Assembly: GCA_021771715.1 (NCBI GenBank) | Contig: JAETOO010000014.1 | Span: 62,001-126,000, forward strand | Source of the DNA: Oscillospiraceae bacterium | GTDB lineage: Bacteria; Bacillota; Clostridia; Lachnospirales; Lachnospiraceae | Length of the DNA: 64,000 nucleotides | Direction: 5' to 3' | Shown: positions 1 to 64,000 of the stretch, in pieces | How the letters are laid out: each line of letters begins with the position of its first letter | Position numbering within the stretch: the stretch's first letter is position 1 | Position numbers and translations under genes: made by a program | The notes under the pieces: generated by a model | Seen by the model: only the letters and a program-made list of their open reading frames with translations | The model's database searches: none | What the model was told of the DNA's origin: nothing

Positions 1-1508
1 ATCTTGGTTCATTCGCTGCACAACTGTCCGAATTTGGAGGTGCGCTTGCAAGTTATGCTAACTCCGTTTCTGGTATCGACGAAAGCACGATCGGTAAAAT
101 CGAAGCGTCGGCAGGAATCGGTAAAGCATTAATCGAAATGGCCGGAACTTTGGAAAATAGCGGCGGTCTTCTTCAAGCTTTCTTTGGTGAAACAGATTTA
201 TCAAGCTTTGGTTCTAATCTTGAAACGTTCGGCGGTAGTTTGAAGACTTATGCTGAGTCGGTAAAAGATATCGACACAACGGCTTTGAACAATGCAACGA
301 CAGCCGCAACAAACATGGCAGCCTTCTGTGACACTTTAAGTGGGATTGACGATGGTAGTGGGTGGTTCTCCGATTCCTATATCGAAGGATTTGGTGCAAA
401 TCTCACTTCGTTTGGAAGTAAATTTGCTGATTTTTACGATAAGATCAGCGGCATAGACACCGCAAAACTGGCAAGCTACATCACATCAATGACCCGGCTG
501 GTGGAATTTGCAAAAAGCACAGAAAATATAAAAGGAGACGGATTAGATTCCTTAGCCACCACCATGTCAACGCTCAGTTCGTCATTCGCGGAAGGTCTTT
601 CCAATTCCTCTGCAGATATGTCATCGGCAGCAGGCAACATGATGAGCGCTCTGACGGAGGGAATAACATCCAAATCAGCAGGATTGAGCTCTGCATTTTC
701 TGGAGTATTAATCTCGGCTGTGAACGATATTTCAAATGGTGCTCAGGCGTTTGTTGTGGCCGGCGCATCTCTGATCAGCAGTATGTGCTCGGGCGTCAAA
801 GAAAAAGGAGATAGTCTGTCGAGTTCCATCAGCAGTGCCGTACGTAGCGCAGTCAAAGTGGTTCGTGATTTCTACGACAGTATGAGTACGAACGGCTCAT
901 ATCTGGGCTCAGGTTTTATATCAGGAATCAACGCAAAGAAAACAGACGCCTACAACGCCGGCTATGCTCTTGGCGCCGCATCAGTACGAGGCGTAAAAGA
1001 TGGTGAGAATGCTCATTCCCCATCAAAGGACGGTGAAGAGGCAGGCGGATGGCTCGGCGAAGGATTCATTATCGGTATAAAGAGAATGGCGTCTGCTGTT
1101 TACAATACCGGTTATGATCTCGGTGACAGCGCAACATCAGCTATTTCATCCGCAGTTTCGAGAGCGGCTGACTATATCGGATCAGATATTGATTTCCAGC
1201 CGACAATCCGACCGGTTCTTGATTTGGACGGTGTTTCAGCAGGTGCAGGAACGATCAATCGTATGCTCAACGGCCAGCACTCGATTGGCCTTATGGGTAA
1301 CCTGAATGCGATCAGCGCGTCTATGTCGAATGGACGAAGAGGAGCGAACGATGATCTGATTTCAGAAATCCGGAACCTTGGGAAGAACATGAGCAAGCAA
1401 ACAGGCGACGTATATAATATCGATGGTGTGACCTACGATGATGGTACGAATATTGCAACAGCAGTGAAGTCTATAGTCCGGGCAGCGAAAGTGGAAAGGA
1501 GGAAGTGA
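1..1508 (+). CDS. Phage tail tape measure protein, C-terminal part (5' partial)
   Basis: The frame is open from base 3, so the gene begins before the window; the first in-frame ATG at 138 is internal. The product has repeated segments of the form FG..L..FG..L..Y...V..ID, long Ser/Ala/Gly-rich helical stretches, and near its C-terminus the HSPSKDGEEAG...GFIIGI pattern (about 1012-1080) that is common at the end of tape measure proteins of phages of Gram-positive bacteria. The tape measure sets tail length and reaches the cell membrane during DNA injection. It is followed directly by the tail-tip genes, which is the usual order in siphophages. Only the C-terminal part, about 500 residues, is visible. 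Confidence 0.85.
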   Translation, partial: LGSFAAQLSEFGGALASYANSVSGIDESTIGKIEASAGIGKALIEMAGTLENSGGLLQAFFGETDLSSFGSNLETFGGSLKTYAESVKDIDTTALNNATTAATNMAAFCDTLSGIDDGSGWFSDSYIEGFGANLTSFGSKFADFYDKISGIDTAKLASYITSMTRLVEFAKSTENIKGDGLDSLATTMSTLSSSFAEGLSNSSADMSSAAGNMMSALTEGITSKSAGLSSAFSGVLISAVNDISNGAQAFVVAGASLISSMCSGVKEKGDSLSSSISSAVRSAVKVVRDFYDSMSTNGSYLGSGFISGINAKKTDAYNAGYALGAASVRGVKDGENAHSPSKDGEEAGGWLGEGFIIGIKRMASAVYNTGYDLGDSATSAISSAVSRAADYIGSDIDFQPTIRPVLDLDGVSAGAGTINRMLNGQHSIGLMGNLNAISASMSNGRRGANDDLISEIRNLGKNMSKQTGDVYNIDGVTYDDGTNIATAVKSIVRAAKVERRK

Positions 1509-1509
1509 T

Positions 1510-3777
1510 ATGGCAAACAAGGCATGTACGGTGTCGAATGTGATACTAAATCTTCAAAATGGAACTGATCGTACTATGTATATGACGTGGTCCTTTTCGA
1601 AGAAGTATCTTGACCATTTCGTGCTGAAGTGGGAATACGATACTGGGAATGGCGTCTGGTTTATCGGAGCCAATGATGTGTCAACAACCGATCGCCAGTA
1701 CATATTCAATGCTCCTTCCAATGCTGCACGAGTTCGAGCTTGCATCAAACCGGTGTCTAAGACATACAAGAAAAACGGAAAAAAGAGATCTCGTTGGACG
1801 AGTCAATGGTGCGATGCTCAGTATTACACATTCCCGGATTCTCCATCTGCGAATCCGCTGCCGGTTCCATCAGTCCCATCAGTAACAATTAGCGGGTTTT
1901 CTTTGACGGCAGAAGTCAATGACTATGAAGCTCGGGTGCAGCAGATTGAGTTTCAGGTTGTTCAGAATGATCAAACTCTGGTTGCATCCGGAATAGGTAA
2001 CAAAGTAACAGATCACGCCGCTTTTTCCTGTAACGTAGCTGCAGGCGGGAGTTATAAGGTTCGGTGCCGTGGTCTCGGTAGCGGTCTCACAAGTGAATGG
2101 TCGGAATATTCCCAGAATGTAGGAACGATCCCGTCCACCCCAACGGGTATCACAGAATGTTACGGTCTGTCTGAGTCATCTGTAAGAGTTGGCTGGCAGG
2201 CCGTTTCTAATGCTACCAGTTATGAAGTCGAGTACACAACAAACGCAGATTACTTTGACAGCTCGAACGAAACGCAGACCATGACTGTGCAGGGCTCGGC
2301 CCAGCATGCCGAGGTTACGGGTCTGGATTCCGGAAAGACCTGGTTCTTCCGGGTAAGAGCAGTAAATGATAAAGGACAATCTGGTTGGACAGGAGCAGCC
2401 TCTGCGGTAATCGGTAAAACACCGTCCCCGCCGACAACCTGGTCGCTCACCACGACTGCTATGGTCGGAGAAACAGTGACTTTAAGCTGGGTGCATAATT
2501 CTGAGGACAGCTCGGAACAATCTGCAGCAGACCTGGAACTCATCGTGAATGGAGTAAGTCAGATAATTCCGATCAGTGGCAAGACCAGCACTTATGCACT
2601 TCAGACATCGTCCTACGCAGACGGTACGAAGGTGTATTGGCGGGTTCGGACGAAGGGTGCTATTCCAACATACAGCGAATGGTCTATGCAGCGGGTGGTT
2701 GATATTTACGCGCCGCCGGTTCTAACTGTTACGTTAGATTCTAATGTTTTAAGCTCGTTTCCGTTACGAGTTCATGTGTCTGCAGAACCCAAAACACAGA
2801 CCCCGATTGGATATTACTTGTCAATCACGCCAAAAACATCCTATGAAACAACTGATTTTTACGGGAAGACGGTTTGGATAAAGGCCGGCGAAACAGTGTA
2901 CTCGAAACACTATGATATTCGTGACAAAGCAGCGGTCTTTGAAATTACAGCGAGTGATGTGACTCTCGAGAACAATGTTGAGTATATCATCTCCTGTACT
3001 GTTGCTATGAGCACTGGTCTGACGGCATCAAACAATGTCAGCTTTTCAGCAAGTTGGACGGATGAGGATTTCGAATTGAATGCGGAAGTCGGCGTGGACA
3101 CAGATTCTTTGACTGCGTATGTTTGTCCGTTTTGCCAGGACGAAGCTGAGAACATAATTGAAGGGATACTGTTATCTGTATATCGGCGAGAGTTTGACGG
3201 GACATTTACAGAGTTGGCGAGGAACATCGAAAACGGCAAGAATATCACGATCACAGATCCGCATCCGGCTTTGGACTATGCCAGGTATCGGATTGTCGGC
3301 ATGTCGAAAGAAACCAGCTCGATCAGCTATTATGATCTTCCGGGTATTCCGGTCGGCGAGACAGCGATTGTGATCCAGTGGGATGAGGAGTGGTCGAACT
3401 TTGATGTAACAGAAGAGGCCGAGATGGTTGAACCTACCTGGGCCGGATCACTGGTAAAGTTCCCATACAACAATGATATTTCCGATGACTACAGTCCAGA
3501 TGTAGCTCTCGTGAACTACATAGGTCGGAGTCATCCGGTAAGCTATTACGGTACGCAGATTGGCGAGACTGCTACATGGAGTGCTGAAATACTCATAGAT
3601 GATGAGGACACACTGTATGCTCTGAGACGGCTTGCGAGATGGATGGGGGACTGCTATGTTCGAGAACCTTCCGGCAGTGGCTATTGGGCGAATGTCAAAG
3701 TGTCATTCAGTCGAAAACATTGTGCGCTGACCATACCGGTTACACTCAGTATCACAAGAGTAGAGGGAGGTGCGTGA
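1510..3777 (+). CDS. Phage tail protein with fibronectin type III domains
   Basis: 755 residues; a GGAGGAAG ribosome site sits 6 bases before the ATG, which almost touches the tape measure stop. The middle holds FN3-like modules: residues around 215-300 contain a typical W..V..A..YEVEY and WFFRVRAVN strand pattern, with related modules before and after. The last 110 residues (YIGRSHPVSYYGTQ onwards) look like the globular C-terminal part of distal tail/baseplate proteins. Position between tape measure and hub protein supports a distal tail role, with FN3 modules perhaps binding surface sugars. The exact family cannot be named from sequence reading alone. Confidence 0.75.
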   Translation: MANKACTVSNVILNLQNGTDRTMYMTWSFSKKYLDHFVLKWEYDTGNGVWFIGANDVSTTDRQYIFNAPSNAARVRACIKPVSKTYKKNGKKRSRWTSQWCDAQYYTFPDSPSANPLPVPSVPSVTISGFSLTAEVNDYEARVQQIEFQVVQNDQTLVASGIGNKVTDHAAFSCNVAAGGSYKVRCRGLGSGLTSEWSEYSQNVGTIPSTPTGITECYGLSESSVRVGWQAVSNATSYEVEYTTNADYFDSSNETQTMTVQGSAQHAEVTGLDSGKTWFFRVRAVNDKGQSGWTGAASAVIGKTPSPPTTWSLTTTAMVGETVTLSWVHNSEDSSEQSAADLELIVNGVSQIIPISGKTSTYALQTSSYADGTKVYWRVRTKGAIPTYSEWSMQRVVDIYAPPVLTVTLDSNVLSSFPLRVHVSAEPKTQTPIGYYLSITPKTSYETTDFYGKTVWIKAGETVYSKHYDIRDKAAVFEITASDVTLENNVEYIISCTVAMSTGLTASNNVSFSASWTDEDFELNAEVGVDTDSLTAYVCPFCQDEAENIIEGILLSVYRREFDGTFTELARNIENGKNITITDPHPALDYARYRIVGMSKETSSISYYDLPGIPVGETAIVIQWDEEWSNFDVTEEAEMVEPTWAGSLVKFPYNNDISDDYSPDVALVNYIGRSHPVSYYGTQIGETATWSAEILIDDEDTLYALRRLARWMGDCYVREPSGSGYWANVKVSFSRKHCALTIPVTLSITRVEGGA

Positions 3778-3778
3778 T

Positions 3779-4840
3779 ATGCCGGACTGGACAAAATCTA
3801 TGCAGCAAACCTTCGAATATTACGTGGTTGATCCTGATACATGGGGGAATGCATCAAAGCTTGACTGTGTGACAGAGTGCACGGTCGAGTGGGACGGCGA
3901 GAGTGCTACCTTTGGATCGGCGAGTATCAGTTGTACGGAGACTCTTGATGAATGCTATATAAGGGCGTATCTTATCACAATTCAAAATGGGGTGAAAGAG
4001 TCGTATCCGCTGGGGACTTTTATGGTAGAAACTCCTTCCGACACCTTTGACGGACGGAACCATACGATCAGTCTGGATGCGTATACTCCATTGCTTGAAT
4101 TGAAAGATAACTCGCCGCCGCTTGGTTACTCGATACCAAAGGGCGAGAACATCATGAATTATGGTGTGCGGTTGTCTCGAGAGAATTGCAGAGCTCCGGT
4201 TGTACCGGTCAGCAGCACAGAGACGCTTTCAAATGATTTTGTTGCGGAAACGGATGAGGCTTGGCTGTCTTATATTTCGGATCTGGTGGCGTGCGCGAAA
4301 TACCAGCCGTCCCTCGACGAGATGGGCCGTATTCTATTTGCACCAGTTCAGGACATAGCTTCTCTGCAGCCAGTCTGGACGTACAACGATGACAACAGCT
4401 CATTGTTATATCCGGATGTTAGTCTCGAGAGAGACATGTACGGAATCCCGAATGTTGTGGAAGTTTTATATTCTACATCTTCGGGATTTTATTATGCCAA
4501 AGTAGTGAACGACGATGAGACGAGCCCAATTTCCACGGTCAGGAGAGGCCGAGAGATCGTGCATCGCGTCGCAAATCCCACTTTTGCCGGCAACCCAACA
4601 CAAAGCCAGGTAGAGGAGTATGCGAGACAAACTCTGCGAAATCTTTCTTCATTTGAATATCGAGTGTCGTATTCGCACGGTTATTGCCCACCGCGCATTG
4701 GTGATTGCGTGAGACTCAACTACAAGCGGGCCGGACTGATTGACGTAAAAGCCAAAGTTGTGAGTCAGTCGATAAAGTGCGTTCCTGGGTGCCCGGTTTC
4801 TGAGACAGCTGTGTTTACTGTGAAATTGTGGAAGGGGTGA
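3779..4840 (+). CDS. Phage baseplate hub / tail-associated protein
   Basis: The ATG at 3779 is chosen over the GTG at 3770 because the AGGGAGG at 3764-3770 lies at proper spacing from it and would overlap the GTG. It overlaps the end of the preceding tail gene codons by a few bases. The 353-residue product starts MPDWTKSMQQTFEYYVVDP and resembles hub-type tail proteins found between distal tail proteins and tail fibres in Firmicutes phages (a compact beta-rich protein that closes the tail tube). No peptidase or lysozyme motif is seen. The function is inferred mostly from position. Confidence 0.6.
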   Translation: MPDWTKSMQQTFEYYVVDPDTWGNASKLDCVTECTVEWDGESATFGSASISCTETLDECYIRAYLITIQNGVKESYPLGTFMVETPSDTFDGRNHTISLDAYTPLLELKDNSPPLGYSIPKGENIMNYGVRLSRENCRAPVVPVSSTETLSNDFVAETDEAWLSYISDLVACAKYQPSLDEMGRILFAPVQDIASLQPVWTYNDDNSSLLYPDVSLERDMYGIPNVVEVLYSTSSGFYYAKVVNDDETSPISTVRRGREIVHRVANPTFAGNPTQSQVEEYARQTLRNLSSFEYRVSYSHGYCPPRIGDCVRLNYKRAGLIDVKAKVVSQSIKCVPGCPVSETAVFTVKLWKG

Positions 4841-4846
4841 TGAAAC

Positions 4847-7800
4847 ATGGAGCTGTCCTATGACCTTTTGAAACAATTCGCAAGGATAACAAATGACCAG
4901 CCTGCCGAGAAAAAAGAGCAGACGGTGTACGGTATCGTAAAGAAAATAGACGATGCTACGTATGTTAAGTTCGATGGTTCCGATTTATTGACCCCAGTCA
5001 ACTCTGCTACGGATGCAGAAGATGGAGATCGAGTTGGTGTTCTTATAAAGAATCACTCGGCAGATCTGCTGTGCAATTTTACATCACCGTCAGTCGGTAA
5101 CGCTCAATTCGGTGCGTACAAGGAAGACGTGATCAAGAAGTTCGACGCAGTCTACACGACATTTTTGACTGCAGAAAAGGCTGATTTGGCGTACGCGAAG
5201 ATTGGAAGTTTGGAAGCTACGAATGGTCGCATTGACACTCTGAGCGGTGATCTTGCGAACTACAAGGAAATTGTCGCTGGAAAGTTCACAGCCGCTGAGG
5301 GCCGGATCGACGTTTTAACCGGTGACTTTGCGAGCTACAAGACGATCGTTGCGGATAACTTCACCGCCGCAAATGGCCGGATCGACACTTTGAGCGGCGA
5401 CTTTGCTGACTATAAGGAGATCGTTGCAGATAACTTCACCGCTACGAATGGACAGATAACAAATCTCTCCGGTGAGTTCTCGAGCTTCCAGACCACCATG
5501 AGCCAAGAAATGATCACGGCTAAAGGCTGGATGCTTGAGGGGGCAATCGGAGATGCTCAGATTTCAAAAGTATCCGCGAATAAGCTCGGAGCCGGCACGA
5601 TCGACACAGCTATTGTCACCGTAGCCGGGACCGATGGCCGACTGCAGATCCAGGATAACACGATCCAGATCAAGGATGCAAACCGAGTCCGGGTACAGAT
5701 CGGTAAGGATGCCGGCGGGGACTACAGCATGTCTGTCTGGGACGCGTCAGGACAGCTGATCTGGGACGCCCTGGGAGCCACCGAGAACACTATCCAGCGT
5801 AAGATCATCCGGGATAGGATGGTGGCCGACGATGCTGCGATTCAGGCACTGAAAATTGACTTCCAGAGTTTTGATACGGCGCTTACTCAGCAGGGCGTGA
5901 CGATATCCGGTACCGTCGTGCAGGTGGGCAGTAAGACGCTGAACGTGGCACTGTCCGAGCAGACCCAGACTATTTCTGACAATTACACCAGCCTCAAGAA
6001 CTATACGGATACTGCCAAATCAGCAGCCATCTCTGTAGCGGCCAGCGACGCTACGACGAAGGCGAATAATGCGCTGAAAGGTGCAAAGGAATATGCGGAT
6101 GCTATTGAGATTGGCGGGAGGAATCTGATACATAACAGTACGTTCAAAAAGAATGGAGCATACTGGGGCATAAACAGCTGTATAGCATCATACGGTACAG
6201 ACGTTGCACTCGGCCGGTATATATGTTTTCATTCTGCTGCCGCTGGCGACTGTAATACAAACCGGATACATCAATATGCATTTGCCAGTGGCGGAAATCA
6301 TGTGGTAGGACAGACATATTCGCTTTCATTTTACGCTAAGACATCTTCGACCACAAAAATCCATGCTGGGAACGTGTACCATCTGATTCCGTTCGATGTG
6401 ACGACTGAGTGGAAAAAATATACAGTTTCGTATGAATCAAAAAATACTGGTTCATTGACGTTTTATGTTGACACAGCAAATGTTGATCTATATCTGTCGC
6501 AAATCAAACTCGAACTAGGTACCAAAGCCACTGACTGGACGCCAGCGCCGGAGGATATGGAAGCTGAACACCACACACATGCGGAACAGTTATCCTCGCA
6601 TGAAACACGTATCACAGCTAATGAAAATAGCATTAAGTTAAAAGTTGCGACGAGTGACTTTAACAGCTACAAGACCACCGTAAATGGCGAGCTGACATCT
6701 GCAAAGAGCCGACTGAGCACTGCAGAATCAAGCATCACAGCTATGCAGGGGAAGATTGCTCTGAAGGTGGAGCAGACGGATATTGATTCGGCGATGCAGA
6801 ATTTGCATATCGGCGGAAGGAATTTGTTACCGGAAACAAGATCCTTTGATGAATGCCGTGGTATGGCAAAAGTCGCCGAGACTTATCAAGATCTCACAGT
6901 TAGAGGAGGGACTCTTTCAGGTAGTCAGATTAGTGTTTGTCAATATGATTTTACAGGATTCAGTCTAGGAGACGTTTATACACTTTCTTTTTATGCAAAA
7001 GGGAATGCGACACAACTCCATGCTTTTTTCTATGGTGATACCGGATATGTGAAGGCAAAGACGATTGCCGTGAGTCAAGATGGAACCATTATGCATAATT
7101 CATATAGTGACGGGAATGCTTTGTTCCATGTAACAAACGAGTGGAAACGGTATTGGGTAACATGGCAACTAGACTTCACGGGAGACATAGGTGTACATAA
7201 ATATATACTACTTAGAACAGACGGAAGTTCCGCCGGCCAGAACGTATATGTATGTGGGATGAAACTCGAAAAAGGCACCAAAGCCACCGACTGGACGCCT
7301 GCGCCAGAGGATATCGACGCCTCCATCACAGCGGTAGACAACAAATTTGCCAACTACAGTACCACCTCCCAGATGCAGTCAGCGATCAACCTGGCAAAAG
7401 ATAGCATTACCAGTACAGTGTCGAAGACGTATGCGACGCAGACGTATGCAGATGGCATAAAGGCCACGGCTGACAGCGCAAAAAAAGAAGTTTACGCATC
7501 ATTTAGCGGAAATGGAGTCTCAAAGGCGTATTGTTTGCTTTGCCAGATTAAAACTAATCAAGCGTATATCAATACTCCAACTGTTATCGAAATTAATCAA
7601 CGTGGATATGGCTATTCGTTATGCGAAATAAAGTTTGCATCATCTAACAGTACCGATCCGGCATTATACAGCATACGAAAAACTGGTACACCACAATGGA
7701 GGATTGTAAAATCCGCGACCAGCACATGGGACGTTTACGTGAAAAAATCCGAATCATGGGATGCAATTACTGTGGTTGGATTCACAAAAGGTACGGTACC

Positions 7801-9703
7801 GTCGGTTACCTGGAAATGTTTGAACGCTGACCTTCCGAACGGGTCGACAGCTGCAACTCAGCTTGCTGGGCTGTATACAGTCGATAGTACGTCTGGGGGA
7901 ACAGCAGGTAGTGATGCTCTGATAACATCCGGAGCAGCCCATAGTGCAATATCTTCCGTTCAAACTATTGCCACACAGACAGCAGAAAAGTTTAACTGGA
8001 TTGTCAAATCTGGCACTAGCGCTACAGACTTCACCCTGACTGACCGGACAGCCCAACTGATCACAGAGAAGCTGACAATCAAAGACTCTACTGGTGCATC
8101 GACGATCATCTCCGGCGGGAAGATGGATATCAACAAGATATTTGCGCAGCACATCAATGCGACTGGGACGATACGAGGCGTGAAACTGGAAGGAGCGACG
8201 GGAAGCTTTTCAGGGAGCGTGACTACGTCGAATATTATTGCCACGGGTGGAAAGATTGCAAACTTTACTATCTCCGGGGGATATTTGTTTAATGGAATAT
8301 CCATTGGACAAGCTGGAAGTTGCGGAATTGGATGTGGGTCAGCACTTGGAGCCAATGATGATTGGATGTTTTGGGCTGGCAACGGATTGTTTAGAGTTGA
8401 TAAAAACGGACAAGCCTGGATGTCTAATGGTCATTTTACTGGGGATGTAAATTCCACTAGTTTGATTGCTGATTATGCAATCAAAATGAAAGCGTATGAT
8501 GGCGGTGTCGGAAGGCTGTTTTCTGTTGGCGAATCCATTGACGATCCGCGAGCTATATTTTTCAACATGGATGGGGCGTTTAACGCATTGCATATTAATA
8601 GCGCGGCGGTCAATATTGACCAGGATCTTTATGTAGAAAACTTACATGCTACCAACATTGACGGAGGTCATACAACTATAAACAATGGTGCGAATCAAAC
8701 ACCATTGGTCGTAGTCGGATGCTCTAACGGAGAGAGCTCTATTCGTTATTGCTATTATAACGATTACAACAATGCCTGGGTAGTAGGTCCTGGAGCAGGT
8801 ACCGCTGACATGAACAAGTTTGGTTTTTATCACTGTCCGACATCGGCGACCAAGGCATACATTAACTATAACGGGGAAATCGTATCGCTGCTGGGCGGAC
8901 TATCCCAATTCCGGGCAGTGAACGGAAACTACGGTTTTATGATCCGTAACGACGGAGCGAATACATATTTCCTTCTTACTGGAAATGGTGATCCATATGG
9001 TGGCTGGCGAAATACATTCCCGTTTATTATCGGCAATGGAGATGGGATGGTTCAGATCCAAACAGGACTTATCTTCCCCACTAACGTAGGCGTGCAATCT
9101 CCAACCGGTCCTATTCTTCGCACATTCAACGCGACGAATTATTCGAACCTTACCGCTGTTGGAAATACGTCTTCTCAGGCTTCAATTTACACCAGTAACC
9201 GAGTGTGGAAAAACGGGTCAACATCAACATATTTCTCTACCACTTCATCATCGGATAAGCGGCTAAAAGAGGCAGCCGGCGATATGGCAAGTTATGAGTC
9301 GTTTTTCGAAGCACTGCGCCCTGTGCCGTTCAAGTATCACGAAGGTCTATATGACGCACCGAACCGGAAACCAAAAATCCAGTGGGGATTTTATGCGCAA
9401 GATGTCGTAGACGCTTTTGAAAGAAACGGCATCAACTGGCACGATCAGGAGCTAGTGGTGGTAGAAGACGGCGATCTGACCGCGGAGGAGCTGAAATACG
9501 TTCAGCCGGGCACGTTGCTCAAAATGAACTACCAAAACCTGACAGCACTGAACACCCACATGATCCAAAAACATTCAAAGCAAATCAGTCGCATCGAATC
9601 CCGGCAGGAGTCCGAGCAGAACCAGATCAGTGAATTACGAAACACAATAGCTGATTTACGTGCTGAAGTAGCTGAGCTCCGTCGAATGATTTATGCGGCA
9701 TAA
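4847..9703 (+). CDS. Phage tail fibre / receptor-binding protein with S74 autoprocessing chaperone
   Basis: 1618 residues, the largest protein here. Residues 124-223 are four 25-residue repeats (RID.LSGDF..YK.IVADNFT type) likely to form a coiled stalk. Two modules start with GGRNL and end with TKATDWTPAPED (about 6109-6560 and 6809-7314); this jelly-roll-like unit recurs in Firmicutes phage tail proteins and is thought to bind carbohydrate. Close to the end, SSDKRLKE (about residues 1467-1474) is the S74 signature, with the Ser/Lys dyad that cuts off the C-terminal intramolecular chaperone after trimer folding. A coiled coil (ISRIESRQESEQNQ..) follows. Expected to decide host range. Confidence 0.88.
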   Translation: MELSYDLLKQFARITNDQPAEKKEQTVYGIVKKIDDATYVKFDGSDLLTPVNSATDAEDGDRVGVLIKNHSADLLCNFTSPSVGNAQFGAYKEDVIKKFDAVYTTFLTAEKADLAYAKIGSLEATNGRIDTLSGDLANYKEIVAGKFTAAEGRIDVLTGDFASYKTIVADNFTAANGRIDTLSGDFADYKEIVADNFTATNGQITNLSGEFSSFQTTMSQEMITAKGWMLEGAIGDAQISKVSANKLGAGTIDTAIVTVAGTDGRLQIQDNTIQIKDANRVRVQIGKDAGGDYSMSVWDASGQLIWDALGATENTIQRKIIRDRMVADDAAIQALKIDFQSFDTALTQQGVTISGTVVQVGSKTLNVALSEQTQTISDNYTSLKNYTDTAKSAAISVAASDATTKANNALKGAKEYADAIEIGGRNLIHNSTFKKNGAYWGINSCIASYGTDVALGRYICFHSAAAGDCNTNRIHQYAFASGGNHVVGQTYSLSFYAKTSSTTKIHAGNVYHLIPFDVTTEWKKYTVSYESKNTGSLTFYVDTANVDLYLSQIKLELGTKATDWTPAPEDMEAEHHTHAEQLSSHETRITANENSIKLKVATSDFNSYKTTVNGELTSAKSRLSTAESSITAMQGKIALKVEQTDIDSAMQNLHIGGRNLLPETRSFDECRGMAKVAETYQDLTVRGGTLSGSQISVCQYDFTGFSLGDVYTLSFYAKGNATQLHAFFYGDTGYVKAKTIAVSQDGTIMHNSYSDGNALFHVTNEWKRYWVTWQLDFTGDIGVHKYILLRTDGSSAGQNVYVCGMKLEKGTKATDWTPAPEDIDASITAVDNKFANYSTTSQMQSAINLAKDSITSTVSKTYATQTYADGIKATADSAKKEVYASFSGNGVSKAYCLLCQIKTNQAYINTPTVIEINQRGYGYSLCEIKFASSNSTDPALYSIRKTGTPQWRIVKSATSTWDVYVKKSESWDAITVVGFTKGTVPSVTWKCLNADLPNGSTAATQLAGLYTVDSTSGGTAGSDALITSGAAHSAISSVQTIATQTAEKFNWIVKSGTSATDFTLTDRTAQLITEKLTIKDSTGASTIISGGKMDINKIFAQHINATGTIRGVKLEGATGSFSGSVTTSNIIATGGKIANFTISGGYLFNGISIGQAGSCGIGCGSALGANDDWMFWAGNGLFRVDKNGQAWMSNGHFTGDVNSTSLIADYAIKMKAYDGGVGRLFSVGESIDDPRAIFFNMDGAFNALHINSAAVNIDQDLYVENLHATNIDGGHTTINNGANQTPLVVVGCSNGESSIRYCYYNDYNNAWVVGPGAGTADMNKFGFYHCPTSATKAYINYNGEIVSLLGGLSQFRAVNGNYGFMIRNDGANTYFLLTGNGDPYGGWRNTFPFIIGNGDGMVQIQTGLIFPTNVGVQSPTGPILRTFNATNYSNLTAVGNTSSQASIYTSNRVWKNGSTSTYFSTTSSSDKRLKEAAGDMASYESFFEALRPVPFKYHEGLYDAPNRKPKIQWGFYAQDVVDAFERNGINWHDQELVVVEDGDLTAEELKYVQPGTLLKMNYQNLTALNTHMIQKHSKQISRIESRQESEQNQISELRNTIADLRAEVAELRRMIYAA

Positions 9704-9729
9704 AGATCACATAATAGGAGGACAAATCT

Positions 9730-10002
9730 ATGTTAAAGAACATGAAAAAGAACATCACACTTACTGCGTCATCCATCGTCACCATTACAACTGGCGATAC
9801 CACAAAAGACGTGGTCGCTGAGAGCTACTCAGCAACTATCAACAGCGACAACCCGAACGACATAAACATCTCGAGCTGGCAGGAGAACAAAGCTGTATAT
9901 AAGGCAAATCGGACACAGTGTCGGCAGGATTCGGCTGAGTTTGAGGATGCCGCATACGCAATCCAGGACGAGTTGATCGCAGAGGCGGCTAAGACAGAAT
10001 AA
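9730..10002 (+). CDS. Small phage protein of unknown function
   Basis: 90 residues with a clean AGGAGG site 9 bases before the ATG. It lies between the tail fibre and the lysis region, a place where siphophages of Firmicutes often code short accessory tail or XkdX-like proteins. The sequence begins with a basic stretch (MLKNMKKNITL), then Thr/Ser-rich beta-like sequence, then an acidic helix (QDSAEFEDAAYAIQDELIAE). No signal peptide, membrane segment or recognisable motif is present. I do not recognise the family; a structural or tail-assembly role is only a guess from position. Confidence 0.6.
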   Translation: MLKNMKKNITLTASSIVTITTGDTTKDVVAESYSATINSDNPNDINISSWQENKAVYKANRTQCRQDSAEFEDAAYAIQDELIAEAAKTE

Positions 10003-10056
10003 GGAGGGATACATTTGCAAATTAGAGCACCGGCCGCGTAAGCGGTCTTTTTTTTT
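10001..10056 (+). promoter_or_regulatory. Possible leader-peptide attenuator: SD, 8-codon ORF and overlapping terminator
   Basis: AAGGAGGG at 10001-10008 is followed 6 bases later by TTG (10015) opening an 8-codon frame (MQIRAPAA) whose TAA stop (10039-10041) lies in the loop of the hairpin at 10032-10047. Nine T residues follow. A ribosome ending on this stop would cover the hairpin. This is a reading of the layout, not a known family. Confidence 0.35.
10032..10056 (+). terminator. Intrinsic terminator between tail fibre and lysis region
   Basis: GGCCGC, GTAA loop, GCGGTC, then nine T residues at 10048-10056. It lies in the 98-base gap before the first lysis-region gene, so it may end or weaken late tail transcription. 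Confidence 0.75.
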
Positions 10057-10100
10057 ATGCATTTTTATATTGAGGCTTTTCGCCAGAGGAGGGCAGGCCG

Positions 10101-10448
10101 ATGGAGATTATAGAATACGTGCAGGCACACTGGGTAACCTGGTTATTTGCGGCAATAACAGGTGTATTTGGCTTTGGGTACAGAATCCTGTCCGCGAGAA
10201 TTAAGCAACACCAGGCAGAACAGGAGCGGCAGCGAAAAGAACAGGAGGCCCTGAAGGAAGGGGTTCTGGCGTTACTGCATGATCGTCTGTATCAGGGGTG
10301 TCGCTTCCACATTCACAACGGGAAAATCGCAGATGATGAAATGAAAAACATGGAATATTTGTACAAGGGTTATCACGCCCTCGGAGGTAATGGCACGGGG
10401 ACGGAGTTGTACGAGCGGATTAAGAAATTACCTTTGAAGGAGGATTAA
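10101..10448 (+). CDS. Phage membrane protein of the lysis region
   Basis: 115 residues with an AGAGGAGGG site. One membrane segment near the N-terminus (about residues 8-28, VTWLFAAITGVFGFGYRI) is followed by a charged helix rich in Gln/Glu/Lys/Arg that looks like a coiled coil, then EGVLALLHDRLYQGCRFHI, a segment I have seen in small membrane proteins next to holins in Firmicutes phages. It could be a holin-like or antiholin-like partner, or a membrane anchor for an unidentified lysis factor. It is 5 bases from the next gene, so the two are probably translated from one mRNA. Confidence 0.55.
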   Translation: MEIIEYVQAHWVTWLFAAITGVFGFGYRILSARIKQHQAEQERQRKEQEALKEGVLALLHDRLYQGCRFHIHNGKIADDEMKNMEYLYKGYHALGGNGTGTELYERIKKLPLKED

Positions 10449-10453
10449 AGCAT

Positions 10454-10708
10454 ATGGATAAGAAAACGAATAAGACAGTAAATAAGGCAGCAAATAAGAC
10501 GGAGCCAGTTACGAAGCCGACTCTTGTGGCAAGGCAGGAGTTTCTCGACAATCTGGTGGCTCTGATCAACGGGTCTGGACTTCCGCTTATCGTAGTGCAG
10601 CCGGTACTCGATGGAGTAATGGGCGATGTGCAGCGGGCGATCCGGCAGCAGTACGAGAACGAGAAGGCGCAGTATGAGAGTGCAGTTGCGGCTGAGAACG
10701 GTAAGTAA
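10454..10708 (+). CDS. Small phage protein next to the holin, unknown function
   Basis: 84 residues, with an AAGGAGG site before the ATG. The first 25 residues are Lys/Asn/Thr-rich (DKKTNKTVNKAANKTEPVTK) and probably disordered; the rest is a predicted helical domain (ARQEFLDNLVALINGSGLPLIVVQPVLDGVM) ending in a charged helix. No membrane segment is long enough to be convincing. It lies between two likely lysis-region membrane proteins. I do not recognise the family. Confidence 0.5.
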   Translation: MDKKTNKTVNKAANKTEPVTKPTLVARQEFLDNLVALINGSGLPLIVVQPVLDGVMGDVQRAIRQQYENEKAQYESAVAAENGK

Positions 10709-10778
10709 AAGCATCACGAGGACAAGTATGTGACGTGATATAAAGATGCGAGACAACATTTTTAAGGAGGTTTGTGCT

Positions 10779-11000
10779 ATGAAGTTGAACGACAAGACAT
10801 ATGATATTCTGAAGTGGGTTGCCCAGTATTTGCTGCCGTCGGCCGGTACATTATATTTTGCGCTGGCCGGCATCTGGGGATTTCCGTTCGGTGAGCAGAT
10901 CGTAGGCACAATTACAGCAGTCGACACATTCCTTGGTGTGATCCTCGGAATCAGTTCGATGCAGTACGACAAGACGGGCGGTCATCTCGACGCGAAGTAG
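10779..11000 (+). CDS. Phage holin (Dp-1-like)
   Basis: The start at 10779 is fixed by AAGGAGG at 10764-10770; an upstream in-frame start at 10746 has no ribosome site. The 73-residue product has two hydrophobic segments (about 12-33 and 38-60) separated by a short turn with charged ends, and a pattern (KLNDKTYDILKW...EQIVGTITAVDTFLGVILGIS) very like the small holins of the streptococcal Dp-1 type. Holins form the membrane lesion that lets the endolysin reach the wall. No endolysin gene lies beside it, which is unusual. Confidence 0.7.
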   Translation: MKLNDKTYDILKWVAQYLLPSAGTLYFALAGIWGFPFGEQIVGTITAVDTFLGVILGISSMQYDKTGGHLDAK

Positions 11001-11058
11001 AACACCAATATTTTGATGGTATCCAGGGTTTGGCGAAAAAGTTTGTAGGAGGGATTTC

Positions 11059-11220
11059 GTGGACCGTGCAGCAGACAATCAAAGCATTGATGAGATTCAT
11101 GTCGATAAAATGCACTTTCGTGTGGTCAATAAACATCCACAACAATCAGAGAAATCGAACGAACAGAAGAAACAGTGCATGCGCAACGAGCTTTACCATG
11201 TATTTGAGAAATATTGGTAG
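11059..11220 (+). CDS. 53-residue phage protein with GTG start upstream of the integrase
   Basis: This frame is short and starts with GTG, so it is easy to miss. AGGAGGG (11047-11053) precedes the GTG at 11059 with 5 bases between. The product (VDRAADNQSIDEIHVDKMHF..) is hydrophilic and ends in a helix-like MRNELYHVFEKYW. Small proteins with a similar C-terminal end are found just before large serine recombinases in Clostridia elements, so a recombination-directionality or accessory role is possible but unproven. A longer frame over the same DNA (from 11030) lacks a good start and gives an odd basic protein; it is judged spurious. Confidence 0.45.
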   Translation: MDRAADNQSIDEIHVDKMHFRVVNKHPQQSEKSNEQKKQCMRNELYHVFEKYW

Positions 11221-11259
11221 TTGCGCAAAAAAGCTCTGTTTTCGCGGGTTATTTTGTGG

Positions 11260-11265
11260 TATACT
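11260..11265 (+). promoter_or_regulatory. Possible promoter of the recombinase gene (-10 box)
   Basis: TATACT preceded by TGTGG resembles an extended -10 box; the -35 position (around 11237-11242) is poor. It lies 48 bases before the recombinase ATG, so the gene may be expressed independently of the late operon. Confidence 0.35.
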
Positions 11266-11313
11266 GTCTTCTGTGGAGAGTGACTGGCTCACACGCGTTC
11301 GGAGGTATGTGAT

Positions 11314-12834
11314 ATGAGATATCCGATAGACGCGTTGTACGCGAGACAGTCAGTTGACAAGCAAGACAGTATTTCCATAGAAAACCAGATTGATTATTGT
11401 AAGTACGAGACTCGCGGTGGTGATTATGAAACTTACATAGACAGAGGATTCAGCGGAAAGAACACGAATCGCCCGGCGTTTACCCAAATGATGAATGACA
11501 TAAAGGCCGGTAAGATAAAGAGGGTAATCGTTTATAAACTGGATCGAATCAGCCGTTCCATTTTGGACTTCTCGAACATGATGGAAGTATTTCAAAAGCA
11601 TCATGTCGAATTTGTTTCCTCGACAGAGAAGTTTGACACGTCGACACCCATTGGTAATGCAATGCTTAACATCAGTATTGTGTTTGCCCAGCTCGAAAGA
11701 GAGACTATTCAAAAACGAGTGGCGGATGCATATGCAACAAAGAGCAAAAAGGGGCATTATATGGGAGGGAGAGTGCCTTATGGATTTCGGCTGGAAAGTT
11801 GTATCCTTGACGGGGTGCACACATCACGCTTTGTGCCCGATCCGGTTGAGATAGAAGCCATTAAATTAGTTTATGAGCTATATTCTCAGCCGGAATATAC
11901 GTTGGGTGCAGTTATGAGAGAACTGCTAAAACGAGGGTTTAAAGAAAGGCACAAAGGATCCTGGTGCACAGCAAGAATAAGTGAGATCGTTAGAAATCCT
12001 GTATATGTAAAGGCCGATGCTGACATTTATAATTTTTATCTGAGTCAGGGTTCAAACCTCATTAACCCGGTATCAGATTATATTGGTACAAATGGTGTTT
12101 TCTTATATAAAGGCTACAACAGCGATAAGAAAAAACTTAAGCAATATGATTTGGTCGGGCGTGATGTTGTGCTTGCACCGCACGCTGGGGTTATTGATTC
12201 TGCGACGTGGTTGAAATGTCGGTACAAAATTATGAACAACCGCCAATCTGCCAGCACATGCAAAGGACGTCGATCCTGGCTCACCGGGAAGGTAAAATGC
12301 AAAAAGTGCGGTTATGCCTATCAGGTGACGACATCCAATACCAAAGCGGGACGATACTTTCAATGTACGGGTGCTCGTTATTCCATAAGGTGTAGAGGAG
12401 CCGGTCACACGATATACGCAAGTGTGCTTGAAAACTATATACTTCAGGAAATGGAGAAAGAACTTGCAAAGCTTGATTATCTTTCTGAAGAATTGACTCA
12501 GGCCACGACAAATGAAAATAATCACATAAAAATTGATATTGCCGAGATTGACAAAGAGATTGATTCGTTATTACATAAGGTTTCTGGTGCAAATGAAACT
12601 TTGATGGTGTACATCAACAAGCGAATTGAAGAGCTTGATGCGAAGAAGAACGAATTGATTAAAAAGGCTGCAGAATCTACAATACGTAAACCGGAAAAGG
12701 ATCTGATGCAGATTACGGATTGCATTTCAAAATGGTCTGAGTTGAGTCTCGAGGATAAGCAACGGATATGTGATATTTTGATAAAAGTCGTATATATCGG
12801 CGAAGACACGATCGAAATAGAATGGAATATTTAA
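11314..12834 (+). CDS. Large serine recombinase (prophage integrase)
   Basis: 506 residues; GGAGGTATGTGAT precedes the ATG. The resolvase domain occupies residues 1-150: YARQSVDKQDSIS gives catalytic Ser13, with the Arg cluster YKLDRISRSILDF and a GNAMLNI...ERETI segment. A recombinase domain follows (GRVPYGF...), then a zinc ribbon (CKKCGYAYQV ... YFQC.. and IRCRG, about residues 328-370) and a C-terminal coiled coil. This is the full domain set of an integrase of the large serine family, which recombines short non-identical attP and attB sites without host factors. It lies at the prophage edge beside the interrupted cotJC, so it should be the enzyme that made and could reverse that insertion. 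Confidence 0.95.
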   Translation: MRYPIDALYARQSVDKQDSISIENQIDYCKYETRGGDYETYIDRGFSGKNTNRPAFTQMMNDIKAGKIKRVIVYKLDRISRSILDFSNMMEVFQKHHVEFVSSTEKFDTSTPIGNAMLNISIVFAQLERETIQKRVADAYATKSKKGHYMGGRVPYGFRLESCILDGVHTSRFVPDPVEIEAIKLVYELYSQPEYTLGAVMRELLKRGFKERHKGSWCTARISEIVRNPVYVKADADIYNFYLSQGSNLINPVSDYIGTNGVFLYKGYNSDKKKLKQYDLVGRDVVLAPHAGVIDSATWLKCRYKIMNNRQSASTCKGRRSWLTGKVKCKKCGYAYQVTTSNTKAGRYFQCTGARYSIRCRGAGHTIYASVLENYILQEMEKELAKLDYLSEELTQATTNENNHIKIDIAEIDKEIDSLLHKVSGANETLMVYINKRIEELDAKKNELIKKAAESTIRKPEKDLMQITDCISKWSELSLEDKQRICDILIKVVYIGEDTIEIEWNI

Positions 12835-13446
12835 CTTTTCAATCAAGGGTTTGTGAGTGGAAATAGCTATTTTATCCACTTTACAAGCCCTTTTCTTTTT
12901 GCTTACATAGCTACGGAACGCTTCACCGAACCTCTGAAAATGCACGATCTCCCTGGCGCGCAGGAACCGGATCGGGTCTGCGACGGCAGGGTCTTTCACC
13001 AGTCGGAGGATGTTGTCGTACGTCAGCCGGGCTTTCTGCTCCGCCGCGAGATCCTCGAAGAGATCCGCCGTGGGATCTCCGGTGGACTGGAATTCGGACG
13101 CGGAGAAGGGGAAGCCGCCCGCGGACTGCGGCCAGACGCCGATGGTGTGGTCGGCATAGTACGGCGCGAAGCCGGCCTTCTCCAGCTCCTCCGCGGACAG
13201 CCCGCGCGTGAGCTGGTGGACAATCGTCGAGACGATCTCGAGGTGGGCGAGCTCTTCGGTGCCCACGTCCGTAAGGACGGCGGCCGCGGTGCGGTTCGGG
13301 GCGGTGTAGCGCTGCGAGAGATAGCGCATGGAGGCGCCTACCTCGCCGTCAGGTCCGCCGTACTGGCTGATAATGATCGAAGCGAGCTTCGCGTTTGGTG
13401 TCGTAATATTGACCGGATATTCCAGCCGTTTCTCATAATTCCACAT
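12727..13446 (-). CDS. cotJC: Spore coat protein CotJC (manganese-catalase-like), 3' end replaced by prophage DNA
   Basis: The true start is the ATG at 13446-13444, which overlaps the cotJB stop (TAATG). Residues 1-177 match CotJC: PNAKLASIIISQYGGPDGE, the GTEELAHLE and REIVHFQ metal-ligand motifs (Glu/His of a ferritin-like dimanganese site), and YYADHTIGVWPQSAGG. CotJC is normally about 190 residues and ends 10-20 residues after FGEALR. Here the frame instead runs about 62 more codons through phage DNA, antisense to the end of the recombinase gene. The metal-binding core is complete, so a chimeric protein could still fold; the natural C-terminus would return on excision. Confidence 0.88.
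   Translation of the reverse strand: MWNYEKRLEYPVNITTPNAKLASIIISQYGGPDGEVGASMRYLSQRYTAPNRTAAAVLTDVGTEELAHLEIVSTIVHQLTRGLSAEELEKAGFAPYYADHTIGVWPQSAGGFPFSASEFQSTGDPTADLFEDLAAEQKARLTYDNILRLVKDPAVADPIRFLRAREIVHFQRFGEAFRSYVSKKKRACKVDKIAISTHKPLIEKLNIPFYFDRVFADIYDFYQNITYPLLILETQLRPF
12845..12900. terminator. Strong hairpin at the prophage edge, probable bidirectional terminator
   Basis: AAGGGTTTGTGAGTGGA is followed after a 13-base loop by TCCACTTTACAAGCCCTT and then TTTTCTTTTT. The stem is about 17 pairs with few mismatches. It ends the recombinase transcript and would also interfere with cotJ transcription coming from the other side. Confidence 0.8.
12905..12925. other. Probable prophage attachment site (one att half, in cotJC)
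   Basis: On the - strand the conserved CotJC sequence VHFQRFGEA stops here and continues into A/T-rich codons (FRSYVSKKKRACKVDK) with no CotJC resemblance. The recombinase gene ends 70-90 bases away. The exact crossover dinucleotide cannot be set without the other prophage end. Confidence 0.6.
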
Positions 13447-14057
13447 TAGCAGGCGCCTCCTTCCCACGGCCAGGGCTGCTGCATCCATTCCCAGGAACGG
13501 CTGCACGAATCGGTTATTGTGTCGGCGGTCAGCGGTCCGTAGAGCCGCTCGTACTCCTTGAGCGCGGCCTTGCGCTTCCGGGTGTGCAGGTGGAAATAGC
13601 GAAGCGCCTCCTCGTCACACGGATGTGTATCGAGGAACAGCAGCGCCTCGTAAGCCCCGAAGCTCACCTCGTTGATAAACGCGAGCAGCTTCTGGCGGTC
13701 GCCCGTCGGAAGCGTGAAATCGCCGTCGGCCCTTGCAGATGCACATCCGCAGGACGCAGAGTCGCGCTGTGTATCCCTTGTCATGCCTTGTCTGTCATGG
13801 TCATGGCAGGCGTGCGCATCCCGCATCATGTTCTGCCTTTCGTTTTCACGGCAGTTCTGCGCATTTCTTGCCATGTCCTGTCTGTCATGGTCGTGGCAGG
13901 TCTGCGCATTTCTTGCCATACTCTGCCTGTCGCGCTCGCAGCAGTTCTGTGCAGTTCTCGCCATACTCTGTCTGTCGCGCTCGCAGCAGCCCTGTGTGCG
14001 CTGCATCGGGCGGGGATTGTTCATCGGCTGGTTCATGCAGGTCTGTCTGTTTACCAT
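13446..14057 (-). CDS. cotJB: Spore coat protein CotJB with a repeat-expanded N-terminus
   Basis: The C-terminal 85 residues are a standard CotJB: KLLAFINEVSFGAYEALLFL, DTHPCDEEALRYFHLH, YGPLT and the end WMQQPWPWE. CotJB is normally under 100 residues, but this protein has 203. Residues 24-98 are five tandem 15-residue units, each starting with C or CC and carrying RQ.M.R.A.. (for example CCERDRQSMARNAQT), followed by a CGCAS linker. It overlaps cotJA by 7 bases and cotJC by one base, so the three genes form the classic cotJABC operon, which in Bacillus depends on the mother-cell sigma factor SigE. Confidence 0.92.
   Translation of the reverse strand: MVNRQTCMNQPMNNPRPMQRTQGCCERDRQSMARTAQNCCERDRQSMARNAQTCHDHDRQDMARNAQNCRENERQNMMRDAHACHDHDRQGMTRDTQRDSASCGCASARADGDFTLPTGDRQKLLAFINEVSFGAYEALLFLDTHPCDEEALRYFHLHTRKRKAALKEYERLYGPLTADTITDSCSRSWEWMQQPWPWEGGAC
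13764..13988 (-). repeat. Five 45-bp tandem repeats coding Cys-rich units in CotJB
   Basis: In-frame repeats covering residues 24-98 of CotJB. Units 1 and 2 are nearly identical, the rest diverge but keep the leading Cys and the DRQ/ERQ and MAR/MMR/MTR positions. Confidence 0.9.
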
Positions 14058-14272
14058 ACCTTACCTCCTCTCCCGCAGAACGGCTTGTGCAGTCCCGGGA
14101 AAATTGTCCCGCACTGCAGTGCCCTGCAAAGCTCAAAGGTGGTTTCCCAGTGCTGATACGGCACGTACCCCATCGCGAGCGGGGCGTTTGATTCATGGAT
14201 ATGATGATAGATCGCGTCGACCCTGGCATTTGCCGGGCCGCATCCGCAGTCTGTACCTCGCAAATCTGGCAT
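14051..14272 (-). CDS. cotJA: Spore coat associated protein CotJA
   Basis: 73 residues; GGAAAGGAG lies before the ATG on the - strand. The conserved CotJA region is clear: LAMGYVPYQHWETTFELCRALQCGTIFPGLHKPF. The first 30 residues contain CGCG and His residues and are longer than in short CotJA proteins. First gene of cotJABC, transcribed away from the SEDS gene. Expected in the inner coat of the spore, where the CotJ proteins act together; CotJA and CotJC interact in Bacillus. Confidence 0.93.
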   Translation of the reverse strand: MPDLRGTDCGCGPANARVDAIYHHIHESNAPLAMGYVPYQHWETTFELCRALQCGTIFPGLHKPFCGRGGKVW

Positions 14273-14311
14273 ATATGCTCCTTTCCTGTAAAAAATCCCG
14301 TCTTCCCTATC

Positions 14312-14341
14312 AGAATATGCGTCCGAAAAGAAAATGACATT
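14312..14341 (-). promoter_or_regulatory. Possible SigE-type promoter of cotJABC
   Basis: On the - strand CATATTCT (14319-14312) resembles the SigE -10 box, about 15 bases after a weak ATGTCA at the -35 position. It is 40 bases from the cotJA start. Weak evidence by itself; the SigE link comes from the Bacillus operon. Confidence 0.3.
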
Positions 14342-14345
14342 CTAC

Positions 14346-14374
14346 TGGAAAATCCAGAACAGATATGGTATGAT
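14346..14374 (+). promoter_or_regulatory. SigA-type promoter of the SEDS gene
   Basis: TGGAAA, 17 bases, TATGAT with a TGG extended -10. It ends 46 bases before the ATG at 14421. Confidence 0.5.
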
Positions 14375-14420
14375 AGCCGGGTAGCGCAGAATTTGACAGA
14401 AACGATGGGAAGGATTGTTT

Positions 14421-15641
14421 ATGGCAGCTGGGACGAACGAACTGCATCAGGTCCGAAAAAAGAAGCCTGCTGCGGGAAAGGGACAGAAGCAGAGCGCTTA
14501 TCTCCGCAGGATTATCACGGCGGACAGAGATTATTTCGACTATAATCTGCTGGCGGTTGTGATTTTGCTGACCTGCTTCGGCCTGATTATGCTCTACAGC
14601 ACGAGCGCTTACGAGTCGATGCTGGAGTCGAAAAATAACAGCACGATGGCCTATTTCGGAAAGCAGGCGGTGATCAGTGCGGGCGCGCTGATTCTGGCTC
14701 TGCTGGGGTCACAGGTCGATTATCACTTCCTGGCGCGGTTTGCGTTTCCGCTGTACGGGGTGTCGATGGCGCTTCTGGTGCTCACGAAGATCATCGGGCG
14801 GGAGGTAAACGGCGCGAAGCGCTGGATCTACATCGGGCCGATCTCGTTTCAGCCGGCAGAGCTGGCGAAGGTGGCGGTCATCCTGTTTCTCCCCGTGCTG
14901 ATTGTGAAGATCGGAAAGAATATCCGGTCGCTGAAGTCTGTGGCGATCGTTCTGGGCTGCGGCGCTCTGACGGCGGTGTTTACGTACTATTTTACAGAGA
15001 ATCTGAGCACGGCGCTGATCATCCTCGGCATTTCAGCCGGGCTGGTCTTCATCGCGCACCCGAAGACGGCCCCGTTTCTCGGGTTGCTGGCTGCAGGGAT
15101 TGTGTTTGCGGTGATTTTTGTGCTCATAGTAGTCAACATGCCGGATGGAGGAGGCGGTTTCCGGTTCGGGCGTATCCGTGTCTGGCTGGACCCCGAGGGG
15201 AATGCGAGCGACGGAGGCTACCAGGTCATGCAGGGGCTCTACGCGGTCGGCTCCGGCGGATTTTTCGGAAAGGGTCTGGGCAACAGCACGCAGAAGCTCG
15301 GCGCGGTGCCGGAGGCGCAGAACGACATGATCTTTGCGATCATCTGCGAGGAGCTCGGGGTGTTCGGAGCCGCGATTGTGATGCTGCTGTTTATCTTTAT
15401 GCTGTACCGGCTGTTTGTGATCGCGCAGAACGCGCCGGATCTGCTGGGCTCCCTGATCGTTACCGGCATCTTTGTGCACATTGCGCTGCAGGTGGTCCTG
15501 AACATTGCGGTCGTCATCAATCTGATTCCGACGACCGGTATCACGCTGCCCTTTGTCAGCTACGGGGGCACGTCGATTCTGTTTCTGATGTCCGAGATGG
15601 CGCTGGCGCTCGGTGTGTCGCGGCAGATCCGATTCCAGTAA
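14421..15641 (+). CDS. SEDS peptidoglycan polymerase, FtsW/RodA/SpoVE family
   Basis: The ATG at 14421 is preferred (GGGAAGG 7-8 bases before); a TTG at 14415 is also in frame. The 406-residue product begins with a basic cytoplasmic tail (RKKKPAAGKGQKQ) followed by about ten membrane segments starting at DYNLLAVVILLTCFGLIMLYS. Family motifs are clear: KRWIYIGPISFQPAELAKVA, the loop GGGFRFGRIRVWLDPEG.., GGYQVMQGLYAVGSGG with GLGNSTQK, PEAQNDMIFAIICEELG and PTTGITLPFVSYGG. SEDS proteins polymerise lipid II together with a class B PBP. Which paralogue (division, elongation or spore cortex) cannot be told; the neighbour is the cotJ operon but on the other strand. Confidence 0.9.
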   Translation: MAAGTNELHQVRKKKPAAGKGQKQSAYLRRIITADRDYFDYNLLAVVILLTCFGLIMLYSTSAYESMLESKNNSTMAYFGKQAVISAGALILALLGSQVDYHFLARFAFPLYGVSMALLVLTKIIGREVNGAKRWIYIGPISFQPAELAKVAVILFLPVLIVKIGKNIRSLKSVAIVLGCGALTAVFTYYFTENLSTALIILGISAGLVFIAHPKTAPFLGLLAAGIVFAVIFVLIVVNMPDGGGGFRFGRIRVWLDPEGNASDGGYQVMQGLYAVGSGGFFGKGLGNSTQKLGAVPEAQNDMIFAIICEELGVFGAAIVMLLFIFMLYRLFVIAQNAPDLLGSLIVTGIFVHIALQVVLNIAVVINLIPTTGITLPFVSYGGTSILFLMSEMALALGVSRQIRFQ

Positions 15642-15845
15642 AAAAATCAGAAGAAAAGCGAGAAATCGCTTTCCGATAGAGACGGTCTTGAGGTCTGTGG
15701 CGCGCAGCCGCGGCCTCGCCGAATCGAGTACCCTGTTGTAAGCAACGGGGTATTTGATCCTCGCAGCAGTTGCCAAATATCCATGCAGGCATGGCTACTT
15801 GGCTTGTTGTTCGCGGGAATATTATGACAGACAGGAGAGAGAAAT
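15642..15845. repeat. Intergenic region with two strong hairpins upstream of gltX
   Basis: The 204-base gap has TACCCTGTTG TAAG CAACGGGGTA (15730-15753, 10 pairs with one G-U) and GCCAAATATCCATG ... CATGGCTACTTGGC (15771-15802, about 14 pairs with wobbles). Neither is followed by a T run. No T-box motif is seen. It may be a dispersed palindromic repeat or a structured leader of gltX. Confidence 0.45.
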
Positions 15846-17312
15846 ATGAGCAAGGTTAAGACAAGATTTGCGCCCAGCCCGACAGGCCGGATGCATGTAG
15901 GAAATTTGAGAACGGCACTTTATGCGTACCTGATCGCGAAGCACGAGGGCGGCACCTTTATGCTGCGCATCGAGGACACGGATCAGGAGCGTTACGTGGA
16001 GGGTGCGGTGGAGATCATCAACCGCACGCTGCAGAAGACCGGGCTGATCCACGACGAGGGCCCGGACAAGGACGGCGGCTGCGGCCCGTACGTGCAGAGC
16101 GAGCGCCAGAAGGCCGGGATCTACATGGAGTACGCGAAGAAGCTGATCGAGAAGGGTGAGGCGTACTACTGCTTCTGCGATAAGGAGCGGCTCGACTCCC
16201 TGCGCCAGGAGGTGGGCGGCAAGGAAATCATGATGTATGACAAGCACTGCCTGCATCTTTCCAAGGAGGAGATCGAGGAAAAGCTCTCGTCCGGCGTGCC
16301 GTACGTGATCCGCCAGAATGTGCCGAATGAGGGCACGACGAAGTTCGTCGACGAGATCTACGGCGAGATCGAGGTACCGAACGCGGAGCTCGACGATATG
16401 GTGCTGATCAAGTCGGACGGCTATCCGACCTACAACTTTGCAAATGTGGTGGACGACCATCTGATGGGAATCACCCATGTGGTGCGCGGAAATGAGTACC
16501 TTTCGTCCGCGCCGAAATACAACCGTCTCTATGAGGCGTTTGGGTGGGAGGTGCCGGTGTACGTGCACTGCCCGCTGATCACGAACGAGGAGCATCAGAA
16601 GCTGAGCAAGCGCTCCGGGCATTCCTCGTACGAGGATCTGCTCGACCAGGGCTTTGTCTCGGAGGCCATCGTCAATTACGTCGCGCTGCTGGGGTGGTGC
16701 CCGCAGGACAACCGGGAGATCTTTTCGCTTGAGGAGCTCGTGGAGGCATTTGACTACCACAATATGAGCAAGTCCCCGGCTGTCTTCGATGTGCAGAAGC
16801 TTCGCTGGATGAACGGCGAGTATCTGAAGGCGATGGACAGTGAGCGGTTCTACGAGGCGGCGCTCCCGTATCTGAAGCAGGCGATTCACAGGGATCTGGA
16901 TCTGCATCAGATCGCGGAGATGGTGCGCACGCGGATCGAGGTCTACCCGGATATCCCGGAGATGGTAGCGTTCTTTGAGACGCTTCCGGAGTATGGGATC
17001 GACCTGTTTACGAACAAGAAGTCCAAGAACAACGCGCAGACTGCGGCGCAGACGCTGACAGAACTGCTCCCGCGGCTCGAGGCGCAGAATACCTTCACGA
17101 ACGACGCACTGTTTGAGATGCTCAAGGCGTACACCGAGGAGAAGGGCTGCAAGGTAAATTACGTGATGTGGCCGCTGCGCGTGGCAGTGTCCGGCAAGAC
17201 CGTGACGCCGGCCGGCGCGACGGAGATCATGGAAGTGATCGGGAAGGATGAGACGATCGCGCGCATCCGCGTCGCATTGGAGAAGCTGGAGGCAGGCCAG
17301 GAGACGGCGTAA
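15846..17312 (+). CDS. gltX: Glutamyl-tRNA synthetase
   Basis: 488 residues, with AGGAGAGAG before the ATG. Class I catalytic motifs: the HIGH-type RFAPSPTGRMHVGNLRTAL at residues 7-25 and the KMSKS-type KLSKRSG at about 252-258. RIEDTDQERYVEGAV and NFANVVDDHLMGITHVVRGNEYLSS are diagnostic of Glu/GlnRS of the bacterial type. The C-terminal helical anticodon-binding domain is complete, ending in the AVSGKTVTPAGATEIMEVIGK segment. It charges tRNA-Glu and, in most Firmicutes, also tRNA-Gln, which is then amidated. Five bases separate it from the helicase gene, so they form an operon. Confidence 0.97.
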   Translation: MSKVKTRFAPSPTGRMHVGNLRTALYAYLIAKHEGGTFMLRIEDTDQERYVEGAVEIINRTLQKTGLIHDEGPDKDGGCGPYVQSERQKAGIYMEYAKKLIEKGEAYYCFCDKERLDSLRQEVGGKEIMMYDKHCLHLSKEEIEEKLSSGVPYVIRQNVPNEGTTKFVDEIYGEIEVPNAELDDMVLIKSDGYPTYNFANVVDDHLMGITHVVRGNEYLSSAPKYNRLYEAFGWEVPVYVHCPLITNEEHQKLSKRSGHSSYEDLLDQGFVSEAIVNYVALLGWCPQDNREIFSLEELVEAFDYHNMSKSPAVFDVQKLRWMNGEYLKAMDSERFYEAALPYLKQAIHRDLDLHQIAEMVRTRIEVYPDIPEMVAFFETLPEYGIDLFTNKKSKNNAQTAAQTLTELLPRLEAQNTFTNDALFEMLKAYTEEKGCKVNYVMWPLRVAVSGKTVTPAGATEIMEVIGKDETIARIRVALEKLEAGQETA

Positions 17313-17317
17313 CAGGG

Positions 17318-19144
17318 ATGAAGGTAAGCAGCGCACAGAAAAAAGCGATTACGCATAAGGACGGGCCGGCGATGGTGCTGGCGGGTCCGGGATCGGGGAA
17401 GACGCTGGTCGTCACGCAGCGCATCCGGTATCTGATCGAGCAGCAGCACGTCCGGCCGCAGGAAATCCTTGTCATTACCTTCACAAAGGCGGCCGCGCTG
17501 GAGATGCAGAGCCGGTTTTATGCTGCCTCGCACAGCCGCGGCGTCACCTTTGGGACATTCCATGCGGTCTTTTTTCAGATCCTGAAGCACGCCTACCACT
17601 ACAGCGCGGCGAATATCCTGACGGAGGAGAAGAAATATCAGCTTCTCGGACAGCTCCTCCGGGAGTCGCGGCTGCAGGTGGAGGATGAGCGGGAGCTGCT
17701 CTCGGAGCTCGCGTCGGAGATCAGCATCGTAAAAAATGAGCGGATTCCGCTGGGACATTACTATTCGCGCAGCTGCCCGGAGGAGGTGTTCCGCAGCTTT
17801 TACAGCAGGTACGAGCAGCTTCACCGCGCGCAGGGACTGATTGATTTTGACGACATGATGACGGATACATATGAGCTGCTGCGGCAGCGGGGGGATATCC
17901 TCGCGGCATGGCAGCAGCGTTTTCGTTATATCCTCGTCGATGAGTTCCAGGATATCAATCTGCTGCAGTACGCGATCCTGCGTCTTCTGGCGCTTCCTGA
18001 GAACAATCTGTTCATCGTGGGGGATGACGACCAGTCGATTTACCGATTCCGCGGCGCGAAGCCGGAGATCATGCTGAATTTTCCAAAGGATTATCCGGGG
18101 GCGGAACAGATTGTGCTCGACCGGAATTTCCGCTCGGTGGCCCCGGTGGTCCGCGCGGCGCAGCTGGTGATCGCGGGGAATGCGCACCGTTTTGCAAAAA
18201 GGACGTCCCACGTCCGCGCCGGGGGCGAAGGGATTGACATCCGGGAGTTCGAAAATCAGGAGCACGAGAGTCTGTACGTCGTAAAACGGGTGCAGGAGAG
18301 CCTGGAGAGAGGGACAGCGCCGAATGAGATCGCGGTCCTCTTCCGGACCAACCAGGGGGCGAGGCCGTACGCGGAGCGGCTGATGGAGTTCAATATCCCG
18401 TTTGAGATGCGCGATGCGCTGCCGAATATTTATGAACACTGGATTGCAAAGGACCTGTTTGCATATCTGCATCTGGCCCGTGAGCGGCTGGACCGGGCCG
18501 AGTTTCTGCAGGTCATGAACCGGCCCAAGCGCTACATCGGGCGAGACAGCATCGACGCGAAGGTGGTTTCCCTGGAGACGCTGCGGACGTACTACGAGGA
18601 CCGGGAGTGGATGCTCGACCGGATCGATCGTCTGGAGCTGGATTTGCGGATGCTGCGCGATATGACGCCGTATGCGGCGGTGAACTACATCCGGTACGGG
18701 ATGCACTACGAGGAATTTCTCGCGGAATACGCGAAATCGCGCCATCTGAAGCAGGAGGAGCTGACGGAGATTCTCGATGAGATCCAGCAGGGGTCGAAGC
18801 CGTTTCGGACGGTGGAGGAGTGGTATGCGCACCTGCAGGAGTACAAGGAGCGGCTGGAGGAGCAGCGCGGGAAAAAGGAGCGCGATCCGGACGCGATCAT
18901 ACTGGCGACACTGCACGGCGCGAAGGGCCTGGAGTTTGAGGAGGTCTTTCTGGTCGATGTGAACGAGGGGACGATCCCGCACCGCAAGGCATCGGTGGAG
19001 GCCGATTTTGAGGAGGAGCGGCGGCTCTTCTACGTTGGAATGACGCGCGCGAAGGACCGGCTGCACCTGTTCTATGCGAAGGAGCGGTACGGGAAGGCGG
19101 TCTGGCCGTCGCAGTTTCTCGACCCGCTGCTGGAAGAAGCGTAA
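17318..19144 (+). CDS. UvrD/Rep-type superfamily 1 DNA helicase
   Basis: 608 residues. Walker A GPGSGKT at residues 23-29; ITFTKAAALEMQSR (motif Ia); VDEFQDIN (Walker B, motif II); GDDDQSIYRFRGA (motif III); LDRNFRS (motif IV); LATLHGAKGLEFEEVFLVDV (motif V); RRLFYVGMTRAKDRL (motif VI). All helicase motifs are therefore present. It is about 100 residues shorter than PcrA/UvrD and lacks their C-terminal extension that contacts RNA polymerase, so it is a smaller paralogue often annotated simply as ATP-dependent helicase. Likely role in repair or recombination. It is co-transcribed with gltX. Confidence 0.93.
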   Translation: MKVSSAQKKAITHKDGPAMVLAGPGSGKTLVVTQRIRYLIEQQHVRPQEILVITFTKAAALEMQSRFYAASHSRGVTFGTFHAVFFQILKHAYHYSAANILTEEKKYQLLGQLLRESRLQVEDERELLSELASEISIVKNERIPLGHYYSRSCPEEVFRSFYSRYEQLHRAQGLIDFDDMMTDTYELLRQRGDILAAWQQRFRYILVDEFQDINLLQYAILRLLALPENNLFIVGDDDQSIYRFRGAKPEIMLNFPKDYPGAEQIVLDRNFRSVAPVVRAAQLVIAGNAHRFAKRTSHVRAGGEGIDIREFENQEHESLYVVKRVQESLERGTAPNEIAVLFRTNQGARPYAERLMEFNIPFEMRDALPNIYEHWIAKDLFAYLHLARERLDRAEFLQVMNRPKRYIGRDSIDAKVVSLETLRTYYEDREWMLDRIDRLELDLRMLRDMTPYAAVNYIRYGMHYEEFLAEYAKSRHLKQEELTEILDEIQQGSKPFRTVEEWYAHLQEYKERLEEQRGKKERDPDAIILATLHGAKGLEFEEVFLVDVNEGTIPHRKASVEADFEEERRLFYVGMTRAKDRLHLFYAKERYGKAVWPSQFLDPLLEEA

Positions 19145-19152
19145 GAGCGAAA

Positions 19153-19178
19153 GGGGAGGGTGCCGAAGCGCCCTCCCC
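19153..19178. terminator. Hairpin between convergent helicase and DUF1292 genes
   Basis: GGGGAGGGTGC, CGAA loop, GCGCCCTCCCC. The 11-pair stem is very stable but T runs on either side are poor, so it may act with Rho or as a 3' stabiliser. Confidence 0.55.
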
Positions 19179-19197
19179 GAAACTGATTTTGCAATCC

Positions 19198-19551
19198 TTA
19201 TTCTTCTGTTTCATCCTCTGCCACGAGCTCATCGTACTCGAGGGAATCGAGCCACTCGTCAAAGCCCTCAGATGCGGCCTCGTACTCGTCGTCATTTTCG
19301 ATATTTTCCAGTACCGGAGCGCCGTTCTCCTGAGTGAAGCGGTAGAGATAGACCTCCCCGTCCTCATTTTTCCCATTTTCATCAAGCGGAAGCAGGGCAA
19401 TGTACTCGTGGCCGGCTGCCTCGTAGATCGTGAGAATCGAGCATTCCACTGTCTCATCATTGTCGAGCGTCAGGGTGATCGTAGCCTTGGAACAGTCTTC
19501 TGCAGATCCGCAGGTCTCGCAGCTTCCGCTGCATGCTTCAAAATCGCTCAT
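19198..19551 (-). CDS. DUF1292 (YrzB-family) protein
   Basis: The start is the ATG at 19551-19549 with GAGAGGTATTT before it; the frame extends upstream but without a ribosome site. 117 residues. The first 20 contain CSGSCETCGSAEDC, a possible metal-binding cluster, then the DUF1292 core ATITLTLDNDETVECSILTIYEAAGHEYIALLP...EVYLYRF, and a very acidic tail ending DETEE. The family is widespread in Firmicutes and its biochemical role is unknown. In many genomes a DUF1292 gene sits near ruvX (yrqF) and a Fur-like gene, but here it stands alone facing the helicase gene. Confidence 0.88.
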   Translation of the reverse strand: MSDFEACSGSCETCGSAEDCSKATITLTLDNDETVECSILTIYEAAGHEYIALLPLDENGKNEDGEVYLYRFTQENGAPVLENIENDDEYEAASEGFDEWLDSLEYDELVAEDETEE

Positions 19552-19664
19552 TTGTAAATACCTCTCTTTGGATAGTCTGCGCAGTCTGGGTACGGGCGAT
19601 TGTGCCGGTACAGCAGCCGCTGTCCCTACTTTACCAGAAATAAATGTAAAAGGCAAGGCATAAT

Positions 19665-19896
19665 TACAGTTTGGCCGAGATGCCATGCAAGCCGCAGGTC
19701 TACGCTCTGCTTCGGTCGGCGCTAACCGTGTGCCACTGGCACACAGCGCCCCGCTTGCTACGCAAGCTATCCGCCGCTATGCGGCTCCTGTCTGTGGCTG
19801 AATGGGCGTTCCGCCCATTCAAAAATGGTAATACAGTCCTTAGCAAGCAAGCTTGCACGGCCTGTCTTCCCATTTTTTTTGCATGGCTAAACTGTA
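19665..19896. repeat. Dispersed multi-hairpin repeat, family 1, copy A
   Basis: Ends are TACAGTTTGGCC and GGCTAAACTGTA, forming imperfect terminal inverted repeats. Inside are several hairpins (GAATGGGCG/CGCCCATTC; GTGTGCCA/TGGCACAC; GCTTGCTACGCAAGC). Highly similar sequence recurs, in the opposite orientation, at 41118 and 46441, and in short form at 55763. It occupies most of the 433-base gap before exonuclease III. The open frames over it are by-products of the repeat. Confidence 0.85.
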
Positions 19897-19984
19897 GGAA
19901 TATCAAAAAAAATGAGAAAGTGCTGGGAAAAGTGGCGAAAAGATGATATACTGATCCTACATTACGTTTATTGGAGAGTTGATT

Positions 19985-20737
19985 ATGAAATTCATATCTT
20001 GGAATGTCAACGGACTTCGGGCGTGTCTGCAGAAAGGGTTTCTCGATTTTTTCCACGAGATTGACGCAGACATTTTCTGTATTCAGGAGAGCAAGCTGCA
20101 GGAGGGGCAGGTGGAGCTGGAGCTGCCGGGCTACTTCCAGTATTGGAATTATGCCAAAAAGAAGGGCTACTCCGGGACGGCGATTTTTACAAAGCGGGAG
20201 CCGCTCTCGGTGCGGTATGGGATCGGCGCAGAGGAGCATGACCAGGAGGGCCGGGTCATCACGCTCGAGTACGAGGAGTTCTATGTCGTGACGGTCTACA
20301 CGCCGAACTCGCAGAATGAGCTGGCGCGCCTGCCGTACCGGATGGAGTGGGAGGACGCGTTTTTGGGGTACCTCAAGGGCCTCGAGGAGACGAAGCCAGT
20401 GATCTTCTGCGGCGATCTGAACGTCGCGCACCGGGAGATCGACCTGAAGAATCCGAAGACGAACCGGAAAAATGCAGGATTCACGGATGAGGAGCGCGCA
20501 AAGTTTACGCAGCTTGTGGAGCACGGCTTTATCGATACGTACCGCTATTTTTACCCGGATCAGGAAGGGGTCTACAGCTGGTGGTCGTACCGGTTCCGGG
20601 CGCGTGAGAAGAATGCGGGGTGGCGGATCGATTATTTCTGTGTGTCGGAGGCGCTCGCGGGGCGGCTTGCGGATGCGAAGATTCACACAGAGGTGTTTGG
20701 CTCTGACCACTGTCCGGTGGAGCTGGATCTGACTTGA
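19985..20737 (+). CDS. Exodeoxyribonuclease III (AP endonuclease)
   Basis: The ATG at 19985 follows GGAGAG at good spacing; the TTG two codons earlier is not needed. 250 residues, usual for the ExoA/XthA family. Motifs: [13 protein letters not shown] (metal-binding Asn), CIQESKLQ (catalytic Glu), [18 protein letters not shown] (Asp/Asn pair), [20 protein letters not shown] and the C-terminal [10 protein letters not shown] (Asp-His). The enzyme cuts 5' to abasic sites and trims 3' ends in base excision repair. The neighbouring genes are not functionally related, and the preceding gap is filled by a dispersed repeat. Confidence 0.95.
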
Positions 20738-20828
20738 TTGCCGGCGGACGGCAGGGTGATCCGACGCGGACAGGCTGCGCAGGGAGGGATCTCAGAGGAA
20801 TGCACAGGCGGAAAGGCGGAGAGCTACA

Positions 20829-22712
20829 GTGAAGGAAAAAGAGTTCAGGATAGTGACAGATGGCAGAAATGAGCCGGGGACGGCGGTGGAAAGAGACGGA
20901 GTCCATTTTGGGTATTATGCATCTGGGGCGGAGAGGCCGGAGCTGCTCCTGTATCGGAAGGGCAGCAGCGAGGTCGAGGCTCGTCTGCCATTTCCGGAAC
21001 CGTGTGCACCCGGTAAATTTTACAGCATGAAGGTGAAGCTGCGGGCCTCCGCGTACGAGTACAATTTTTCGGACGGGGGCGAGGTCGTCGTCGACCCGTA
21101 CGCGCGGCGGATCGCGGGGAGAGGCGCGTTCGGGAGCATCCCGGATGAGGGCGCGCACGCGGTGCGCGGCGGTTTTATCACGCGGCAGTTCGACTGGGAA
21201 GGGGATTGCAGGCCGCAGATTCCGTATGAGGATGTGGTGGCGTACCAGCTGCATGTGCGCGGCTTCACGAAGCAGAGGCGGTCCGGTGTGCGCCGCAAGG
21301 GGACGTATGCGGGGCTTGCGGAGAAGCTTCCGTATCTGAAATCGCTCGGGGTCAACCAGCTCTGCCTGATGCCGTGCTATGATTTTGCCGAGCTTCGCCC
21401 TGTGAGGGAGCGGAAGGATCCTCCGGGGAGCCAGAAGGAGGCGCAGGAGCAGGCGTTTGCGCAGTCGGCTGCGAAGGATGCGTACCGGATGAACTACTGG
21501 GGATACGGCCCCGGGTTTTACTTTGCGCCGAAGGCGTCCTGCGCCGCATCCAAAGATGAGGATGTGGAGTTCAAATCGCTCGTGAAAGCGGCGCACCGGC
21601 TGGGAATGGAAGTCCTTATGGAGTTCGCGTTTGCCGAGGAGGCGGACATTCTGATGATCGGGCGCTGCCTGCTGTGGTGGGCGGCGGAGTACCATGTGGA
21701 CGGATTCGCGGTGGTCGGGCGGGACGGCCTGGGGACAGAGTTGGCCTCGCTTCCGCTGTTCGGGGAGCTCAAGCTCGTGTGCGGCTGGTATTCCGACCAG
21801 GTGCTGCAGAGAAATGCGAAGCGGGCAAAGACGAAGGGTTGCCTGCCTGCGCAGCTCGCGGAGTCGAACGACGGGTTCCTGATCGACTGCCGCAGGCTTC
21901 TGAAGGGCGACGAGGACGCGCTGGAGCAGTTCGTGTGGCGGCAGCGCAGGCATCCGCGCGGCGCAGCGGTGGTCAATTACATCACGCACCACGATGGATT
22001 CACGCTGGCAGATCTCGTCTCGTACGACCGGAAGTACAACCTGGAAAACGGCGAGCAGGATCAGGACGGCACGGACTACAATTTCAGCTGGAACTGTGGC
22101 GTGGAGGGTCCGACGAAGAGGAAGGACATTCTGCGCCTGCGGCGGCGGCAGCAGAAAAATGCGCTGGCGATGCTGCTGCTCGCGCAGGGGACGCCGATGC
22201 TGCTGGCCGGCGATGAGTTCGGCAACTCGCAGGGCGGCAACAACAATCCCTACTGCCATGACAGCGAGCTGACCTGGCTTTGCTGGGACGGCAAAAAGGC
22301 AGCGCAGGAGTTGACCGGGTTCGTGAGGGACGCGATCGCGTATCGTCTGGCGCACCGTGTGCTTCGCCAGGCTGCGGAGCCGACGTGTACGGACAGCCGT
22401 TCGGGCGGCTATCCGGATCTGTCGTATCACGGGGACCGCGCCTGGTACTGTGAGTTTGACCGCGTGGCCCGCCATGTCGGGTGTCTGTACTCCGGCAGCT
22501 ACGCGGGGGAGAAGGGCTTTGTGTACCTGGCCTACAATCTGTACTGGAACGTGCAGGAGTTCGCGCTGCCGCTTCTGCCAAAGGGGATGGAGTGGTATCT
22601 GGTCATGGACACGGGAGCGGAGAAGAGCTTTCTCGAGGAGGCGACGCGGCTTGGCAGGATCAAGTCATTTCAGGTGCCGGATAGGACAATCATGATTTTG
22701 GAAGGTAGATAG
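20829..22712 (+). CDS. GH13 isoamylase/GlgX-like protein lacking catalytic residues
   Basis: 627 residues from a GTG start with GGCGGAGAG before it. The N-terminal 100 residues are CBM48-like (HFGYYASGAERPELLLYRK..), followed by an alpha-amylase barrel (DVVAYQLHVRGFTKQ, GTYAGLAEKLPYLKSLGVNQLCLMP). The late part NYITHHDGFTLADLVSYDRKYN and LLLAQGTPMLLAGDEFGNSQ matches isoamylase/GlgX. The other conserved regions are degenerate: region I reads VLMEFAF instead of a D..NH motif, region II reads VDGFAVVGRD where the nucleophile Asp is expected, and region III LKLVCGWYSD lacks the acid Glu. Probably a glycogen-binding or regulatory protein rather than a hydrolase. Confidence 0.85.
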   Translation: MKEKEFRIVTDGRNEPGTAVERDGVHFGYYASGAERPELLLYRKGSSEVEARLPFPEPCAPGKFYSMKVKLRASAYEYNFSDGGEVVVDPYARRIAGRGAFGSIPDEGAHAVRGGFITRQFDWEGDCRPQIPYEDVVAYQLHVRGFTKQRRSGVRRKGTYAGLAEKLPYLKSLGVNQLCLMPCYDFAELRPVRERKDPPGSQKEAQEQAFAQSAAKDAYRMNYWGYGPGFYFAPKASCAASKDEDVEFKSLVKAAHRLGMEVLMEFAFAEEADILMIGRCLLWWAAEYHVDGFAVVGRDGLGTELASLPLFGELKLVCGWYSDQVLQRNAKRAKTKGCLPAQLAESNDGFLIDCRRLLKGDEDALEQFVWRQRRHPRGAAVVNYITHHDGFTLADLVSYDRKYNLENGEQDQDGTDYNFSWNCGVEGPTKRKDILRLRRRQQKNALAMLLLAQGTPMLLAGDEFGNSQGGNNNPYCHDSELTWLCWDGKKAAQELTGFVRDAIAYRLAHRVLRQAAEPTCTDSRSGGYPDLSYHGDRAWYCEFDRVARHVGCLYSGSYAGEKGFVYLAYNLYWNVQEFALPLLPKGMEWYLVMDTGAEKSFLEEATRLGRIKSFQVPDRTIMILEGR

Positions 22713-22713
22713 A

Positions 22714-23301
22714 ATGGAACGTTGGAAAGATCTGAGACTGATTACGTGGGACAAGGTGAAGGGACATTTCCGGACGATCACAGAGCACAAGCTGCTGGTC
22801 ATGGAGCACTGCTTCCGGATCGGGCTGTACCGGCAGGGACTGCTGCACGACCTGTCAAAATATATGCCCTCGGAGTTTCTGATGGGCTGTATGTACTACG
22901 CGGACGGCAAGGCGAGTCCGAACAACAAGGAGCGCGAGGCGAAGGGCTATTCCGGCGCCTGGCTGCACCACAAGGGGCGGAACCGCCATCATTTTGAGTA
23001 CTGGCTGGACTACTCTCTGGACAAGGGGAAGGGCAAATACCCCCTGCAGCCGGTTCAGATGCCGAGAAAATACGTCGCGGAGATGCTGATGGACCGGATC
23101 TGCGCGTCGAAGAACTACAACAAGGAAGCCTACACACGGCACGACCCGCTCGCGTATTTTGAGCGGGGGCGGGGCCATTACCTGCTGCACCCGCAGACCT
23201 CGCGGGAACTGCACGGGATGCTCCGGATCCTCGATGCGCGCGGGGAGGAAGAGCTGGTGCGCTTCGTGAAGGAGTATTACCTGAAGGGGTATGAAATCTG
23301 A
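22714..23301 (+). CDS. DUF5662 family protein
   Basis: 195 residues; the ATG follows the preceding stop after one base, so the two genes are translationally coupled. The sequence ITEHKLLVMEHCFRIGLYRQGLLHDLSKYMPSEF contains H..C and an HDLSK motif reminiscent of HD-domain metal ligands, and HHKGRNRHHFEYW follows. This matches a family of unknown function common in Lachnospiraceae. A metal-dependent hydrolase activity is plausible from the His/Asp pattern but has not been shown as far as I know. It shares an operon with the GH13-like gene. Confidence 0.82.
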   Translation: MERWKDLRLITWDKVKGHFRTITEHKLLVMEHCFRIGLYRQGLLHDLSKYMPSEFLMGCMYYADGKASPNNKEREAKGYSGAWLHHKGRNRHHFEYWLDYSLDKGKGKYPLQPVQMPRKYVAEMLMDRICASKNYNKEAYTRHDPLAYFERGRGHYLLHPQTSRELHGMLRILDARGEEELVRFVKEYYLKGYEI

Positions 23302-23310
23302 CGGGCTTAT

Positions 23311-23985
23311 TTACCCAATAAATACAATAAAGACAAAATCATACCAAAAATGAACGAGTGCAGAAGCCCATACCGATTTGCTTTTTCTAAACAATATGCC
23401 GAACATCAATCCCATCAGGAAAGCGCTTATCAGTTGAGTCAGCATTGTCGTTAATAAAAATATGCCATCACAATACCAATGGATAAAATATGCTGGTATA
23501 TGTAATGCTGCAAAAAATAAAGCGGATATAACAGTTGCTTTTCTTCCGCTCATATATTGGGATAGCATAGTAAGGCCAAAGCCACGATACACCAGCTCCT
23601 CGACAAATCCGACAATTAAAAACTTACTCAGTTCCTGTGAGAAAATAATGTTTGGGTTCGTCCACCAACCGCCATGAGTTAAGTACATTCCACATAGTAC
23701 AAAGCCTGTGCTGAGGGCAAGTGCTGCCAAAAATGATTTCCGATGGAAATGGAATCCGAATACTTGTTTCGGCGGAATTGCGTTTTTGCGTGTTTCTTTC
23801 ACAACAAGAACCAGAAATGGCATTGACCATACCATCCTGCTTATATATCCATAAATGTATCGGTTCCAATCATTCGGCAGGCTGGTCAGAAAATGTTCCG
23901 AATATCCCCACGCGTCAGTGATGACAGCCCAAAATAACACCGATATAACCAAAAAAATATAAACATACAGTTTTCCCTTTGTCAT
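23311..23985 (-). CDS. CPBP family intramembrane metalloprotease
   Basis: 224 residues with about seven membrane segments. The family motifs are present: FVEELVYRGFG (EExxxR), ALFFAALHIPAY (FxxxH) and the third motif VHFWYDF. CPBP proteins are membrane proteases related to Rce1 and are linked to bacteriocin self-immunity or processing. Codon use is clearly A/T-richer than both neighbours, so the gene probably arrived by transfer. The ribosome site GGAAGGAAAAT precedes the ATG on the - strand. No bacteriocin precursor is visible beside it. Confidence 0.85.
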   Translation of the reverse strand: MTKGKLYVYIFLVISVLFWAVITDAWGYSEHFLTSLPNDWNRYIYGYISRMVWSMPFLVLVVKETRKNAIPPKQVFGFHFHRKSFLAALALSTGFVLCGMYLTHGGWWTNPNIIFSQELSKFLIVGFVEELVYRGFGLTMLSQYMSGRKATVISALFFAALHIPAYFIHWYCDGIFLLTTMLTQLISAFLMGLMFGILFRKSKSVWASALVHFWYDFVFIVFIG

Positions 23986-24213
23986 AGATTTATTTTCCTT
24001 CCAATGATTTCATTCCCTCAATCATGATGTTCCATGTTCGGATTGAAAGCACTTGCCGCCTCACCGATTTCTCTCGGTCAGCAGCAAGTGCTTTAAGATT
24101 GACATTCAGTTCTTGTAAGGAGATATCTACCGAGTTCTCAAACGAAATTATACATCAGCCCTCTTTAGAGAGGAAATCCATGCTCAGAGAAAGCGGTGTG
24201 AAGCTGTCAGCAC
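23986..24213. other. Non-coding gap with one long inverted repeat
   Basis: AAAGCACTTGC (24046-24056) and GCAAGTGCTTT (24084-24094) enclose an inner CACCGA/TCGGTCA pair. No T run follows on either strand. It may be the 3' stabiliser of the flavoenzyme gene or part of the CPBP leader. Otherwise nothing recognised. Confidence 0.4.
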
Positions 24214-26160
24214 TCAGATGTCGAGCGCCGCGTGGTAGCCCCAGTAGACTGCGTTTGTGATCGTAGATACCCTGGAGGCATCGCCGATGATTGCCGTGTA
24301 CGGAGCCGTGTCGCGGAGGGCTTCGACGAGCGCAGTGCGGGAGCGCTGGCCGAGCGCACAGATCACGGTGTGCCCCGGGACGAGCTGCTCCTGGCCGTCC
24401 GAATCCTGGCAGAGAATGCCGTCCGGGCGCACCTCCATGCCGCGGTACCCGGTGTGTACAGTGACGTATTTTTCGATCTCTGCGAGCAGAAGCGGGCGGT
24501 GGCGTACATTTGCGTCCGGGGCGAGCGTGTCGCGCATCTCCACGAGGTGCACCTTTTTGCCCTCCATTCCGAGGTGAATCGCGCACTCACAGCCTGCGAG
24601 TCCGCCGCCGAAGACGACGACGTCATCGGCAACGCGGTCCTTTTCCAGATAATACCGGTTCACAAGGACGACATTCTCCCCGTGCAGTCCGGGAATCGGC
24701 GGTACGAGCGGTTCGGAACCGACCGCGATGATGAGCGCATCGGGAGCCTCCTGCTCTACATATGCAGGAGTGACCTCAACGGAGGTGCGGATCTCGACGC
24801 CGGCCTTTCGTGCGAGCAACGCGTACGTATTGGCGAGCTCGTACATTTCCCGCTTGAACGGAATCGCCTGCTCACTTTTCAGGATGCCTCCGAGCTGCGG
24901 CTCCTTCTCACAGAGCACCACCTGGTGGCCGCGCCGTGCCGCGGTGTAGGCCGCATAGAGACCACCCGGTCCGCCGCCTGCGACGAGCACCTTCTTTTTC
25001 TCGGGTGCAGGCTGGATTTCACAGCCATCCAGCTCGCGGCCGATCAGCGGGTTGACCGTGCAGCGGCGCGTCGAGGTGGCCGCGCGCTCTGCCATGCAGG
25101 TGAAGCAGCGCAGACAGTGCACGATCTCATCGTCGCGGCCTTCCATGACCTTGCGCGGGAGGAACGGGTCTGCGAGGAGCGCGCGCGCCATGTAGACAAT
25201 GTCCGCCTTTCCCTCCGCGATGATTTCCTCCATCTGCTGCGGGTCGTTCAGCCCGCCGATCGTGGCTACGGGTACCGATACGTGCTTTTTGATCTCCGCG
25301 GCGAGATAGACGTTGCAGCCGTGCGGGCGGAACATCGACGGATGGGTGTTGCCGAAGCCTCTCTGATAGGTGCCGGCGGAGACGTGCAGCAGATCAATGT
25401 AGGATTCCAGCTGCTTCGCGATTTCGACGCCGTCTTCGAGCGTGTAGCCGCCATCGAACAGCTCGGAGCCGCTCATGCGGAACTCAATCGGGAAATCGGG
25501 ACCGACGGCCTCGCGGACTGCGCCAAGCACCTCCTTCGCGAAGCGGCAGCGATTTTCGAGGGAGCCGCCGTAGCGATCAGTGCGGTGGTTGAAGTAGGGG
25601 GAGAGGAACTGGTTGATCAGCCAGCCGTGTCCGCCGTGGATCATGAGCATCTCAAAGCCTGCCCGCTTTGCGAGAGCGGCAGTCCGCCCGTAGGCGGCCA
25701 CAATGTCGGCGATCATTTCCTCGGTGAGTGCGCGCACCTGGACACCGTCCGGCCGGGTGGTGTCGATGGGACCCCACTGGTGCATCGACTTCTGCTTGCT
25801 CTTGTCTGTCATGTAGGTGCCGGCGTACATTCCGGAGTGTGACAGCTCGAGGCTGGGGATCGCGCCGTGACGGCGGATCGCGTCGGCCGTGTAGGTAGCT
25901 GCCGCAAGCGAGTTGAGGATGGTGGTGTCGAGATGATAGGCGTGCGAGCCGTCCGTCTCCGGATGAACCATACACTCGCTGACGGTCACAGCGCCCGCCC
26001 CGCCTTTTCCGCGGAGCTCATAAAAGGCTGTAGATTTTGGTCCGATACAGCCGTCGTTGGTGATGTCTGTCCCTCCCATCGGTGCAGAGAACATCCGGTT
26101 GCGGAAGGTCACGCGGCCGATCGTGATCGGGGAGGAGAGGTGAGGATATTTGCGTGTCAT
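24214..26160 (-). CDS. Old Yellow Enzyme/Fe-S flavoprotein reductase (enoate reductase, 2,4-dienoyl-CoA reductase, BaiCD/BaiH type)
   Basis: 648 residues; AAAGGAG before the ATG. Residues 1-340 form the FMN TIM barrel (FRNRMFSAPMGG, MIHGGHGWLINQFLSPYFNHRTDRYGGSLENR). CLRCFTCMAERAATSTRRC (about 345-363) holds four Cys for a [4Fe-4S] cluster. The C-terminal half has two dinucleotide folds: VLVAGGGPGGLYAAYTAARRGH (FAD) and VVVFGGGLAGCECAIHL (NAD(P)H). This is the full architecture of anaerobic enoate-type reductases that reduce C=C bonds of cinnamates, flavonoids, bile acid intermediates or dienoyl-CoA. The substrate cannot be inferred. luxS is 92 bases upstream on the same strand. Confidence 0.92.
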   Translation of the reverse strand: MTRKYPHLSSPITIGRVTFRNRMFSAPMGGTDITNDGCIGPKSTAFYELRGKGGAGAVTVSECMVHPETDGSHAYHLDTTILNSLAAATYTADAIRRHGAIPSLELSHSGMYAGTYMTDKSKQKSMHQWGPIDTTRPDGVQVRALTEEMIADIVAAYGRTAALAKRAGFEMLMIHGGHGWLINQFLSPYFNHRTDRYGGSLENRCRFAKEVLGAVREAVGPDFPIEFRMSGSELFDGGYTLEDGVEIAKQLESYIDLLHVSAGTYQRGFGNTHPSMFRPHGCNVYLAAEIKKHVSVPVATIGGLNDPQQMEEIIAEGKADIVYMARALLADPFLPRKVMEGRDDEIVHCLRCFTCMAERAATSTRRCTVNPLIGRELDGCEIQPAPEKKKVLVAGGGPGGLYAAYTAARRGHQVVLCEKEPQLGGILKSEQAIPFKREMYELANTYALLARKAGVEIRTSVEVTPAYVEQEAPDALIIAVGSEPLVPPIPGLHGENVVLVNRYYLEKDRVADDVVVFGGGLAGCECAIHLGMEGKKVHLVEMRDTLAPDANVRHRPLLLAEIEKYVTVHTGYRGMEVRPDGILCQDSDGQEQLVPGHTVICALGQRSRTALVEALRDTAPYTAIIGDASRVSTITNAVYWGYHAALDI

Positions 26161-26252
26161 AGAATGCTCCTTTCTTTCGTAATGTTGTGGTGTGAGCGGA
26201 GCGATGCCGGTAAACTGAGCAGATACGTCTTGACATTCTGCTCCGGGATCGT

Positions 26253-26744
26253 TTATGCCTGAGTTTCACTCGGGTATACGAGCCGCTCCTGGGTGATGCC
26301 GTCGAGCACCTCGCGCAGATAGCGGTCGGCGAGATAGTTTGCCATTCCGAGGTTCATGTCGAGATAGTTGCCGCAGTCCTTCGGATCCGCGCCCGGCACC
26401 GCATCGCGGTAGTCGCGGATGAACGTGAACAGATCGCGCATGAGCGGCACGATATCGGCGGATGCATAATCGCCTGCGAGCAGCAGATAGAATCCGGTGC
26501 GGCAGCCCATCGGCCCGAAATAGATGGTCCGATCCTTCCAGACGGGATCATTGCGCAGATAAGTTGCGGCGAGATGCTCGATGGTATGTACCTCGGCCGT
26601 ATTCATGACCGGTTCACAGTTTGGTCGCGTCATCCGGATATCGAAGGTCGTGATCACCTCCGAGCCGACATGGTCCTTCCGTGAGACATAGAGGCCCGGG
26701 AGCAGCCGGAGATGGTCGATCGTGAAGCTTGTTATTTTTTCCAT
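26253..26744 (-). CDS. luxS: S-ribosylhomocysteine lyase (autoinducer-2 synthesis)
   Basis: 163 residues with AAAAGGAG before the ATG. The metal site is intact: HTIEHLAATYLRN gives His53 and His57 with catalytic Glu56, and PKDCGNYLDMNL gives the third ligand Cys. GPMGCRTGFYLLLAG holds the catalytic Cys. LuxS splits S-ribosylhomocysteine into homocysteine and DPD, the precursor of AI-2, as part of the activated methyl cycle. It usually has a pfs partner; none is in the window. The region upstream of luxS is taken up by the nested inverted-repeat element. Confidence 0.96.
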   Translation of the reverse strand: MEKITSFTIDHLRLLPGLYVSRKDHVGSEVITTFDIRMTRPNCEPVMNTAEVHTIEHLAATYLRNDPVWKDRTIYFGPMGCRTGFYLLLAGDYASADIVPLMRDLFTFIRDYRDAVPGADPKDCGNYLDMNLGMANYLADRYLREVLDGITQERLVYPSETQA

Positions 26745-26775
26745 AAGAACAGACTCCTTTTGATAAGATTTTAAA

Positions 26776-27063
26776 GTTACAGTTTAGCCAGCCACTGTCA
26801 GAGAAGATAGCAGGGCCGTCCAAAAGCGACTGTAGCGAGTCTTTACAAGTTCTTAGGGCTCAGAATGCCGGAGCAACTGTAAAAATCCTGCGTTCAAGCA
26901 GGATTTTTAGCTGGCTCTGTCTGAGGAAAATGTGCATCAGGCACATTTTTCGAGTTGCCAGCGGCAGTTGCGCAGTATTTTGAACCCTTAGAACTTGTAG
27001 ACGAGCGATTTGGAGCTTTCGGACGGTCCTGCTATCTTCTCGTCCGGGTTGCTGAACCGTAAC
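26776..27063. repeat. Long inverted repeat, family 2, copy 1, split by a nested element
   Basis: Arms of about 52 bases beginning GTTACAGTTTAGCCAGCC and ending GTTGCTGAACCGTAAC flank the segment. The same sequence occurs uninterrupted in 124 bases at 46629. Here a 165-base element (26836-27000) separates GCGACTGTAG from ACGAGCGATTTGG. Confidence 0.88.
26836..27000. repeat. Nested inverted-repeat element inserted in family 2 copy 1
   Basis: Ends are CTTTACAAGTTCTTAGGGCTCA and TGAACCCTTAGAACTTGTAG, inverted to each other over about 35 bases with several mismatches. Two perfect internal hairpins are present: AAAAATCCTGC/GCAGGATTTTT (26881-26908) and AAAATGTGC/GCACATTTT (26927-26949). GTAG stands at both junctions and could be a 4-bp target duplication. 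It is absent from the second family 2 copy. Confidence 0.8.
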
Positions 27064-27115
27064 TTTTGATATTATTGTAACGCTATTGTAACAGATCGCC
27101 GTGCTTGTTACAACC

Positions 27116-27144
27116 TTGACTTTGGAGTTGTGAGATGTTAGAAT
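27116..27144 (+). promoter_or_regulatory. SigA-type promoter of trpS
   Basis: TTGACT, 17 bases, TAGAAT; it ends 60 bases before the ATG. The region between has no T-box specifier or antiterminator motif. Confidence 0.75.
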
Positions 27145-27204
27145 TACGGGAACAAAGAAAAATTGTTATAGATCAGAATGAGAACAGAAAAGAGGGAAAC
27201 GGTC

Positions 27205-28209
27205 ATGATTGACAACAAAAAGGTATTGTTCAGCGGCATGCAGGCGACAGGGAATCTGACTCTGGGAAATTATCTCGGGGCGCTGAAGAACTGGGTGACG
27301 TTGCACGATGAGTACGAGTGCTTCTACTCGGTGGTTGACATGCACTCGATCACGGTTCGCCAGGACCCGGCTGTGCTGCGGAAGCGTGCGCGCGCGCTGC
27401 TTACCTTATACATAGCGGCCGGCCTTGATCCGGAGAAGAACTGCATTTACTATCAGTCGCACGTGTCGGGCCATGCGGAGCTCGCGTGGATCCTGAACTG
27501 CTTTACGTATATGGGAGAGCTGAGCCGCATGACGCAGTTCAAGGACAAGGCGGCGAAGCACGCGGACAACATCAACGCGGGATTGTTTACGTACCCGGTG
27601 CTGATGGCCGCGGATATCCTGCTCTACCAGACGGATGTCGTGCCGGTCGGCATCGACCAGATGCAGCATCTCGAGATCACGCGCGACATTGCGCAGCGCT
27701 TTAACGGGATCTACGGGGACGTCTTCACGATCCCGGAGGCGTATATCGGAAAGACCGGGGCGAAGATCATGAGCCTGCAGGATCCGACCAAGAAGATGAG
27801 CAAGTCGGACGAGAATGTGAACGCGAGCATCTATCTGATGGACGATCCGGATGCGATCCGCAGAAAGTGCAAGCGCGCCGTGACAGACTCGCTCGGCGAG
27901 ATCCGCTATTCGGATGAGCAGCCGGGTGTGAAGAATCTGATCAGCATTTACAGTGCCTGCCTGAACAAGACGCCGGAGGAGGTCGAGCGCGAGTTCGCAG
28001 GCCGCGGCTACGGCGAGTTCAAGGAGGCGGTCGGCGAGGCAGTCGTGTCTGTGCTGGAACCGCTGCAGAAGCGCGTCCACGAGCTGGAGAAGGATAAGAG
28101 CTACATCGACGGCATTATCAAGAACAACGCGGAGAAGGCGACGTACTACGCGCAGAAGACGCTGCGCAAGGTCCAGAGAAAGATCGGATTCCCGGACCGG
28201 ATCCGGTAA
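27205..28209 (+). CDS. trpS: Tryptophanyl-tRNA synthetase
   Basis: The ATG at 27205 is chosen because AGAGGGA lies 8-9 bases before it; the upstream ATG at 27178 has no ribosome site. 334 residues, usual for bacterial TrpRS. The class I signatures are SGMQATGNLTLGNYLGA (HIGH-type) and DPTKKMSKSD (KMSKS). Further family marks are YSVVDMHSIT, TYPVLMAADILLYQTDVVPVG and DQMQHLEITRDIAQRFN. It charges tRNA-Trp. In many Firmicutes trpS is under T-box control; no such leader is seen, and a SigA promoter stands directly upstream. Confidence 0.96.
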   Translation: MIDNKKVLFSGMQATGNLTLGNYLGALKNWVTLHDEYECFYSVVDMHSITVRQDPAVLRKRARALLTLYIAAGLDPEKNCIYYQSHVSGHAELAWILNCFTYMGELSRMTQFKDKAAKHADNINAGLFTYPVLMAADILLYQTDVVPVGIDQMQHLEITRDIAQRFNGIYGDVFTIPEAYIGKTGAKIMSLQDPTKKMSKSDENVNASIYLMDDPDAIRRKCKRAVTDSLGEIRYSDEQPGVKNLISIYSACLNKTPEEVEREFAGRGYGEFKEAVGEAVVSVLEPLQKRVHELEKDKSYIDGIIKNNAEKATYYAQKTLRKVQRKIGFPDRIR

Positions 28210-28329
28210 CGGTTCAAAACTTACATGCCTGCTTCGCAGGCACCACTACGCATGAAAGTCGATTGCTCCGTGCTTCGCACTCCTGCAATCGACCCCGATA
28301 TTCGCAATCCGACCTATCGGTCTACTTGC
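28210..28329. other. Hairpin-rich gap between convergent trpS and pseudouridine synthase genes
   Basis: Contains TGCCTGCTTCGCAGGCA (28227-28243) and GTCGATTGC ... GCAATCGAC (28258-28294). Neither is followed by a clear T run. The sequence could serve as a shared 3' end or be another dispersed palindromic repeat. Confidence 0.4.
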
Positions 28330-29388
28330 TCATACCGGGGGTGCGCCAAATGATGCGAGCAGCTGTGCCATGTCATCGGGGAGCCCTGCACGAAAGTGCA
28401 GCGGCTCCTTTGTGATGGGGTGCAGAAAATCGAGGGACCAGGAGTGCAGCGCCTGTCTGCCGATCGGGGTCGCGGAGCCGGGATTGTAGAGGAAATCGCC
28501 TGCGAGCGGGTGGCCGATGGAGGTCAGGTGCACGCGGATCTGGTGCGTGCGTCCGGTCTCCAGGCGGATCCGCAGAAGCGAGAGACAGAGCGCATCGCCG
28601 GAAGCGCACGGCGAAGCGGACGCAGAGATACCGCCTGTGCCGCACGGCGAAGAGAGCGCAGAGACACCGTCCGTGCCGCACGGCGAAGAGAGCGCAGAGA
28701 CACCGTCCGTGCCGCACGGCGAAGAGGGCGCAGAGATGCCGCCGACCGCGAGCCGCTCAAAATGCGTGACAGCCGTCTCCCCGTGCACCGGGTCGACGCA
28801 GCGCATGATGGCGGAGTCCGGCTTGCGGGCGATCGGGGCGGTGATGGTGCCGGACTTTGGCGTGCAGCCCTCCGCGACGGCGAGATACTGCCGGTGAATG
28901 CTCCGGTCGGCCGACATCTGATAGAGGATCGCGGCGCTCAGCATGTTTTTTGCGATGATCAGCAGGCCGCTGGTGTCGCGGTCGAGGCGGTTGACGCAGC
29001 GGTAGACGAAGGGGAGCTGACGCGAGGCAAAGTAGTGCACGATGCCGTTGGCGAGCGTGTTGTCGTGATTGTGGACGGACGGGTGGATCGGCATGTCGGG
29101 CGCCTTGTCGACGACCATCAGGTCCTCATCCTCGTAAACGATATGGAGCGGAAGCGGGACCGGGAGGATCTGCTCGGAGGCCGTCTCCTCCGTGACATGC
29201 AGTGTCAGCTCGTCCCCCGCGGCCAGCCGCTGACTCGCGTACGCCCAGCTTCCGTTGAGGACGATGCCGTGGTCGGTCCGCTTCAGGTGCGTGAGCACGT
29301 GGTGAGAGCAGCCAAGCCTCTTCAGGTATTCTTCAATTTTCATCCCGGCGTCCTGCGCCGCAATCCGGCAGGTGAGATCCCGATCCAT
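28330..29388 (-). CDS. RluA/RluD-family RNA pseudouridine synthase with a tandem-repeat insertion
   Basis: 352 residues. The N-terminal 75 residues resemble an S4-like RNA-binding domain (MKIEEYLKRLGCSHHVLTHLK). Motif I is VVDKAPDMPIHPS, and the catalytic motif VNRLDRDTSGLLIIAKN carries Asp136; LETGRTHQIRVHLTSIGHPLAGDFLY is the conserved C-terminal motif. Between the catalytic core and the last motif, residues about 205-265 are an insertion made of 12-residue units of the type SSPCGTDGVSAL. The insertion sits where RluA proteins have a surface loop, so activity may be kept. Target uridines in rRNA or tRNA cannot be named. Confidence 0.92.
   Translation of the reverse strand: MDRDLTCRIAAQDAGMKIEEYLKRLGCSHHVLTHLKRTDHGIVLNGSWAYASQRLAAGDELTLHVTEETASEQILPVPLPLHIVYEDEDLMVVDKAPDMPIHPSVHNHDNTLANGIVHYFASRQLPFVYRCVNRLDRDTSGLLIIAKNMLSAAILYQMSADRSIHRQYLAVAEGCTPKSGTITAPIARKPDSAIMRCVDPVHGETAVTHFERLAVGGISAPSSPCGTDGVSALSSPCGTDGVSALSSPCGTGGISASASPCASGDALCLSLLRIRLETGRTHQIRVHLTSIGHPLAGDFLYNPGSATPIGRQALHSWSLDFLHPITKEPLHFRAGLPDDMAQLLASFGAPPV
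28606..28749 (-). repeat. 36-bp tandem repeats in the pseudouridine synthase gene
   Basis: Units begin GCACGGCGAAG at 28606, 28642, 28678 and 28714, exactly 36 bases apart. Units two and three are identical; the outer ones diverge. In frame, so copy number could change without breaking the gene. Confidence 0.93.
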
Positions 29389-29495
29389 AGCCCGCTCGAT
29401 CCTTTCTGAATGTTTTTTCTCATTGTAACGGGATTCCGGCGTTTTGTCAAAAGTTACCCTCTGGCCGGCTACGACCGGAGAAGACCAAACAAGGA

Positions 29496-29525
29496 TTGAC
29501 AGTTTTTTTGAGGCAAGTATATAAT
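29496..29525 (+). promoter_or_regulatory. SigA-type promoter of the first hybrid kinase gene
   Basis: TTGACA, 18 bases, TATAAT, ending 37 bases before the ATG. It lies in the 174-base gap after the divergent pseudouridine synthase gene. Confidence 0.85.
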
Positions 29526-29562
29526 ATTACTGTATATACTTTGAACGTAAGGGGAACGAAAC

Positions 29563-32500
29563 ATGAAACAGGCAATAAAATCCTACATATGGCGCGCGGC
29601 TGTTTGGCTGACGGCAGCAGTTCTTTGCTTCTGTGTCGTTCCTGACCGGACTGCCGGGGCGGCGCAGGCAGAGACGCGGACCGTCCGGATTCCCTGCGGG
29701 ATCAATGATCTGCTTCGCCTGGATGAGAACGGCGAACCTGCAGGCTACTGTGCAGACTATCTCAATGAACTGGCCCAGCTCAACAACTGGACCTACGAGT
29801 ACGTCGACTGCAACTGGCCCGATGCGGTTGCCAAGCTGGAGTGCGGCGAACTGGACCTCCTCTTTCCCACCGATTATCTGCCGGAGCGGGAAAAGACGAT
29901 GGATTTCTCCACACAGGCGGGCGGTTTTACCTCCTATGGCCTGTTTGCCCGGTCCGACACCGGCTATGACTACGAGAATTTCAGCGCCTTCAACGGCGCC
30001 CGCATCGCGGTGACGCCCGGTTCCGCCAACGAGCAGGCCCTGGTCAGATTTGCCGAGACCCACGGCTTTACCTACATCCCTGTCTACCTGGATTCTTTGG
30101 AAGAAATGCTCCCCGCCCTTGAAGCAGGTCAGATCGATATGCTTCTGATCAGTTCCTCTACGAGCATCCCCAATACCGTGCTGCTGTCCGTACTGGATGC
30201 TTCCCCCTTCTATTTCACGGTCAAAGAGGGAAATACGGCACTGCTGGGTGAGCTGAACCGTGGGATGCAGCAGCTGATTACCACCGAGCCTGAGCTGGTG
30301 GCTGAAACCGCCCGGAAATGTCTTGTGGGCAACAATACCAACGCGCTGGCGCTGACGGACGAGGAGCGTGCCTTCGCATCTTCGCATCCCGAGATCGTGG
30401 TAGGCTTCTATGAGGAAACCGAACCGCTTGCCTATGTGCGGGAGGACGGGACCTACAGCGGCATCTACGTGAAGCTCCTGGAGTCTCTCCGGGACACGTC
30501 CGGTCTGAATCTGACCCTGCGCCCCATCAGCCGCTCCCAGGACTGGAAAGAGCTTCTGAAGAGCGGCGAGCTTGATTTCTACATCGGCGCTTCCGAAAAT
30601 TTTGTCCGTCAGGACGATGAGCTGTACTCCACCAGCGCGATCCTGGACTATGATAATATCCTGATCATGCAGCGAAGCTGTGTCTTTGACTCCCTGGATA
30701 CCCCTGTGATCGCATTGACCCAGGGCCGCTCCTACTGGATGAACTCTCTGCCGGAGCTTTTGCACACGGAGATTGAGGTGCAGTACTACACCAACGCGCG
30801 TCAATGCCTGCTGGCCGTGGCCCGCGGCGACGCGGATGCAACGCTGATCAACAATCTGGAGTTTAACTATCAATCGAAAAATGACCGGTTTGCCGATCTG
30901 ATCCAGTGGCAGGATTTCCAATCACCTTCCGAAGTGGGCCTGGTCGCGACGACGGATCCGGACAGCCCCATGTTCACCATCGTCAGCAAGGCGATCAAAC
31001 AGCTTTCCTCCGACCGCACCAGCTCGATCATCAGCAACCACCTCAATATGCCGTATGATTCATACACACTGGCAGATCAGCTGTACGCCTCACGGCTGGT
31101 GCTCAGCATTGTGGCCATCTCCATTCTGGCCGTTGCCCTCATCCTTGTGGTGATGTGGGTCGCCCACCGGCGGCAGCGGGCCGCAAAGGAGGCCGTTCAG
31201 AAGCGTGAAAAATATCAGCTTCAAATCCTGGCCGCTCTCAGCCAGGATTACTCCGTGATCTACTATGTGGATCTGGATCGGAATCAAAGCAGGGCAGTCC
31301 GGCAGGAAGAAGGGCTGCGGGACGCCCCGGAGACAGACGTTCCGGTCGTCCGCCGGTATTCGGAGGCAATGCAAAGCTTTCTCGGCGCCTATGTGCAGCC
31401 GGATACCAGAGGGCCTCTGCTGGAACTGTGTGATCCCCAGGCGGTCATCTGCCGGTTCCGGGAGGAGAAGGGCTTTTCTGTCCGCTATCGCATCCTTCCG
31501 AACCACCGGAATCAGGAGTTCTTTGAGATGCACTTCGTGGACGTAAGCGAGAGCGGACAGGAGCATGCGATGGTCCTGGGCATCCGCTGCGTGGATGAAG
31601 CCGTCCACGAGGAGCAGACGCAGAAGCAGCTTCTGCAGGACGCTTTGGAGGCCGCCAACCGGGCCAGCGCCGCCAAGTCCGACTTTATGTCAAAAATGTC
31701 CCACGACATTCGCACTCCCATGAACGCCATCATCGGCATGACTGCCATCGCGGCCGCCCATGCCGAAAATCCGGACCGCGTGCGGGACGCCCTCGGCAAG
31801 ATCTCCGCCTCCAGCCGGCATCTCCTGGGCCTCATCAACGAAGTCCTGGATATGAGCAAGGTCGAATCCGGCACCATCAGCCTGGCTGCGGAGGAATTCA
31901 GCCTGTCCGATCTGCTGAACAGCATGCTCCTGATGATCCAGCCTCAGATTCAGGCTCACAGACACAGCCTCCAGGTCCACATTCAGGACATTCAGCACGA
32001 GCATGTGGTCGGTGACAGCCTGCGCATCCAGCAGGTATTTCTGAACCTCATGAGCAACGCCGTGAAATACACCCCCGATGGCGGCGAGATCAGCTTCACC
32101 GTGCGGGAGCAGGCGGTGTCCGCAAGCTCCACGGGCTGCTATGAATTCATCGTCGAGGACAACGGCATCGGAATGTCGGAGGAGTATCTGACGCACATTT
32201 TTGAGCCGTTCAGCCGGGCGGAGGATCTGCGCACGAGCAAGATACAGGGCACCGGTCTGGGTATGGCCATTACCCAGACCATCGTACATATGATGAACGG
32301 CAACGTGACCGTGGAAAGTCAGCTGGGCAAAGGCTCTAAATTCACCGTGACCATTTATCTGAGGCTCCAGGATGCACAGGACATTGATACGTCAGAGCTG
32401 GCGGACCTCTCGGTGCTGGTGGTGGACGATGATGACTGCGCCTGCCAGTCCGTCTGCGCCATGCTGGATGAGATCGGAATGCGCAGTGAGGGCTGCACGT

Positions 32501-33213
32501 CCGGTCAGGATGCCATTGCGGCGGTTCAGCGCGGGCTGAATACGGCGCTCCCGTTCTACGCTGCCATTCTGGACTGGAAAATGCCCGGCATGGACGGTCT
32601 GGACACTGCCAGGGCCATAAAGGCTCTGGTCGGCGACACGCTTCCCATTATCATTCTCTCGGCCTATGACTGGTCCGATATTGAGCCGGAAGCACGGGCC
32701 GCCGGCGTAGATGCGTTCCTCAGCAAGCCGGTATTCAAATCCGGGCTGATCCGGACGTTCAAATCCCTCAGAAACGAGGCGCCGGGGGATATTGGTCAGA
32801 CCTCCCCGCTGGATTCGCTGCTGCAGCATGACTTCTCCGGGCGCCGGGTGCTTCTGGTTGAGGACAATGAGCTGAACCGGGAAATTGCGCGGGAGGTCCT
32901 GGAGATGGCCGGGCTTACCGTTGAGGAGGCGGAAAATGGTCAGATCGGCGTGGATCTGTTCTCCGCGTCCGAGGACGGTTACTACAGCCTGATTCTGATG
33001 GACATTCAAATGCCCGTCATGAATGGCTATGACGCCGCGGCGGCCATCCGTGCGCTGAAACGCCCGGACGCGCAGCGGATCCCCATCCTCGCGATGACTG
33101 CCAATGCCTTTGCGGAGGACATTCAAGCCGCCAGGGCCGTCGGGATGAACGAACATCTGGCCAAACCGATCGACTTTGAGGCGCTCGGCGCGGTTCTGAA
33201 AAAATATCTGTAA
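29563..33213 (+). CDS. Hybrid sensor histidine kinase with two periplasmic-binding-protein domains and two receivers
   Basis: 1216 residues. A signal peptide/anchor (1-35) leads into two solute-binding type 3 domains (about 40-265 and 275-500), then a membrane segment at about 512-534 (LVLSIVAISILAVALILVVMW). Next come a PAS-like domain, the HisKA box FMSKMSHDIRTPMNAIIG (His714), the ATPase (SNAVKYTPDGG, DNGIGMS, GTGLGMAI), and receivers with phospho-acceptors Asp1004 (ILDWKMPGMDG) and Asp1147 (LMDIQMPVMNG). The layout resembles BvgS/EvgS, but two receivers replace the Hpt domain. The binding domains suggest sensing an amino acid or similar small solute. No output regulator lies nearby. Confidence 0.94.
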   Translation: MKQAIKSYIWRAAVWLTAAVLCFCVVPDRTAGAAQAETRTVRIPCGINDLLRLDENGEPAGYCADYLNELAQLNNWTYEYVDCNWPDAVAKLECGELDLLFPTDYLPEREKTMDFSTQAGGFTSYGLFARSDTGYDYENFSAFNGARIAVTPGSANEQALVRFAETHGFTYIPVYLDSLEEMLPALEAGQIDMLLISSSTSIPNTVLLSVLDASPFYFTVKEGNTALLGELNRGMQQLITTEPELVAETARKCLVGNNTNALALTDEERAFASSHPEIVVGFYEETEPLAYVREDGTYSGIYVKLLESLRDTSGLNLTLRPISRSQDWKELLKSGELDFYIGASENFVRQDDELYSTSAILDYDNILIMQRSCVFDSLDTPVIALTQGRSYWMNSLPELLHTEIEVQYYTNARQCLLAVARGDADATLINNLEFNYQSKNDRFADLIQWQDFQSPSEVGLVATTDPDSPMFTIVSKAIKQLSSDRTSSIISNHLNMPYDSYTLADQLYASRLVLSIVAISILAVALILVVMWVAHRRQRAAKEAVQKREKYQLQILAALSQDYSVIYYVDLDRNQSRAVRQEEGLRDAPETDVPVVRRYSEAMQSFLGAYVQPDTRGPLLELCDPQAVICRFREEKGFSVRYRILPNHRNQEFFEMHFVDVSESGQEHAMVLGIRCVDEAVHEEQTQKQLLQDALEAANRASAAKSDFMSKMSHDIRTPMNAIIGMTAIAAAHAENPDRVRDALGKISASSRHLLGLINEVLDMSKVESGTISLAAEEFSLSDLLNSMLLMIQPQIQAHRHSLQVHIQDIQHEHVVGDSLRIQQVFLNLMSNAVKYTPDGGEISFTVREQAVSASSTGCYEFIVEDNGIGMSEEYLTHIFEPFSRAEDLRTSKIQGTGLGMAITQTIVHMMNGNVTVESQLGKGSKFTVTIYLRLQDAQDIDTSELADLSVLVVDDDDCACQSVCAMLDEIGMRSEGCTSGQDAIAAVQRGLNTALPFYAAILDWKMPGMDGLDTARAIKALVGDTLPIIILSAYDWSDIEPEARAAGVDAFLSKPVFKSGLIRTFKSLRNEAPGDIGQTSPLDSLLQHDFSGRRVLLVEDNELNREIAREVLEMAGLTVEEAENGQIGVDLFSASEDGYYSLILMDIQMPVMNGYDAAAAIRALKRPDAQRIPILAMTANAFAEDIQAARAVGMNEHLAKPIDFEALGAVLKKYL

Positions 33214-33238
33214 AACGCTTTGGGGTCTGAACTTTTAC

Positions 33239-33267
33239 TTAACAAAAGCCAGGAACTGTGATAAACT
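33239..33267 (+). promoter_or_regulatory. SigA-type promoter of the lactonase-family gene
   Basis: TTAACA, 17 bases, TAAACT, ending 42 bases before the ATG. Confidence 0.6.
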
Positions 33268-33309
33268 GGCTAAAAGAGCCTAAATGCGGGAAGAACAGGA
33301 GGTTTTTGA

Positions 33310-34365
33310 ATGGAACAGAAGGAGAAGTATGTTGCGTACGTCGGTACGTACACGCACGGCAGCAGTATCGGCGTCCACGTTTACGATATTGATGTGGAGG
33401 CAGGCATTATGACAGAGCGTGAAGTGATTCCGGTCAATAATGCCTCGCACATGGCAAAGTCCTACAGCGGCAAGTACCTGTACTCGATCGCCGACGAGGG
33501 CGTCGAGGTGCTCGCAATCCGGCCGGACGGGGGCCTGGACCCGATCAACAAGGTCGGGATTGACGGGATGCGCGGCTGCTATCTTTCGCCGGACAAGAGC
33601 GGAAAGTTTCTGTTCGTGGGCGGCTATCACGACGGCAAGGTGACGGTGGTTCACACGCACAGAGACGGACGTCTGGGCTCGATCATGGACGGCGTGTTCC
33701 ACAAGGGACTGGGCAGTGTGGCGGAGCGCAGCTTCCGGCCGCACGTGAGCTGTGTGCTCCCGACTCCGGACGACAAGTACCTGTGTGCGGTCGACAACGG
33801 GATCGACCAGGTGAAGATCTACAAGCTGGACGAGCGCAACGGCCGGATCCACCTGTACGACATCCTGCGCTGCAAGCTGGACTCCGGCCCGAGACTCCTG
33901 ACCTTCAGCAATGACGGCCGCTTCGCCTACATCAACTGTGAGCTGACGAACGAGATCGTCGTCTACAAGTACGACGGCAGCGGGCGGAGCCCGGAGTTCG
34001 AGAAGATTCAGGAGATCTCGACGCTGCGCGACCCGGACACCATCGGAAGCGCGTGCTGCGGCATGAAGCTGGCGCCGAGCGGGCGCTACCTGTACGCCTC
34101 GACGGCTGGGGAGAACACGGTGGCGATCTTCCGCGTCGACCAGGAGACGGGGATGCTCACAAGGATCTGCTGCCTGCCGATCAGCGGAGAGTACCCGAAG
34201 GACGTCGACGTATTCCCGGGAGAGCGGACGCTGGTGGTGCTGAACCACGAGTCGAACGAGATCCGCTTCTTCACGATCGACTACGAGAAGGGGCTGATCG
34301 TCATGAAGGGCCGCCCGATCAAGGTGGACACCCCGAACTGTATTCTGATTTCAAAGCTCGAATAG
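33310..34365 (+). CDS. Lactonase-family seven-bladed beta-propeller protein (6-phosphogluconolactonase-like)
   Basis: 351 residues, AGGAGG before the ATG. The repeated blade pattern is plain: YVGTYTHGSSIGVHVYDID, GKYLYSIADEGVEVLAI, GKFLFVGGYHDGKVTVVH, DKYLCAVDNGIDQVKIYKL, GRFAYINCELTNEIVVYKY, GRYLYASTAGENTVAIFRV, and FPGERTLVVLNHESNEIRFF. This matches the Pgl/YkgB lactonase family. A cytoplasmic enzyme acting on a sugar lactone is likely; the true substrate is not known, and many relatives are untested. It has its own promoter and terminator although it sits between kinase genes, so a link to their signalling is not shown. Confidence 0.88.
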   Translation: MEQKEKYVAYVGTYTHGSSIGVHVYDIDVEAGIMTEREVIPVNNASHMAKSYSGKYLYSIADEGVEVLAIRPDGGLDPINKVGIDGMRGCYLSPDKSGKFLFVGGYHDGKVTVVHTHRDGRLGSIMDGVFHKGLGSVAERSFRPHVSCVLPTPDDKYLCAVDNGIDQVKIYKLDERNGRIHLYDILRCKLDSGPRLLTFSNDGRFAYINCELTNEIVVYKYDGSGRSPEFEKIQEISTLRDPDTIGSACCGMKLAPSGRYLYASTAGENTVAIFRVDQETGMLTRICCLPISGEYPKDVDVFPGERTLVVLNHESNEIRFFTIDYEKGLIVMKGRPIKVDTPNCILISKLE

Positions 34366-34375
34366 GAGAGACGCA

Positions 34376-34421
34376 GGATCCCTTGGCAGAGGCCGCAGAC
34401 GGCCGCCAGGGGATCCTTTTT
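34376..34421 (+). terminator. Terminator of the lactonase-family gene
   Basis: GGATCCCTTGGC and GCCAGGGGATCC form a 12-pair stem with one G-U, followed by TTTTT. Confidence 0.9.
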
Positions 34422-34460
34422 GCCGCCTGTAATAAGACCTGTTCATATGCCGCGAAATGT

Positions 34461-34490
34461 TTGACATTGTGACATGCAATGCTTTATAAT
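34461..34490 (+). promoter_or_regulatory. SigA-type promoter of the second and third hybrid kinase genes
   Basis: TTGACA, 18 bases, TATAAT; ends 52 bases before the ATG at 34543. Near-consensus boxes suggest a fairly high basal level. Confidence 0.88.
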
Positions 34491-34542
34491 GGACCTGTAT
34501 TCTGGGAAGTGTGCGCAGTGACAAACATTGGGAGGCTGGCGT

Positions 34543-37230
34543 ATGAATATAAATTACGAGACGAATATCTATATCATAGACCGGGAGTTTCGGTTGGTGG
34601 AGTTTGACAAGGCGGTGGCGGATCGCTATCCGGGAATCCAGGTGGGGGATCTGTGCTACCGGGCCGTCATGAACCGGGACACGCCGTGCGCCCACTGCCC
34701 GATTGCGGGCTGTTCGGACAACTTGTCCGTGGTATACTATGATTCGTGCTATGACGGGTTTGTGGAGGCCGCTTTCTGCGAGCTGACCGGGGGGAAATTC
34801 TGCGTGACGCGCCACAAGGTGGGCGTGGAGAGCGAGCATATGAAGAAGCAGATCGAGCGTTCCATCGGCTTCTTTGACGCCTACAGCCATGTGTTTGTGT
34901 CCACGTATTATGTGGAGTTTTCGACGGGCACCTACTCGGTGTTTAAGCGCGAGAGTTTTTTTGACGAGCGGTACAGTCAGGACAATCACTGGGAGCAGTT
35001 TGACGACTATATTCGCAGCTTTATTCACAGGGACGATCAGGAAGCGCTGTTTGAGGCCAGCCGGATCGGGACCATGCGGGAACGGCTTCAGAGAGAGACC
35101 CGGTACTCGCTGGTGGTCCGGGAGCTCTCGGAACATGGCATGCGGTGGCTGCGCTTCGAGGTGAACCGCGGCGTTGACGACGACCACGCGGCGGTCAGCT
35201 TTATGGACATCTCCGAGGAGAGAGCGACGAAGCTCAGGCTGGAGCAGATGGACATTGTCGAGGCGCTCAGCCGCGATTATACGGAAATCACCCAGGTCGA
35301 TCTGGAGAATAACGTGTCCATTGCCTTCAAATCGCATGGCGAGATGGTCGTGGAGGACCGCAGGAAGGTCCATCCGTATGAGCAGACCTGGGCATGGGTG
35401 ATCGAAACGTATGTGTATCCGGCGGACCGGGAATCGTTCCGGGAGAAGGTGTCCGCTGCGGCGCTCAGAAGTGCACTGAAGGAGGCGGATACGCTGGTGG
35501 TTCCGTTCCGGGCGACGCTGGAGGGCGAGCTCCATCACTATCAGGTGAAGTTCGTCGCGGCGGGCGGCGACAGGCATCATCTGATTCTGGGCATTCGCAA
35601 CGCGGATGCGGAGGTCAGGACGGAGGAAGAGCGGAGAAAGATCCTTCAGGACGCGCTGGCGGCCGCGGAGCACGCGAACAGAGCCAAGACGACCTTCCTC
35701 AACAACATGTCCCACGACATCCGCACGCCGATGAACGCGATCATCGGCTTCACGGCCCTCGCGGCGGCGCACATCGACAACAAAAAGCAGGTGGCAGACT
35801 ACCTCGGAAAGATCTCGGTGTCCAGCGAGCATCTGCTCTCCCTGATCAACGACGTGCTGGACATGAGCCGGATCGAGAGCGGTAAGGTGAAGATTGAGGA
35901 GAAGGAAGTGCATCTGCCGGACGTGCTGCACGATCTTCGGACCATCATTCAGGCCAACGTGCGCGCCAAGCAGCTTGAGCTATTCATCGATTCCGTGGAT
36001 GTGGTCCATGAGGACATCATCTGCGACAAGCTGCGGCTGAACCAGGTCCTGCTGAACCTCATCAGCAACGCCGTGAAATTTACAAAACCAGGCGGCACGG
36101 TCAGTGTCCGCGTGATCGAGAAGCCCGGAGCGCCGGGCGGAATGGCAAACTACGAGTTCCGGGTGAAGGATACCGGCATCGGCATGAGCAGGGAATTCCA
36201 GAAGCACATCTTCGAGGCGTTCACTCGCGAACAGAGCTCGACCGTCAGCGGCGTCCAGGGCACCGGCCTTGGCATGGCGATTACGAAAAACATTGTGGAG
36301 ATGATGGGCGGCAGCATCTCTGTGAAGAGCGAGATTGGAAAGGGATCGGAATTTACCGTCCGCCTGTGTTTTCGCATCTGCGGGAATCCGGTGCACTGGG
36401 AGCAGATTCCCAGGCTTGCCGGACTGCATGCGCTGGTCGCCGACGACGATTTTAACACCTGTGCGAGCGTCACCCGCATGCTCACGAAGATCGGCATGCG
36501 CGCGGAGTGGACGACCTCCGGGAAGGAAGCCGTTCTCCGCACGCAGCTTGCCGTGGAGAACGACGATGCATTCAGCGCCTACATCATCGACTGGATCATG
36601 CCGGATATGAACGGGATCGAGACGGTCCGGCGCATCCGGGCGATCATCGGTGAGAGCAAGCCGATCATCATCCTGACTGCCTATGACTGGACGGAGATCG
36701 AGGAGGAGGCGCGGGCGGCGGGCGTCACGGCCTTCTGTTCAAAGCCGCTGTTCCTGTCGGAGCTGCGCGAGGCCCTTCTGAAGCCTCTTGAGGAGGAAGC
36801 GGCGGAGGCGGCAGCGGCAGTGGAAGCGGAAGTGCCCGATGAGGCTTTCGCGGGCAAGAGAATCCTTCTGGTGGAGGACAACGAGCTGAATCAGGAGATT
36901 GCTGCGAGCATTTTGGAGGACCAGGGCTTCCTGGTCGATCTGGCCGAGGACGGGACCGTGGCTGTCGAGAAGATGGCGTCTGCGCCTGCGGGGCACTATG
37001 CCCTCATCCTGATGGATATCCAGATGCCGCGCATGGACGGCTATGAGGCGACCCGCCGCATCCGATCCCTGGAGGACAGGGAGAAGGCGGACATCCCCAT
37101 CTATGCGATGACGGCCAACGCCTTTGAGGAGGACAGGCAGAAGGCGCTGGACGCCGGCCTGAACGGACACATTGTGAAACCGATTGATATTGCGGCTCTC
37201 ATGGCAGTTTTGAAAGGAGCGTTAAGATGA
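34543..37230 (+). CDS. Cytoplasmic hybrid histidine kinase with Cys-cluster sensor domain and two receivers
   Basis: The ATG at 34543 follows GGGAGG with 7 bases between; an in-frame TTG at 34528 is rejected. 895 residues, no membrane segment. The N-terminal PAS-like domain carries Cys38, Cys49, Cys52 and Cys57 (CYRAV.. and PCAHCPIAGC), suggestive of a redox or metal sensor. A second PAS-like domain resembles that of the first kinase. Then come HisKA (NMSHDIRTPMNAIIG, His391), the ATPase (SNAVKFTKPGG, GTGLGMAI), and receivers with Asp683 (IIDWIMPDMNG) and Asp825 (LMDIQMPRMDG). Its ATGA overlap with the next kinase gene shows an operon. Confidence 0.93.
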   Translation: MNINYETNIYIIDREFRLVEFDKAVADRYPGIQVGDLCYRAVMNRDTPCAHCPIAGCSDNLSVVYYDSCYDGFVEAAFCELTGGKFCVTRHKVGVESEHMKKQIERSIGFFDAYSHVFVSTYYVEFSTGTYSVFKRESFFDERYSQDNHWEQFDDYIRSFIHRDDQEALFEASRIGTMRERLQRETRYSLVVRELSEHGMRWLRFEVNRGVDDDHAAVSFMDISEERATKLRLEQMDIVEALSRDYTEITQVDLENNVSIAFKSHGEMVVEDRRKVHPYEQTWAWVIETYVYPADRESFREKVSAAALRSALKEADTLVVPFRATLEGELHHYQVKFVAAGGDRHHLILGIRNADAEVRTEEERRKILQDALAAAEHANRAKTTFLNNMSHDIRTPMNAIIGFTALAAAHIDNKKQVADYLGKISVSSEHLLSLINDVLDMSRIESGKVKIEEKEVHLPDVLHDLRTIIQANVRAKQLELFIDSVDVVHEDIICDKLRLNQVLLNLISNAVKFTKPGGTVSVRVIEKPGAPGGMANYEFRVKDTGIGMSREFQKHIFEAFTREQSSTVSGVQGTGLGMAITKNIVEMMGGSISVKSEIGKGSEFTVRLCFRICGNPVHWEQIPRLAGLHALVADDDFNTCASVTRMLTKIGMRAEWTTSGKEAVLRTQLAVENDDAFSAYIIDWIMPDMNGIETVRRIRAIIGESKPIIILTAYDWTEIEEEARAAGVTAFCSKPLFLSELREALLKPLEEEAAEAAAAVEAEVPDEAFAGKRILLVEDNELNQEIAASILEDQGFLVDLAEDGTVAVEKMASAPAGHYALILMDIQMPRMDGYEATRRIRSLEDREKADIPIYAMTANAFEEDRQKALDAGLNGHIVKPIDIAALMAVLKGALR

Positions 37231-39797
37231 AAGGCAAAATCAAGCATTTTCTGGTCGGCAGTCTGGCCAGTGTGTGCATTGTGTGCATCGTGGCGTTCAC
37301 AGCGCTGGCAGTTTATCTGAACCGTCAAAACGAGCAGGCTGTCACCCAGCTGGGAAACATCTACATGTCCAATATCAACAACCGCATCGCCAAGCATTTC
37401 GGCGCGATCAGCGATCAGTGCCTGATCCCGATGACGACGTTTGCCGAGAACATCCCGCCCATGTGCGAGAGCAGCAAGGAGGAATACTTCAAGTGGATGA
37501 CGTACTACGGGCATAGCCGGGACTATGAGTCCGTCAGCTGGTGCGACAGCGAGGGGAACCTGGAGACGATCTACGGGGACACGCTCCGGTACTCCGGGCC
37601 TGCCACGTTTCTGGAGACGCTGAAAAACGGGGAGAGCCGGGTCGCCGTCGGCTACAACGGCCGCGGGGATCAGGTTGTGCTGATGTGCGCACCCGTCAGA
37701 CTCAGCATTCCGGGCATGGAGGACTGCGTCGCAATGGTGGGTGAGCTGCCGATCAGCTATTTGTCCGATATCCTCTCTCTGGAGGAGGAAGACGCCCTCG
37801 TCTATTCCCTTGTCATCCGGACGGACGGCGCGTTTGTGGTGCGCAATTCCGCCGCGGTGCGGGACAACTATTTCGACCGGGTCCGCGCCGTATACGAGGA
37901 GACGAACGGGCAGTCCCCCGAGGACTTCATCGCTGCGTTTGAGGCGGCCATGAAGGAGGGCAGCGATTACTCCACAATGGTTCAGATCGAGGGTGTGCGG
38001 CAGCATATGTACGCGTCCAGTCTGCCCAACAGTGTGTGGTACCTGGTGACGCTCATGCCCTACGGTGCGCTGAACGAGTCGGTGGAGGGGCTGGGAACGC
38101 GCTCCCTTGCCGCGTCCGCGGCGGTCTGCGCGGTCGTCCTGCTGTCCCTGATCGTCTTGTTCCTGCGGTATCTCATCCTGAACCAGGCGCAGGTGAAGGA
38201 ACTGGAGGAGGCCAGGCAGTCGGCTGAGGAGGCCAGACAGGAGGCCGAAATCGCCAGCAAGTCCAAAGGAGAGTTCCTCTCCAACATGAGCCACGACATC
38301 CGCACGCCGATGAACGCGATTGTGGGCATGACGGCCATCGCCACGGCGCACATAGACGATCCGCAGCAGGTGCAGAACTGTCTGAGGAAGATCACGATGT
38401 CCAGCCGTCACCTGCTGGGACTGATCAACGACGTGCTGGATATGTCCAAGATCGAGAGCGGCAAGATGACGCTCAACGAGGAGCTTGTGTCTCTGCGGGA
38501 GCTCATGGAGAGCATCGTGAGCATCGTGCAGCCGCAGGTGCGGGCGAAGCACCAGAAGTTCAACATCTCCATCTTCAACATCCTCTCGGAGAACGTGCAT
38601 TGCGACAGCGTGCGCCTCAATCAGGTGATGCTGAACCTGCTGTCCAACGCGATCAAGTTCACGCCGGAGAACGGTTCGATCGAGGTTGCTCTCCACGAGG
38701 AGGTGTCGCCAAAAGGGGAGGAGTATGTCCGCATCCGCATTCATGTGAAGGATACCGGCATCGGCATGTCCGAGGAATTCCGGCAGCATATTTTTGAATC
38801 CTTTACCCGGGAGGACAACAAGCGGATTCACCGCACGGAGGGCACCGGCCTGGGTATGGCCATCACCAAGTACATTGTGGATGCTATGAAGGGCGAGATC
38901 ATAGTGAAGAGTGAGCAGGGCGTGGGCACGGAGTTCCAGATTGTTTTGGATCTGCTGCGCGCAAAGGAGCGGGTGGAGGACATGATTCTGCCCGACTGGA
39001 TCATGCTGGTGGTGGATGACGACCGTCAGCTGTGCGAGAGCACCGTCGAATCCCTGCGCTCCATCGGGATCCGGGCGGAGTGGGTGCTGGACGGCGAGGA
39101 TGCCGTGAAGATGGCCACCCGGCACCACAGGGAACACAAGGATTACCACGTCATACTGCTGGATTGGAAGCTGCCGGAGATGGACGGCATTCAGACCGCA
39201 CGGGAGCTGCGCAGGCAGCTGGGCGACGATGTGCCGATCCTGCTGATGTCCGCGTACGACTGGAGCGAGATCGAGGAGGAGGCGCGGGCGGCGGGAATCA
39301 GCGGTTTCCTGATGAAGCCGTTGTTCCGCTCCACGCTGTTCTATGGCCTGAAGCACTATCTGGATGCAGAGGATGTCCAGCCCGTGCGGAAGGAGGAGAA
39401 GCGCGCGCATCAGTTTTCCGACAGGCGCATCCTGGTTGCGGAGGACAACGAGCTGAACTGGGAGATTGCCTATGAGCTGCTTCACGATTTCGGCCTTGAG
39501 CTGGAGTGGGCGGAGAACGGGGAGGTCTGCGTGGAGATGTTCGAAAACTCCGAGATTGGATACTACGACGCCATCCTGATGGACATCCGGATGCCCGTCA
39601 AGAACGGCTATGAGGCGACCGATGCGATCCGCGCCATGAACCGTCCGGACGCTGCGCTGCCGATCATCGCCATGACGGCGGACGCATACTCCGACGATAT
39701 CCAGAGATGTTTGAGCCACGGCATGAACGCCCACGTGGCGAAGCCGATCGACATCGAGGAGATTGGCCGAGTATTGAAAAAGTACCTGAGCGATTGA
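37227..39797 (+). CDS. Membrane hybrid histidine kinase with extracytoplasmic Cache-like domain and two receivers
   Basis: 856 residues; start overlaps the previous stop by 4 bases. Membrane segments at about 9-31 and 292-318 enclose a 260-residue extracytoplasmic domain with a Cache-like pattern (two-lobed, ending MVQIEGVRQHMYASSLPNSVWYLVT). A coiled linker leads to HisKA (NMSHDIRTPMNAIVG, His356), the ATPase (SNAIKFTPENG, DTGIGMS, GTGLGMAI) and receivers with Asp646 (LLDWKLPEMDG) and Asp786 (LMDIRMPVKNG). The kinase and receiver parts are clear paralogues of the two kinases upstream. It is paired with a soluble kinase, so the two may form a membrane/cytosol signalling pair or heterodimer. 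Confidence 0.93.
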   Translation: MKGKIKHFLVGSLASVCIVCIVAFTALAVYLNRQNEQAVTQLGNIYMSNINNRIAKHFGAISDQCLIPMTTFAENIPPMCESSKEEYFKWMTYYGHSRDYESVSWCDSEGNLETIYGDTLRYSGPATFLETLKNGESRVAVGYNGRGDQVVLMCAPVRLSIPGMEDCVAMVGELPISYLSDILSLEEEDALVYSLVIRTDGAFVVRNSAAVRDNYFDRVRAVYEETNGQSPEDFIAAFEAAMKEGSDYSTMVQIEGVRQHMYASSLPNSVWYLVTLMPYGALNESVEGLGTRSLAASAAVCAVVLLSLIVLFLRYLILNQAQVKELEEARQSAEEARQEAEIASKSKGEFLSNMSHDIRTPMNAIVGMTAIATAHIDDPQQVQNCLRKITMSSRHLLGLINDVLDMSKIESGKMTLNEELVSLRELMESIVSIVQPQVRAKHQKFNISIFNILSENVHCDSVRLNQVMLNLLSNAIKFTPENGSIEVALHEEVSPKGEEYVRIRIHVKDTGIGMSEEFRQHIFESFTREDNKRIHRTEGTGLGMAITKYIVDAMKGEIIVKSEQGVGTEFQIVLDLLRAKERVEDMILPDWIMLVVDDDRQLCESTVESLRSIGIRAEWVLDGEDAVKMATRHHREHKDYHVILLDWKLPEMDGIQTARELRRQLGDDVPILLMSAYDWSEIEEEARAAGISGFLMKPLFRSTLFYGLKHYLDAEDVQPVRKEEKRAHQFSDRRILVAEDNELNWEIAYELLHDFGLELEWAENGEVCVEMFENSEIGYYDAILMDIRMPVKNGYEATDAIRAMNRPDAALPIIAMTADAYSDDIQRCLSHGMNAHVAKPIDIEEIGRVLKKYLSD

Positions 39798-39807
39798 GCT
39801 CAGGTAC
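39777..39807 (-). terminator. Terminator of aroC, lying inside the end of the kinase gene
   Basis: GTACCTGAG (39782-39790) and CTCAGGTAC (39799-39807) form a perfect 9-pair stem. On the - strand the hairpin is followed by TTTTT (complement of 39777-39781), so it fits as the aroC terminator. Confidence 0.75.
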
Positions 39808-39840
39808 GGTTTGCAGGCATTGAGCGCTCCGGGCTGTATA

Positions 39841-40947
39841 TCAGTCTGGAGCGTAAATTTTTTTCACATGGTCGAGGCGGGCGCTCAGATTGAGCAGGAG
39901 GTGGTCTGCGAGCGTCAGCGCGGTCATCGCCTCGACGACGACGGCGGCGCGGGTGACGATGATCGGGTCGTGGCGGCCCTTGATGACCTCGGTGACGCAG
40001 TGTCCGTTCGTGCTTTGCATGCGCTGGGGCTGCCCGATCGAGGGGGTCGGTTTGAACGAGGCGCGGATGCGGATCGGGGAGCCGTCGCTGATTCCGCCGA
40101 GGATTCCGCCGCTGTGGTTCGTCAGCTTGCGGGGCTGGCCGTTCTCATCGTCCGCGTAGTAGTCATTGTTTTCGCTTCCGCGCTTTGCGGATACCTCCGT
40201 GCCGTCCCCGATCTCGATCGCCTTGACCGCGCCGATGGACATGATCGCCCGGGCGAGGTTGGCGTCGAGCTTTTCAAAGGCCGGCTCGCCGAGTCCTGCC
40301 GGGACGTGGGCGGCGACGCACTCGACGATGCCGCCGCTCGAATCCTGGCTCTGCAGACATTCCTCGAGCCATGCGCGCGCCTGCTCCTCGGCCACGGGGT
40401 CCGGCATTCTCAGATCGCTGTCCCACACGCGCGCAAAATCGCAGCGGCTGCGGTCGATCTGGACCGGTCCGATCGCGCTGACGTACGTGGTGAAGGAGAC
40501 GCCGAGCTCCGCGAGCAGCTTCTTCGCGACTGCCCCCGCGGCGACTCTGCCGATGGTCTCGCGCCCGGAGGAGCGCCCGCCTCCGCGGTAGTCCCGGAAC
40601 CCGTACTTCTGGTCGTAGGTGAAATCAGCGTGCCCCGGCCGGTACAGCTCGGAGATCGTTCCGTAATCGCGCGAGCGCTGATCCTGGTTCCGCACGAGCA
40701 TCGAGATCGGCGTGCCCGTCGTCCGCCCCTCGAACGTCCCCGAGAGGATCTCGACGGTGTCGGACTCCGCCCGCTTCGTCGTATAGCGGTTCTGTCCCGG
40801 CTTGCGCAGATCCAGATAAGGCTGAATGTCCTCCTCGGTCAGCGCGAGCCCGGCCGGGCACCCGTCCACCACGACGCCGATCCCCTTCCCATGTGATTCC
40901 CCCCACGTAGTTACCCTGAAAATCGTCCCAAAACTTGAACCAGCCAT
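39841..40947 (-). CDS. aroC: Chorismate synthase
   Basis: The ATG at 40947-40945 follows AAAGGAT and starts with the family's MAGSSFG; upstream in-frame sequence is not AroC. 368 residues. Signatures: GESHGKGIGVVVDGCPAG, RPGQNRYTTKRAESD, RPGHADFTYDQKYGFRDYRGGGRSSGRET, and the C-terminal region GGISDGSPI..R..FKPTPSI. The enzyme forms chorismate from EPSP using reduced FMN, the last step of the shikimate route. No other aro genes are nearby, and a family 1 repeat lies between it and the LysM gene. Confidence 0.96.
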   Translation of the reverse strand: MAGSSFGTIFRVTTWGESHGKGIGVVVDGCPAGLALTEEDIQPYLDLRKPGQNRYTTKRAESDTVEILSGTFEGRTTGTPISMLVRNQDQRSRDYGTISELYRPGHADFTYDQKYGFRDYRGGGRSSGRETIGRVAAGAVAKKLLAELGVSFTTYVSAIGPVQIDRSRCDFARVWDSDLRMPDPVAEEQARAWLEECLQSQDSSGGIVECVAAHVPAGLGEPAFEKLDANLARAIMSIGAVKAIEIGDGTEVSAKRGSENNDYYADDENGQPRKLTNHSGGILGGISDGSPIRIRASFKPTPSIGQPQRMQSTNGHCVTEVIKGRHDPIIVTRAAVVVEAMTALTLADHLLLNLSARLDHVKKIYAPD

Positions 40948-41117
40948 AATCGTATCCTTTCTATCTGAGTAATTGATATGTATAAGTGTATACAAAATGC
41001 AACCGCATCCATAGCATAACAGATAACTAAAATGCAATTCAAGGCTATTGCCTGTCCCTCAGTATAATACAAGTCACCATTTGTATGCAAGCAAATCTGC
41101 ACGGATTGATGATAATG

Positions 41118-41319
41118 GAACGCCCATTCAGCCACAGACAGGAGTCGCATAGCGGTGGATAGCTTGCGTAGCAAGCGGGGCGCTGTGTGCCAGTGTTGCT
41201 GAGCCCCGGTGAGGCTCGTTTAGCAACGACCGAGTCGGCAGACGAGACCACACGGTTAGCGCCGACCGAAGCAGAGCGTAGACCTGAGGCTTACATGGCA
41301 TCTCGGCTGAACTGTAACT
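41118..41319. repeat. Dispersed multi-hairpin repeat, family 1, copy B
   Basis: Matches copy A in reverse orientation (GGAACGCCCATTCAGCC, AGCTTGCGTAGCAAGCGGGGCGCTGTGTGCCAG, TTAGCGCCGACCGAAGCAGAGCGTAGACCT). It ends GGCTGAACTGTAAC. It lacks the A/T-rich left module of copies A and C, and carries an additional 50-base hairpin segment (TTGCTGAGCC ... TAGCAACGACCGAGTCGG) inside. It occupies part of the 520-base gap between aroC and the LysM gene. Confidence 0.85.
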
Positions 41320-41467
41320 GTCAATTTCACGTCCGGGGCGTCTGACCTCTGCGCACAGAGCAAGGATCAAGGAACGGATTTTCCCGTGCAGCAGAGTGCA
41401 GGAACCCCACCGCCTGCGTCTGCATATTTTATGGAAGAATCCTATTTACAGGAGGAGTACGATCCTT

Positions 41468-41659
41468 ATGAAAGACTGTCCATGCCCCCGCTGCATCGGG
41501 TTTACGCACACGATTGAGCCGGGCGATACGCTGTATAAGCTCAGCAGGCGCTACCACGTGCGCGTGTCGGCGCTGCTCTTTGCGAACCCTTACGTCGACA
41601 TTTACAATCTGCAGATCGGGGATGAACTCTGCATTCCGCGGGTGCAGCCCTTTGACTGA
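41468..41659 (+). CDS. Small LysM-domain protein
   Basis: The ATG at 41468 follows AGGAGGAG; the frame extends upstream into the leader but without a start context. 63 residues, almost all one LysM domain: THTIEPGDTLYKLSRRYHVRVSALLFANPYVDIYNLQIGDELCIP. The first ten residues (MKDCPCPRCIG) have three Cys and no signal peptide. LysM binds N-acetylglucosamine polymers. A protein without an export signal and with Cys residues fits a spore-coat or forespore-surface protein, as for short LysM proteins such as SafA relatives, but that is inference. Confidence 0.85.
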   Translation: MKDCPCPRCIGFTHTIEPGDTLYKLSRRYHVRVSALLFANPYVDIYNLQIGDELCIPRVQPFD

Positions 41660-41707
41660 ACGGTTTCTTAAAATTATCTAAACACGCAGGATTTGCGGAG
41701 GAGCAGA

Positions 41708-41736
41708 TTGACAAAACAGGAGCACAAATTTATAAT
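41708..41736 (+). promoter_or_regulatory. Consensus SigA promoter of the rhomboid-like gene
   Basis: TTGACA, 17 bases, TATAAT: both boxes and spacing are perfect. It ends 34 bases before the ATG. Confidence 0.92.
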
Positions 41737-41770
41737 AAATCTATTCTTTGGCAAGGAAAGAGGATGAACT

Positions 41771-42604
41771 ATGAATTTTCTGGATAAGATGGAGCGGAAG
41801 TACGGCAGATATGCGATCCGGAATCTTCCGATGTTTATAATCGCGACGTATGTGGCCGGTTATCTGATTGAGCTGTTTATGCCGGAAATGCTGATGTATC
41901 TGATGCTGGATCCGTACTACATCCTGCACGGTCAGGTGTGGCGTCTCGTGACGTGGATTCTGATCCCGCCGTCGGGACTTGACTTTTTTACGATCATCAT
42001 GCTGTTGTTTTATTTCTCGCTCGGCCAGACGCTGGAGCGGACGTGGGGTGCCTTCCGGTTCAATGTGTATATTTTCTCCGGCCTCATCTTTACGGTGATC
42101 GGCGCGTTCCTTCTGTATGCGCTGACCGGCGCGGCAGGAGTGATCGGTCTGTATTTCAGCACGTACTATATCAATATGTCGATCTTTCTGGCGTTTGCGC
42201 TGACGTATCCCGATATGCAGGTGCTGCTGTACTTCATCATTCCGATCAAGATGAAGTGGATGGGCGCGTTTTACGGGGTGATGATCCTGGTGTCTCTGGT
42301 CCAGGGGAACATCGCGAGCCGTGTGGCGATCGTCGCCTCCCTGCTCAATTTTGTCCTGTTCTTCTTGCTGTCGGGGCGGTTTGCCCGGTTCTCCCCGCAC
42401 GAAGTGCACCGGAGACAGGAGTACAAGCGAAACGTGAGAAAGGTGCAGCCCAGAAAGGGCACTGCTCGGCATAAATGCGCCGTGTGCGGCAGGACGGAGG
42501 AGGACGGGGATCATCTCGAGTTCCGCTTCTGCTCAAGGTGCGATGGCAATTATGAGTACTGTCAGGATCATCTGTTTACACATCAGCATATCAAAAAGCA
42601 GTAG
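41771..42604 (+). CDS. Rhomboid-like membrane protein with C-terminal zinc-binding tail
   Basis: 277 residues. Six membrane segments lie in residues 18-205, with the rhomboid-type loop LDPYYILHGQVWRLVTWILIPP and the following TLERTWGAFRFNVYIFSGLIF. The GxSG serine motif and the matching His of active rhomboid proteases are not visible, so this is probably a non-proteolytic (pseudoprotease) member. The tail has CAVCGRTEEDG, FRFCSRCDGNYEYCQDHLFTHQH: a Cys/His set likely to bind zinc. A near-perfect promoter suggests steady expression. The LTA-synthase-like gene follows 60 bases later, so the two may be co-transcribed. Confidence 0.8.
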   Translation: MNFLDKMERKYGRYAIRNLPMFIIATYVAGYLIELFMPEMLMYLMLDPYYILHGQVWRLVTWILIPPSGLDFFTIIMLLFYFSLGQTLERTWGAFRFNVYIFSGLIFTVIGAFLLYALTGAAGVIGLYFSTYYINMSIFLAFALTYPDMQVLLYFIIPIKMKWMGAFYGVMILVSLVQGNIASRVAIVASLLNFVLFFLLSGRFARFSPHEVHRRQEYKRNVRKVQPRKGTARHKCAVCGRTEEDGDHLEFRFCSRCDGNYEYCQDHLFTHQHIKKQ

Positions 42605-42664
42605 AAAACCAGGAGCGGCCGCAGGATGGCGTCAGGATCCGGCCGCCAAGAAGGACTGAATCAC

Positions 42665-44869
42665 ATGAACAAGCAAAAGAAATTTTTTATATGGAACAGG
42701 AAACGAGCTGCGGCCGCCATTGCGGTGACCGCAGCTATGCTTATGATAACGGCATTTACGGCGCACGGAGGCGATCTGAGCGGGGAGGGCGCCAGGGCGG
42801 CCGTGCTGCTCTCGCTGGGGGCGGGACTGTTCGTTCTGCTCAAGCTGCGGATCGGGAGGATCGGCTCGGCGCTGTTGTATCTGCTGCTGCCGGTCGCCGC
42901 GCTGTGGGCGCTGGAGAATTACACGCACGTCATCACAGATCTTGCACCGCTGATTCTGGTGCTGAACCTGCTGTTTTTCTATCTGTTATACGGACTGCTG
43001 ATCGCGCTGTGCGGCAGCGTGCGGACGGGCGTCCTGGTCGCGACCCTGGTGCCGCTTTTCGCCGGGCTCGTCAACTATTTCGTCGTGGACTTCCGCGGCA
43101 CGCCGGTCGTCCCGTGGGATCTGCTGTCGCTTGGAACGGCTGTGTCCGTCGCGGACAATTATGTGTTCACGCTGAGCCAGAAGGCGTGCTTCAGCATCCT
43201 CGTCTTTTTCTGGATCGCGGTGGTGGCCTCGAAGTCGACGGTGCGGTTCGCGCGGCGGATGCCGCGGCTTGCGTCGGTGGCGGTGTACGCGCTTTTGCTG
43301 TGTCTGTATGTCGGCGCGATTCAGAAGAGCGCGGTGCAGAGCTTCTTCGGGATGGACACGACGCTGTTTACTTTAAATGTGCTGTACCGGAACAACGGAA
43401 TCGCCGCAGCGTTTCTGGGGAACCTGCGCTTTCTGAATATCGAGGAGCCGGACGGCTATTCGCCGAAGAACGTGGAGGCGCTGATTGCGCAGGTGCGGGC
43501 GGAGAGTGAGGAGCAGCCGGAGACAGAGGCCGTGAGTCAGGCGGAGCAGACCGAGCCGGAGACAGGGAACGTGAGCCAGATAGAGCAGACCGAGCCGGAG
43601 ACAGAGAGCGTGAGCCAGACAGAGCAGACGGAGCCAGAGACAGGGAACGTGAGCCAGTCGGGGCAGCCAGAGTCGGAAACCGAGATTGTGAAGCAGACTG
43701 AGCCGGAGACCGAAACTATGATTCAGCTGGAAGCCGGAACTACGGTGCAGGCCGCTGCTGCAGATTACCCGAATGTGGTAATTATTATGGATGAGGCGTT
43801 CTCGGATCTCTCCGTGTGGGGAGAGTTTGCGACGAGCGAGGAGGTCATGCCGTTTTTCAAGCGTCTCCAGGAGGAGGCGGTGGGCGGCGAGGTCTATGTG
43901 TCCGTCAAGGGCGGCAACACCGCGAACACAGAATTTGAGCTGCTGACCGGAGACACGATGGGCTTTCTGCCGACCGGCAGCGTCCCGTATCAGCAGTACA
44001 TTCACCACGAGACGCCGTCGCTCGCGAGCTATCTGAAGTCGCTTGGCTACCGCACGACGGCCATCCATCCGTACAACCGCTCCGGCTGGGACCGCGACAA
44101 GGTGTATGAGCAGTTTGGCTTTGACGAGTTTCTCGACAAGAATGCATTTGGCGATCCGCTCCGGCTGCGCGGCTACATCAGCGACCGGTCGGCGTTTGAA
44201 AAGATCATCGAGCAGTTCCAGCTCAAGGGGGAGGACGAGCGGGCCTTTGTGTTTGAGGTGACGATGCAGAACCACGGCGGCTACAGCCGTGAGACACCGG
44301 ACTTTGACATCTATCTGACGCTGCCGGAGGTCACAAACAAGACGACCAGCGTCGTGGCGACGGAGAAATATCTGACGCTGATGAACCAGACGGACCGTGC
44401 GCTCGAGGAGCTGATCACGTACTTCGAGGAGCAGGACGAGCCCGTCATCGTGCTGATGTTCGGCGATCACCAGCCGTCCGACTACATCACAAATGTGATC
44501 CGGCGGATCTGCGGCGTCCAGGAGGAGGATACGCTGGAATTTATGGAGCAGGGCTACCGCGTCCCGTTTGTGATCTGGAGCAACTATGGATTGGAGCACC
44601 GGTACTACGACGGGATCAGCGTCAATTACCTTGGCACGCTGCTGATGCAGAACGCGGGTATCCCGCTGACCGGCTATCAGACCTTCCTTGGCAGGTTGAT
44701 GGAGGATCTGCCTGTCATTAACGGGCTGGTCTACCGGGATGCGGACGGCAGCTTCCACAGCTATGACGAGCAGGACGGACAGGCCGGGGAGCTTCTGAAC
44801 CAGTATCGGATGCTGCAGTACAATCACCTGGTGGACACGAAGAACCGGGCGGAGGATTTCTTCGACTAA
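42665..44869 (+). CDS. LTA-synthase-type sulfatase-fold membrane protein with repeat linker
   Basis: The ATG at 42665 follows AGAAGGA; the upstream in-frame start at 42626 lacks a site. 734 residues. Five or so membrane segments lie in residues 10-240. An acidic linker of 13-residue repeats (about 284-348) leads to the extracellular sulfatase-fold domain: VVIIMDEAFSDLSVWG, SVKGGNTANTEFELLTGDT (likely nucleophile Thr419), HPYNRSGWDRDKVYEQFGF and VLMFGDHQPSDY (metal ligands). Such enzymes move glycerol-phosphate from phosphatidylglycerol to lipoteichoic acid or a glycolipid primer. Its exact product in this organism is unknown. Confidence 0.9.
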   Translation: MNKQKKFFIWNRKRAAAAIAVTAAMLMITAFTAHGGDLSGEGARAAVLLSLGAGLFVLLKLRIGRIGSALLYLLLPVAALWALENYTHVITDLAPLILVLNLLFFYLLYGLLIALCGSVRTGVLVATLVPLFAGLVNYFVVDFRGTPVVPWDLLSLGTAVSVADNYVFTLSQKACFSILVFFWIAVVASKSTVRFARRMPRLASVAVYALLLCLYVGAIQKSAVQSFFGMDTTLFTLNVLYRNNGIAAAFLGNLRFLNIEEPDGYSPKNVEALIAQVRAESEEQPETEAVSQAEQTEPETGNVSQIEQTEPETESVSQTEQTEPETGNVSQSGQPESETEIVKQTEPETETMIQLEAGTTVQAAAADYPNVVIIMDEAFSDLSVWGEFATSEEVMPFFKRLQEEAVGGEVYVSVKGGNTANTEFELLTGDTMGFLPTGSVPYQQYIHHETPSLASYLKSLGYRTTAIHPYNRSGWDRDKVYEQFGFDEFLDKNAFGDPLRLRGYISDRSAFEKIIEQFQLKGEDERAFVFEVTMQNHGGYSRETPDFDIYLTLPEVTNKTTSVVATEKYLTLMNQTDRALEELITYFEEQDEPVIVLMFGDHQPSDYITNVIRRICGVQEEDTLEFMEQGYRVPFVIWSNYGLEHRYYDGISVNYLGTLLMQNAGIPLTGYQTFLGRLMEDLPVINGLVYRDADGSFHSYDEQDGQAGELLNQYRMLQYNHLVDTKNRAEDFFD
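43514..43708 (+). repeat. 39-bp tandem repeats in the LTA-synthase-like gene
   Basis: About five units of 39 bases coding EPETGNVSQIEQT-type peptides; unit starts at 43514, 43553, 43592, 43631 and 43670. The linker joins membrane and catalytic domains, so length changes should be tolerated. Confidence 0.92.
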
Positions 44870-44909
44870 ACCGGGCACTGGATGTTTGCGGTTCAAGCGG
44901 GATTGTATA

Positions 44910-44939
44910 TTGACAATTTACGGATTTCTGTTTTATATT
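44910..44939 (+). promoter_or_regulatory. SigA-type promoter of the lysA-like gene
   Basis: TTGACA, 18 bases, TATATT, ending 38 bases before the ATG. Confidence 0.75.
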
Positions 44940-44977
44940 GAAAAAAGCTTTGAGAGACAAGATGAGGAGAGAGGATT

Positions 44978-46249
44978 ATGAAAAAAACGTTTGTTACGAA
45001 AGAGAAGCTGGAGGAGATCGTAAAGCAGTATCCGACCCCGTTCCATCTGTATGATGAGAAGGGGATCCGCGCGAATGTAAAAGAGCTGTATGAGGCTTTT
45101 TCGTGGAACAAGGGCTACAAGGAATTTTTTGCCGTGAAGGCGACGCCGAATCCCTTCCTGATTCAGATCCTGCACGAGTATGGCTGCGGGTGTGACTGTT
45201 CCTCCATGACGGAGCTGATGCTCTCGGAGGCGGTCGGGATCGTCGGGGAGGATGTGATGTTTTCCTCCAACGATACTCCGGTAGAGGAGTTCCAGAAAGC
45301 GGCCGAGATCGGGGGAATCATCAACCTCGACGATATCACGCATATTGAAAAAGTGGAGCAGGCGATCGGGCATCTGCCGAAAAAAATGTGCTGCCGGTAC
45401 AATCCGGGCGGTGTTTTTCGGATCAGCAACGGGATCATGGACAACCCGGGGGATGCGAAGTACGGTATGACCGAGGAGCAGATGCAGGAGGCGTTCCGGA
45501 TCATGAAGGCAAAAGGCGTGGAGGAGTTCGGCATCCACGCGTTCCTCGCGAGCAACACGGTGACAAACGAGTATTATCCGATGCTCTCAAGGGTGCTTTT
45601 TGAGCTCGCGGTGCGGCTGCAGCAGTCCACCGGTGTGAAGATTTCGTTTATCAACCTTTCCGGCGGAATCGGCATCCCCTACCGCCCCGAGCAGGAAAAA
45701 AATGACATCCGGGTCATCGGCGAAGGGGTGCGAAAGGCCTACGAGGGCATTCTCGTGCCGGCCGGCATGGGCGATGTGGCGCTGTACACGGAGCTCGGTC
45801 GGTATATGATGGGGCCGTACGGCTGCCTGGTGACGACCGCGATCAACGAGAAGCACACGCACAAGGAGTACATCGGCGTCGACGCCTGCGCGGTGGACCT
45901 GATGCGCCCGGCGATGTACGGCGCGTACCACCACATCACGGTGATGGGGAAGGAGGATGCCCCGTGCGATCACACGTACGACGTGACGGGTTCCCTGTGC
46001 GAGAACAACGATAAATTTGCGATAGACCGTCAGCTTCCGCAGATTGAGATGGGCGATCTGCTCGTGATCCACGACACCGGCGCGCACGGCTACTCGATGG
46101 GCTACAATTACAACGGCAAGCTGAAGTCCGCGGAGATTCTGCTGCGGGAGGACGGCAGCTTCGAGATGATCCGCAGAGCGGAGACGCCGAAGGACTATTT
46201 CGCGACCTTTGACTTCTGCGACGTGCTAAAAAATATGAAGTGGCAGTAA
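44978..46249 (+). CDS. lysA: Diaminopimelate decarboxylase family protein (LysA-like)
   Basis: 423 residues; GAGGAGAGAGG before the ATG. Fold-type III PLP enzyme: the Schiff-base Lys is in FFAVKATPNP (about residue 52), the phosphate loop in INLSGGIGIPYRP, then ELGRYMMGPYG, and the C-terminal catalytic Cys region SLCENNDKFAIDRQLPQIEMGD with DTGAHGYSMGYNYN. These fit DAP decarboxylase, which makes lysine from meso-DAP. It differs from canonical LysA in several places, as do many clostridial paralogues, so a related decarboxylase role (or D-ornithine/other substrate) cannot be excluded. Own promoter and terminator; monocistronic. Confidence 0.87.
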   Translation: MKKTFVTKEKLEEIVKQYPTPFHLYDEKGIRANVKELYEAFSWNKGYKEFFAVKATPNPFLIQILHEYGCGCDCSSMTELMLSEAVGIVGEDVMFSSNDTPVEEFQKAAEIGGIINLDDITHIEKVEQAIGHLPKKMCCRYNPGGVFRISNGIMDNPGDAKYGMTEEQMQEAFRIMKAKGVEEFGIHAFLASNTVTNEYYPMLSRVLFELAVRLQQSTGVKISFINLSGGIGIPYRPEQEKNDIRVIGEGVRKAYEGILVPAGMGDVALYTELGRYMMGPYGCLVTTAINEKHTHKEYIGVDACAVDLMRPAMYGAYHHITVMGKEDAPCDHTYDVTGSLCENNDKFAIDRQLPQIEMGDLLVIHDTGAHGYSMGYNYNGKLKSAEILLREDGSFEMIRRAETPKDYFATFDFCDVLKNMKWQ

Positions 46250-46251
46250 AG

Positions 46252-46291
46252 AAAAGAGCAGGTATCCAATCGAAGATACCTGCTCTTTTTT
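46252..46291. terminator. Bidirectional terminator between lysA and tRNA-Leu
   Basis: AAAAGAGCAGGTATC and GATACCTGCTCTTTT form a perfect 15-pair stem with T runs on both strands. It can end lysA on + and the tRNA on -. Confidence 0.93.
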
Positions 46292-46293
46292 AC

Positions 46294-46375
46294 TGCCACT
46301 GGCCGGACTCGAACCGGCACGGTGTTACCCGCTTGATTTTGAGTCAAGTGCGTCTGCCAATTCCGCCACAGTGGC
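46294..46375 (-). tRNA. tRNA-Leu (anticodon CAA)
   Basis: 82 bases on the - strand. The acceptor stem GCCACTG pairs with CAGTGGC, followed by discriminator A; CCA is not encoded. The anticodon stem-loop is CTTGA CTCAAAA TCAAG with CAA at positions 34-36, reading UUG. A class II variable arm (GCGGGTAACACCGT) and the T arm GCCGGTTCGAGTCCGGC are present. It stands alone, not in a tRNA cluster. Confidence 0.95.
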
Positions 46376-46440
46376 TGCTTTGCTTACGCGTTACTCATCA
46401 TAGCACATTTTGTCCGGGGATGCAAGAGAAATTTGTGCCA

Positions 46441-46617
46441 CCAGTTCAGCCATGCAAAAAAAATGGGAAGACAGACCGTGCAAGCTTGCTTGCAAAGGGC
46501 TGTATTCCCATTTTTGAATGGGCGGAACGCCCATTCAGCCGCGGACAGGAGCCGCAAAGCGGCGGATAGCTTGCGTAGCAAGCGGGTCTGCGGCTTGCAT
46601 GGCGTCTTGGCTTGTAA
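46441..46617. repeat. Dispersed multi-hairpin repeat, family 1, copy C
   Basis: Starts CCAGTTCAGCCATGCAAAA and runs through the same modules as copy A in reverse orientation (GTGCAAGCTTGCTTGC, TGAATGGGCGGAACGCCCATTCA, AGCTTGCGTAGCAAGCGGG). It skips the GTGTGCCA hairpin module, jumping directly to TCTGCGGCTTGCATGGC. It lies head-to-tail with the family 2 copy that follows after 11 bases. Confidence 0.87.
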
Positions 46618-46628
46618 TCCCTCTTGAC

Positions 46629-46752
46629 GTTACGGTTCAGCCAGCCACTGCCAGAGAAGGTAGCAGGGCCGTCCAAAAGCGACTGTAGACGAGCGATTTG
46701 GAGCTTTCGGACGGCCCTGCTATCTTCTCGTCCGGGTTGGCCGAACGGTAAC
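46629..46752. repeat. Long inverted repeat, family 2, copy 2, with flanking 8-bp direct repeat
   Basis: Arms begin GTTACGGTTCAGCCAGCC and end GTTGGCCGAACGGTAAC, pairing over about 50 bases with few mismatches (GTAGCAGGGCCGTCC against GGACGGCCCTGCTATC). CTCTTGAC stands directly before the left arm (46621-46628) and directly after the right arm (46753-46760), as a target duplication would. Uninterrupted counterpart of 26776-27063. Confidence 0.88.
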
Positions 46753-46755
46753 CTC

Positions 46756-46784
46756 TTGACTTCTCCGTCCCAATGTCCTATTCT
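46756..46784 (+). promoter_or_regulatory. SigA-type promoter of the GH4 gene at the edge of a repeat
   Basis: TTGACT, 17 bases, TATTCT. The -35 box is part of the right CTCTTGAC direct repeat, so the inserted element abuts the promoter. Confidence 0.6.
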
Positions 46785-46832
46785 GCTCACAGAACATGCG
46801 AATGTGATCGTCAAAAGAGGAGGAGAACTACG

Positions 46833-48224
46833 ATGCATTTTACAGACAACAATCGGGTCGAGGACCTGCAGATCGCCTACATCGGCGGCGGCTCGCGCGG
46901 CTGGGCGTGGGGCTTTATGACAGACCTTGCGATGGAGGAGCAGCTTGAGGGCAATATACGGCTGTATGACATCGACCGCTCCGCGGCGGAGCGCAACCGG
47001 ATCATTGGAGAAAGGATCAGCGCCCACCCGGATGCGAAGGCCCACTGGACGTATGAGAGATCCGACAGCCTTGCGGAATCGCTCACCGGAGCGGACTTTG
47101 TGGTCATTTCCATCCTGCCGGGCACCTTTGAGGAGATGCGCTCGGACGTCCACGCGCCGGAGCAGTTCGGTATCTGGCAGTCGGTGGGCGATACGGTGGG
47201 TCCCGGCGGCTTCATGCGGGCGATGCGCACGATCCCGATGTTTGTGGAGATCGCCCGGGCCATCCGGGAGTTCGCGCCGGACGCGTGGGTCATCAACTAC
47301 ACGAACCCCATGAGCCTTTGCATCCGCACCTTGTATGAGGTGTTTCCGCAGATCAAGGCGTTCGGCTGCTGCCATGAGGTGTTCGGCACACAGAAGCTGC
47401 TGTGCAGCATGCTGGAGAAAAACGGCATCCCCGGTGTCAGACGCCAGGAGCTCTATACCACGGTGACCGGCATTAACCACTTTACCTGGCTCACAAGCGC
47501 GTCCTACGGCTCTGTGGATCTGATGCCCATGTACCGGGCGTTTGCCGAATCGTACTGGGAGGATGGTTTCTGCGAGGGCAAGGATGACAACTGGATGAAC
47601 AACTCCTTTGACTGCGCGCACCGGGTCAAGTTCGACCTGTTCCGAAAATTCGGTGCGATCGCGGCGGCGGGCGACCGGCATCTGGCGGAGTTCATGCCGC
47701 ACAGCTGGTATCTGAAGGACCCAGAGACCGTGAAACGCTGGAAATTCGGCCTGACCACGGTGGACTGGCGCGTGGAGGATCTGAGAAAGCGCTACCAGCG
47801 CTCGGACGATCTGGTCTCCGGCAGGGAGGCGGTCGCGCTGAACGGCTCCGGCGAGGAGGGGCATTTGCTGCTGAAAGCGCTCCTTGGCCTGGGAGATCTC
47901 GTCAGCAATGTGAACGTGCCGAACCGCGGTCAGATTCCCAACCTGCCCGCGGGTGTGGTGGTGGAGACGAACGCGCTGTTTGGCCGCGACCGGATTCAGC
48001 CGGTCTACGCTGGTCCGATGCCGTCCAACCTCCTGCCCATGATGGCGCGGCACATCTACAACCAGGAGAACACACTTCGCACCGCCATGACCTGCGACCG
48101 CGCGCTGGGACTCACGACCTTCCTGAACGACCCGCAGATGGAGATCGCGCCCGAGGATGGCAAAAAGCTGTTCGACCGGATGCTGGAGGCGCAGCGCGGA
48201 TATCTGCCGAAAGAGTGGTTTTGA
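46833..48224 (+). CDS. GH4 family alpha-glucosidase/alpha-galactosidase-like protein
   Basis: The ATG at 46833 follows AGAGGAGGAG; the upstream in-frame ATG at 46773 lies inside the promoter. 463 residues. GH4 marks: LQIAYIGGGSRGWAWGFMTDLA (NAD-binding), LYDIDRSAAERN, VINYTNPMSLCIRTL, GCCHEVFGTQK (metal-binding Cys and catalytic neighbourhood) and TGINHFTWL (His metal ligand). GH4 enzymes break glycosidic bonds by an NAD- and Mn-dependent redox route. The substrate is not clear; the family includes galacturonidases as well as alpha-glycosidases. A D-LDH gene and a GH38 gene follow. Confidence 0.92.
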   Translation: MHFTDNNRVEDLQIAYIGGGSRGWAWGFMTDLAMEEQLEGNIRLYDIDRSAAERNRIIGERISAHPDAKAHWTYERSDSLAESLTGADFVVISILPGTFEEMRSDVHAPEQFGIWQSVGDTVGPGGFMRAMRTIPMFVEIARAIREFAPDAWVINYTNPMSLCIRTLYEVFPQIKAFGCCHEVFGTQKLLCSMLEKNGIPGVRRQELYTTVTGINHFTWLTSASYGSVDLMPMYRAFAESYWEDGFCEGKDDNWMNNSFDCAHRVKFDLFRKFGAIAAAGDRHLAEFMPHSWYLKDPETVKRWKFGLTTVDWRVEDLRKRYQRSDDLVSGREAVALNGSGEEGHLLLKALLGLGDLVSNVNVPNRGQIPNLPAGVVVETNALFGRDRIQPVYAGPMPSNLLPMMARHIYNQENTLRTAMTCDRALGLTTFLNDPQMEIAPEDGKKLFDRMLEAQRGYLPKEWF

Positions 48225-48419
48225 CAAACTTTGCCGGTCAAAGATCCATTTGAATGAGAGTCCGTATAGTTTGCGAAAAAAAAGGAATACTACCAAAATA
48301 TTACTTGATTTGTCGGAGAAATCTGATTAACATAAGGGTGTAGTCCCGCAACCTCAGCCGCGCTCCGGACAGGAGGAGACGGCTGCAGGCAGGCTGAAAA
48401 GCAGAAAGGAGCTTTTAAG
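48225..48419 (+). promoter_or_regulatory. Leader and promoter region of the D-lactate dehydrogenase gene
   Basis: TTGATT (48305-48310), 17 bases, TAACAT (48328-48333) is the best SigA match. The leader after it can fold (CAGCCG ... CGGCTG). No Rex-type operator is recognisable with confidence. Confidence 0.5.
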
Positions 48420-49406
48420 ATGCGTATTACTTTTTTTGCGGCAAAGAGCTATGACAGAGATTCTTTTAACCGAATAAAGGACCGGTATCCGGAGCTGGAG
48501 CTGGAGTACTGGGAGACGGAGCTGTCCCCAAAGACAGCCTCCTACGTGCAGGACAGCGAGGCGATCTGTGCGTTTGTGAGCTCCGATGTGGGGGCGAAGA
48601 CGATTCAGGTGCTCCATGACCGGGGCGTCCGGCTGATCCTGATGCGCTGTGCCGGGTTTAACAACGTGGATCTGGACGAGGCGACCAGGCTCGGCGTCCG
48701 TGTGATGCGCGTGCCGGGCTACTCTCCGGAGGCGGTCGCGGAGCACGCGATGGCGCTTGCGATGGCTGTCAACCGCCATCTGCACAAGGCGTACCTCAAG
48801 GTGCGCGAGAACAATTTCAGCCTGCAGGGATTGACCGGTGTAAATTTCTACGGGAAGACCGCGGGAATCATCGGCACGGGACGGATCGGCGCGGCGATGG
48901 CGCGGATCTGCTACGGCTTCGGCATGAAGGTGATCGGCTACGACACGTACCACAATCCGGATCTGAATTTCCTGGAGTACGTGGAGCTGGATGAGCTGCT
49001 CGCGAAGAGCGATCTCATTTCCCTGCACTGTCCGCTGATGGAGAGCACGCACCATCTGATCAATCTCGACACGATCAGCAAGATGAAGGACGGCGTGATC
49101 CTCGTCAATACGTCGCGCGGCGGTCTTGTGAAGACGGACGACCTGATCGCAGGGATCCGGGAGCACAAGTTTTTCGGCGTCGGGCTGGATGTCTACGAGG
49201 AGGAGACGCAGAATGTGTACGAGAACCGCGAGGATGACATTCTGATGCACTCGACGACGGCGAGACTGCTGTCGTTCCCGAACGTGATCGTGACGTCGCA
49301 CCAGGCTTTCCTGACCGAGGAGGCGCTGAGCGCGATCAGTCAGGTGACCTTAGACAACGCAATGGCATATCTGAAAGGAGAAAAGGCCGGGACAGAGCTG
49401 AACTGA
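48420..49406 (+). CDS. D-lactate dehydrogenase (D-2-hydroxyacid dehydrogenase family)
   Basis: 328 residues; GAAAGGAG before the ATG. Motifs: the NAD fold GKTAGIIGTGRIGAAMARICYGFGMKVIGYD, substrate loop LMRCAGFNNVDL, catalytic Arg in VNTSRGGLVKTDD, Glu in VGLDVYEEE, and His in VTSHQAFLTEEA. The Y/H-rich start and the DVYEEE signature fit fermentative D-LDH, which turns pyruvate and NADH into D-lactate. Its own promoter lies upstream; 105 bases separate it from the mannosidase gene. Confidence 0.93.
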   Translation: MRITFFAAKSYDRDSFNRIKDRYPELELEYWETELSPKTASYVQDSEAICAFVSSDVGAKTIQVLHDRGVRLILMRCAGFNNVDLDEATRLGVRVMRVPGYSPEAVAEHAMALAMAVNRHLHKAYLKVRENNFSLQGLTGVNFYGKTAGIIGTGRIGAAMARICYGFGMKVIGYDTYHNPDLNFLEYVELDELLAKSDLISLHCPLMESTHHLINLDTISKMKDGVILVNTSRGGLVKTDDLIAGIREHKFFGVGLDVYEEETQNVYENREDDILMHSTTARLLSFPNVIVTSHQAFLTEEALSAISQVTLDNAMAYLKGEKAGTELN

Positions 49407-49511
49407 CGGGGAAATGCGAGGGTGCTGCACATACAGGCGGGCACAGCGCCGCCGGATGTCGCGGCACCTTCGGTATCACTGGGAGGAAGCACGGCCAAAG
49501 AGGAGGCAGCA

Positions 49512-52500
49512 ATGGTTTTTTTGAAGGAACGGATCGGCAAGCTTCTTAGTGACCTGGAGACGCTGATCTACACGGATGTCACGCCGGTGACGGAATTCCG
49601 TTATCGGAAGACGGAGGAACGGTTTGAGGATCCCGCCGCAGTCTGCACGGATGACTGGGCGGAGTTTGGCGGCGGTCAGCTCTGCTGGGGCGGACACAGG
49701 GAGTATTACTGGTTCGAGACGTTTGTGACGATACCGCCGGAGATGGACGGGAAATGTGTCGTCTATGAGCAGAGGACCGGAAAAGAGGGCGAGTGGGACG
49801 CGACGAACCCGCAGTTTACGATCTATGTCAACGATGTGCGCGTCCAGGGGCTTGATGTCAACCACCGGGAGGTGATTTTGTCTGAGCATGCCAGGGCAGG
49901 GGAGCGGTACCGCATCCTGCTGTCCGCATTTACCGGGGATCACAACACGCGGCTGACGCTCGATGCGTGCATCAAGGTGCTGCACCGTGACACAGAAAAA
50001 TACTATTACGACCTGAAGGTGCCCTACGAGGTGGCGCTGATGCAGAAGGAGTCGGATGCGAGCTTCCGGGACATCATCCTGACGCTGAACGAGTCGCTGA
50101 ATCTGCTGGATCTGCGCAGGGAGCACTCGCCGGAGTATGAGCGGTCGCTTGGGGAGGCGCAGGCGTTCCTGGACCGTGAGTTTTACGGGAAGTATACCGG
50201 GAAGGTCCGCGAGAAGGTCTACTGTGTCGGGCACACGCACATTGATGTGGCCTGGCTGTGGACGCTGGCTGTGACCAGGGACAAGGCGGTGCGCAGCTTT
50301 TCGACGGTGCTCGAGCTGATGAAGCAGTACCCGGAATACATATTTATGTCGAGTCAGCCGCAGCTCTACAAGTACGTGAAGGAGAATGCGCCGGATGTCT
50401 ACGCGCAGATCCGGGAGCGGGTGAAGGAAGGGCGCTGGGAGACCGAGGGCGGGATGTTCCTCGAGGCGGACTGCAACCTGACCTCCGGCGAGTCGCTCGT
50501 GCGCCAGTTCCTCTACGGAAAGCGCTTTTTCAAGGAGGAGTTCGGCAAGGACAATGAGATTCTCTGGCTGCCTGACGTGTTCGGCTACTCGGCCGCGCTG
50601 CCGCAGATCATGAAAAAGTGCGGAATCCGCTATTTCATGACGACGAAGATCAGCTGGAATGAGTTTAACAAAATGCCGTGCGACACGTTTCTGTGGGAGG
50701 GCATCGACGGGACGCGGATCCTGACGCACTTTATCCCGAGCCGGGACTATGAGTCGAGCAGCGTGGAGGGAAGCGAGCGCACCTCACATTTCACGACGTA
50801 CAACGGGTATCTATCGCCGTCGCAGGTCAAGGGCGGCTGGGAGCGCTACAGCCAGAAGTACCTGAACGACGAGGTGCTGATGTCGTTCGGATACGGCGAC
50901 GGTGGCGGCGGACCGACCCGTGACATGCTGGAGAACCAGCGCCGTCTGGCGAAGGGGATCCCGGGCTGCCCGCAGACGGTAATGAGCACGGCGGCAGACT
51001 TTTTCCATGTGCTGGAAGCGCATGTGCGGGATCAGAAGTACCTGCCGGTGTGGGTCGGCGAGCTCTATCTCGAGTACCACCGCGGCACCTACACCTCGAT
51101 GGCGAGAAATAAGCGGTACAACCGCAAGGCGGAATTTCTGTTGGAGAATGTCGAGCTGTACTCGGAGCTGGCGTACGCGGCGGGGCACCGACAGGACGGA
51201 GCAGAGGAGAAGAGCGGACGATCGGAGGGATGTGGAAGGACTGACGATCGGAAGATGGGCGAGAGGCTGAATGTGCAGGAAGGGTGTGTGAGACGGACAG
51301 CTGATGCGGCGGACGGGTATCCGAAGGAGGAGCTGGATGTGCTCTGGGAGACCGTGCTGCGGAACCAGTTCCACGATATCCTGCCTGGGTCCTCGATCCG
51401 CGAGGTCTATGAGGACTCGAAGGCGGAGTATGAGCAGGTACTCGCCGCCGGGAATGCGCTGAAGCAGCGGGCGCTGCGGGAAATCGCGGAGCAGATTGAC
51501 GCGCCGAAGGATTCCCTGATCGTCTTCAACCCGAACAGCACGGACGGGAGCGGCCCGGTCGTCATCCCGTGCAAGGAGGCGTATGAGCACCCGATGGTGA
51601 CGGACGGCGAGCGGACGTATCCGGTACAGCGCATGGCGGACGGAAGCGGGTTGTTCTACGCGGAGCATGTGCCGTCCAAGGGTTACCGGACGTACCGGCT
51701 GACGGAGCGCATTGGGGGCGTATATGAGGCTGAGCATCAGGCGGAACACATCGGAGGCGTAGCTGGCCGTGGCGATGCTGGGCAGGGAGCGCTGCAGGAT
51801 GCGGCATGTGCGCCGCGCCTGACGGCATCTGTACATCATCTGGAGAATCGGTATGTCCGCGTGGAGTTTGCGCCGAACGGCCAGTTTTCTTCGATCTATG
51901 ACAAGACGGCCGGCCGGGAGCTCTTGAAGGCCGGTCAGTACGGGAATGTCCTGATGACGTACGAGGACCGCCCGCACAACTACGATGCGTGGGATGTGAA
52001 CAATTATTACACGGAGAAGTCGTGGGAGATTTCCGAGCTCGAGGAGCTCTCGCTGGTCGAGTCCGGTGCGGTGCGCGCCACGGTGAAGCTGGTCAGACGG
52101 TACCTGGACTCTGTGATTGTGCAGTACATCTCGCTTGACGATGACAGCCCGGAGATCCGGATTCAGAATGAGATCGACTGGAGGGAGCACAAGATTTTTA
52201 TGAAATCGCTGTTCCCGGTCGACATTCACACGGACGAGGCGACGTTTGAGATCCAGTACGGCAACGTAAAGCGCAAGACGCACTACAATACCTCCTGGGA
52301 TTTTGCGCGGTTCGAGGTCTGCAGCCACAAATGGCTCGATGTCTCGGAGGACGGCTACGGCGTCAGTGTCCTGAACGACTGCAAGTACGGTGTGAACGTG
52401 CATGACGGCGTGATCGGGCTCTCCATGCTCAAGTCTGCGACCCACCCGAACCCGGCGGCGGACAAGGAGCATCACAGCTTCACGTTTGTGATCTATCTGC

Positions 52501-52871
52501 ATCAGGGAGACTTCCGCGAGGCCCGCACGGTCGACCGCGCGTATGCGCTGAACAATCCGCTGACCTGCGTCAGAAAGGAGCAGGAGGGCGGCCGTCTTCC
52601 GGCTGCCTGGTCCGCGGTGTCGGTGGATGCGCCGAATGTCATTGTCGAGGTCGTAAAGCGCGCCGAGGACGGGGACGGAACCATCGTCCGCATGTATGAA
52701 GCGTTCAACCGCCGCACGGAGGCGACGGTGACGCTGGGTCTTCCGGCAGCGCGCGTCTTTGACTGCAACCTGCTCGAGGAGCCGGAACGCGAGCTCGCGG
52801 TGGAGAACGGCACAGTGAAGCTGACTGTGAAGCCGTACGAGATCCGGACATTGAAGCTCCTGGAGAGGTAG
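49512..52871 (+). CDS. GH38 alpha-mannosidase with two low-complexity insertions
   Basis: The ATG at 49512 follows AGAGGAGGCAGC; the frame is open upstream to 49422 but the extra 30 residues do not look like protein. 1119 residues, cytoplasmic (no signal peptide). GH38 signatures: VGHTHIDVAWLWT (zinc site, about 240-252), LWLPDVFGYSAALPQI with nucleophile Asp355, and RNQFHDILPGSSI. Residues about 557-602 and 737-773 are charged or Gly/Ala-rich inserts with no counterpart in the family core. It probably trims imported mannosides, for example from host N-glycans. The next gene is 4 bases away. Confidence 0.93.
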   Translation: MVFLKERIGKLLSDLETLIYTDVTPVTEFRYRKTEERFEDPAAVCTDDWAEFGGGQLCWGGHREYYWFETFVTIPPEMDGKCVVYEQRTGKEGEWDATNPQFTIYVNDVRVQGLDVNHREVILSEHARAGERYRILLSAFTGDHNTRLTLDACIKVLHRDTEKYYYDLKVPYEVALMQKESDASFRDIILTLNESLNLLDLRREHSPEYERSLGEAQAFLDREFYGKYTGKVREKVYCVGHTHIDVAWLWTLAVTRDKAVRSFSTVLELMKQYPEYIFMSSQPQLYKYVKENAPDVYAQIRERVKEGRWETEGGMFLEADCNLTSGESLVRQFLYGKRFFKEEFGKDNEILWLPDVFGYSAALPQIMKKCGIRYFMTTKISWNEFNKMPCDTFLWEGIDGTRILTHFIPSRDYESSSVEGSERTSHFTTYNGYLSPSQVKGGWERYSQKYLNDEVLMSFGYGDGGGGPTRDMLENQRRLAKGIPGCPQTVMSTAADFFHVLEAHVRDQKYLPVWVGELYLEYHRGTYTSMARNKRYNRKAEFLLENVELYSELAYAAGHRQDGAEEKSGRSEGCGRTDDRKMGERLNVQEGCVRRTADAADGYPKEELDVLWETVLRNQFHDILPGSSIREVYEDSKAEYEQVLAAGNALKQRALREIAEQIDAPKDSLIVFNPNSTDGSGPVVIPCKEAYEHPMVTDGERTYPVQRMADGSGLFYAEHVPSKGYRTYRLTERIGGVYEAEHQAEHIGGVAGRGDAGQGALQDAACAPRLTASVHHLENRYVRVEFAPNGQFSSIYDKTAGRELLKAGQYGNVLMTYEDRPHNYDAWDVNNYYTEKSWEISELEELSLVESGAVRATVKLVRRYLDSVIVQYISLDDDSPEIRIQNEIDWREHKIFMKSLFPVDIHTDEATFEIQYGNVKRKTHYNTSWDFARFEVCSHKWLDVSEDGYGVSVLNDCKYGVNVHDGVIGLSMLKSATHPNPAADKEHHSFTFVIYLHQGDFREARTVDRAYALNNPLTCVRKEQEGGRLPAAWSAVSVDAPNVIVEVVKRAEDGDGTIVRMYEAFNRRTEATVTLGLPAARVFDCNLLEEPERELAVENGTVKLTVKPYEIRTLKLLER

Positions 52872-52875
52872 AACG

Positions 52876-53268
52876 ATGGATTTTACGGACGAGAAAGATT
52901 ATATCATGCGGATCATCAAGGAGATGTTCCGGGTGCTGTTTTCCCTGATGCTCGGGAAGCAGTACCAGTCGGTCGATCTGCCCAAGGAGAACAAGTACGA
53001 GGTCTCCGGAAAGGCTCTGGAGGAGCTGGAGCAGCTGGTGGACGACGGCCGGATCAATGAGGCGGAGAACCTCCTGCTCGACGGTATAGATTACACAAAC
53101 CAGGAGGAGGTGCTCGCGGCTCTGCTGTTCTACCAGTACGTGAGTGAACAGGAAGACGCGTTTCTGCTGGCCCACAACTATTCCAGGGAAGAGGTGCTGG
53201 ACGGCATCAAACGGCTGGCGGAGCATGCGGGGTACGGGGAAGTGAACGAGCTCTTCGCAGAGCTGTAG
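52876..53268 (+). CDS. DUF6483-type small protein
   Basis: 130 residues, starting 4 bases after the mannosidase stop, so co-translated. It starts MDFTDEKDYIMRIIKEMFRVLFSLMLGKQY, followed by an acidic helical region with TPR-like spacing (EELEQLVDDGRINEAENLLLDGID). This fits a Lachnospiraceae family of unknown function. No signal peptide or membrane segment. It ends just before a strong terminator, closing the operon. Confidence 0.75.
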   Translation: MDFTDEKDYIMRIIKEMFRVLFSLMLGKQYQSVDLPKENKYEVSGKALEELEQLVDDGRINEAENLLLDGIDYTNQEEVLAALLFYQYVSEQEDAFLLAHNYSREEVLDGIKRLAEHAGYGEVNELFAEL

Positions 53269-53276
53269 AATGTTAG

Positions 53277-53329
53277 AAACCAGACAGTTTCTTCAGTGAA
53301 AGTCAGGCCGGAGAAACTGTCTGGTTTTT
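53277..53329 (+). terminator. Terminator after the mannosidase operon
   Basis: AAACCAGACAGTTTCT pairs perfectly with AGAAACTGTCTGGTTT, followed by a T run. Confidence 0.95.
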
Positions 53330-53439
53330 CGATTTTGCTACCCGTCCACGCTTATGGTATACTTGTCCATGAAACGGTCAAAGTGAGGACGGGAGTCTGG
53401 AACAGCTTTGGGGAAATGAGAATGATGCGAGGATAGAGG

Positions 53440-54033
53440 ATGATAGAAGAAATTGCAAGTCGGAGAAGCATACGGAAATACAGACAAAATGAGGTTCCTG
53501 TGGAAATGATTCACCGGATTCTTCAGGCAGGACGGCTTGCTCCGTCGGGAAAGAATAAACAGCCCTGGATTTTTCTGGTATACAGAGAACAGGTAAAGAA
53601 GGAATTCCTTTTGAAGATGGAAGAGGGCATACAAAGAGAGGAAAGCGGTCATTCTATTTTGCCGGATTCCGGTTATGGATTGCCGGACGCAAGGAACACG
53701 TTGCGGGTTATGAGAGAAGCGCCGGTCCTCATTGTGGTTGTGAATCCATATGGGAAGTCGCCGTTTGAAGAGCTTACGGTTGATGAACGTGTCACAGAAA
53801 TCGTAGATTCTCTCTCAATCGGAGCAGCAATCCAGAACATGCTTCTGGAGGCAGAGCGATTGGGGATTGGAACGTTATGGGTTGCAAACACCTGCTTTGC
53901 TTATCCTGAATTAACAGAATTTATAAATAAGCCGGGACAGTTAATCGGTGCGGTTGCTCTTGGATATGCAGACGAGGCGCCCAGACAGCGCCCGAGGAAA
54001 GCACTGGAGGATCTTGTGGAGTATCGCAATTGA
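53440..54033 (+). CDS. Nitroreductase family protein
   Basis: 197 residues; AGGATAGAGG precedes the ATG. FMN-binding marks: SRRSIRKYRQNEVPVEMIHRILQAGRLAPSGKNKQPW at the N-terminus, and the C-terminal half NMLLEAERLGIGTLWVANTCF with LIGAVALGYADEAP. It lacks extra ferredoxin domains, so it is a simple flavin reductase that uses NAD(P)H to reduce nitro groups or quinones. Codon use is A/T-richer than the preceding operon. It is followed by the YcaQ-type gene after 73 bases on the same strand. Confidence 0.9.
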   Translation: MIEEIASRRSIRKYRQNEVPVEMIHRILQAGRLAPSGKNKQPWIFLVYREQVKKEFLLKMEEGIQREESGHSILPDSGYGLPDARNTLRVMREAPVLIVVVNPYGKSPFEELTVDERVTEIVDSLSIGAAIQNMLLEAERLGIGTLWVANTCFAYPELTEFINKPGQLIGAVALGYADEAPRQRPRKALEDLVEYRN

Positions 54034-54106
54034 TAACAGGGAGAGCCGTGCAAACAGGGGACGCATGGAAGGGCGGCCGTTTCCGGTATGAGCGGCGGGA
54101 GGGCGA

Positions 54107-55273
54107 ATGGACAGAATTTACTTGACGAAAAAGCAGGCACGGCAGTTTTTGTTATTGAAGCATGGCTTGCTGGGGGACTACAAATTTGCCGGGAAAGAAG
54201 GGATTCTTTCTTTTGTCCGGCAGGCGGGATGTATTCAGTTTGATCCGGTGGACGTGTGCGGAAGGAATGCGGATCTGGTTTTGCAGTCCAGGATCAAAGG
54301 CTACCGAAAGGCGATGCTGTACGAGCTTTTGTATGTCGACCGGAAGCTGGTGGACTATTTTGACAAAAATCTCGCGATTCTTCCGGTCGAAAACTGGAAG
54401 TATTTTGGGCGTGAGCGACAGGCCCACCGAAGCTGGGAGAGAAGCCATACGGAAATTCTGGAGGTACAGGAGCGGGTGCGCGAGGAAATCGCACGGCGGG
54501 GTCCGCTGTGCAGTGCGGATTTGGACATGGCGGAGAAGGTTTTCTGGTATTGGAGCGACACGAAGCTGTCGAGAGCGGCGCTGGAACACATGTATTTCGT
54601 CGGAGAATTGGGCATCCATCACAAGAACGGGACGATGAAATATTATGATCTGATTGAAAACTGTATTCCGGCAGAGCTTCTGAGTCAACCGGAGCCGCAT
54701 CCCTCGGATTTTGATTACAGAAAATGGCTGGTGTCAGAGCGCATTGGCTCCGTGGGGCTTTTGTGGAACCGTGCTTCCGACGCGTGGCTGGGGATCGAGG
54801 GGCTTAAAACTGCACAGAGAAATGCCATTTTCGAGACACTGTTAAAAGAAGAGGCGATCATAGAGGTGGAAGTAGAAGCGCTCAGCGAGCCGCTGTACTG
54901 CCGCAGGGAGGACGCGGGGCTCGCAGCAGTTGTGTCGGAAAATCCCACGATGAAAAAGCGCTGTGAATTTATCGCACCGCTGGACAATCTGCTCTGGGAT
55001 CGGAAGCTGATCGGAGCGATTTTTGATTTCTCCTATAAATGGGAGATCTATACGCCGAAAGAGCAGCGCAAGTATGGTTACTATGTTCTGCCGATTCTCC
55101 GTGGGGACAGATTTGTGGGCAGGATCGAGATGGCGTATGATAAAAAGCAGGGAGCGCTGGACGTAAAACAGATCTGGTATGAGCCGGACGTGCGCCGGAC
55201 GAAAGCGCTGCAGTGCGATGTGGAAAAAACGATCAGACGGTTCGCGCGTTTTTGCGGAGGCGGTGAGCGCTAG
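54107..55273 (+). CDS. Winged-helix YcaQ/AlkZ-type DNA glycosylase family protein
   Basis: 388 residues. Three winged-helix-like segments typical of the HTH_42 family are visible. The sequence GCIQFDPVDVCGRNADLVLQSR carries the Q-x-D active-site pattern found in YcaQ, which unhooks interstrand crosslinks (AlkZ relatives have Q-x-Q). Later marks include SERIGSVGLLWNRASDAWLGIEG, CEFIAPLDNLLWDR and YVLPILRGDRFVGRIEMAYDKK. It likely acts on alkylated or crosslinked bases. The start codon ATG at 54107 has GGGAGGGCG before it. It ends near the divergent HxlR regulator gene. Confidence 0.87.
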   Translation: MDRIYLTKKQARQFLLLKHGLLGDYKFAGKEGILSFVRQAGCIQFDPVDVCGRNADLVLQSRIKGYRKAMLYELLYVDRKLVDYFDKNLAILPVENWKYFGRERQAHRSWERSHTEILEVQERVREEIARRGPLCSADLDMAEKVFWYWSDTKLSRAALEHMYFVGELGIHHKNGTMKYYDLIENCIPAELLSQPEPHPSDFDYRKWLVSERIGSVGLLWNRASDAWLGIEGLKTAQRNAIFETLLKEEAIIEVEVEALSEPLYCRREDAGLAAVVSENPTMKKRCEFIAPLDNLLWDRKLIGAIFDFSYKWEIYTPKEQRKYGYYVLPILRGDRFVGRIEMAYDKKQGALDVKQIWYEPDVRRTKALQCDVEKTIRRFARFCGGGER

Positions 55274-55297
55274 GCCCGACGGGCGAACCGCCGCCTC

Positions 55298-55633
55298 CTA
55301 CTCGATTCTGTTTTTATCGCCCCACTCGCACATGCCATCCAGAATGGGGATCAAGGACTTTCCGCGCTCGGTTAAGCTGTATTCGACCTTTGGGGGAATC
55401 TGCGGATACTCTTTTCGGTGTACCAGCTGATCCGCTTCCAATTCCTTTAAGGTGGAACTGAGCGTTTTGTAAGAGATTTCACCGATGTATTTTTTCATTT
55501 CATTGAACCGGACGACACCGAATTCCATGAGCGTATAGAGGATCGTCATCTTATATTTTCCGTTGATCAGCGACAGCGTATAGCTGAAACCGGTTGTTTG
55601 CAGACATTCCTTTGAGATACAGCGTTCACTCAT
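55298..55633 (-). CDS. HxlR-family transcriptional regulator
   Basis: The ATG at 55633-55631 follows GGAGAG; an in-frame upstream start at 55663 is not favoured. 111 residues, the usual HxlR length. The winged-helix core is clear: TLSLINGKYKMTILYTLMEFGVVRFNEMKKYIGEISYKTLSSTLKELEADQLVHRKEYPQIPPKVEYSLTERGKSL. N-terminal Cys residues (SERCISKEC) fit redox- or electrophile-sensing members. The gene is divergent from a flavodoxin-fold reductase gene, the usual partner of HxlR repressors. The YcaQ-type gene converges on it. Confidence 0.92.
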   Translation of the reverse strand: MSERCISKECLQTTGFSYTLSLINGKYKMTILYTLMEFGVVRFNEMKKYIGEISYKTLSSTLKELEADQLVHRKEYPQIPPKVEYSLTERGKSLIPILDGMCEWGDKNRIE

Positions 55634-55639
55634 TTTACA

Positions 55640-55690
55640 CTCTCCTTCAAGTAAGTATATCACTTGGATGTTAGTATCGCACTTAAATGT
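55640..55690. promoter_or_regulatory. Possible HxlR operator in the divergent region
   Basis: On the - strand AAGTGCGATACTAAC is followed by AAGTGATATACTTAC, two similar direct elements just upstream of the regulator gene. HxlR proteins bind such repeats; the assignment is by position and repetition only. Confidence 0.35.
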
Positions 55691-55762
55691 GCGTACTTGT
55701 TTTTTGCTTCATTCTCGCTAAAATTATAATATCGGCAGCGGGAAATGTCAATCCTGCAGGTA

Positions 55763-55862
55763 TTACAGTTCAGCCGGTACGCCATGCAAGCCGCAGGTCT
55801 GCGCTCCGCTTGCTGCGTGAGCGATTTGCCGCTATGCGGCTCCTGTCTGTGGCTGAACTGTG
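55763..55862. repeat. Dispersed repeat, family 1, copy D (short form)
   Basis: Only 100 bases, but with perfect terminal inverted repeats: ACAGTTCAGCC at the left and GGCTGAACTGT at the right. The middle keeps GCCATGCAAGCCGCAGGTCT and CGCTATGCGGCTCCTGTCTGTGGC from the longer copies. It sits between the regulator and reductase genes, 34 bases before the reductase start. Confidence 0.87.
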
Positions 55863-55895
55863 ACAAAAATTTTAAAAAATATCAGGAGGAACGGT

Positions 55896-56447
55896 ATGAG
55901 TAAGAACATTGTCATTTTGAATGGAAGTCCCCGGAAGAAAGGGAATACGTCTGCCCTGGCTGCAGAATTTGCCAGAGGAGCAAAAGAGGCCGGACATACG
56001 GTTACAGAGTTTTTCCTTGACCGCATGGATATTCATGGCTGTAAAGGCTGCTTTGGAGGCGACAGCGGCAGGGAATGTCCCTGTGTCCAGAAGGATGATA
56101 TGATGCAGATCTATCCGGCAGTCAGAGCGTGTGATGTGATTGTGCTCGCTACGCCGCTGTATTACTGGAACATGAGCGGCCAGATTCGGACGGCGATTGA
56201 CCGTCTGTTTGCCCTGGAGGAGGGAGATGAGAATCTTCTGAGAGGGCATGGCCGTTCTTCGGCACTTCTGATGGCGGCAGAGGGGGACGACTTTGAGGAC
56301 GTTCTGGCTTATTATGATCACCTGATGGAGCATCTGAGCTGGAACAACCTTGGCCACGTCCTTGCCGGAGGAAACGGGGCCGTGGGCGATATCGCGGGGA
56401 AACCGGAGCTGGAACAGGCATATGAGCTTGGAAAATCCATTCAGTAA
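55896..56447 (+). CDS. Flavodoxin-fold NADPH-dependent FMN reductase family protein
   Basis: The ATG at 55896 follows AGGAGG; the frame extends into the repeat upstream, which is not coding. 183 residues. The flavin phosphate loop NGSPRKKGNTSALAAEFARGA is clear, followed by a Cys cluster HGCKGCFGG...ECPCVQKDDM found in iron-sulfur flavoprotein relatives, and VIVLATPLYYWNMSGQIRTAIDR. It probably reduces quinones or electrophiles, with expression set by the divergent HxlR regulator. The cluster spacing is not that of a classic ferredoxin, so Fe-S binding is only possible. Confidence 0.88.
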   Translation: MSKNIVILNGSPRKKGNTSALAAEFARGAKEAGHTVTEFFLDRMDIHGCKGCFGGDSGRECPCVQKDDMMQIYPAVRACDVIVLATPLYYWNMSGQIRTAIDRLFALEEGDENLLRGHGRSSALLMAAEGDDFEDVLAYYDHLMEHLSWNNLGHVLAGGNGAVGDIAGKPELEQAYELGKSIQ

Positions 56448-56469
56448 AGGATAGAAAAGGGTACATAGA

Positions 56470-56513
56470 AGCCGACGGCAGACATCTGGAAACAGTGCTG
56501 CCGTCGGCTTTTT
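56470..56513. terminator. Terminator between the reductase gene and the DUF6062 gene
   Basis: AGCCGACGGCAG and CTGCCGTCGGCT form a perfect 12-pair stem followed by TTTTTG. The convergent gene may also use it. Confidence 0.93.
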
Positions 56514-56530
56514 GTTTGCGCAATCAGGTG

Positions 56531-57289
56531 TTACTGCTGCTTGAAGACCGGGTCCGCCGGGTAGCCGCCGCGCAGCTTCTGCATGCCGCGCTGCAGGGCG
56601 TCCTTGGAGGTGCGCCAGTCGGCGTCCTTGTTGCGGTAGTCGAACTTGTCGACGAGCCAGGAGACATCCTCCTCGAGGCGGTGCAGGTTGCGCTCCATCA
56701 GCGCGAACATCTCCGGGTAGAAGGCAGCCTTCTGCTTCTCGTTCAGATAGCGGTCCGCATTGTCGCAGACGAGGCCGAAATGGTGCAGGCAGAAGCCCTT
56801 TCCGTTTACGATCTTGTCGTGGAACTGGGAATCCTTCGTGTACATATAGAAGAAGGTCTCCATGTAGCGGTCAAAATTGTCCTTCAGCCCGTTGCAGATG
56901 TAGCAGGAGCAGTCCTTGCCCGCCGCCCAGTTGGCAATGGAGTTCGTGCCGGGGGACTGTCTGCGCAGGCGGTCGGCCAGGGAGGCCTTTCCGGGCGCAA
57001 AATGCGCCACCTGCTCCTGAAATTCCTTCTGCAGCCGCTGGTAATGCGTCTTCATGATCAGCGCGTTGCCGAGCGTATTGCCGAAGTCGAACATTTTTTT
57101 CATATGTGCGCGGCAGAAGCCGATCTTGTCCGTCTGCTCGCGGATGTCGCTCTCCATGTAGGAGGAGGAGCTGCCGAGCACAAAATTGATCATGTCCTGC
57201 TCGAGCTTGCGCTCAATGAAGCAGAACGGGCATTCGTCGTTCTCATTTACCGCATCGTTCAGTGGGATTGTGTAAAGCTTTTCCTTCAT
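56531..57289 (-). CDS. DUF6062 family protein
   Basis: 252 residues; CGGAGAATACTT precedes the ATG on the - strand. The sequence has paired Cys/His motifs spread along it: ECPFCFIERK, GFCRAHMKK, SCYICNGLKD and GFCLHHFGLV, strongly suggesting zinc or another metal. It matches a Firmicutes family of unknown function that I know mainly from genome annotation. No signal peptide or membrane segment. Convergent with the reductase gene and divergent from the anti-sigma-like gene. Confidence 0.82.
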   Translation of the reverse strand: MKEKLYTIPLNDAVNENDECPFCFIERKLEQDMINFVLGSSSSYMESDIREQTDKIGFCRAHMKKMFDFGNTLGNALIMKTHYQRLQKEFQEQVAHFAPGKASLADRLRRQSPGTNSIANWAAGKDCSCYICNGLKDNFDRYMETFFYMYTKDSQFHDKIVNGKGFCLHHFGLVCDNADRYLNEKQKAAFYPEMFALMERNLHRLEEDVSWLVDKFDYRNKDADWRTSKDALQRGMQKLRGGYPADPVFKQQ

Positions 57290-57511
57290 AAGTATTCTCC
57301 GTTCTGCCGCCGCAGGCGGCCCTTAGCTTGCCGTCAGGAATTTCTGCATCTATAGTATCAGATATTTTGGATGAGGGGAAGCAGTTTTTCTTCCGCGTGA
57401 GCGTGTTTTTGGCAGATCTTTGCAAAATATGCCTTGCCAGCGGGAAACATTCGCATTACAATACAAAGAGTAAGCGGACGGTATGGCAGAATGGCCGGAG
57501 AGGAGGCGCAG

Positions 57512-58057
57512 ATGACCTGTAACGAAGCGCGCAGGATGATCACATCCTATGTAAAAAAGGAATTGCCGGACAAGGAGCTGGAGCAGTTTCTGCGCCACGT
57601 GGAGCGCTGCAGTGACTGCATGGATGAGCTGGACACCTACTACACGGTCTATCAGGCGCTGGACCTGCTGGATTCGGGCGGGCATCACGACTACGATCTC
57701 CGGAGGATGCTGCGGGAGGATATTCGCACTTCCTGGCGGCAGCTGATGCGAAAACGGGTGAACCGGGTGCTCCTTGGTCTGTTTTTCGTGCTCACCGAGA
57801 TTCTGCTGGCAGTGGGCGTCTACACCGGGTATGAGGTGGAGAAGGGACAGGCGGAGTACACGATGATCCAGAGGGCGCTGCTGCGCGTCAACTGGAACGA
57901 GAGTCTGCCGGAGAATGCGGAGGAGCTGCTGACGGAGCGAATCGACCTGCCTGCAGAGAAGGCGGGTGAGGTGCCGGAGGCGGAGACGGGAGGAGCGGCG
58001 ATCGAGATGCCGAAGGCGGAGACGCAGGAGGCAGCGCTTGAGATGCCGAATTCATAA
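57512..58057 (+). CDS. Zinc-finger anti-sigma-factor-like single-pass membrane protein
   Basis: The ATG at 57512 follows GGAGAGGAGG with 5 bases between. 181 residues. The N-terminal TCNEARRMITSYVKKELPDKELEQFLRHVERCSDCMDEL holds the H...C..C zinc site of anti-sigma ZAS domains. A membrane segment (about 90-112, VLLGLFFVLTEILLAVGVYTG) follows, then a short outside domain ending in an acidic Glu/Ala/Pro-rich tail with repeated EMPKAETQEA-type units. No ECF sigma gene is adjacent, so its partner, if any, is elsewhere. Confidence 0.8.
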   Translation: MTCNEARRMITSYVKKELPDKELEQFLRHVERCSDCMDELDTYYTVYQALDLLDSGGHHDYDLRRMLREDIRTSWRQLMRKRVNRVLLGLFFVLTEILLAVGVYTGYEVEKGQAEYTMIQRALLRVNWNESLPENAEELLTERIDLPAEKAGEVPEAETGGAAIEMPKAETQEAALEMPNS

Positions 58058-58222
58058 AAAGAAGGTAATGTGTCGAGGATGCCGAATGGATAGGCAAGGA
58101 AGTACAGTGTCAGGACAGAAGAAATATAATTCAGAGCGGATCAATTTGAAAGTTAGACGAGAATTTAGAATAAATTGATTTGAGAGTCGGACGGGAATTA
58201 GCAGGATAGAAGAGGAGAAACT
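58058..58222 (+). other. polA leader with a 33-base direct duplication
   Basis: ATCAATTTGAAAGTTAGACG.. and ATTGATTTGAGAGTCGGACG.. (starting about 58140 and 58174) are imperfect direct repeats in the gap before polA. A TATAAT-like box stands at 58122-58127 without a good -35 box. Confidence 0.45.
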
Positions 58223-60871
58223 ATGCCGGGAAAAATAGTGTTGATAGATGGTCACAGCATTCTGAACCGTGCCTTTTACGGGCTGCCGGTGCTGACGAAC
58301 AGTGAGGGGAAGCATACGAATGCGGTGTATGGGTTCCTGAACATTCTGTTCAAGGTGCTCGAGGAGGAGCAGGCGGATCATGTCGCGGTCGCGTTTGATC
58401 TGCACGCGCCGACGTTCCGCCACAAAATGTATGAGGATTACAAGGGGACGAGAAAGGCGATGCCGGAGGAGCTGCGGGAGCAGGTGCCGCTGATGAAGGA
58501 GATGCTCTCCGCCATGCAGATTCCGGTGATGTCAAAGGAGGGCTATGAGGCGGACGATATCCTTGGGACGGTGTCGCGGCAGATGGAAAAGGAAGGGCTG
58601 CAGGTGTCGATCGTCTCGGGGGACCGCGACCTGCTGCAGCTGGCGACGGATGACATTCTGATCCGGATCCCGAAGACGAAGGCGACCGGGACGGAGATTG
58701 AGGATTACTACGCGAAGGACGTGCAGGAGCGGTATCAGGTGACGCCGACGCAGTTTATTGACGTGAAGGCGCTGATGGGGGATGCGAGCGACAATATTCC
58801 GGGCGTGCCGGGCGTCGGCGAGAAGACGGCGACGAAGCTGATCGTCCAGTACGGCTCGATCGAGGAGGCGTATGCGCATGTGGACGAGATCACGCCGAAG
58901 CGCGCGCAGGAAGCGCTGCGGAACCACTACGATTTGGCCCAGATGAGCAAAACGCTCGCGACGATCGATCTGGCTGTGCCGTTTACGCTGGATGAGAAGG
59001 CGGCACGGATCGAGAACCTGTACACGCGAGAGGCGCTCGAACTCTGCAGACGGCTGGAATTCAAAAATCTGCTGGGACGTTTTCAGATCGAGGACGAGGA
59101 GAAGACGAAGGGCGAGGAGAGCGGCGAGTGGGTCAGCGAGTTCGAGACGGCGGAAAACGTTCTGGATGGCATTGCGGGGAGCGAGGCTGCGTTCGTGATG
59201 GTCCAGGAGGACGGCTGTCTGCTCGGCGTGGCGGTCTGTGCGGACGGCGGGCAGGCGAAGTTTCTGGAGTGCGGCGGATTTCTGACGGCGGACTATCTGA
59301 GGACAAAGATGACGGAGGCGCTGTGCAGTGCGAAGCGCGCCGTGACGATCGGCCTGAAGCAGCAGCTTGCGTACCTGGCGGAGGAGCGCGTGGCCGCGTG
59401 CGGCGACCGGATCGGTGATGCCGCGATCGCGGCGTATCTGCTGAACCCGCTCAAGGGCAGCTATGAGTATGAGGATCTGGCGCACGATTATCTCGGACGG
59501 ATGCTCCCGTCCCGCGCAGAGCTGCTTGGAAAGCTCTCGCTCGCGGCGGCGATGGAGGAGAAGCGGGATGCGTTTCTGGCCTACGTGAGCCGCATGGTGT
59601 CGACGGTGCGGGACGTGTACCCGGTTCTGACAGAGAAGCTGCAGGAAAACGGTATGCTGGAGCTGTACACCGGAGTCGAGATGCCGCTCGTCTACACCCT
59701 CTTCCACATGGAGACGGAGGGAATCGGCGTGCAGCGGGAGGCGCTGAAGATCTACGGGGATCAGCTGGTCGGCCGGATCGGAGAGCTCGAGCAGATGATC
59801 TATGCGGAGGCCGGCGAGGAGTTCAACATCAACTCGCCGAAGCAGCTCGGCGTCATTCTCTTTGAAAAGCTGCAGCTGCCGCACGGGAAGAAGACGAAGA
59901 CCGGCTACTCGACAGCCGCGGACGTGCTGGAAAAGCTCGCCGAGGAGTACCCGGTGGTATCACACATTCTGGAGTACCGCCAGCTGACCAAGCTGAAGTC
60001 GACGTACGCGGACGGACTCGCGAACTTTATCGCCGCGGACGGCCGGATCCACGGAAAGTTCCACCAGACGATCACGGCGACGGGGCGTCTGAGCAGCACG
60101 GAGCCGAATCTGCAGAACATCCCGATCCGGATGGAGCTGGGACGGTTGATCCGCAAGGTCTTCGTGCCAAAGCCGGGTTACGTGTTTCTGGACGCCGACT
60201 ATTCGCAGATTGAGCTGCGCGTGCTCGCGCATTTGTCGAACGACGAGATGCTGATTCAGGCGTACCGGGACGCGCAGGACATCCACACGATCACGGCCTC
60301 GCAGGTCTTTCACGTGAAGCCGGAGGAGGTCACGCCGCTGCTGCGCCGCAATGCGAAGGCGGTCAATTTCGGCATCGTGTACGGCATCAGCTCCTTCGGG
60401 CTCAGCCAGGATCTGAGCATCACGCGCAAGGAGGCGGAGGAGTACATTCAGCAGTATTTCCGCACGTATCCGAGCATCAAGCACTTCCTGGACCAGACGG
60501 TGGAGGACGCGAAAAAGGACGGCTATGTGACGACTATGTTTGGCCGCCGCCGCCCGGTGCCGGAGCTGAAATCCTCGAATTTCATGCAGCGCTCGTTCGG
60601 CGAGCGGGTCGCGATGAATGCGCCGATCCAGGGGACGGCGGCGGATATCATCAAGATCGCGATGATCCGCGTGGATCAGGCGCTGCGGAGCGCCCACATG
60701 AAGTCGAAGCTGCTCCTGCAGGTGCACGACGAGCTGCTGATCGAGACGGCAGAGGACGAGCTCGAGCAGGTGCAGGAGATGCTGAGACGTGAGATGATGC
60801 ACGCCGCGGACCTGAGCGTGCGCCTCGAGGTGGATGTGCACTCCGGGGAAAACTGGTACGAGGCGAAGTGA
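58223..60871 (+). CDS. polA: DNA polymerase I
   Basis: 882 residues, usual for Firmicutes Pol I; AGAGGAG before the ATG. Residues 1-300 are the 5'-3' exonuclease (KIVLIDGHSILNRAFYG, YKGTRKAMP, VSGDRDLLQLA, GDASDNIPGVPGVGEKTA). The middle 3'-5' exonuclease-like domain lacks the acidic metal ligands (EAAFVMVQED where D.E is expected) and so looks inactive, as in Bacillus Pol I. The polymerase domain is intact: TGRLSSTEPNLQNIPIR, FLDADYSQIELRVLAHLS (motif A), RRNAKAVNFGIVYGISSFGL (motif B), LLQVHDELLIE (motif C). Functions in repair and Okazaki fragment processing. First gene of polA-coaE-walJ. Confidence 0.97.
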   Translation: MPGKIVLIDGHSILNRAFYGLPVLTNSEGKHTNAVYGFLNILFKVLEEEQADHVAVAFDLHAPTFRHKMYEDYKGTRKAMPEELREQVPLMKEMLSAMQIPVMSKEGYEADDILGTVSRQMEKEGLQVSIVSGDRDLLQLATDDILIRIPKTKATGTEIEDYYAKDVQERYQVTPTQFIDVKALMGDASDNIPGVPGVGEKTATKLIVQYGSIEEAYAHVDEITPKRAQEALRNHYDLAQMSKTLATIDLAVPFTLDEKAARIENLYTREALELCRRLEFKNLLGRFQIEDEEKTKGEESGEWVSEFETAENVLDGIAGSEAAFVMVQEDGCLLGVAVCADGGQAKFLECGGFLTADYLRTKMTEALCSAKRAVTIGLKQQLAYLAEERVAACGDRIGDAAIAAYLLNPLKGSYEYEDLAHDYLGRMLPSRAELLGKLSLAAAMEEKRDAFLAYVSRMVSTVRDVYPVLTEKLQENGMLELYTGVEMPLVYTLFHMETEGIGVQREALKIYGDQLVGRIGELEQMIYAEAGEEFNINSPKQLGVILFEKLQLPHGKKTKTGYSTAADVLEKLAEEYPVVSHILEYRQLTKLKSTYADGLANFIAADGRIHGKFHQTITATGRLSSTEPNLQNIPIRMELGRLIRKVFVPKPGYVFLDADYSQIELRVLAHLSNDEMLIQAYRDAQDIHTITASQVFHVKPEEVTPLLRRNAKAVNFGIVYGISSFGLSQDLSITRKEAEEYIQQYFRTYPSIKHFLDQTVEDAKKDGYVTTMFGRRRPVPELKSSNFMQRSFGERVAMNAPIQGTAADIIKIAMIRVDQALRSAHMKSKLLLQVHDELLIETAEDELEQVQEMLRREMMHAADLSVRLEVDVHSGENWYEAK

Positions 60872-60893
60872 TTCGGGCGGGAGGAGACAGCGT

Positions 60894-61499
60894 GTGAAAG
60901 TTTTGGGAATTACCGGCGGCGTCGGCGCCGGAAAGAGTACGGTGCTCGATTACCTGCAGAGGCGGCACGGCGCGCGCGTGATTCAGGCGGACCGCGTCGC
61001 GCATCTGCTGCAGGAGCCGGGCGGCCGGTGCTATGCGGCGATCTGCGAGGAGTTCGGCGGGGAGATTTTGCGGGAGGATGGGACGATCGACCGCGGGCGT
61101 CTCGGCGCGCTGGTCTATGCACAGCCCGCGAAGCTGGCAAGGCTGAACGCGATCGTCCATCCGTCTGTGAAGACTTATATAATAGAAGAGATTGAGCGGG
61201 AGCGCCGCGCCGGGCGCGTGCCGTTCATCGCGGTCGAGGCCGCGCTTTTGCTGGAGGACCACTACGACCGGATCTGCGACGAGATCTGGTACGTGTTTGC
61301 CGATGAGGAGACGCGTGCGGGACGGCTCGCGCGCGACCGCGGCTACACGCCCCAGAAGACGAAGAGCGTCATGGCGAACCAGCTTCGCGAGGAAGACTAT
61401 CGCCGCGGCTGCAAATTTGTGATTGACAACAGCGGCGATTTTGTAGAAAATACATATGAACAAATAGATAAAGGATTGGTAGAACATGGATTTCTGTAG
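60894..61499 (+). CDS. coaE: Dephospho-CoA kinase
   Basis: GTG start at 60894 with GGAGGAG 7 bases before; the longer frame begins inside polA. 201 residues. P-loop LGITGGVGAGKST at the N-terminus, then VIQADRVAHLL (substrate Asp), VHPSVKTYI, FIAVEAALLLE and RLARDRGYTPQKTKSVMANQL (lid). It phosphorylates the ribose of dephospho-CoA in the last step of CoA synthesis. polA-coaE order is common in Firmicutes. Its end overlaps the next gene by 14 bases. Confidence 0.95.
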   Translation: MKVLGITGGVGAGKSTVLDYLQRRHGARVIQADRVAHLLQEPGGRCYAAICEEFGGEILREDGTIDRGRLGALVYAQPAKLARLNAIVHPSVKTYIIEEIERERRAGRVPFIAVEAALLLEDHYDRICDEIWYVFADEETRAGRLARDRGYTPQKTKSVMANQLREEDYRRGCKFVIDNSGDFVENTYEQIDKGLVEHGFL

Positions 61500-62283
61500 T
61501 ATCGCGAGCGGCAGCAGCGGCAACTGCATCTTTGTGGGGACAGGGCAGACGAGCGTGCTGATCGACGCGGGCATCAGCGGGAAACGCGTGACGGAAGGGT
61601 TGTGCGCGATTGACCGCAGTCCGAAGGAGCTGGATGCGATTCTGATCACGCATGAGCACTCGGATCATATTAAGGGGCTTGGTGTACTGGCGAGGAAATA
61701 CGGGATTCCGGTCTACACGACGGACGGGACGATCCACGCCATGCTGGATCAAAATATGCTCGGGAAGGTGGACGCGTCGCTGTTTCACGCGATCGTGCCG
61801 GATGAGGAGTTCCGGATCGGGGAGCTCGCGGTTCACCCGTTCCACGTCTCGCACGATGCGGCGGACCCGGTCGCGTACCGCCTGCGCTGCGGGGAGAAGT
61901 CTGTGGCGGTCGCGACGGACCTGGGCTACTACGACGACTATACCGTGGAGCGTCTGAGGGATCTCGACGCCGTGCTGATCGAATCGAATCACGATGTGAA
62001 TATGCTGCAGGTCGGCGCGTATCCGTACTATCTGAAGCAGCGGATTCTGGGGCGCAGGGGCCACCTGTCGAATGACAACGCGGGCCGTCTGCTCGGAGAG
62101 ATTCTCAATGATAAGATGAAGGCGGTCATGCTGGGTCATCTGAGCAAGGAAAACAACTATGAGGCGCTCGCGATGGCGACCGTCTGCGCGGAGATCACAG
62201 AGGGGGACAACCCCTACAAGGCCGGAGATTTCCAGATCCGGGTGGCGAAGCGCGACGTGCCGTCGGAGCTGATTGCGGTGTGA
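61486..62283 (+). CDS. MBL-fold metallohydrolase of the WalJ/YycJ type
   Basis: 265 residues, start inside the coaE end. The metallo-beta-lactamase metal motif is ITHEHSDHIKGLG, with further ligands in PFHVSHDAADPVAY, VATDLGYYDD and MLGHLSKENN. The N-terminus FCSIASGSSGNCIFVGTGQTSVLIDAGISG is characteristic of YycJ/WalJ. YycJ-type enzymes are 5'-3' exonucleases in Bacillus, implicated in DNA repair. In many Firmicutes the gene lies beside walKR; here it is instead coupled to polA-coaE, which also fits a DNA repair role. Confidence 0.93.
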   Translation: MDFCSIASGSSGNCIFVGTGQTSVLIDAGISGKRVTEGLCAIDRSPKELDAILITHEHSDHIKGLGVLARKYGIPVYTTDGTIHAMLDQNMLGKVDASLFHAIVPDEEFRIGELAVHPFHVSHDAADPVAYRLRCGEKSVAVATDLGYYDDYTVERLRDLDAVLIESNHDVNMLQVGAYPYYLKQRILGRRGHLSNDNAGRLLGEILNDKMKAVMLGHLSKENNYEALAMATVCAEITEGDNPYKAGDFQIRVAKRDVPSELIAV

Positions 62284-62368
62284 GAAGGCCAGAGGTATGG
62301 CGGGAAGTGGAACGCGCCGCCGGAACGAGACGCAGTGTGAGGATGTATAATAGGAAGAGAGGAGCACT

Positions 62369-62641
62369 ATGAAAAAGACAATTATCACAGTGGTAGGAAA
62401 GGATACGGTGGGGATCATCGCGAAGGTCTGCACGTATCTCGCAGAGAGTAATGTCAATATCCTGGACATTTCTCAGACAATCGTGCAGGGATTTTTCAAC
62501 ATGATGATGGTGACGGACGCGACGCAGTCGCCGAAGACGGCTGCCCAGATCGCGGATGAGCTGGATAAGCTGGGGCAGGAGATCGGTGTGTCGATCCGCT
62601 GCCAGCACGAGGATATCTTTAACATGATGCACCGTATCTGA
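62369..62641 (+). CDS. ACT-domain protein of the UPF0237 family
   Basis: 90 residues; GAGAGGAG before the ATG. A single ACT domain: KTIITVVGKDTVGIIAKVCTYLAESNVNILDISQTIVQGFFNMMMVTDAT. The UPF0237 protein is a conserved partner of UPF0210, which follows 9 bases later, and probably senses an amino acid or similar small ligand for it. Neither protein has a well-known function. Confidence 0.93.
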   Translation: MKKTIITVVGKDTVGIIAKVCTYLAESNVNILDISQTIVQGFFNMMMVTDATQSPKTAAQIADELDKLGQEIGVSIRCQHEDIFNMMHRI

Positions 62642-62650
62642 GGAGACGCT

Positions 62651-64000
62651 ATGATTAATATATTCGAAGTAAATGAGACGAATAAGATGATTACGCAGGA
62701 GAATCTGGATGTCCGCACGATCACGCTGGGCATCAGTCTGCTGAGTTGTATCACGGATGATCTGGATCAGCTGAATGAGAATATTTACCGCAAGATCACC
62801 ACCGTTGCGAAGGATCTCGTGCTGACCGGTCAGGAGATCGAGAAGGAGTACGGGATTCCGATCGTCAACAAGCGGATCTCCGTGACCCCGATCGCGCTCG
62901 TGGGCGGAAGCGCGTGCAAGTCGTCGGAGGATTTTGTGACGATCGCGAAGACGCTGGACCGCGCGGCGAAGGAGGTCGGCGTGAATTTCCTGGGCGGATA
63001 TTCCGCGCTGGTGTCGAAGGGGATGACCAAGGCGGATGAGTATCTGATCCGCTCGATCCCGCAGGCGCTCGCCGAAACAGATTTCGTCTGCAGCTCCGTG
63101 AATGTCGGATCGACGAAGTGCGGCATCGACATGGACGCGGTGCGGCTGCTGGGCGATGTGATTCTGCAGACGGCTGAGCTCACAAAGGAGCAGGACTCCC
63201 TGGGCTGTGCGAAGCTCGTCGTGTTCTGCAATGCGCCGGACGACAACCCGTTTATGGCGGGCGCGTTCCACGGGGTGACGGAGGCGGACGCGATCATCAA
63301 TGTCGGCGTCAGCGGCCCGGGTGTCGTCAAGCACGCGCTCGCGGATGTGCGCGGGAAAGACTTTGAGACGCTCTGCGAGACGATCAAGAAGACCGCATTT
63401 AAGGTGACGCGTGTCGGCCAGCTCGTGGCGCAGGAGGCGTCGCGGCGGCTGGGAGTCCCGTTCGGTATCGTGGACCTCTCGCTCGCGCCGACACCGGCGA
63501 TCGGGGACAGCGTGGCGGATATCCTGTGCGAGATTGGGCTTGAGTACGCGGGGGCGCCCGGCACGACGGCTGCGCTCGCGCTTCTGAATGATCAGGTGAA
63601 GAAGGGCGGCGTCATGGCCTCGTCGTACGTCGGCGGCCTGAGCGGCGCGTTCATCCCGGTCAGCGAGGACCAGGGGATGATCGACGCGGTGCGCGCCGGA
63701 GCCCTGACACTGGAAAAGCTCGAGGCGATGACGTGTGTGTGCTCGGTCGGGCTCGATATGATCGCGATCCCGGGCGACACCAAGGCGACGACGATTTCCG
63801 GCATCATCGCCGACGAGATGGCGATCGGCATGGTGAACCAGAAGACGACCGCCGTTCGCGTGATCCCGGTGATCGGGAAGGGCGTCGGAGAGACGGTGGA
63901 GTTCGGCGGCTTGCTGGGCTATGCGCCGATCATGCCGGTCAACCGCTACTCCTGCGACGCGTTTGTGAACCGCAGAGGGCGCATCCCGGCGCCGATTCAC
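62651..64000 (+). CDS. UPF0210 (PFL) family protein, 3' partial
   Basis: The ATG at 62651 follows AGGAGA; the frame stays open for 450 codons to the window edge. It has [72 protein letters not shown] and [14 protein letters not shown]. Family members are about 450-455 residues, so only a few are missing. The family has a pyruvate-formate-lyase-like fold assignment in databases but no established reaction. Paired with the ACT-domain gene upstream, as in many Firmicutes and archaea. Confidence 0.93.

Follow-up and report, generated by a model that had tools for sequence, protein, structure and literature searches.

We analyzed a window of 64,000 nucleotides, which is contig C30, positions 62001 to 126000, of a genome that we call G000 (window positions 12920 to 12932 are C30:74920-74932). 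Prophage DNA here runs up to the cotJ genes, the last of which, cotJC, is cut short (Table 1). From its start at 13446 on the minus strand, cotJC matched the Mn-catalase/CotJC family normally through FGEA, at codon 176. According to an initial annotation of the window, cotJC is interrupted by a prophage that encodes a large serine recombinase, with a change at FGEA after about 177 codons and the end of the recombinase gene 70 to 90 bases away. This was borne out. We found both junctions, phage genes, and the domains of the recombinase (Resolvase, Recombinase, and Zn-ribbon), the last normal codon was 176, and the recombinase stop was 85 bases from the attR core.

Table 1. Features at the right-hand end of the prophage and in the adjoining cotJ genes (window coordinates)
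Feature	Position	Strand	Remarks
Right-hand 12.9 kb of prophage (tail, receptor-binding-like, holin, and integrase genes)	1..12919	+	50.8 kb more lies leftward of the window, to attL
Phage holin (Dp-1 type)	10746..11000	+	PF16938; directly upstream of the small gene
Small gene, 53 aa, GTG start, just upstream of integrase; candidate recombination directionality factor	11059..11220	+	
Large serine recombinase (integrase), 506 aa	11314..12834	+	PF00239, PF07508, PF13408; convergent with cotJC
Read-through tail of truncated cotJC frame, element DNA	12727..12919	-	63 codons, then stop
attR core GGTTCGGTGAAGC	12920..12932	-	Partner attL at C30:11178-11190, outside the window
cotJC 5' part, host gene	12920..13446	-	Codons 1-176, to core end; Mn_catalase, E 2e-46
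cotJB	13446..14057	-	PF12652; upstream of cotJC
cotJA	14051..14272	-	PF11007; upstream of cotJC

We searched for the other prophage end with the C-terminus of an intact relative. The missing cotJC 3' end was at C30:11090-11194, on the same contig and the same strand as the 5' part. At attL, a core identical to that of attR is followed by the displaced codons, and the spacing of the two cores, 63.7 kb apart, gives an element length of 63,742 bp. The displaced end comprises 31 codons (LRSVQEDLDAKNFYAFNPSFDAPVECPPCKA), and not the last 10 to 20 that the initial annotation had supposed to be lost. It matched the intact relative over 34 residues with 91% identity (E 2e-18), and the core stands at the start of the fragment. 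Therefore, the left edge is far beyond chance.

As in an intervening element, the frame of a sporulation-associated gene is split (after codon 176), the element has a site-specific recombinase of its own at one end, and a 13-bp direct repeat is present at both ends. When we joined the flanks on paper, they yielded an in-frame CotJC of 207 residues that continues FGEALRSVQEDLDAKNFYAFNPSFDAP like intact relatives, in agreement with the initial proposal that excision would restore the natural end of the gene. In G000, neither half contains a stop, and the reading frame is kept in both. Also in line with the initial annotation, relatives without an element at this site have the normal CotJC C-terminus rather than the truncated one, and the 3' fragment is present at the left prophage edge. 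Judged by these sequences, the insertion is precise and site-specific, and its reversal would restore cotJC. The inferred attP would carry a dyad, ACTACGG-N14-CCGTAGCT, around the core. Besides the detached 3' end and a stray cotJC piece of 115 bp, which lies inverted 1.5 kb beyond attL, G000 had no further CotJC-like protein at E values up to 10.

The element is a full-size temperate prophage, known here from its gene content. Between and around its ends, 71 of the 84 frames picked were on the plus strand. Eight of ten prophage proteins that we scanned matched named phage families (DNA polymerase, helicase, terminase, portal, head protease, major tail, endolysin, and tape measure), and the other two matched families of unknown function. 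The holin and a tail/receptor-binding-like protein were also matched. Thus, gene families for packaging, head, tail, lysis, and replication are all present. The integrase had no relative with at least 60% identity among 50,697 phage records (the best was about 31% among the matches listed), and one scan of viral contigs confirmed no relatives. There was no Rfam match in positions 1 to 20000 of the window.

Many of an initial 60 relatives had cotJC in separated pieces, and we extended the analysis to 298 Lachnospiraceae genomes with a completeness of at least 90%. cotJC was found in 189, and it was split in at least 77 of these, at four positions (76 genomes with complementary pieces, plus G000). 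This count is a lower bound, because match rows were detailed for only 99 of the 189 (chosen as having weak or multiple matches or a single contig); except for G000, the remaining 90 were judged from the best E value, the match count, and part of the rows. An automatic sort recovered 75 of the 76 genomes (56 without a full-length copy and 19 with one), and 12 of them had more than one occupied site. A few relatives contained stops in cotJC or extra half-copies of it. In the window's genus, complementary pieces were present in 6 of 30 genomes at the same completeness (G000, G003, G005, G017, G018, and G022).

Most of the surveyed genomes are drafts. Even so, 55 of 89 complementary pairs were on the same contig (34 were on different contigs), and all 55 were on one strand and in the right order. 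Their spacing ranged from 1.6 kb (G406) to 86.7 kb (G112), plus one of 117.6 kb (G320). Splits were also present in five single-contig genomes (G112, G336, G347, G381, and G385). For comparison, we searched the 298 genomes for two control genes, counting genomes with more than one match, which is an upper bound for splits. There were 6 such genomes among the 284 with rpsC, which is similar in length to cotJC, and 4 among the 201 with spoIVA, which belongs to the mother cell and has more than double that length. (Some single control matches were weak: that of rpsC was very weak in G323 and G346, and that of spoIVA was weak in G187.) The frequency was therefore approximately 41% for cotJC versus approximately 2% for either control, and within this set of genes the splitting is a specific feature of cotJC. 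Use in the mother cell is not enough by itself, since spoIVA is almost never split.

The crossovers clustered at codons 28-33 (site A), 60-66 (site B, with two subsites), 133-136 (site C), and 172-176 (site D, the one used in the window). The manganese ligands of CotJC, which we take to be E35, E65, H68, E136, and H169, were positioned by alignment to solved Mn catalases. Each of the four sites overlaps a ligand codon or is within three codons of one, in stretches that are well conserved. By the same alignment, all five ligand residues are within the 5' part of the window's cotJC. Although insertions at sites A, B, and C fall inside the catalytic domain, the pieces that we examined were still open and conserved.

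We then asked what joining would produce at the other split genes. When pairs were joined automatically at shared bases, with the join point picked among shared runs by the best CotJC score, 39 of 42 yielded a product that was clean and in frame. The cores of these 39 joins were 5 to 15 bp in 31 cases and merely 2 to 4 bp in the other 8. The exceptions were G202, which came out minus one codon, a second 3' copy in G005 that has a stop, and G000, which was anchored wrongly; the first 3' copy of G005 and the 13-bp core of G000 gave clean joins. In a second set, which shared four genomes with the first, 13 of 16 pairs joined cleanly (the exceptions were G005_B2, G051_B, and G045_C).

Differences among detached pieces fell on codon positions much as they do in intact genes. 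In counts taken over pairs, which are non-independent and whose signal may in part be older than the insertions, 15 detached site-D tails had 556, 351, and 1,212 differences at positions 1, 2, and 3, compared with 504, 351, and 1,180 in 15 intact tails. Detached site-A 5' pieces had 530, 296, and 1,413, versus 558, 318, and 1,550 in intact genes. Among five detached 5' pieces from the window's genus, single-base codon changes were synonymous in 97 cases and nonsynonymous in 5. This suggests that detached cotJC pieces evolve like intact genes, and the counts give no hint of decay.

We assigned 52 distinct large serine recombinases to cotJC junctions (54 rows, with two repeats). Most of them (43) were within 100 bp of the cotJC piece, and the other nine were 168 to 2,672 bp away. 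In a tree of 62 rows, the 15 site-A rows formed one supported group, as did the five site-C rows. The site-B recombinases made two groups plus one stray long branch. The 15 site-D rows, including that of the window, were weakly grouped (58/38), next to ten sister recombinases. The recombinases in this tree thus fall into five groups, and every group keeps to one site; since the outside rows number just ten, the tree says nothing about whether the groups reached cotJC independently. Ten relatives of the window integrase, from ten other genera, adjoin cotJC at site D; nine of them lie no more than 100 bp from it, and the tenth lies 627 bp away. As for the ten sisters (42 to 47% identity), no cotJC piece was present in their loci, which extended up to 1.5 kb per side, and we recognized no common target gene by eye.

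Some elements are very small. Those at site D in G266 (2,190 bp), G095 (2,569 bp), and G202 (2,734 bp) contain a full-length recombinase gene immediately preceded by a small gene, with one additional short frame each in G095 and G202. They occupy the same codons as the prophage and preserve the frame, and at 2.2 to 2.7 kb they have no room for phage structural genes. In some other small elements (G406, G375, G188, G381, and G220), the recombinase frame is shortened, and the recombinase of G321 has two stops by alignment. Small elements of these kinds may be decaying.

Of the 15 site-D recombinases, 13 (that of the window among them) are preceded by a recognizable related small gene. It was not recognized in G405, and the upstream region of G290 was not in the locus compared. 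By eye, small genes of other kinds occupy the equivalent place beside the site-C recombinases and some of those at site B. Three of the small proteins, among them that of the window, were tried against Pfam and PHROGs and had no match. The predicted fold of the 53-residue window protein is of low confidence, with one C-terminal helix and a mean pLDDT of 67. By position and size, this protein is our best candidate for a recombination directionality factor.

We also looked for signs of how excision might be timed. No sigma-E-like or sigma-K-like site upstream of the window's small gene or integrase scored above shuffled sequences. Among 13 site-D upstream regions, only that of G266 had a sigma-E-like site unmatched by any of 60 shuffles. 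A block, GTACTTG-N8-CATARAAT, was clear upstream of the small gene in G003, G327, G238, G333, and G338, partial in G095, G202, and G266, and absent from the window; as a signal, it is only suggestive. In the window, the position of the small gene and integrase behind the holin suggests ordinary phage late expression. Co-directional 2-kb elements had suggested to us that the trigger might in general be read-through from the cotJ operon. However, the orientation of the recombinases relative to cotJC is mixed (29 the same and 23 opposite), so this cannot be the general trigger, and we dropped the idea. The window integrase points against cotJC. The host genome has spoIVA, and its best SigK-family matches were below the family cutoff.

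Five recombinase groups at four sites, with some elements that are little more than a recombinase, place the window element in a widespread class of cotJC-intervening elements. It is a prophage whose exact excision would restore cotJC, and the reading that we consider probable, with considerable room for error, is that it is excised by its own recombinase in the sporulating mother cell. In this account, a temperate phage of 63.7 kb used its large serine recombinase to enter cotJC at an attB in codons 172-176. The integration split the gene, leaving the 176-codon 5' part behind cotJA and cotJB and cutting off the 31-codon 3' part. The recombinase and a directionality factor, probably the 53-residue protein, would then excise the phage precisely in sporulating mother cells, as happens with SPbeta at spsM, and complete CotJC would be made for the coat. 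Because the mother cell dies, excision there would cost the phage nothing. Excision in that cell is likely by analogy, and we infer it from the class of gene, the conserved pieces, and the nearly cargo-free elements. As to the class of gene, the coat genes cotCB and cotD of Clostridioides difficile, which encode manganese catalases, depend on SigK in the mother cell (PMC3789822), and PMC11222575 names them CotJC1 and CotJC2. Lytic excision and sporulation excision may coexist in the window element, as they do in SPbeta. The suggestion in the initial annotation that this may be a developmentally regulated intervening element is thus supported in part, for the split gene and for the class of elements, with timing to the mother cell as its putative component.

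A broader proposal, which we advance tentatively and regard as about evenly balanced between right and wrong, is that Lachnospiraceae cotJC is habitually split and that its parts are rejoined in every sporulating mother cell through one to three successive excisions by serine recombinases. The smallest elements would be introns at the DNA level with almost no cargo, persisting because the host gene is read only in a dying cell, and the window prophage would be the phage-bearing end of the series.

The window element could instead be an ordinary temperate phage for which cotJC is a conserved but dispensable landing site. It would then excise only upon lytic induction, and spores of the lysogen would tolerate a truncated CotJC or none. 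We think this unlikely, but it deserves serious attention. In its favor, the phage genes of the prophage make up a full-size set, the small gene and integrase follow the holin without a recognized sporulation promoter, and a truncated CotJC that keeps all five ligand residues might remain functional. For serine recombinases, conserved coding sequences are a frequent choice of attB, according to a survey of large serine recombinases (PMC10083194). Insertional mutants of cotCB and cotD in C. difficile lose catalase activity and have no significant coat defect (as cited in PMC11222575), and with homologues that are dispensable for coat formation, cotJC itself may simply be dispensable. Also weighing against the reading that we favor are the full-length cotJC copies that 19 of the 75 split genomes retain, the shortened or stop-bearing recombinases of some small elements, the rarity of splits in spoIVA, the mixed orientation of the recombinases, and a window integrase that points against cotJC. 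On the other hand, the 2.2- to 2.7-kb site-D elements speak against a phage-only account, for they are too small for structural genes and yet use the same codons and keep the frame. So do the insertions at sites A, B, and C, which cut the catalytic domain but leave the examined pieces open and conserved, and a split frequency so far above that of two control genes.

Two other accounts fare worse. In one, cotJC is being lost, the insertion is a step in its decay, and the 3' fragment is a relic. The inverted 115-bp piece beyond attL and the stops or extra half-copies in a few relatives are of the kind that decay would leave, but both G000 halves are stop-free and in frame, and the differences among detached pieces are distributed as in intact genes, which makes this very improbable. 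In the other, to which we give almost no credence, the splits are assembly artefacts or chance similarities at the ends of draft contigs. Most genomes are indeed drafts, and more than a third of the complementary pairs (34 of 89) are on different contigs. Even so, the whole window element is inside one 188-kb contig, every same-contig pair has the right strand and order, single-contig genomes have splits too, and the control genes are rarely split. We therefore rejected chance and misassembly.

In B. subtilis, the integrase of SPbeta is reportedly the large serine recombinase SprA, with SprB as its factor. Excision of the window prophage in the mother cell, the reading that we favor, would resemble that system, in which a prophage splits the late spore envelope gene spsM and precise excision during sporulation restores it (PMC4191935). 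It differs in gene, host lineage, and recombinase, in that cotJC is occupied at four sites in relatives, and in that sporulation timing here is by analogy. The skin element in sigK (B. subtilis and Clostridioides difficile) also combines a serine recombinase with a directionality factor (CD1234 of C. difficile, 53 residues) in a mother-cell gene (PMC10747680). Its target encodes a sigma factor, whereas here a structural coat catalase is interrupted by a full-size prophage. Sporulation-intervening elements have been described in sigK, spsM, spoVFB, gerE, and yabG (PMC10747680, PMC5595907). Like the cotJC elements, gin in gerE, vfbin in spoVFB, and yin in yabG interrupt single sporulation genes, but their targets are different, and elements of about 2 kb or multiple elements per gene are not described in the accessible parts of those two papers.

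In the parts of the literature available to us, the nearest published link between a prophage and a CotJC-like gene is C. difficile phi027, whose attR adjoins the CotJC-like manganese catalase gene cotG (CDR20291_1465) and which is known to excise spontaneously. However, the consulted portions of these reports describe cotG as downstream of attR and not as interrupted and restored (PMC11222575, PMC12122855). The large serine recombinase survey mentioned above likewise found distantly related recombinases at one conserved target gene, but the targets named there are competence-related and prolyl-isomerase genes, and "catalase," "spore," and "cotJC" are absent from its main text as available (PMC10083194). 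Among the literature matches listed (titles and the starts of abstracts, with subscription papers and preprints mostly outside the scope), there was no report of a cotJC-intervening element.

What emerges is a gene split in at least four of every ten genomes of one family that carry it, at each metal ligand motif, by several distant groups of recombinases; a single gene apparently holds as many as three elements. Should excision prove developmental, cotJC would be a natural system for how phages become harmless developmental switches, could show why the mother cell is a safe place for a split gene, and would suit studies of the joint evolution of a recombinase and its directionality factor. 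These elements also supply many sets of recombinases and attachment sites. For annotation, they are a warning that CotJC may be called absent or truncated in genomes that are able to make it. Pieces of cotJC were also present in other families of the order (G039, G045, G048, G051, G057, and G058). In G051, the gene is apparently in four pieces, which are not all on one contig and of which one join is unclear.

In G005, G066, and G126, the cotJC gene, split or intact, has additional copies of its 3' end (approximately codons 57 to 204) nearby, as though these were alternative 3' cassettes that had been retained. G028 carries a second, more distant cotJC-like gene, the 5' part of which stops at site B (codons 60 to 66) with a recombinase adjoining it. 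This recombinase is nearly identical to the site-B recombinase of G005. On the contig that holds the window, a 115-bp cotJC fragment lies inverted outside the window, about 1.5 kb past attL, the left prophage junction. It differs from cotJC codons 69 to 107 by at most 4 mismatches and is flanked by an ATPase-like gene on one side and a kinase-like gene on the other. It may be left over from an earlier element or rearrangement.

The sister recombinases, which group beside the site-D integrases, are likewise preceded by a gene for a small protein of the type found upstream of those integrases. Downstream flanks of several sister recombinase genes have TGTGTAGTCCCTTGTAAACTGTACTT in common, and this might be part of their attachment site. 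The 4.1-kb site-D element of G003 encodes an XRE regulator together with a peptidase of the ImmA/IrrE type, both identified by Pfam. We also recognized a PIN-like protein in it by eye, for which Pfam gave no match. All three genes are divergent from the integrase, and they could be an addiction or regulation module.

Cys/His-containing motifs recur in the N-terminal half of CotJB, which falls outside the Pfam CotJB domain; their form is MARxAQxCxxxDRQ. In the rpsC control, G071 had six ribosomal protein S3 matches, the highest of any genome in the draw (298 family genomes); contamination, listed as 6% for G071, is a possible cause.

Coordinates of the cotJC-related loci, recombinases, and neighboring features
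Feature	Genome	Location
Second cotJC-like gene and recombinase	G028	L069:3059-4964
Site-B counterpart	G005	L059:10993-12898
Additional cotJC 3' copy	G005	L059:1047-3857
Additional cotJC 3' copy	G066	L061:2171-2611
Additional cotJC 3' copy	G126	G126:C68:14663-18631
Inverted cotJC fragment	G000 (contig G000:C30)	L033:9570-9684
Sister recombinase loci (integrases)	G098, G112, G190, G214, G318, G348, others	L164-L178
Possible module in the site-D element	G003	L054:3495-5494
CotJB N-terminal half	G000	window 13730-14057, - strand
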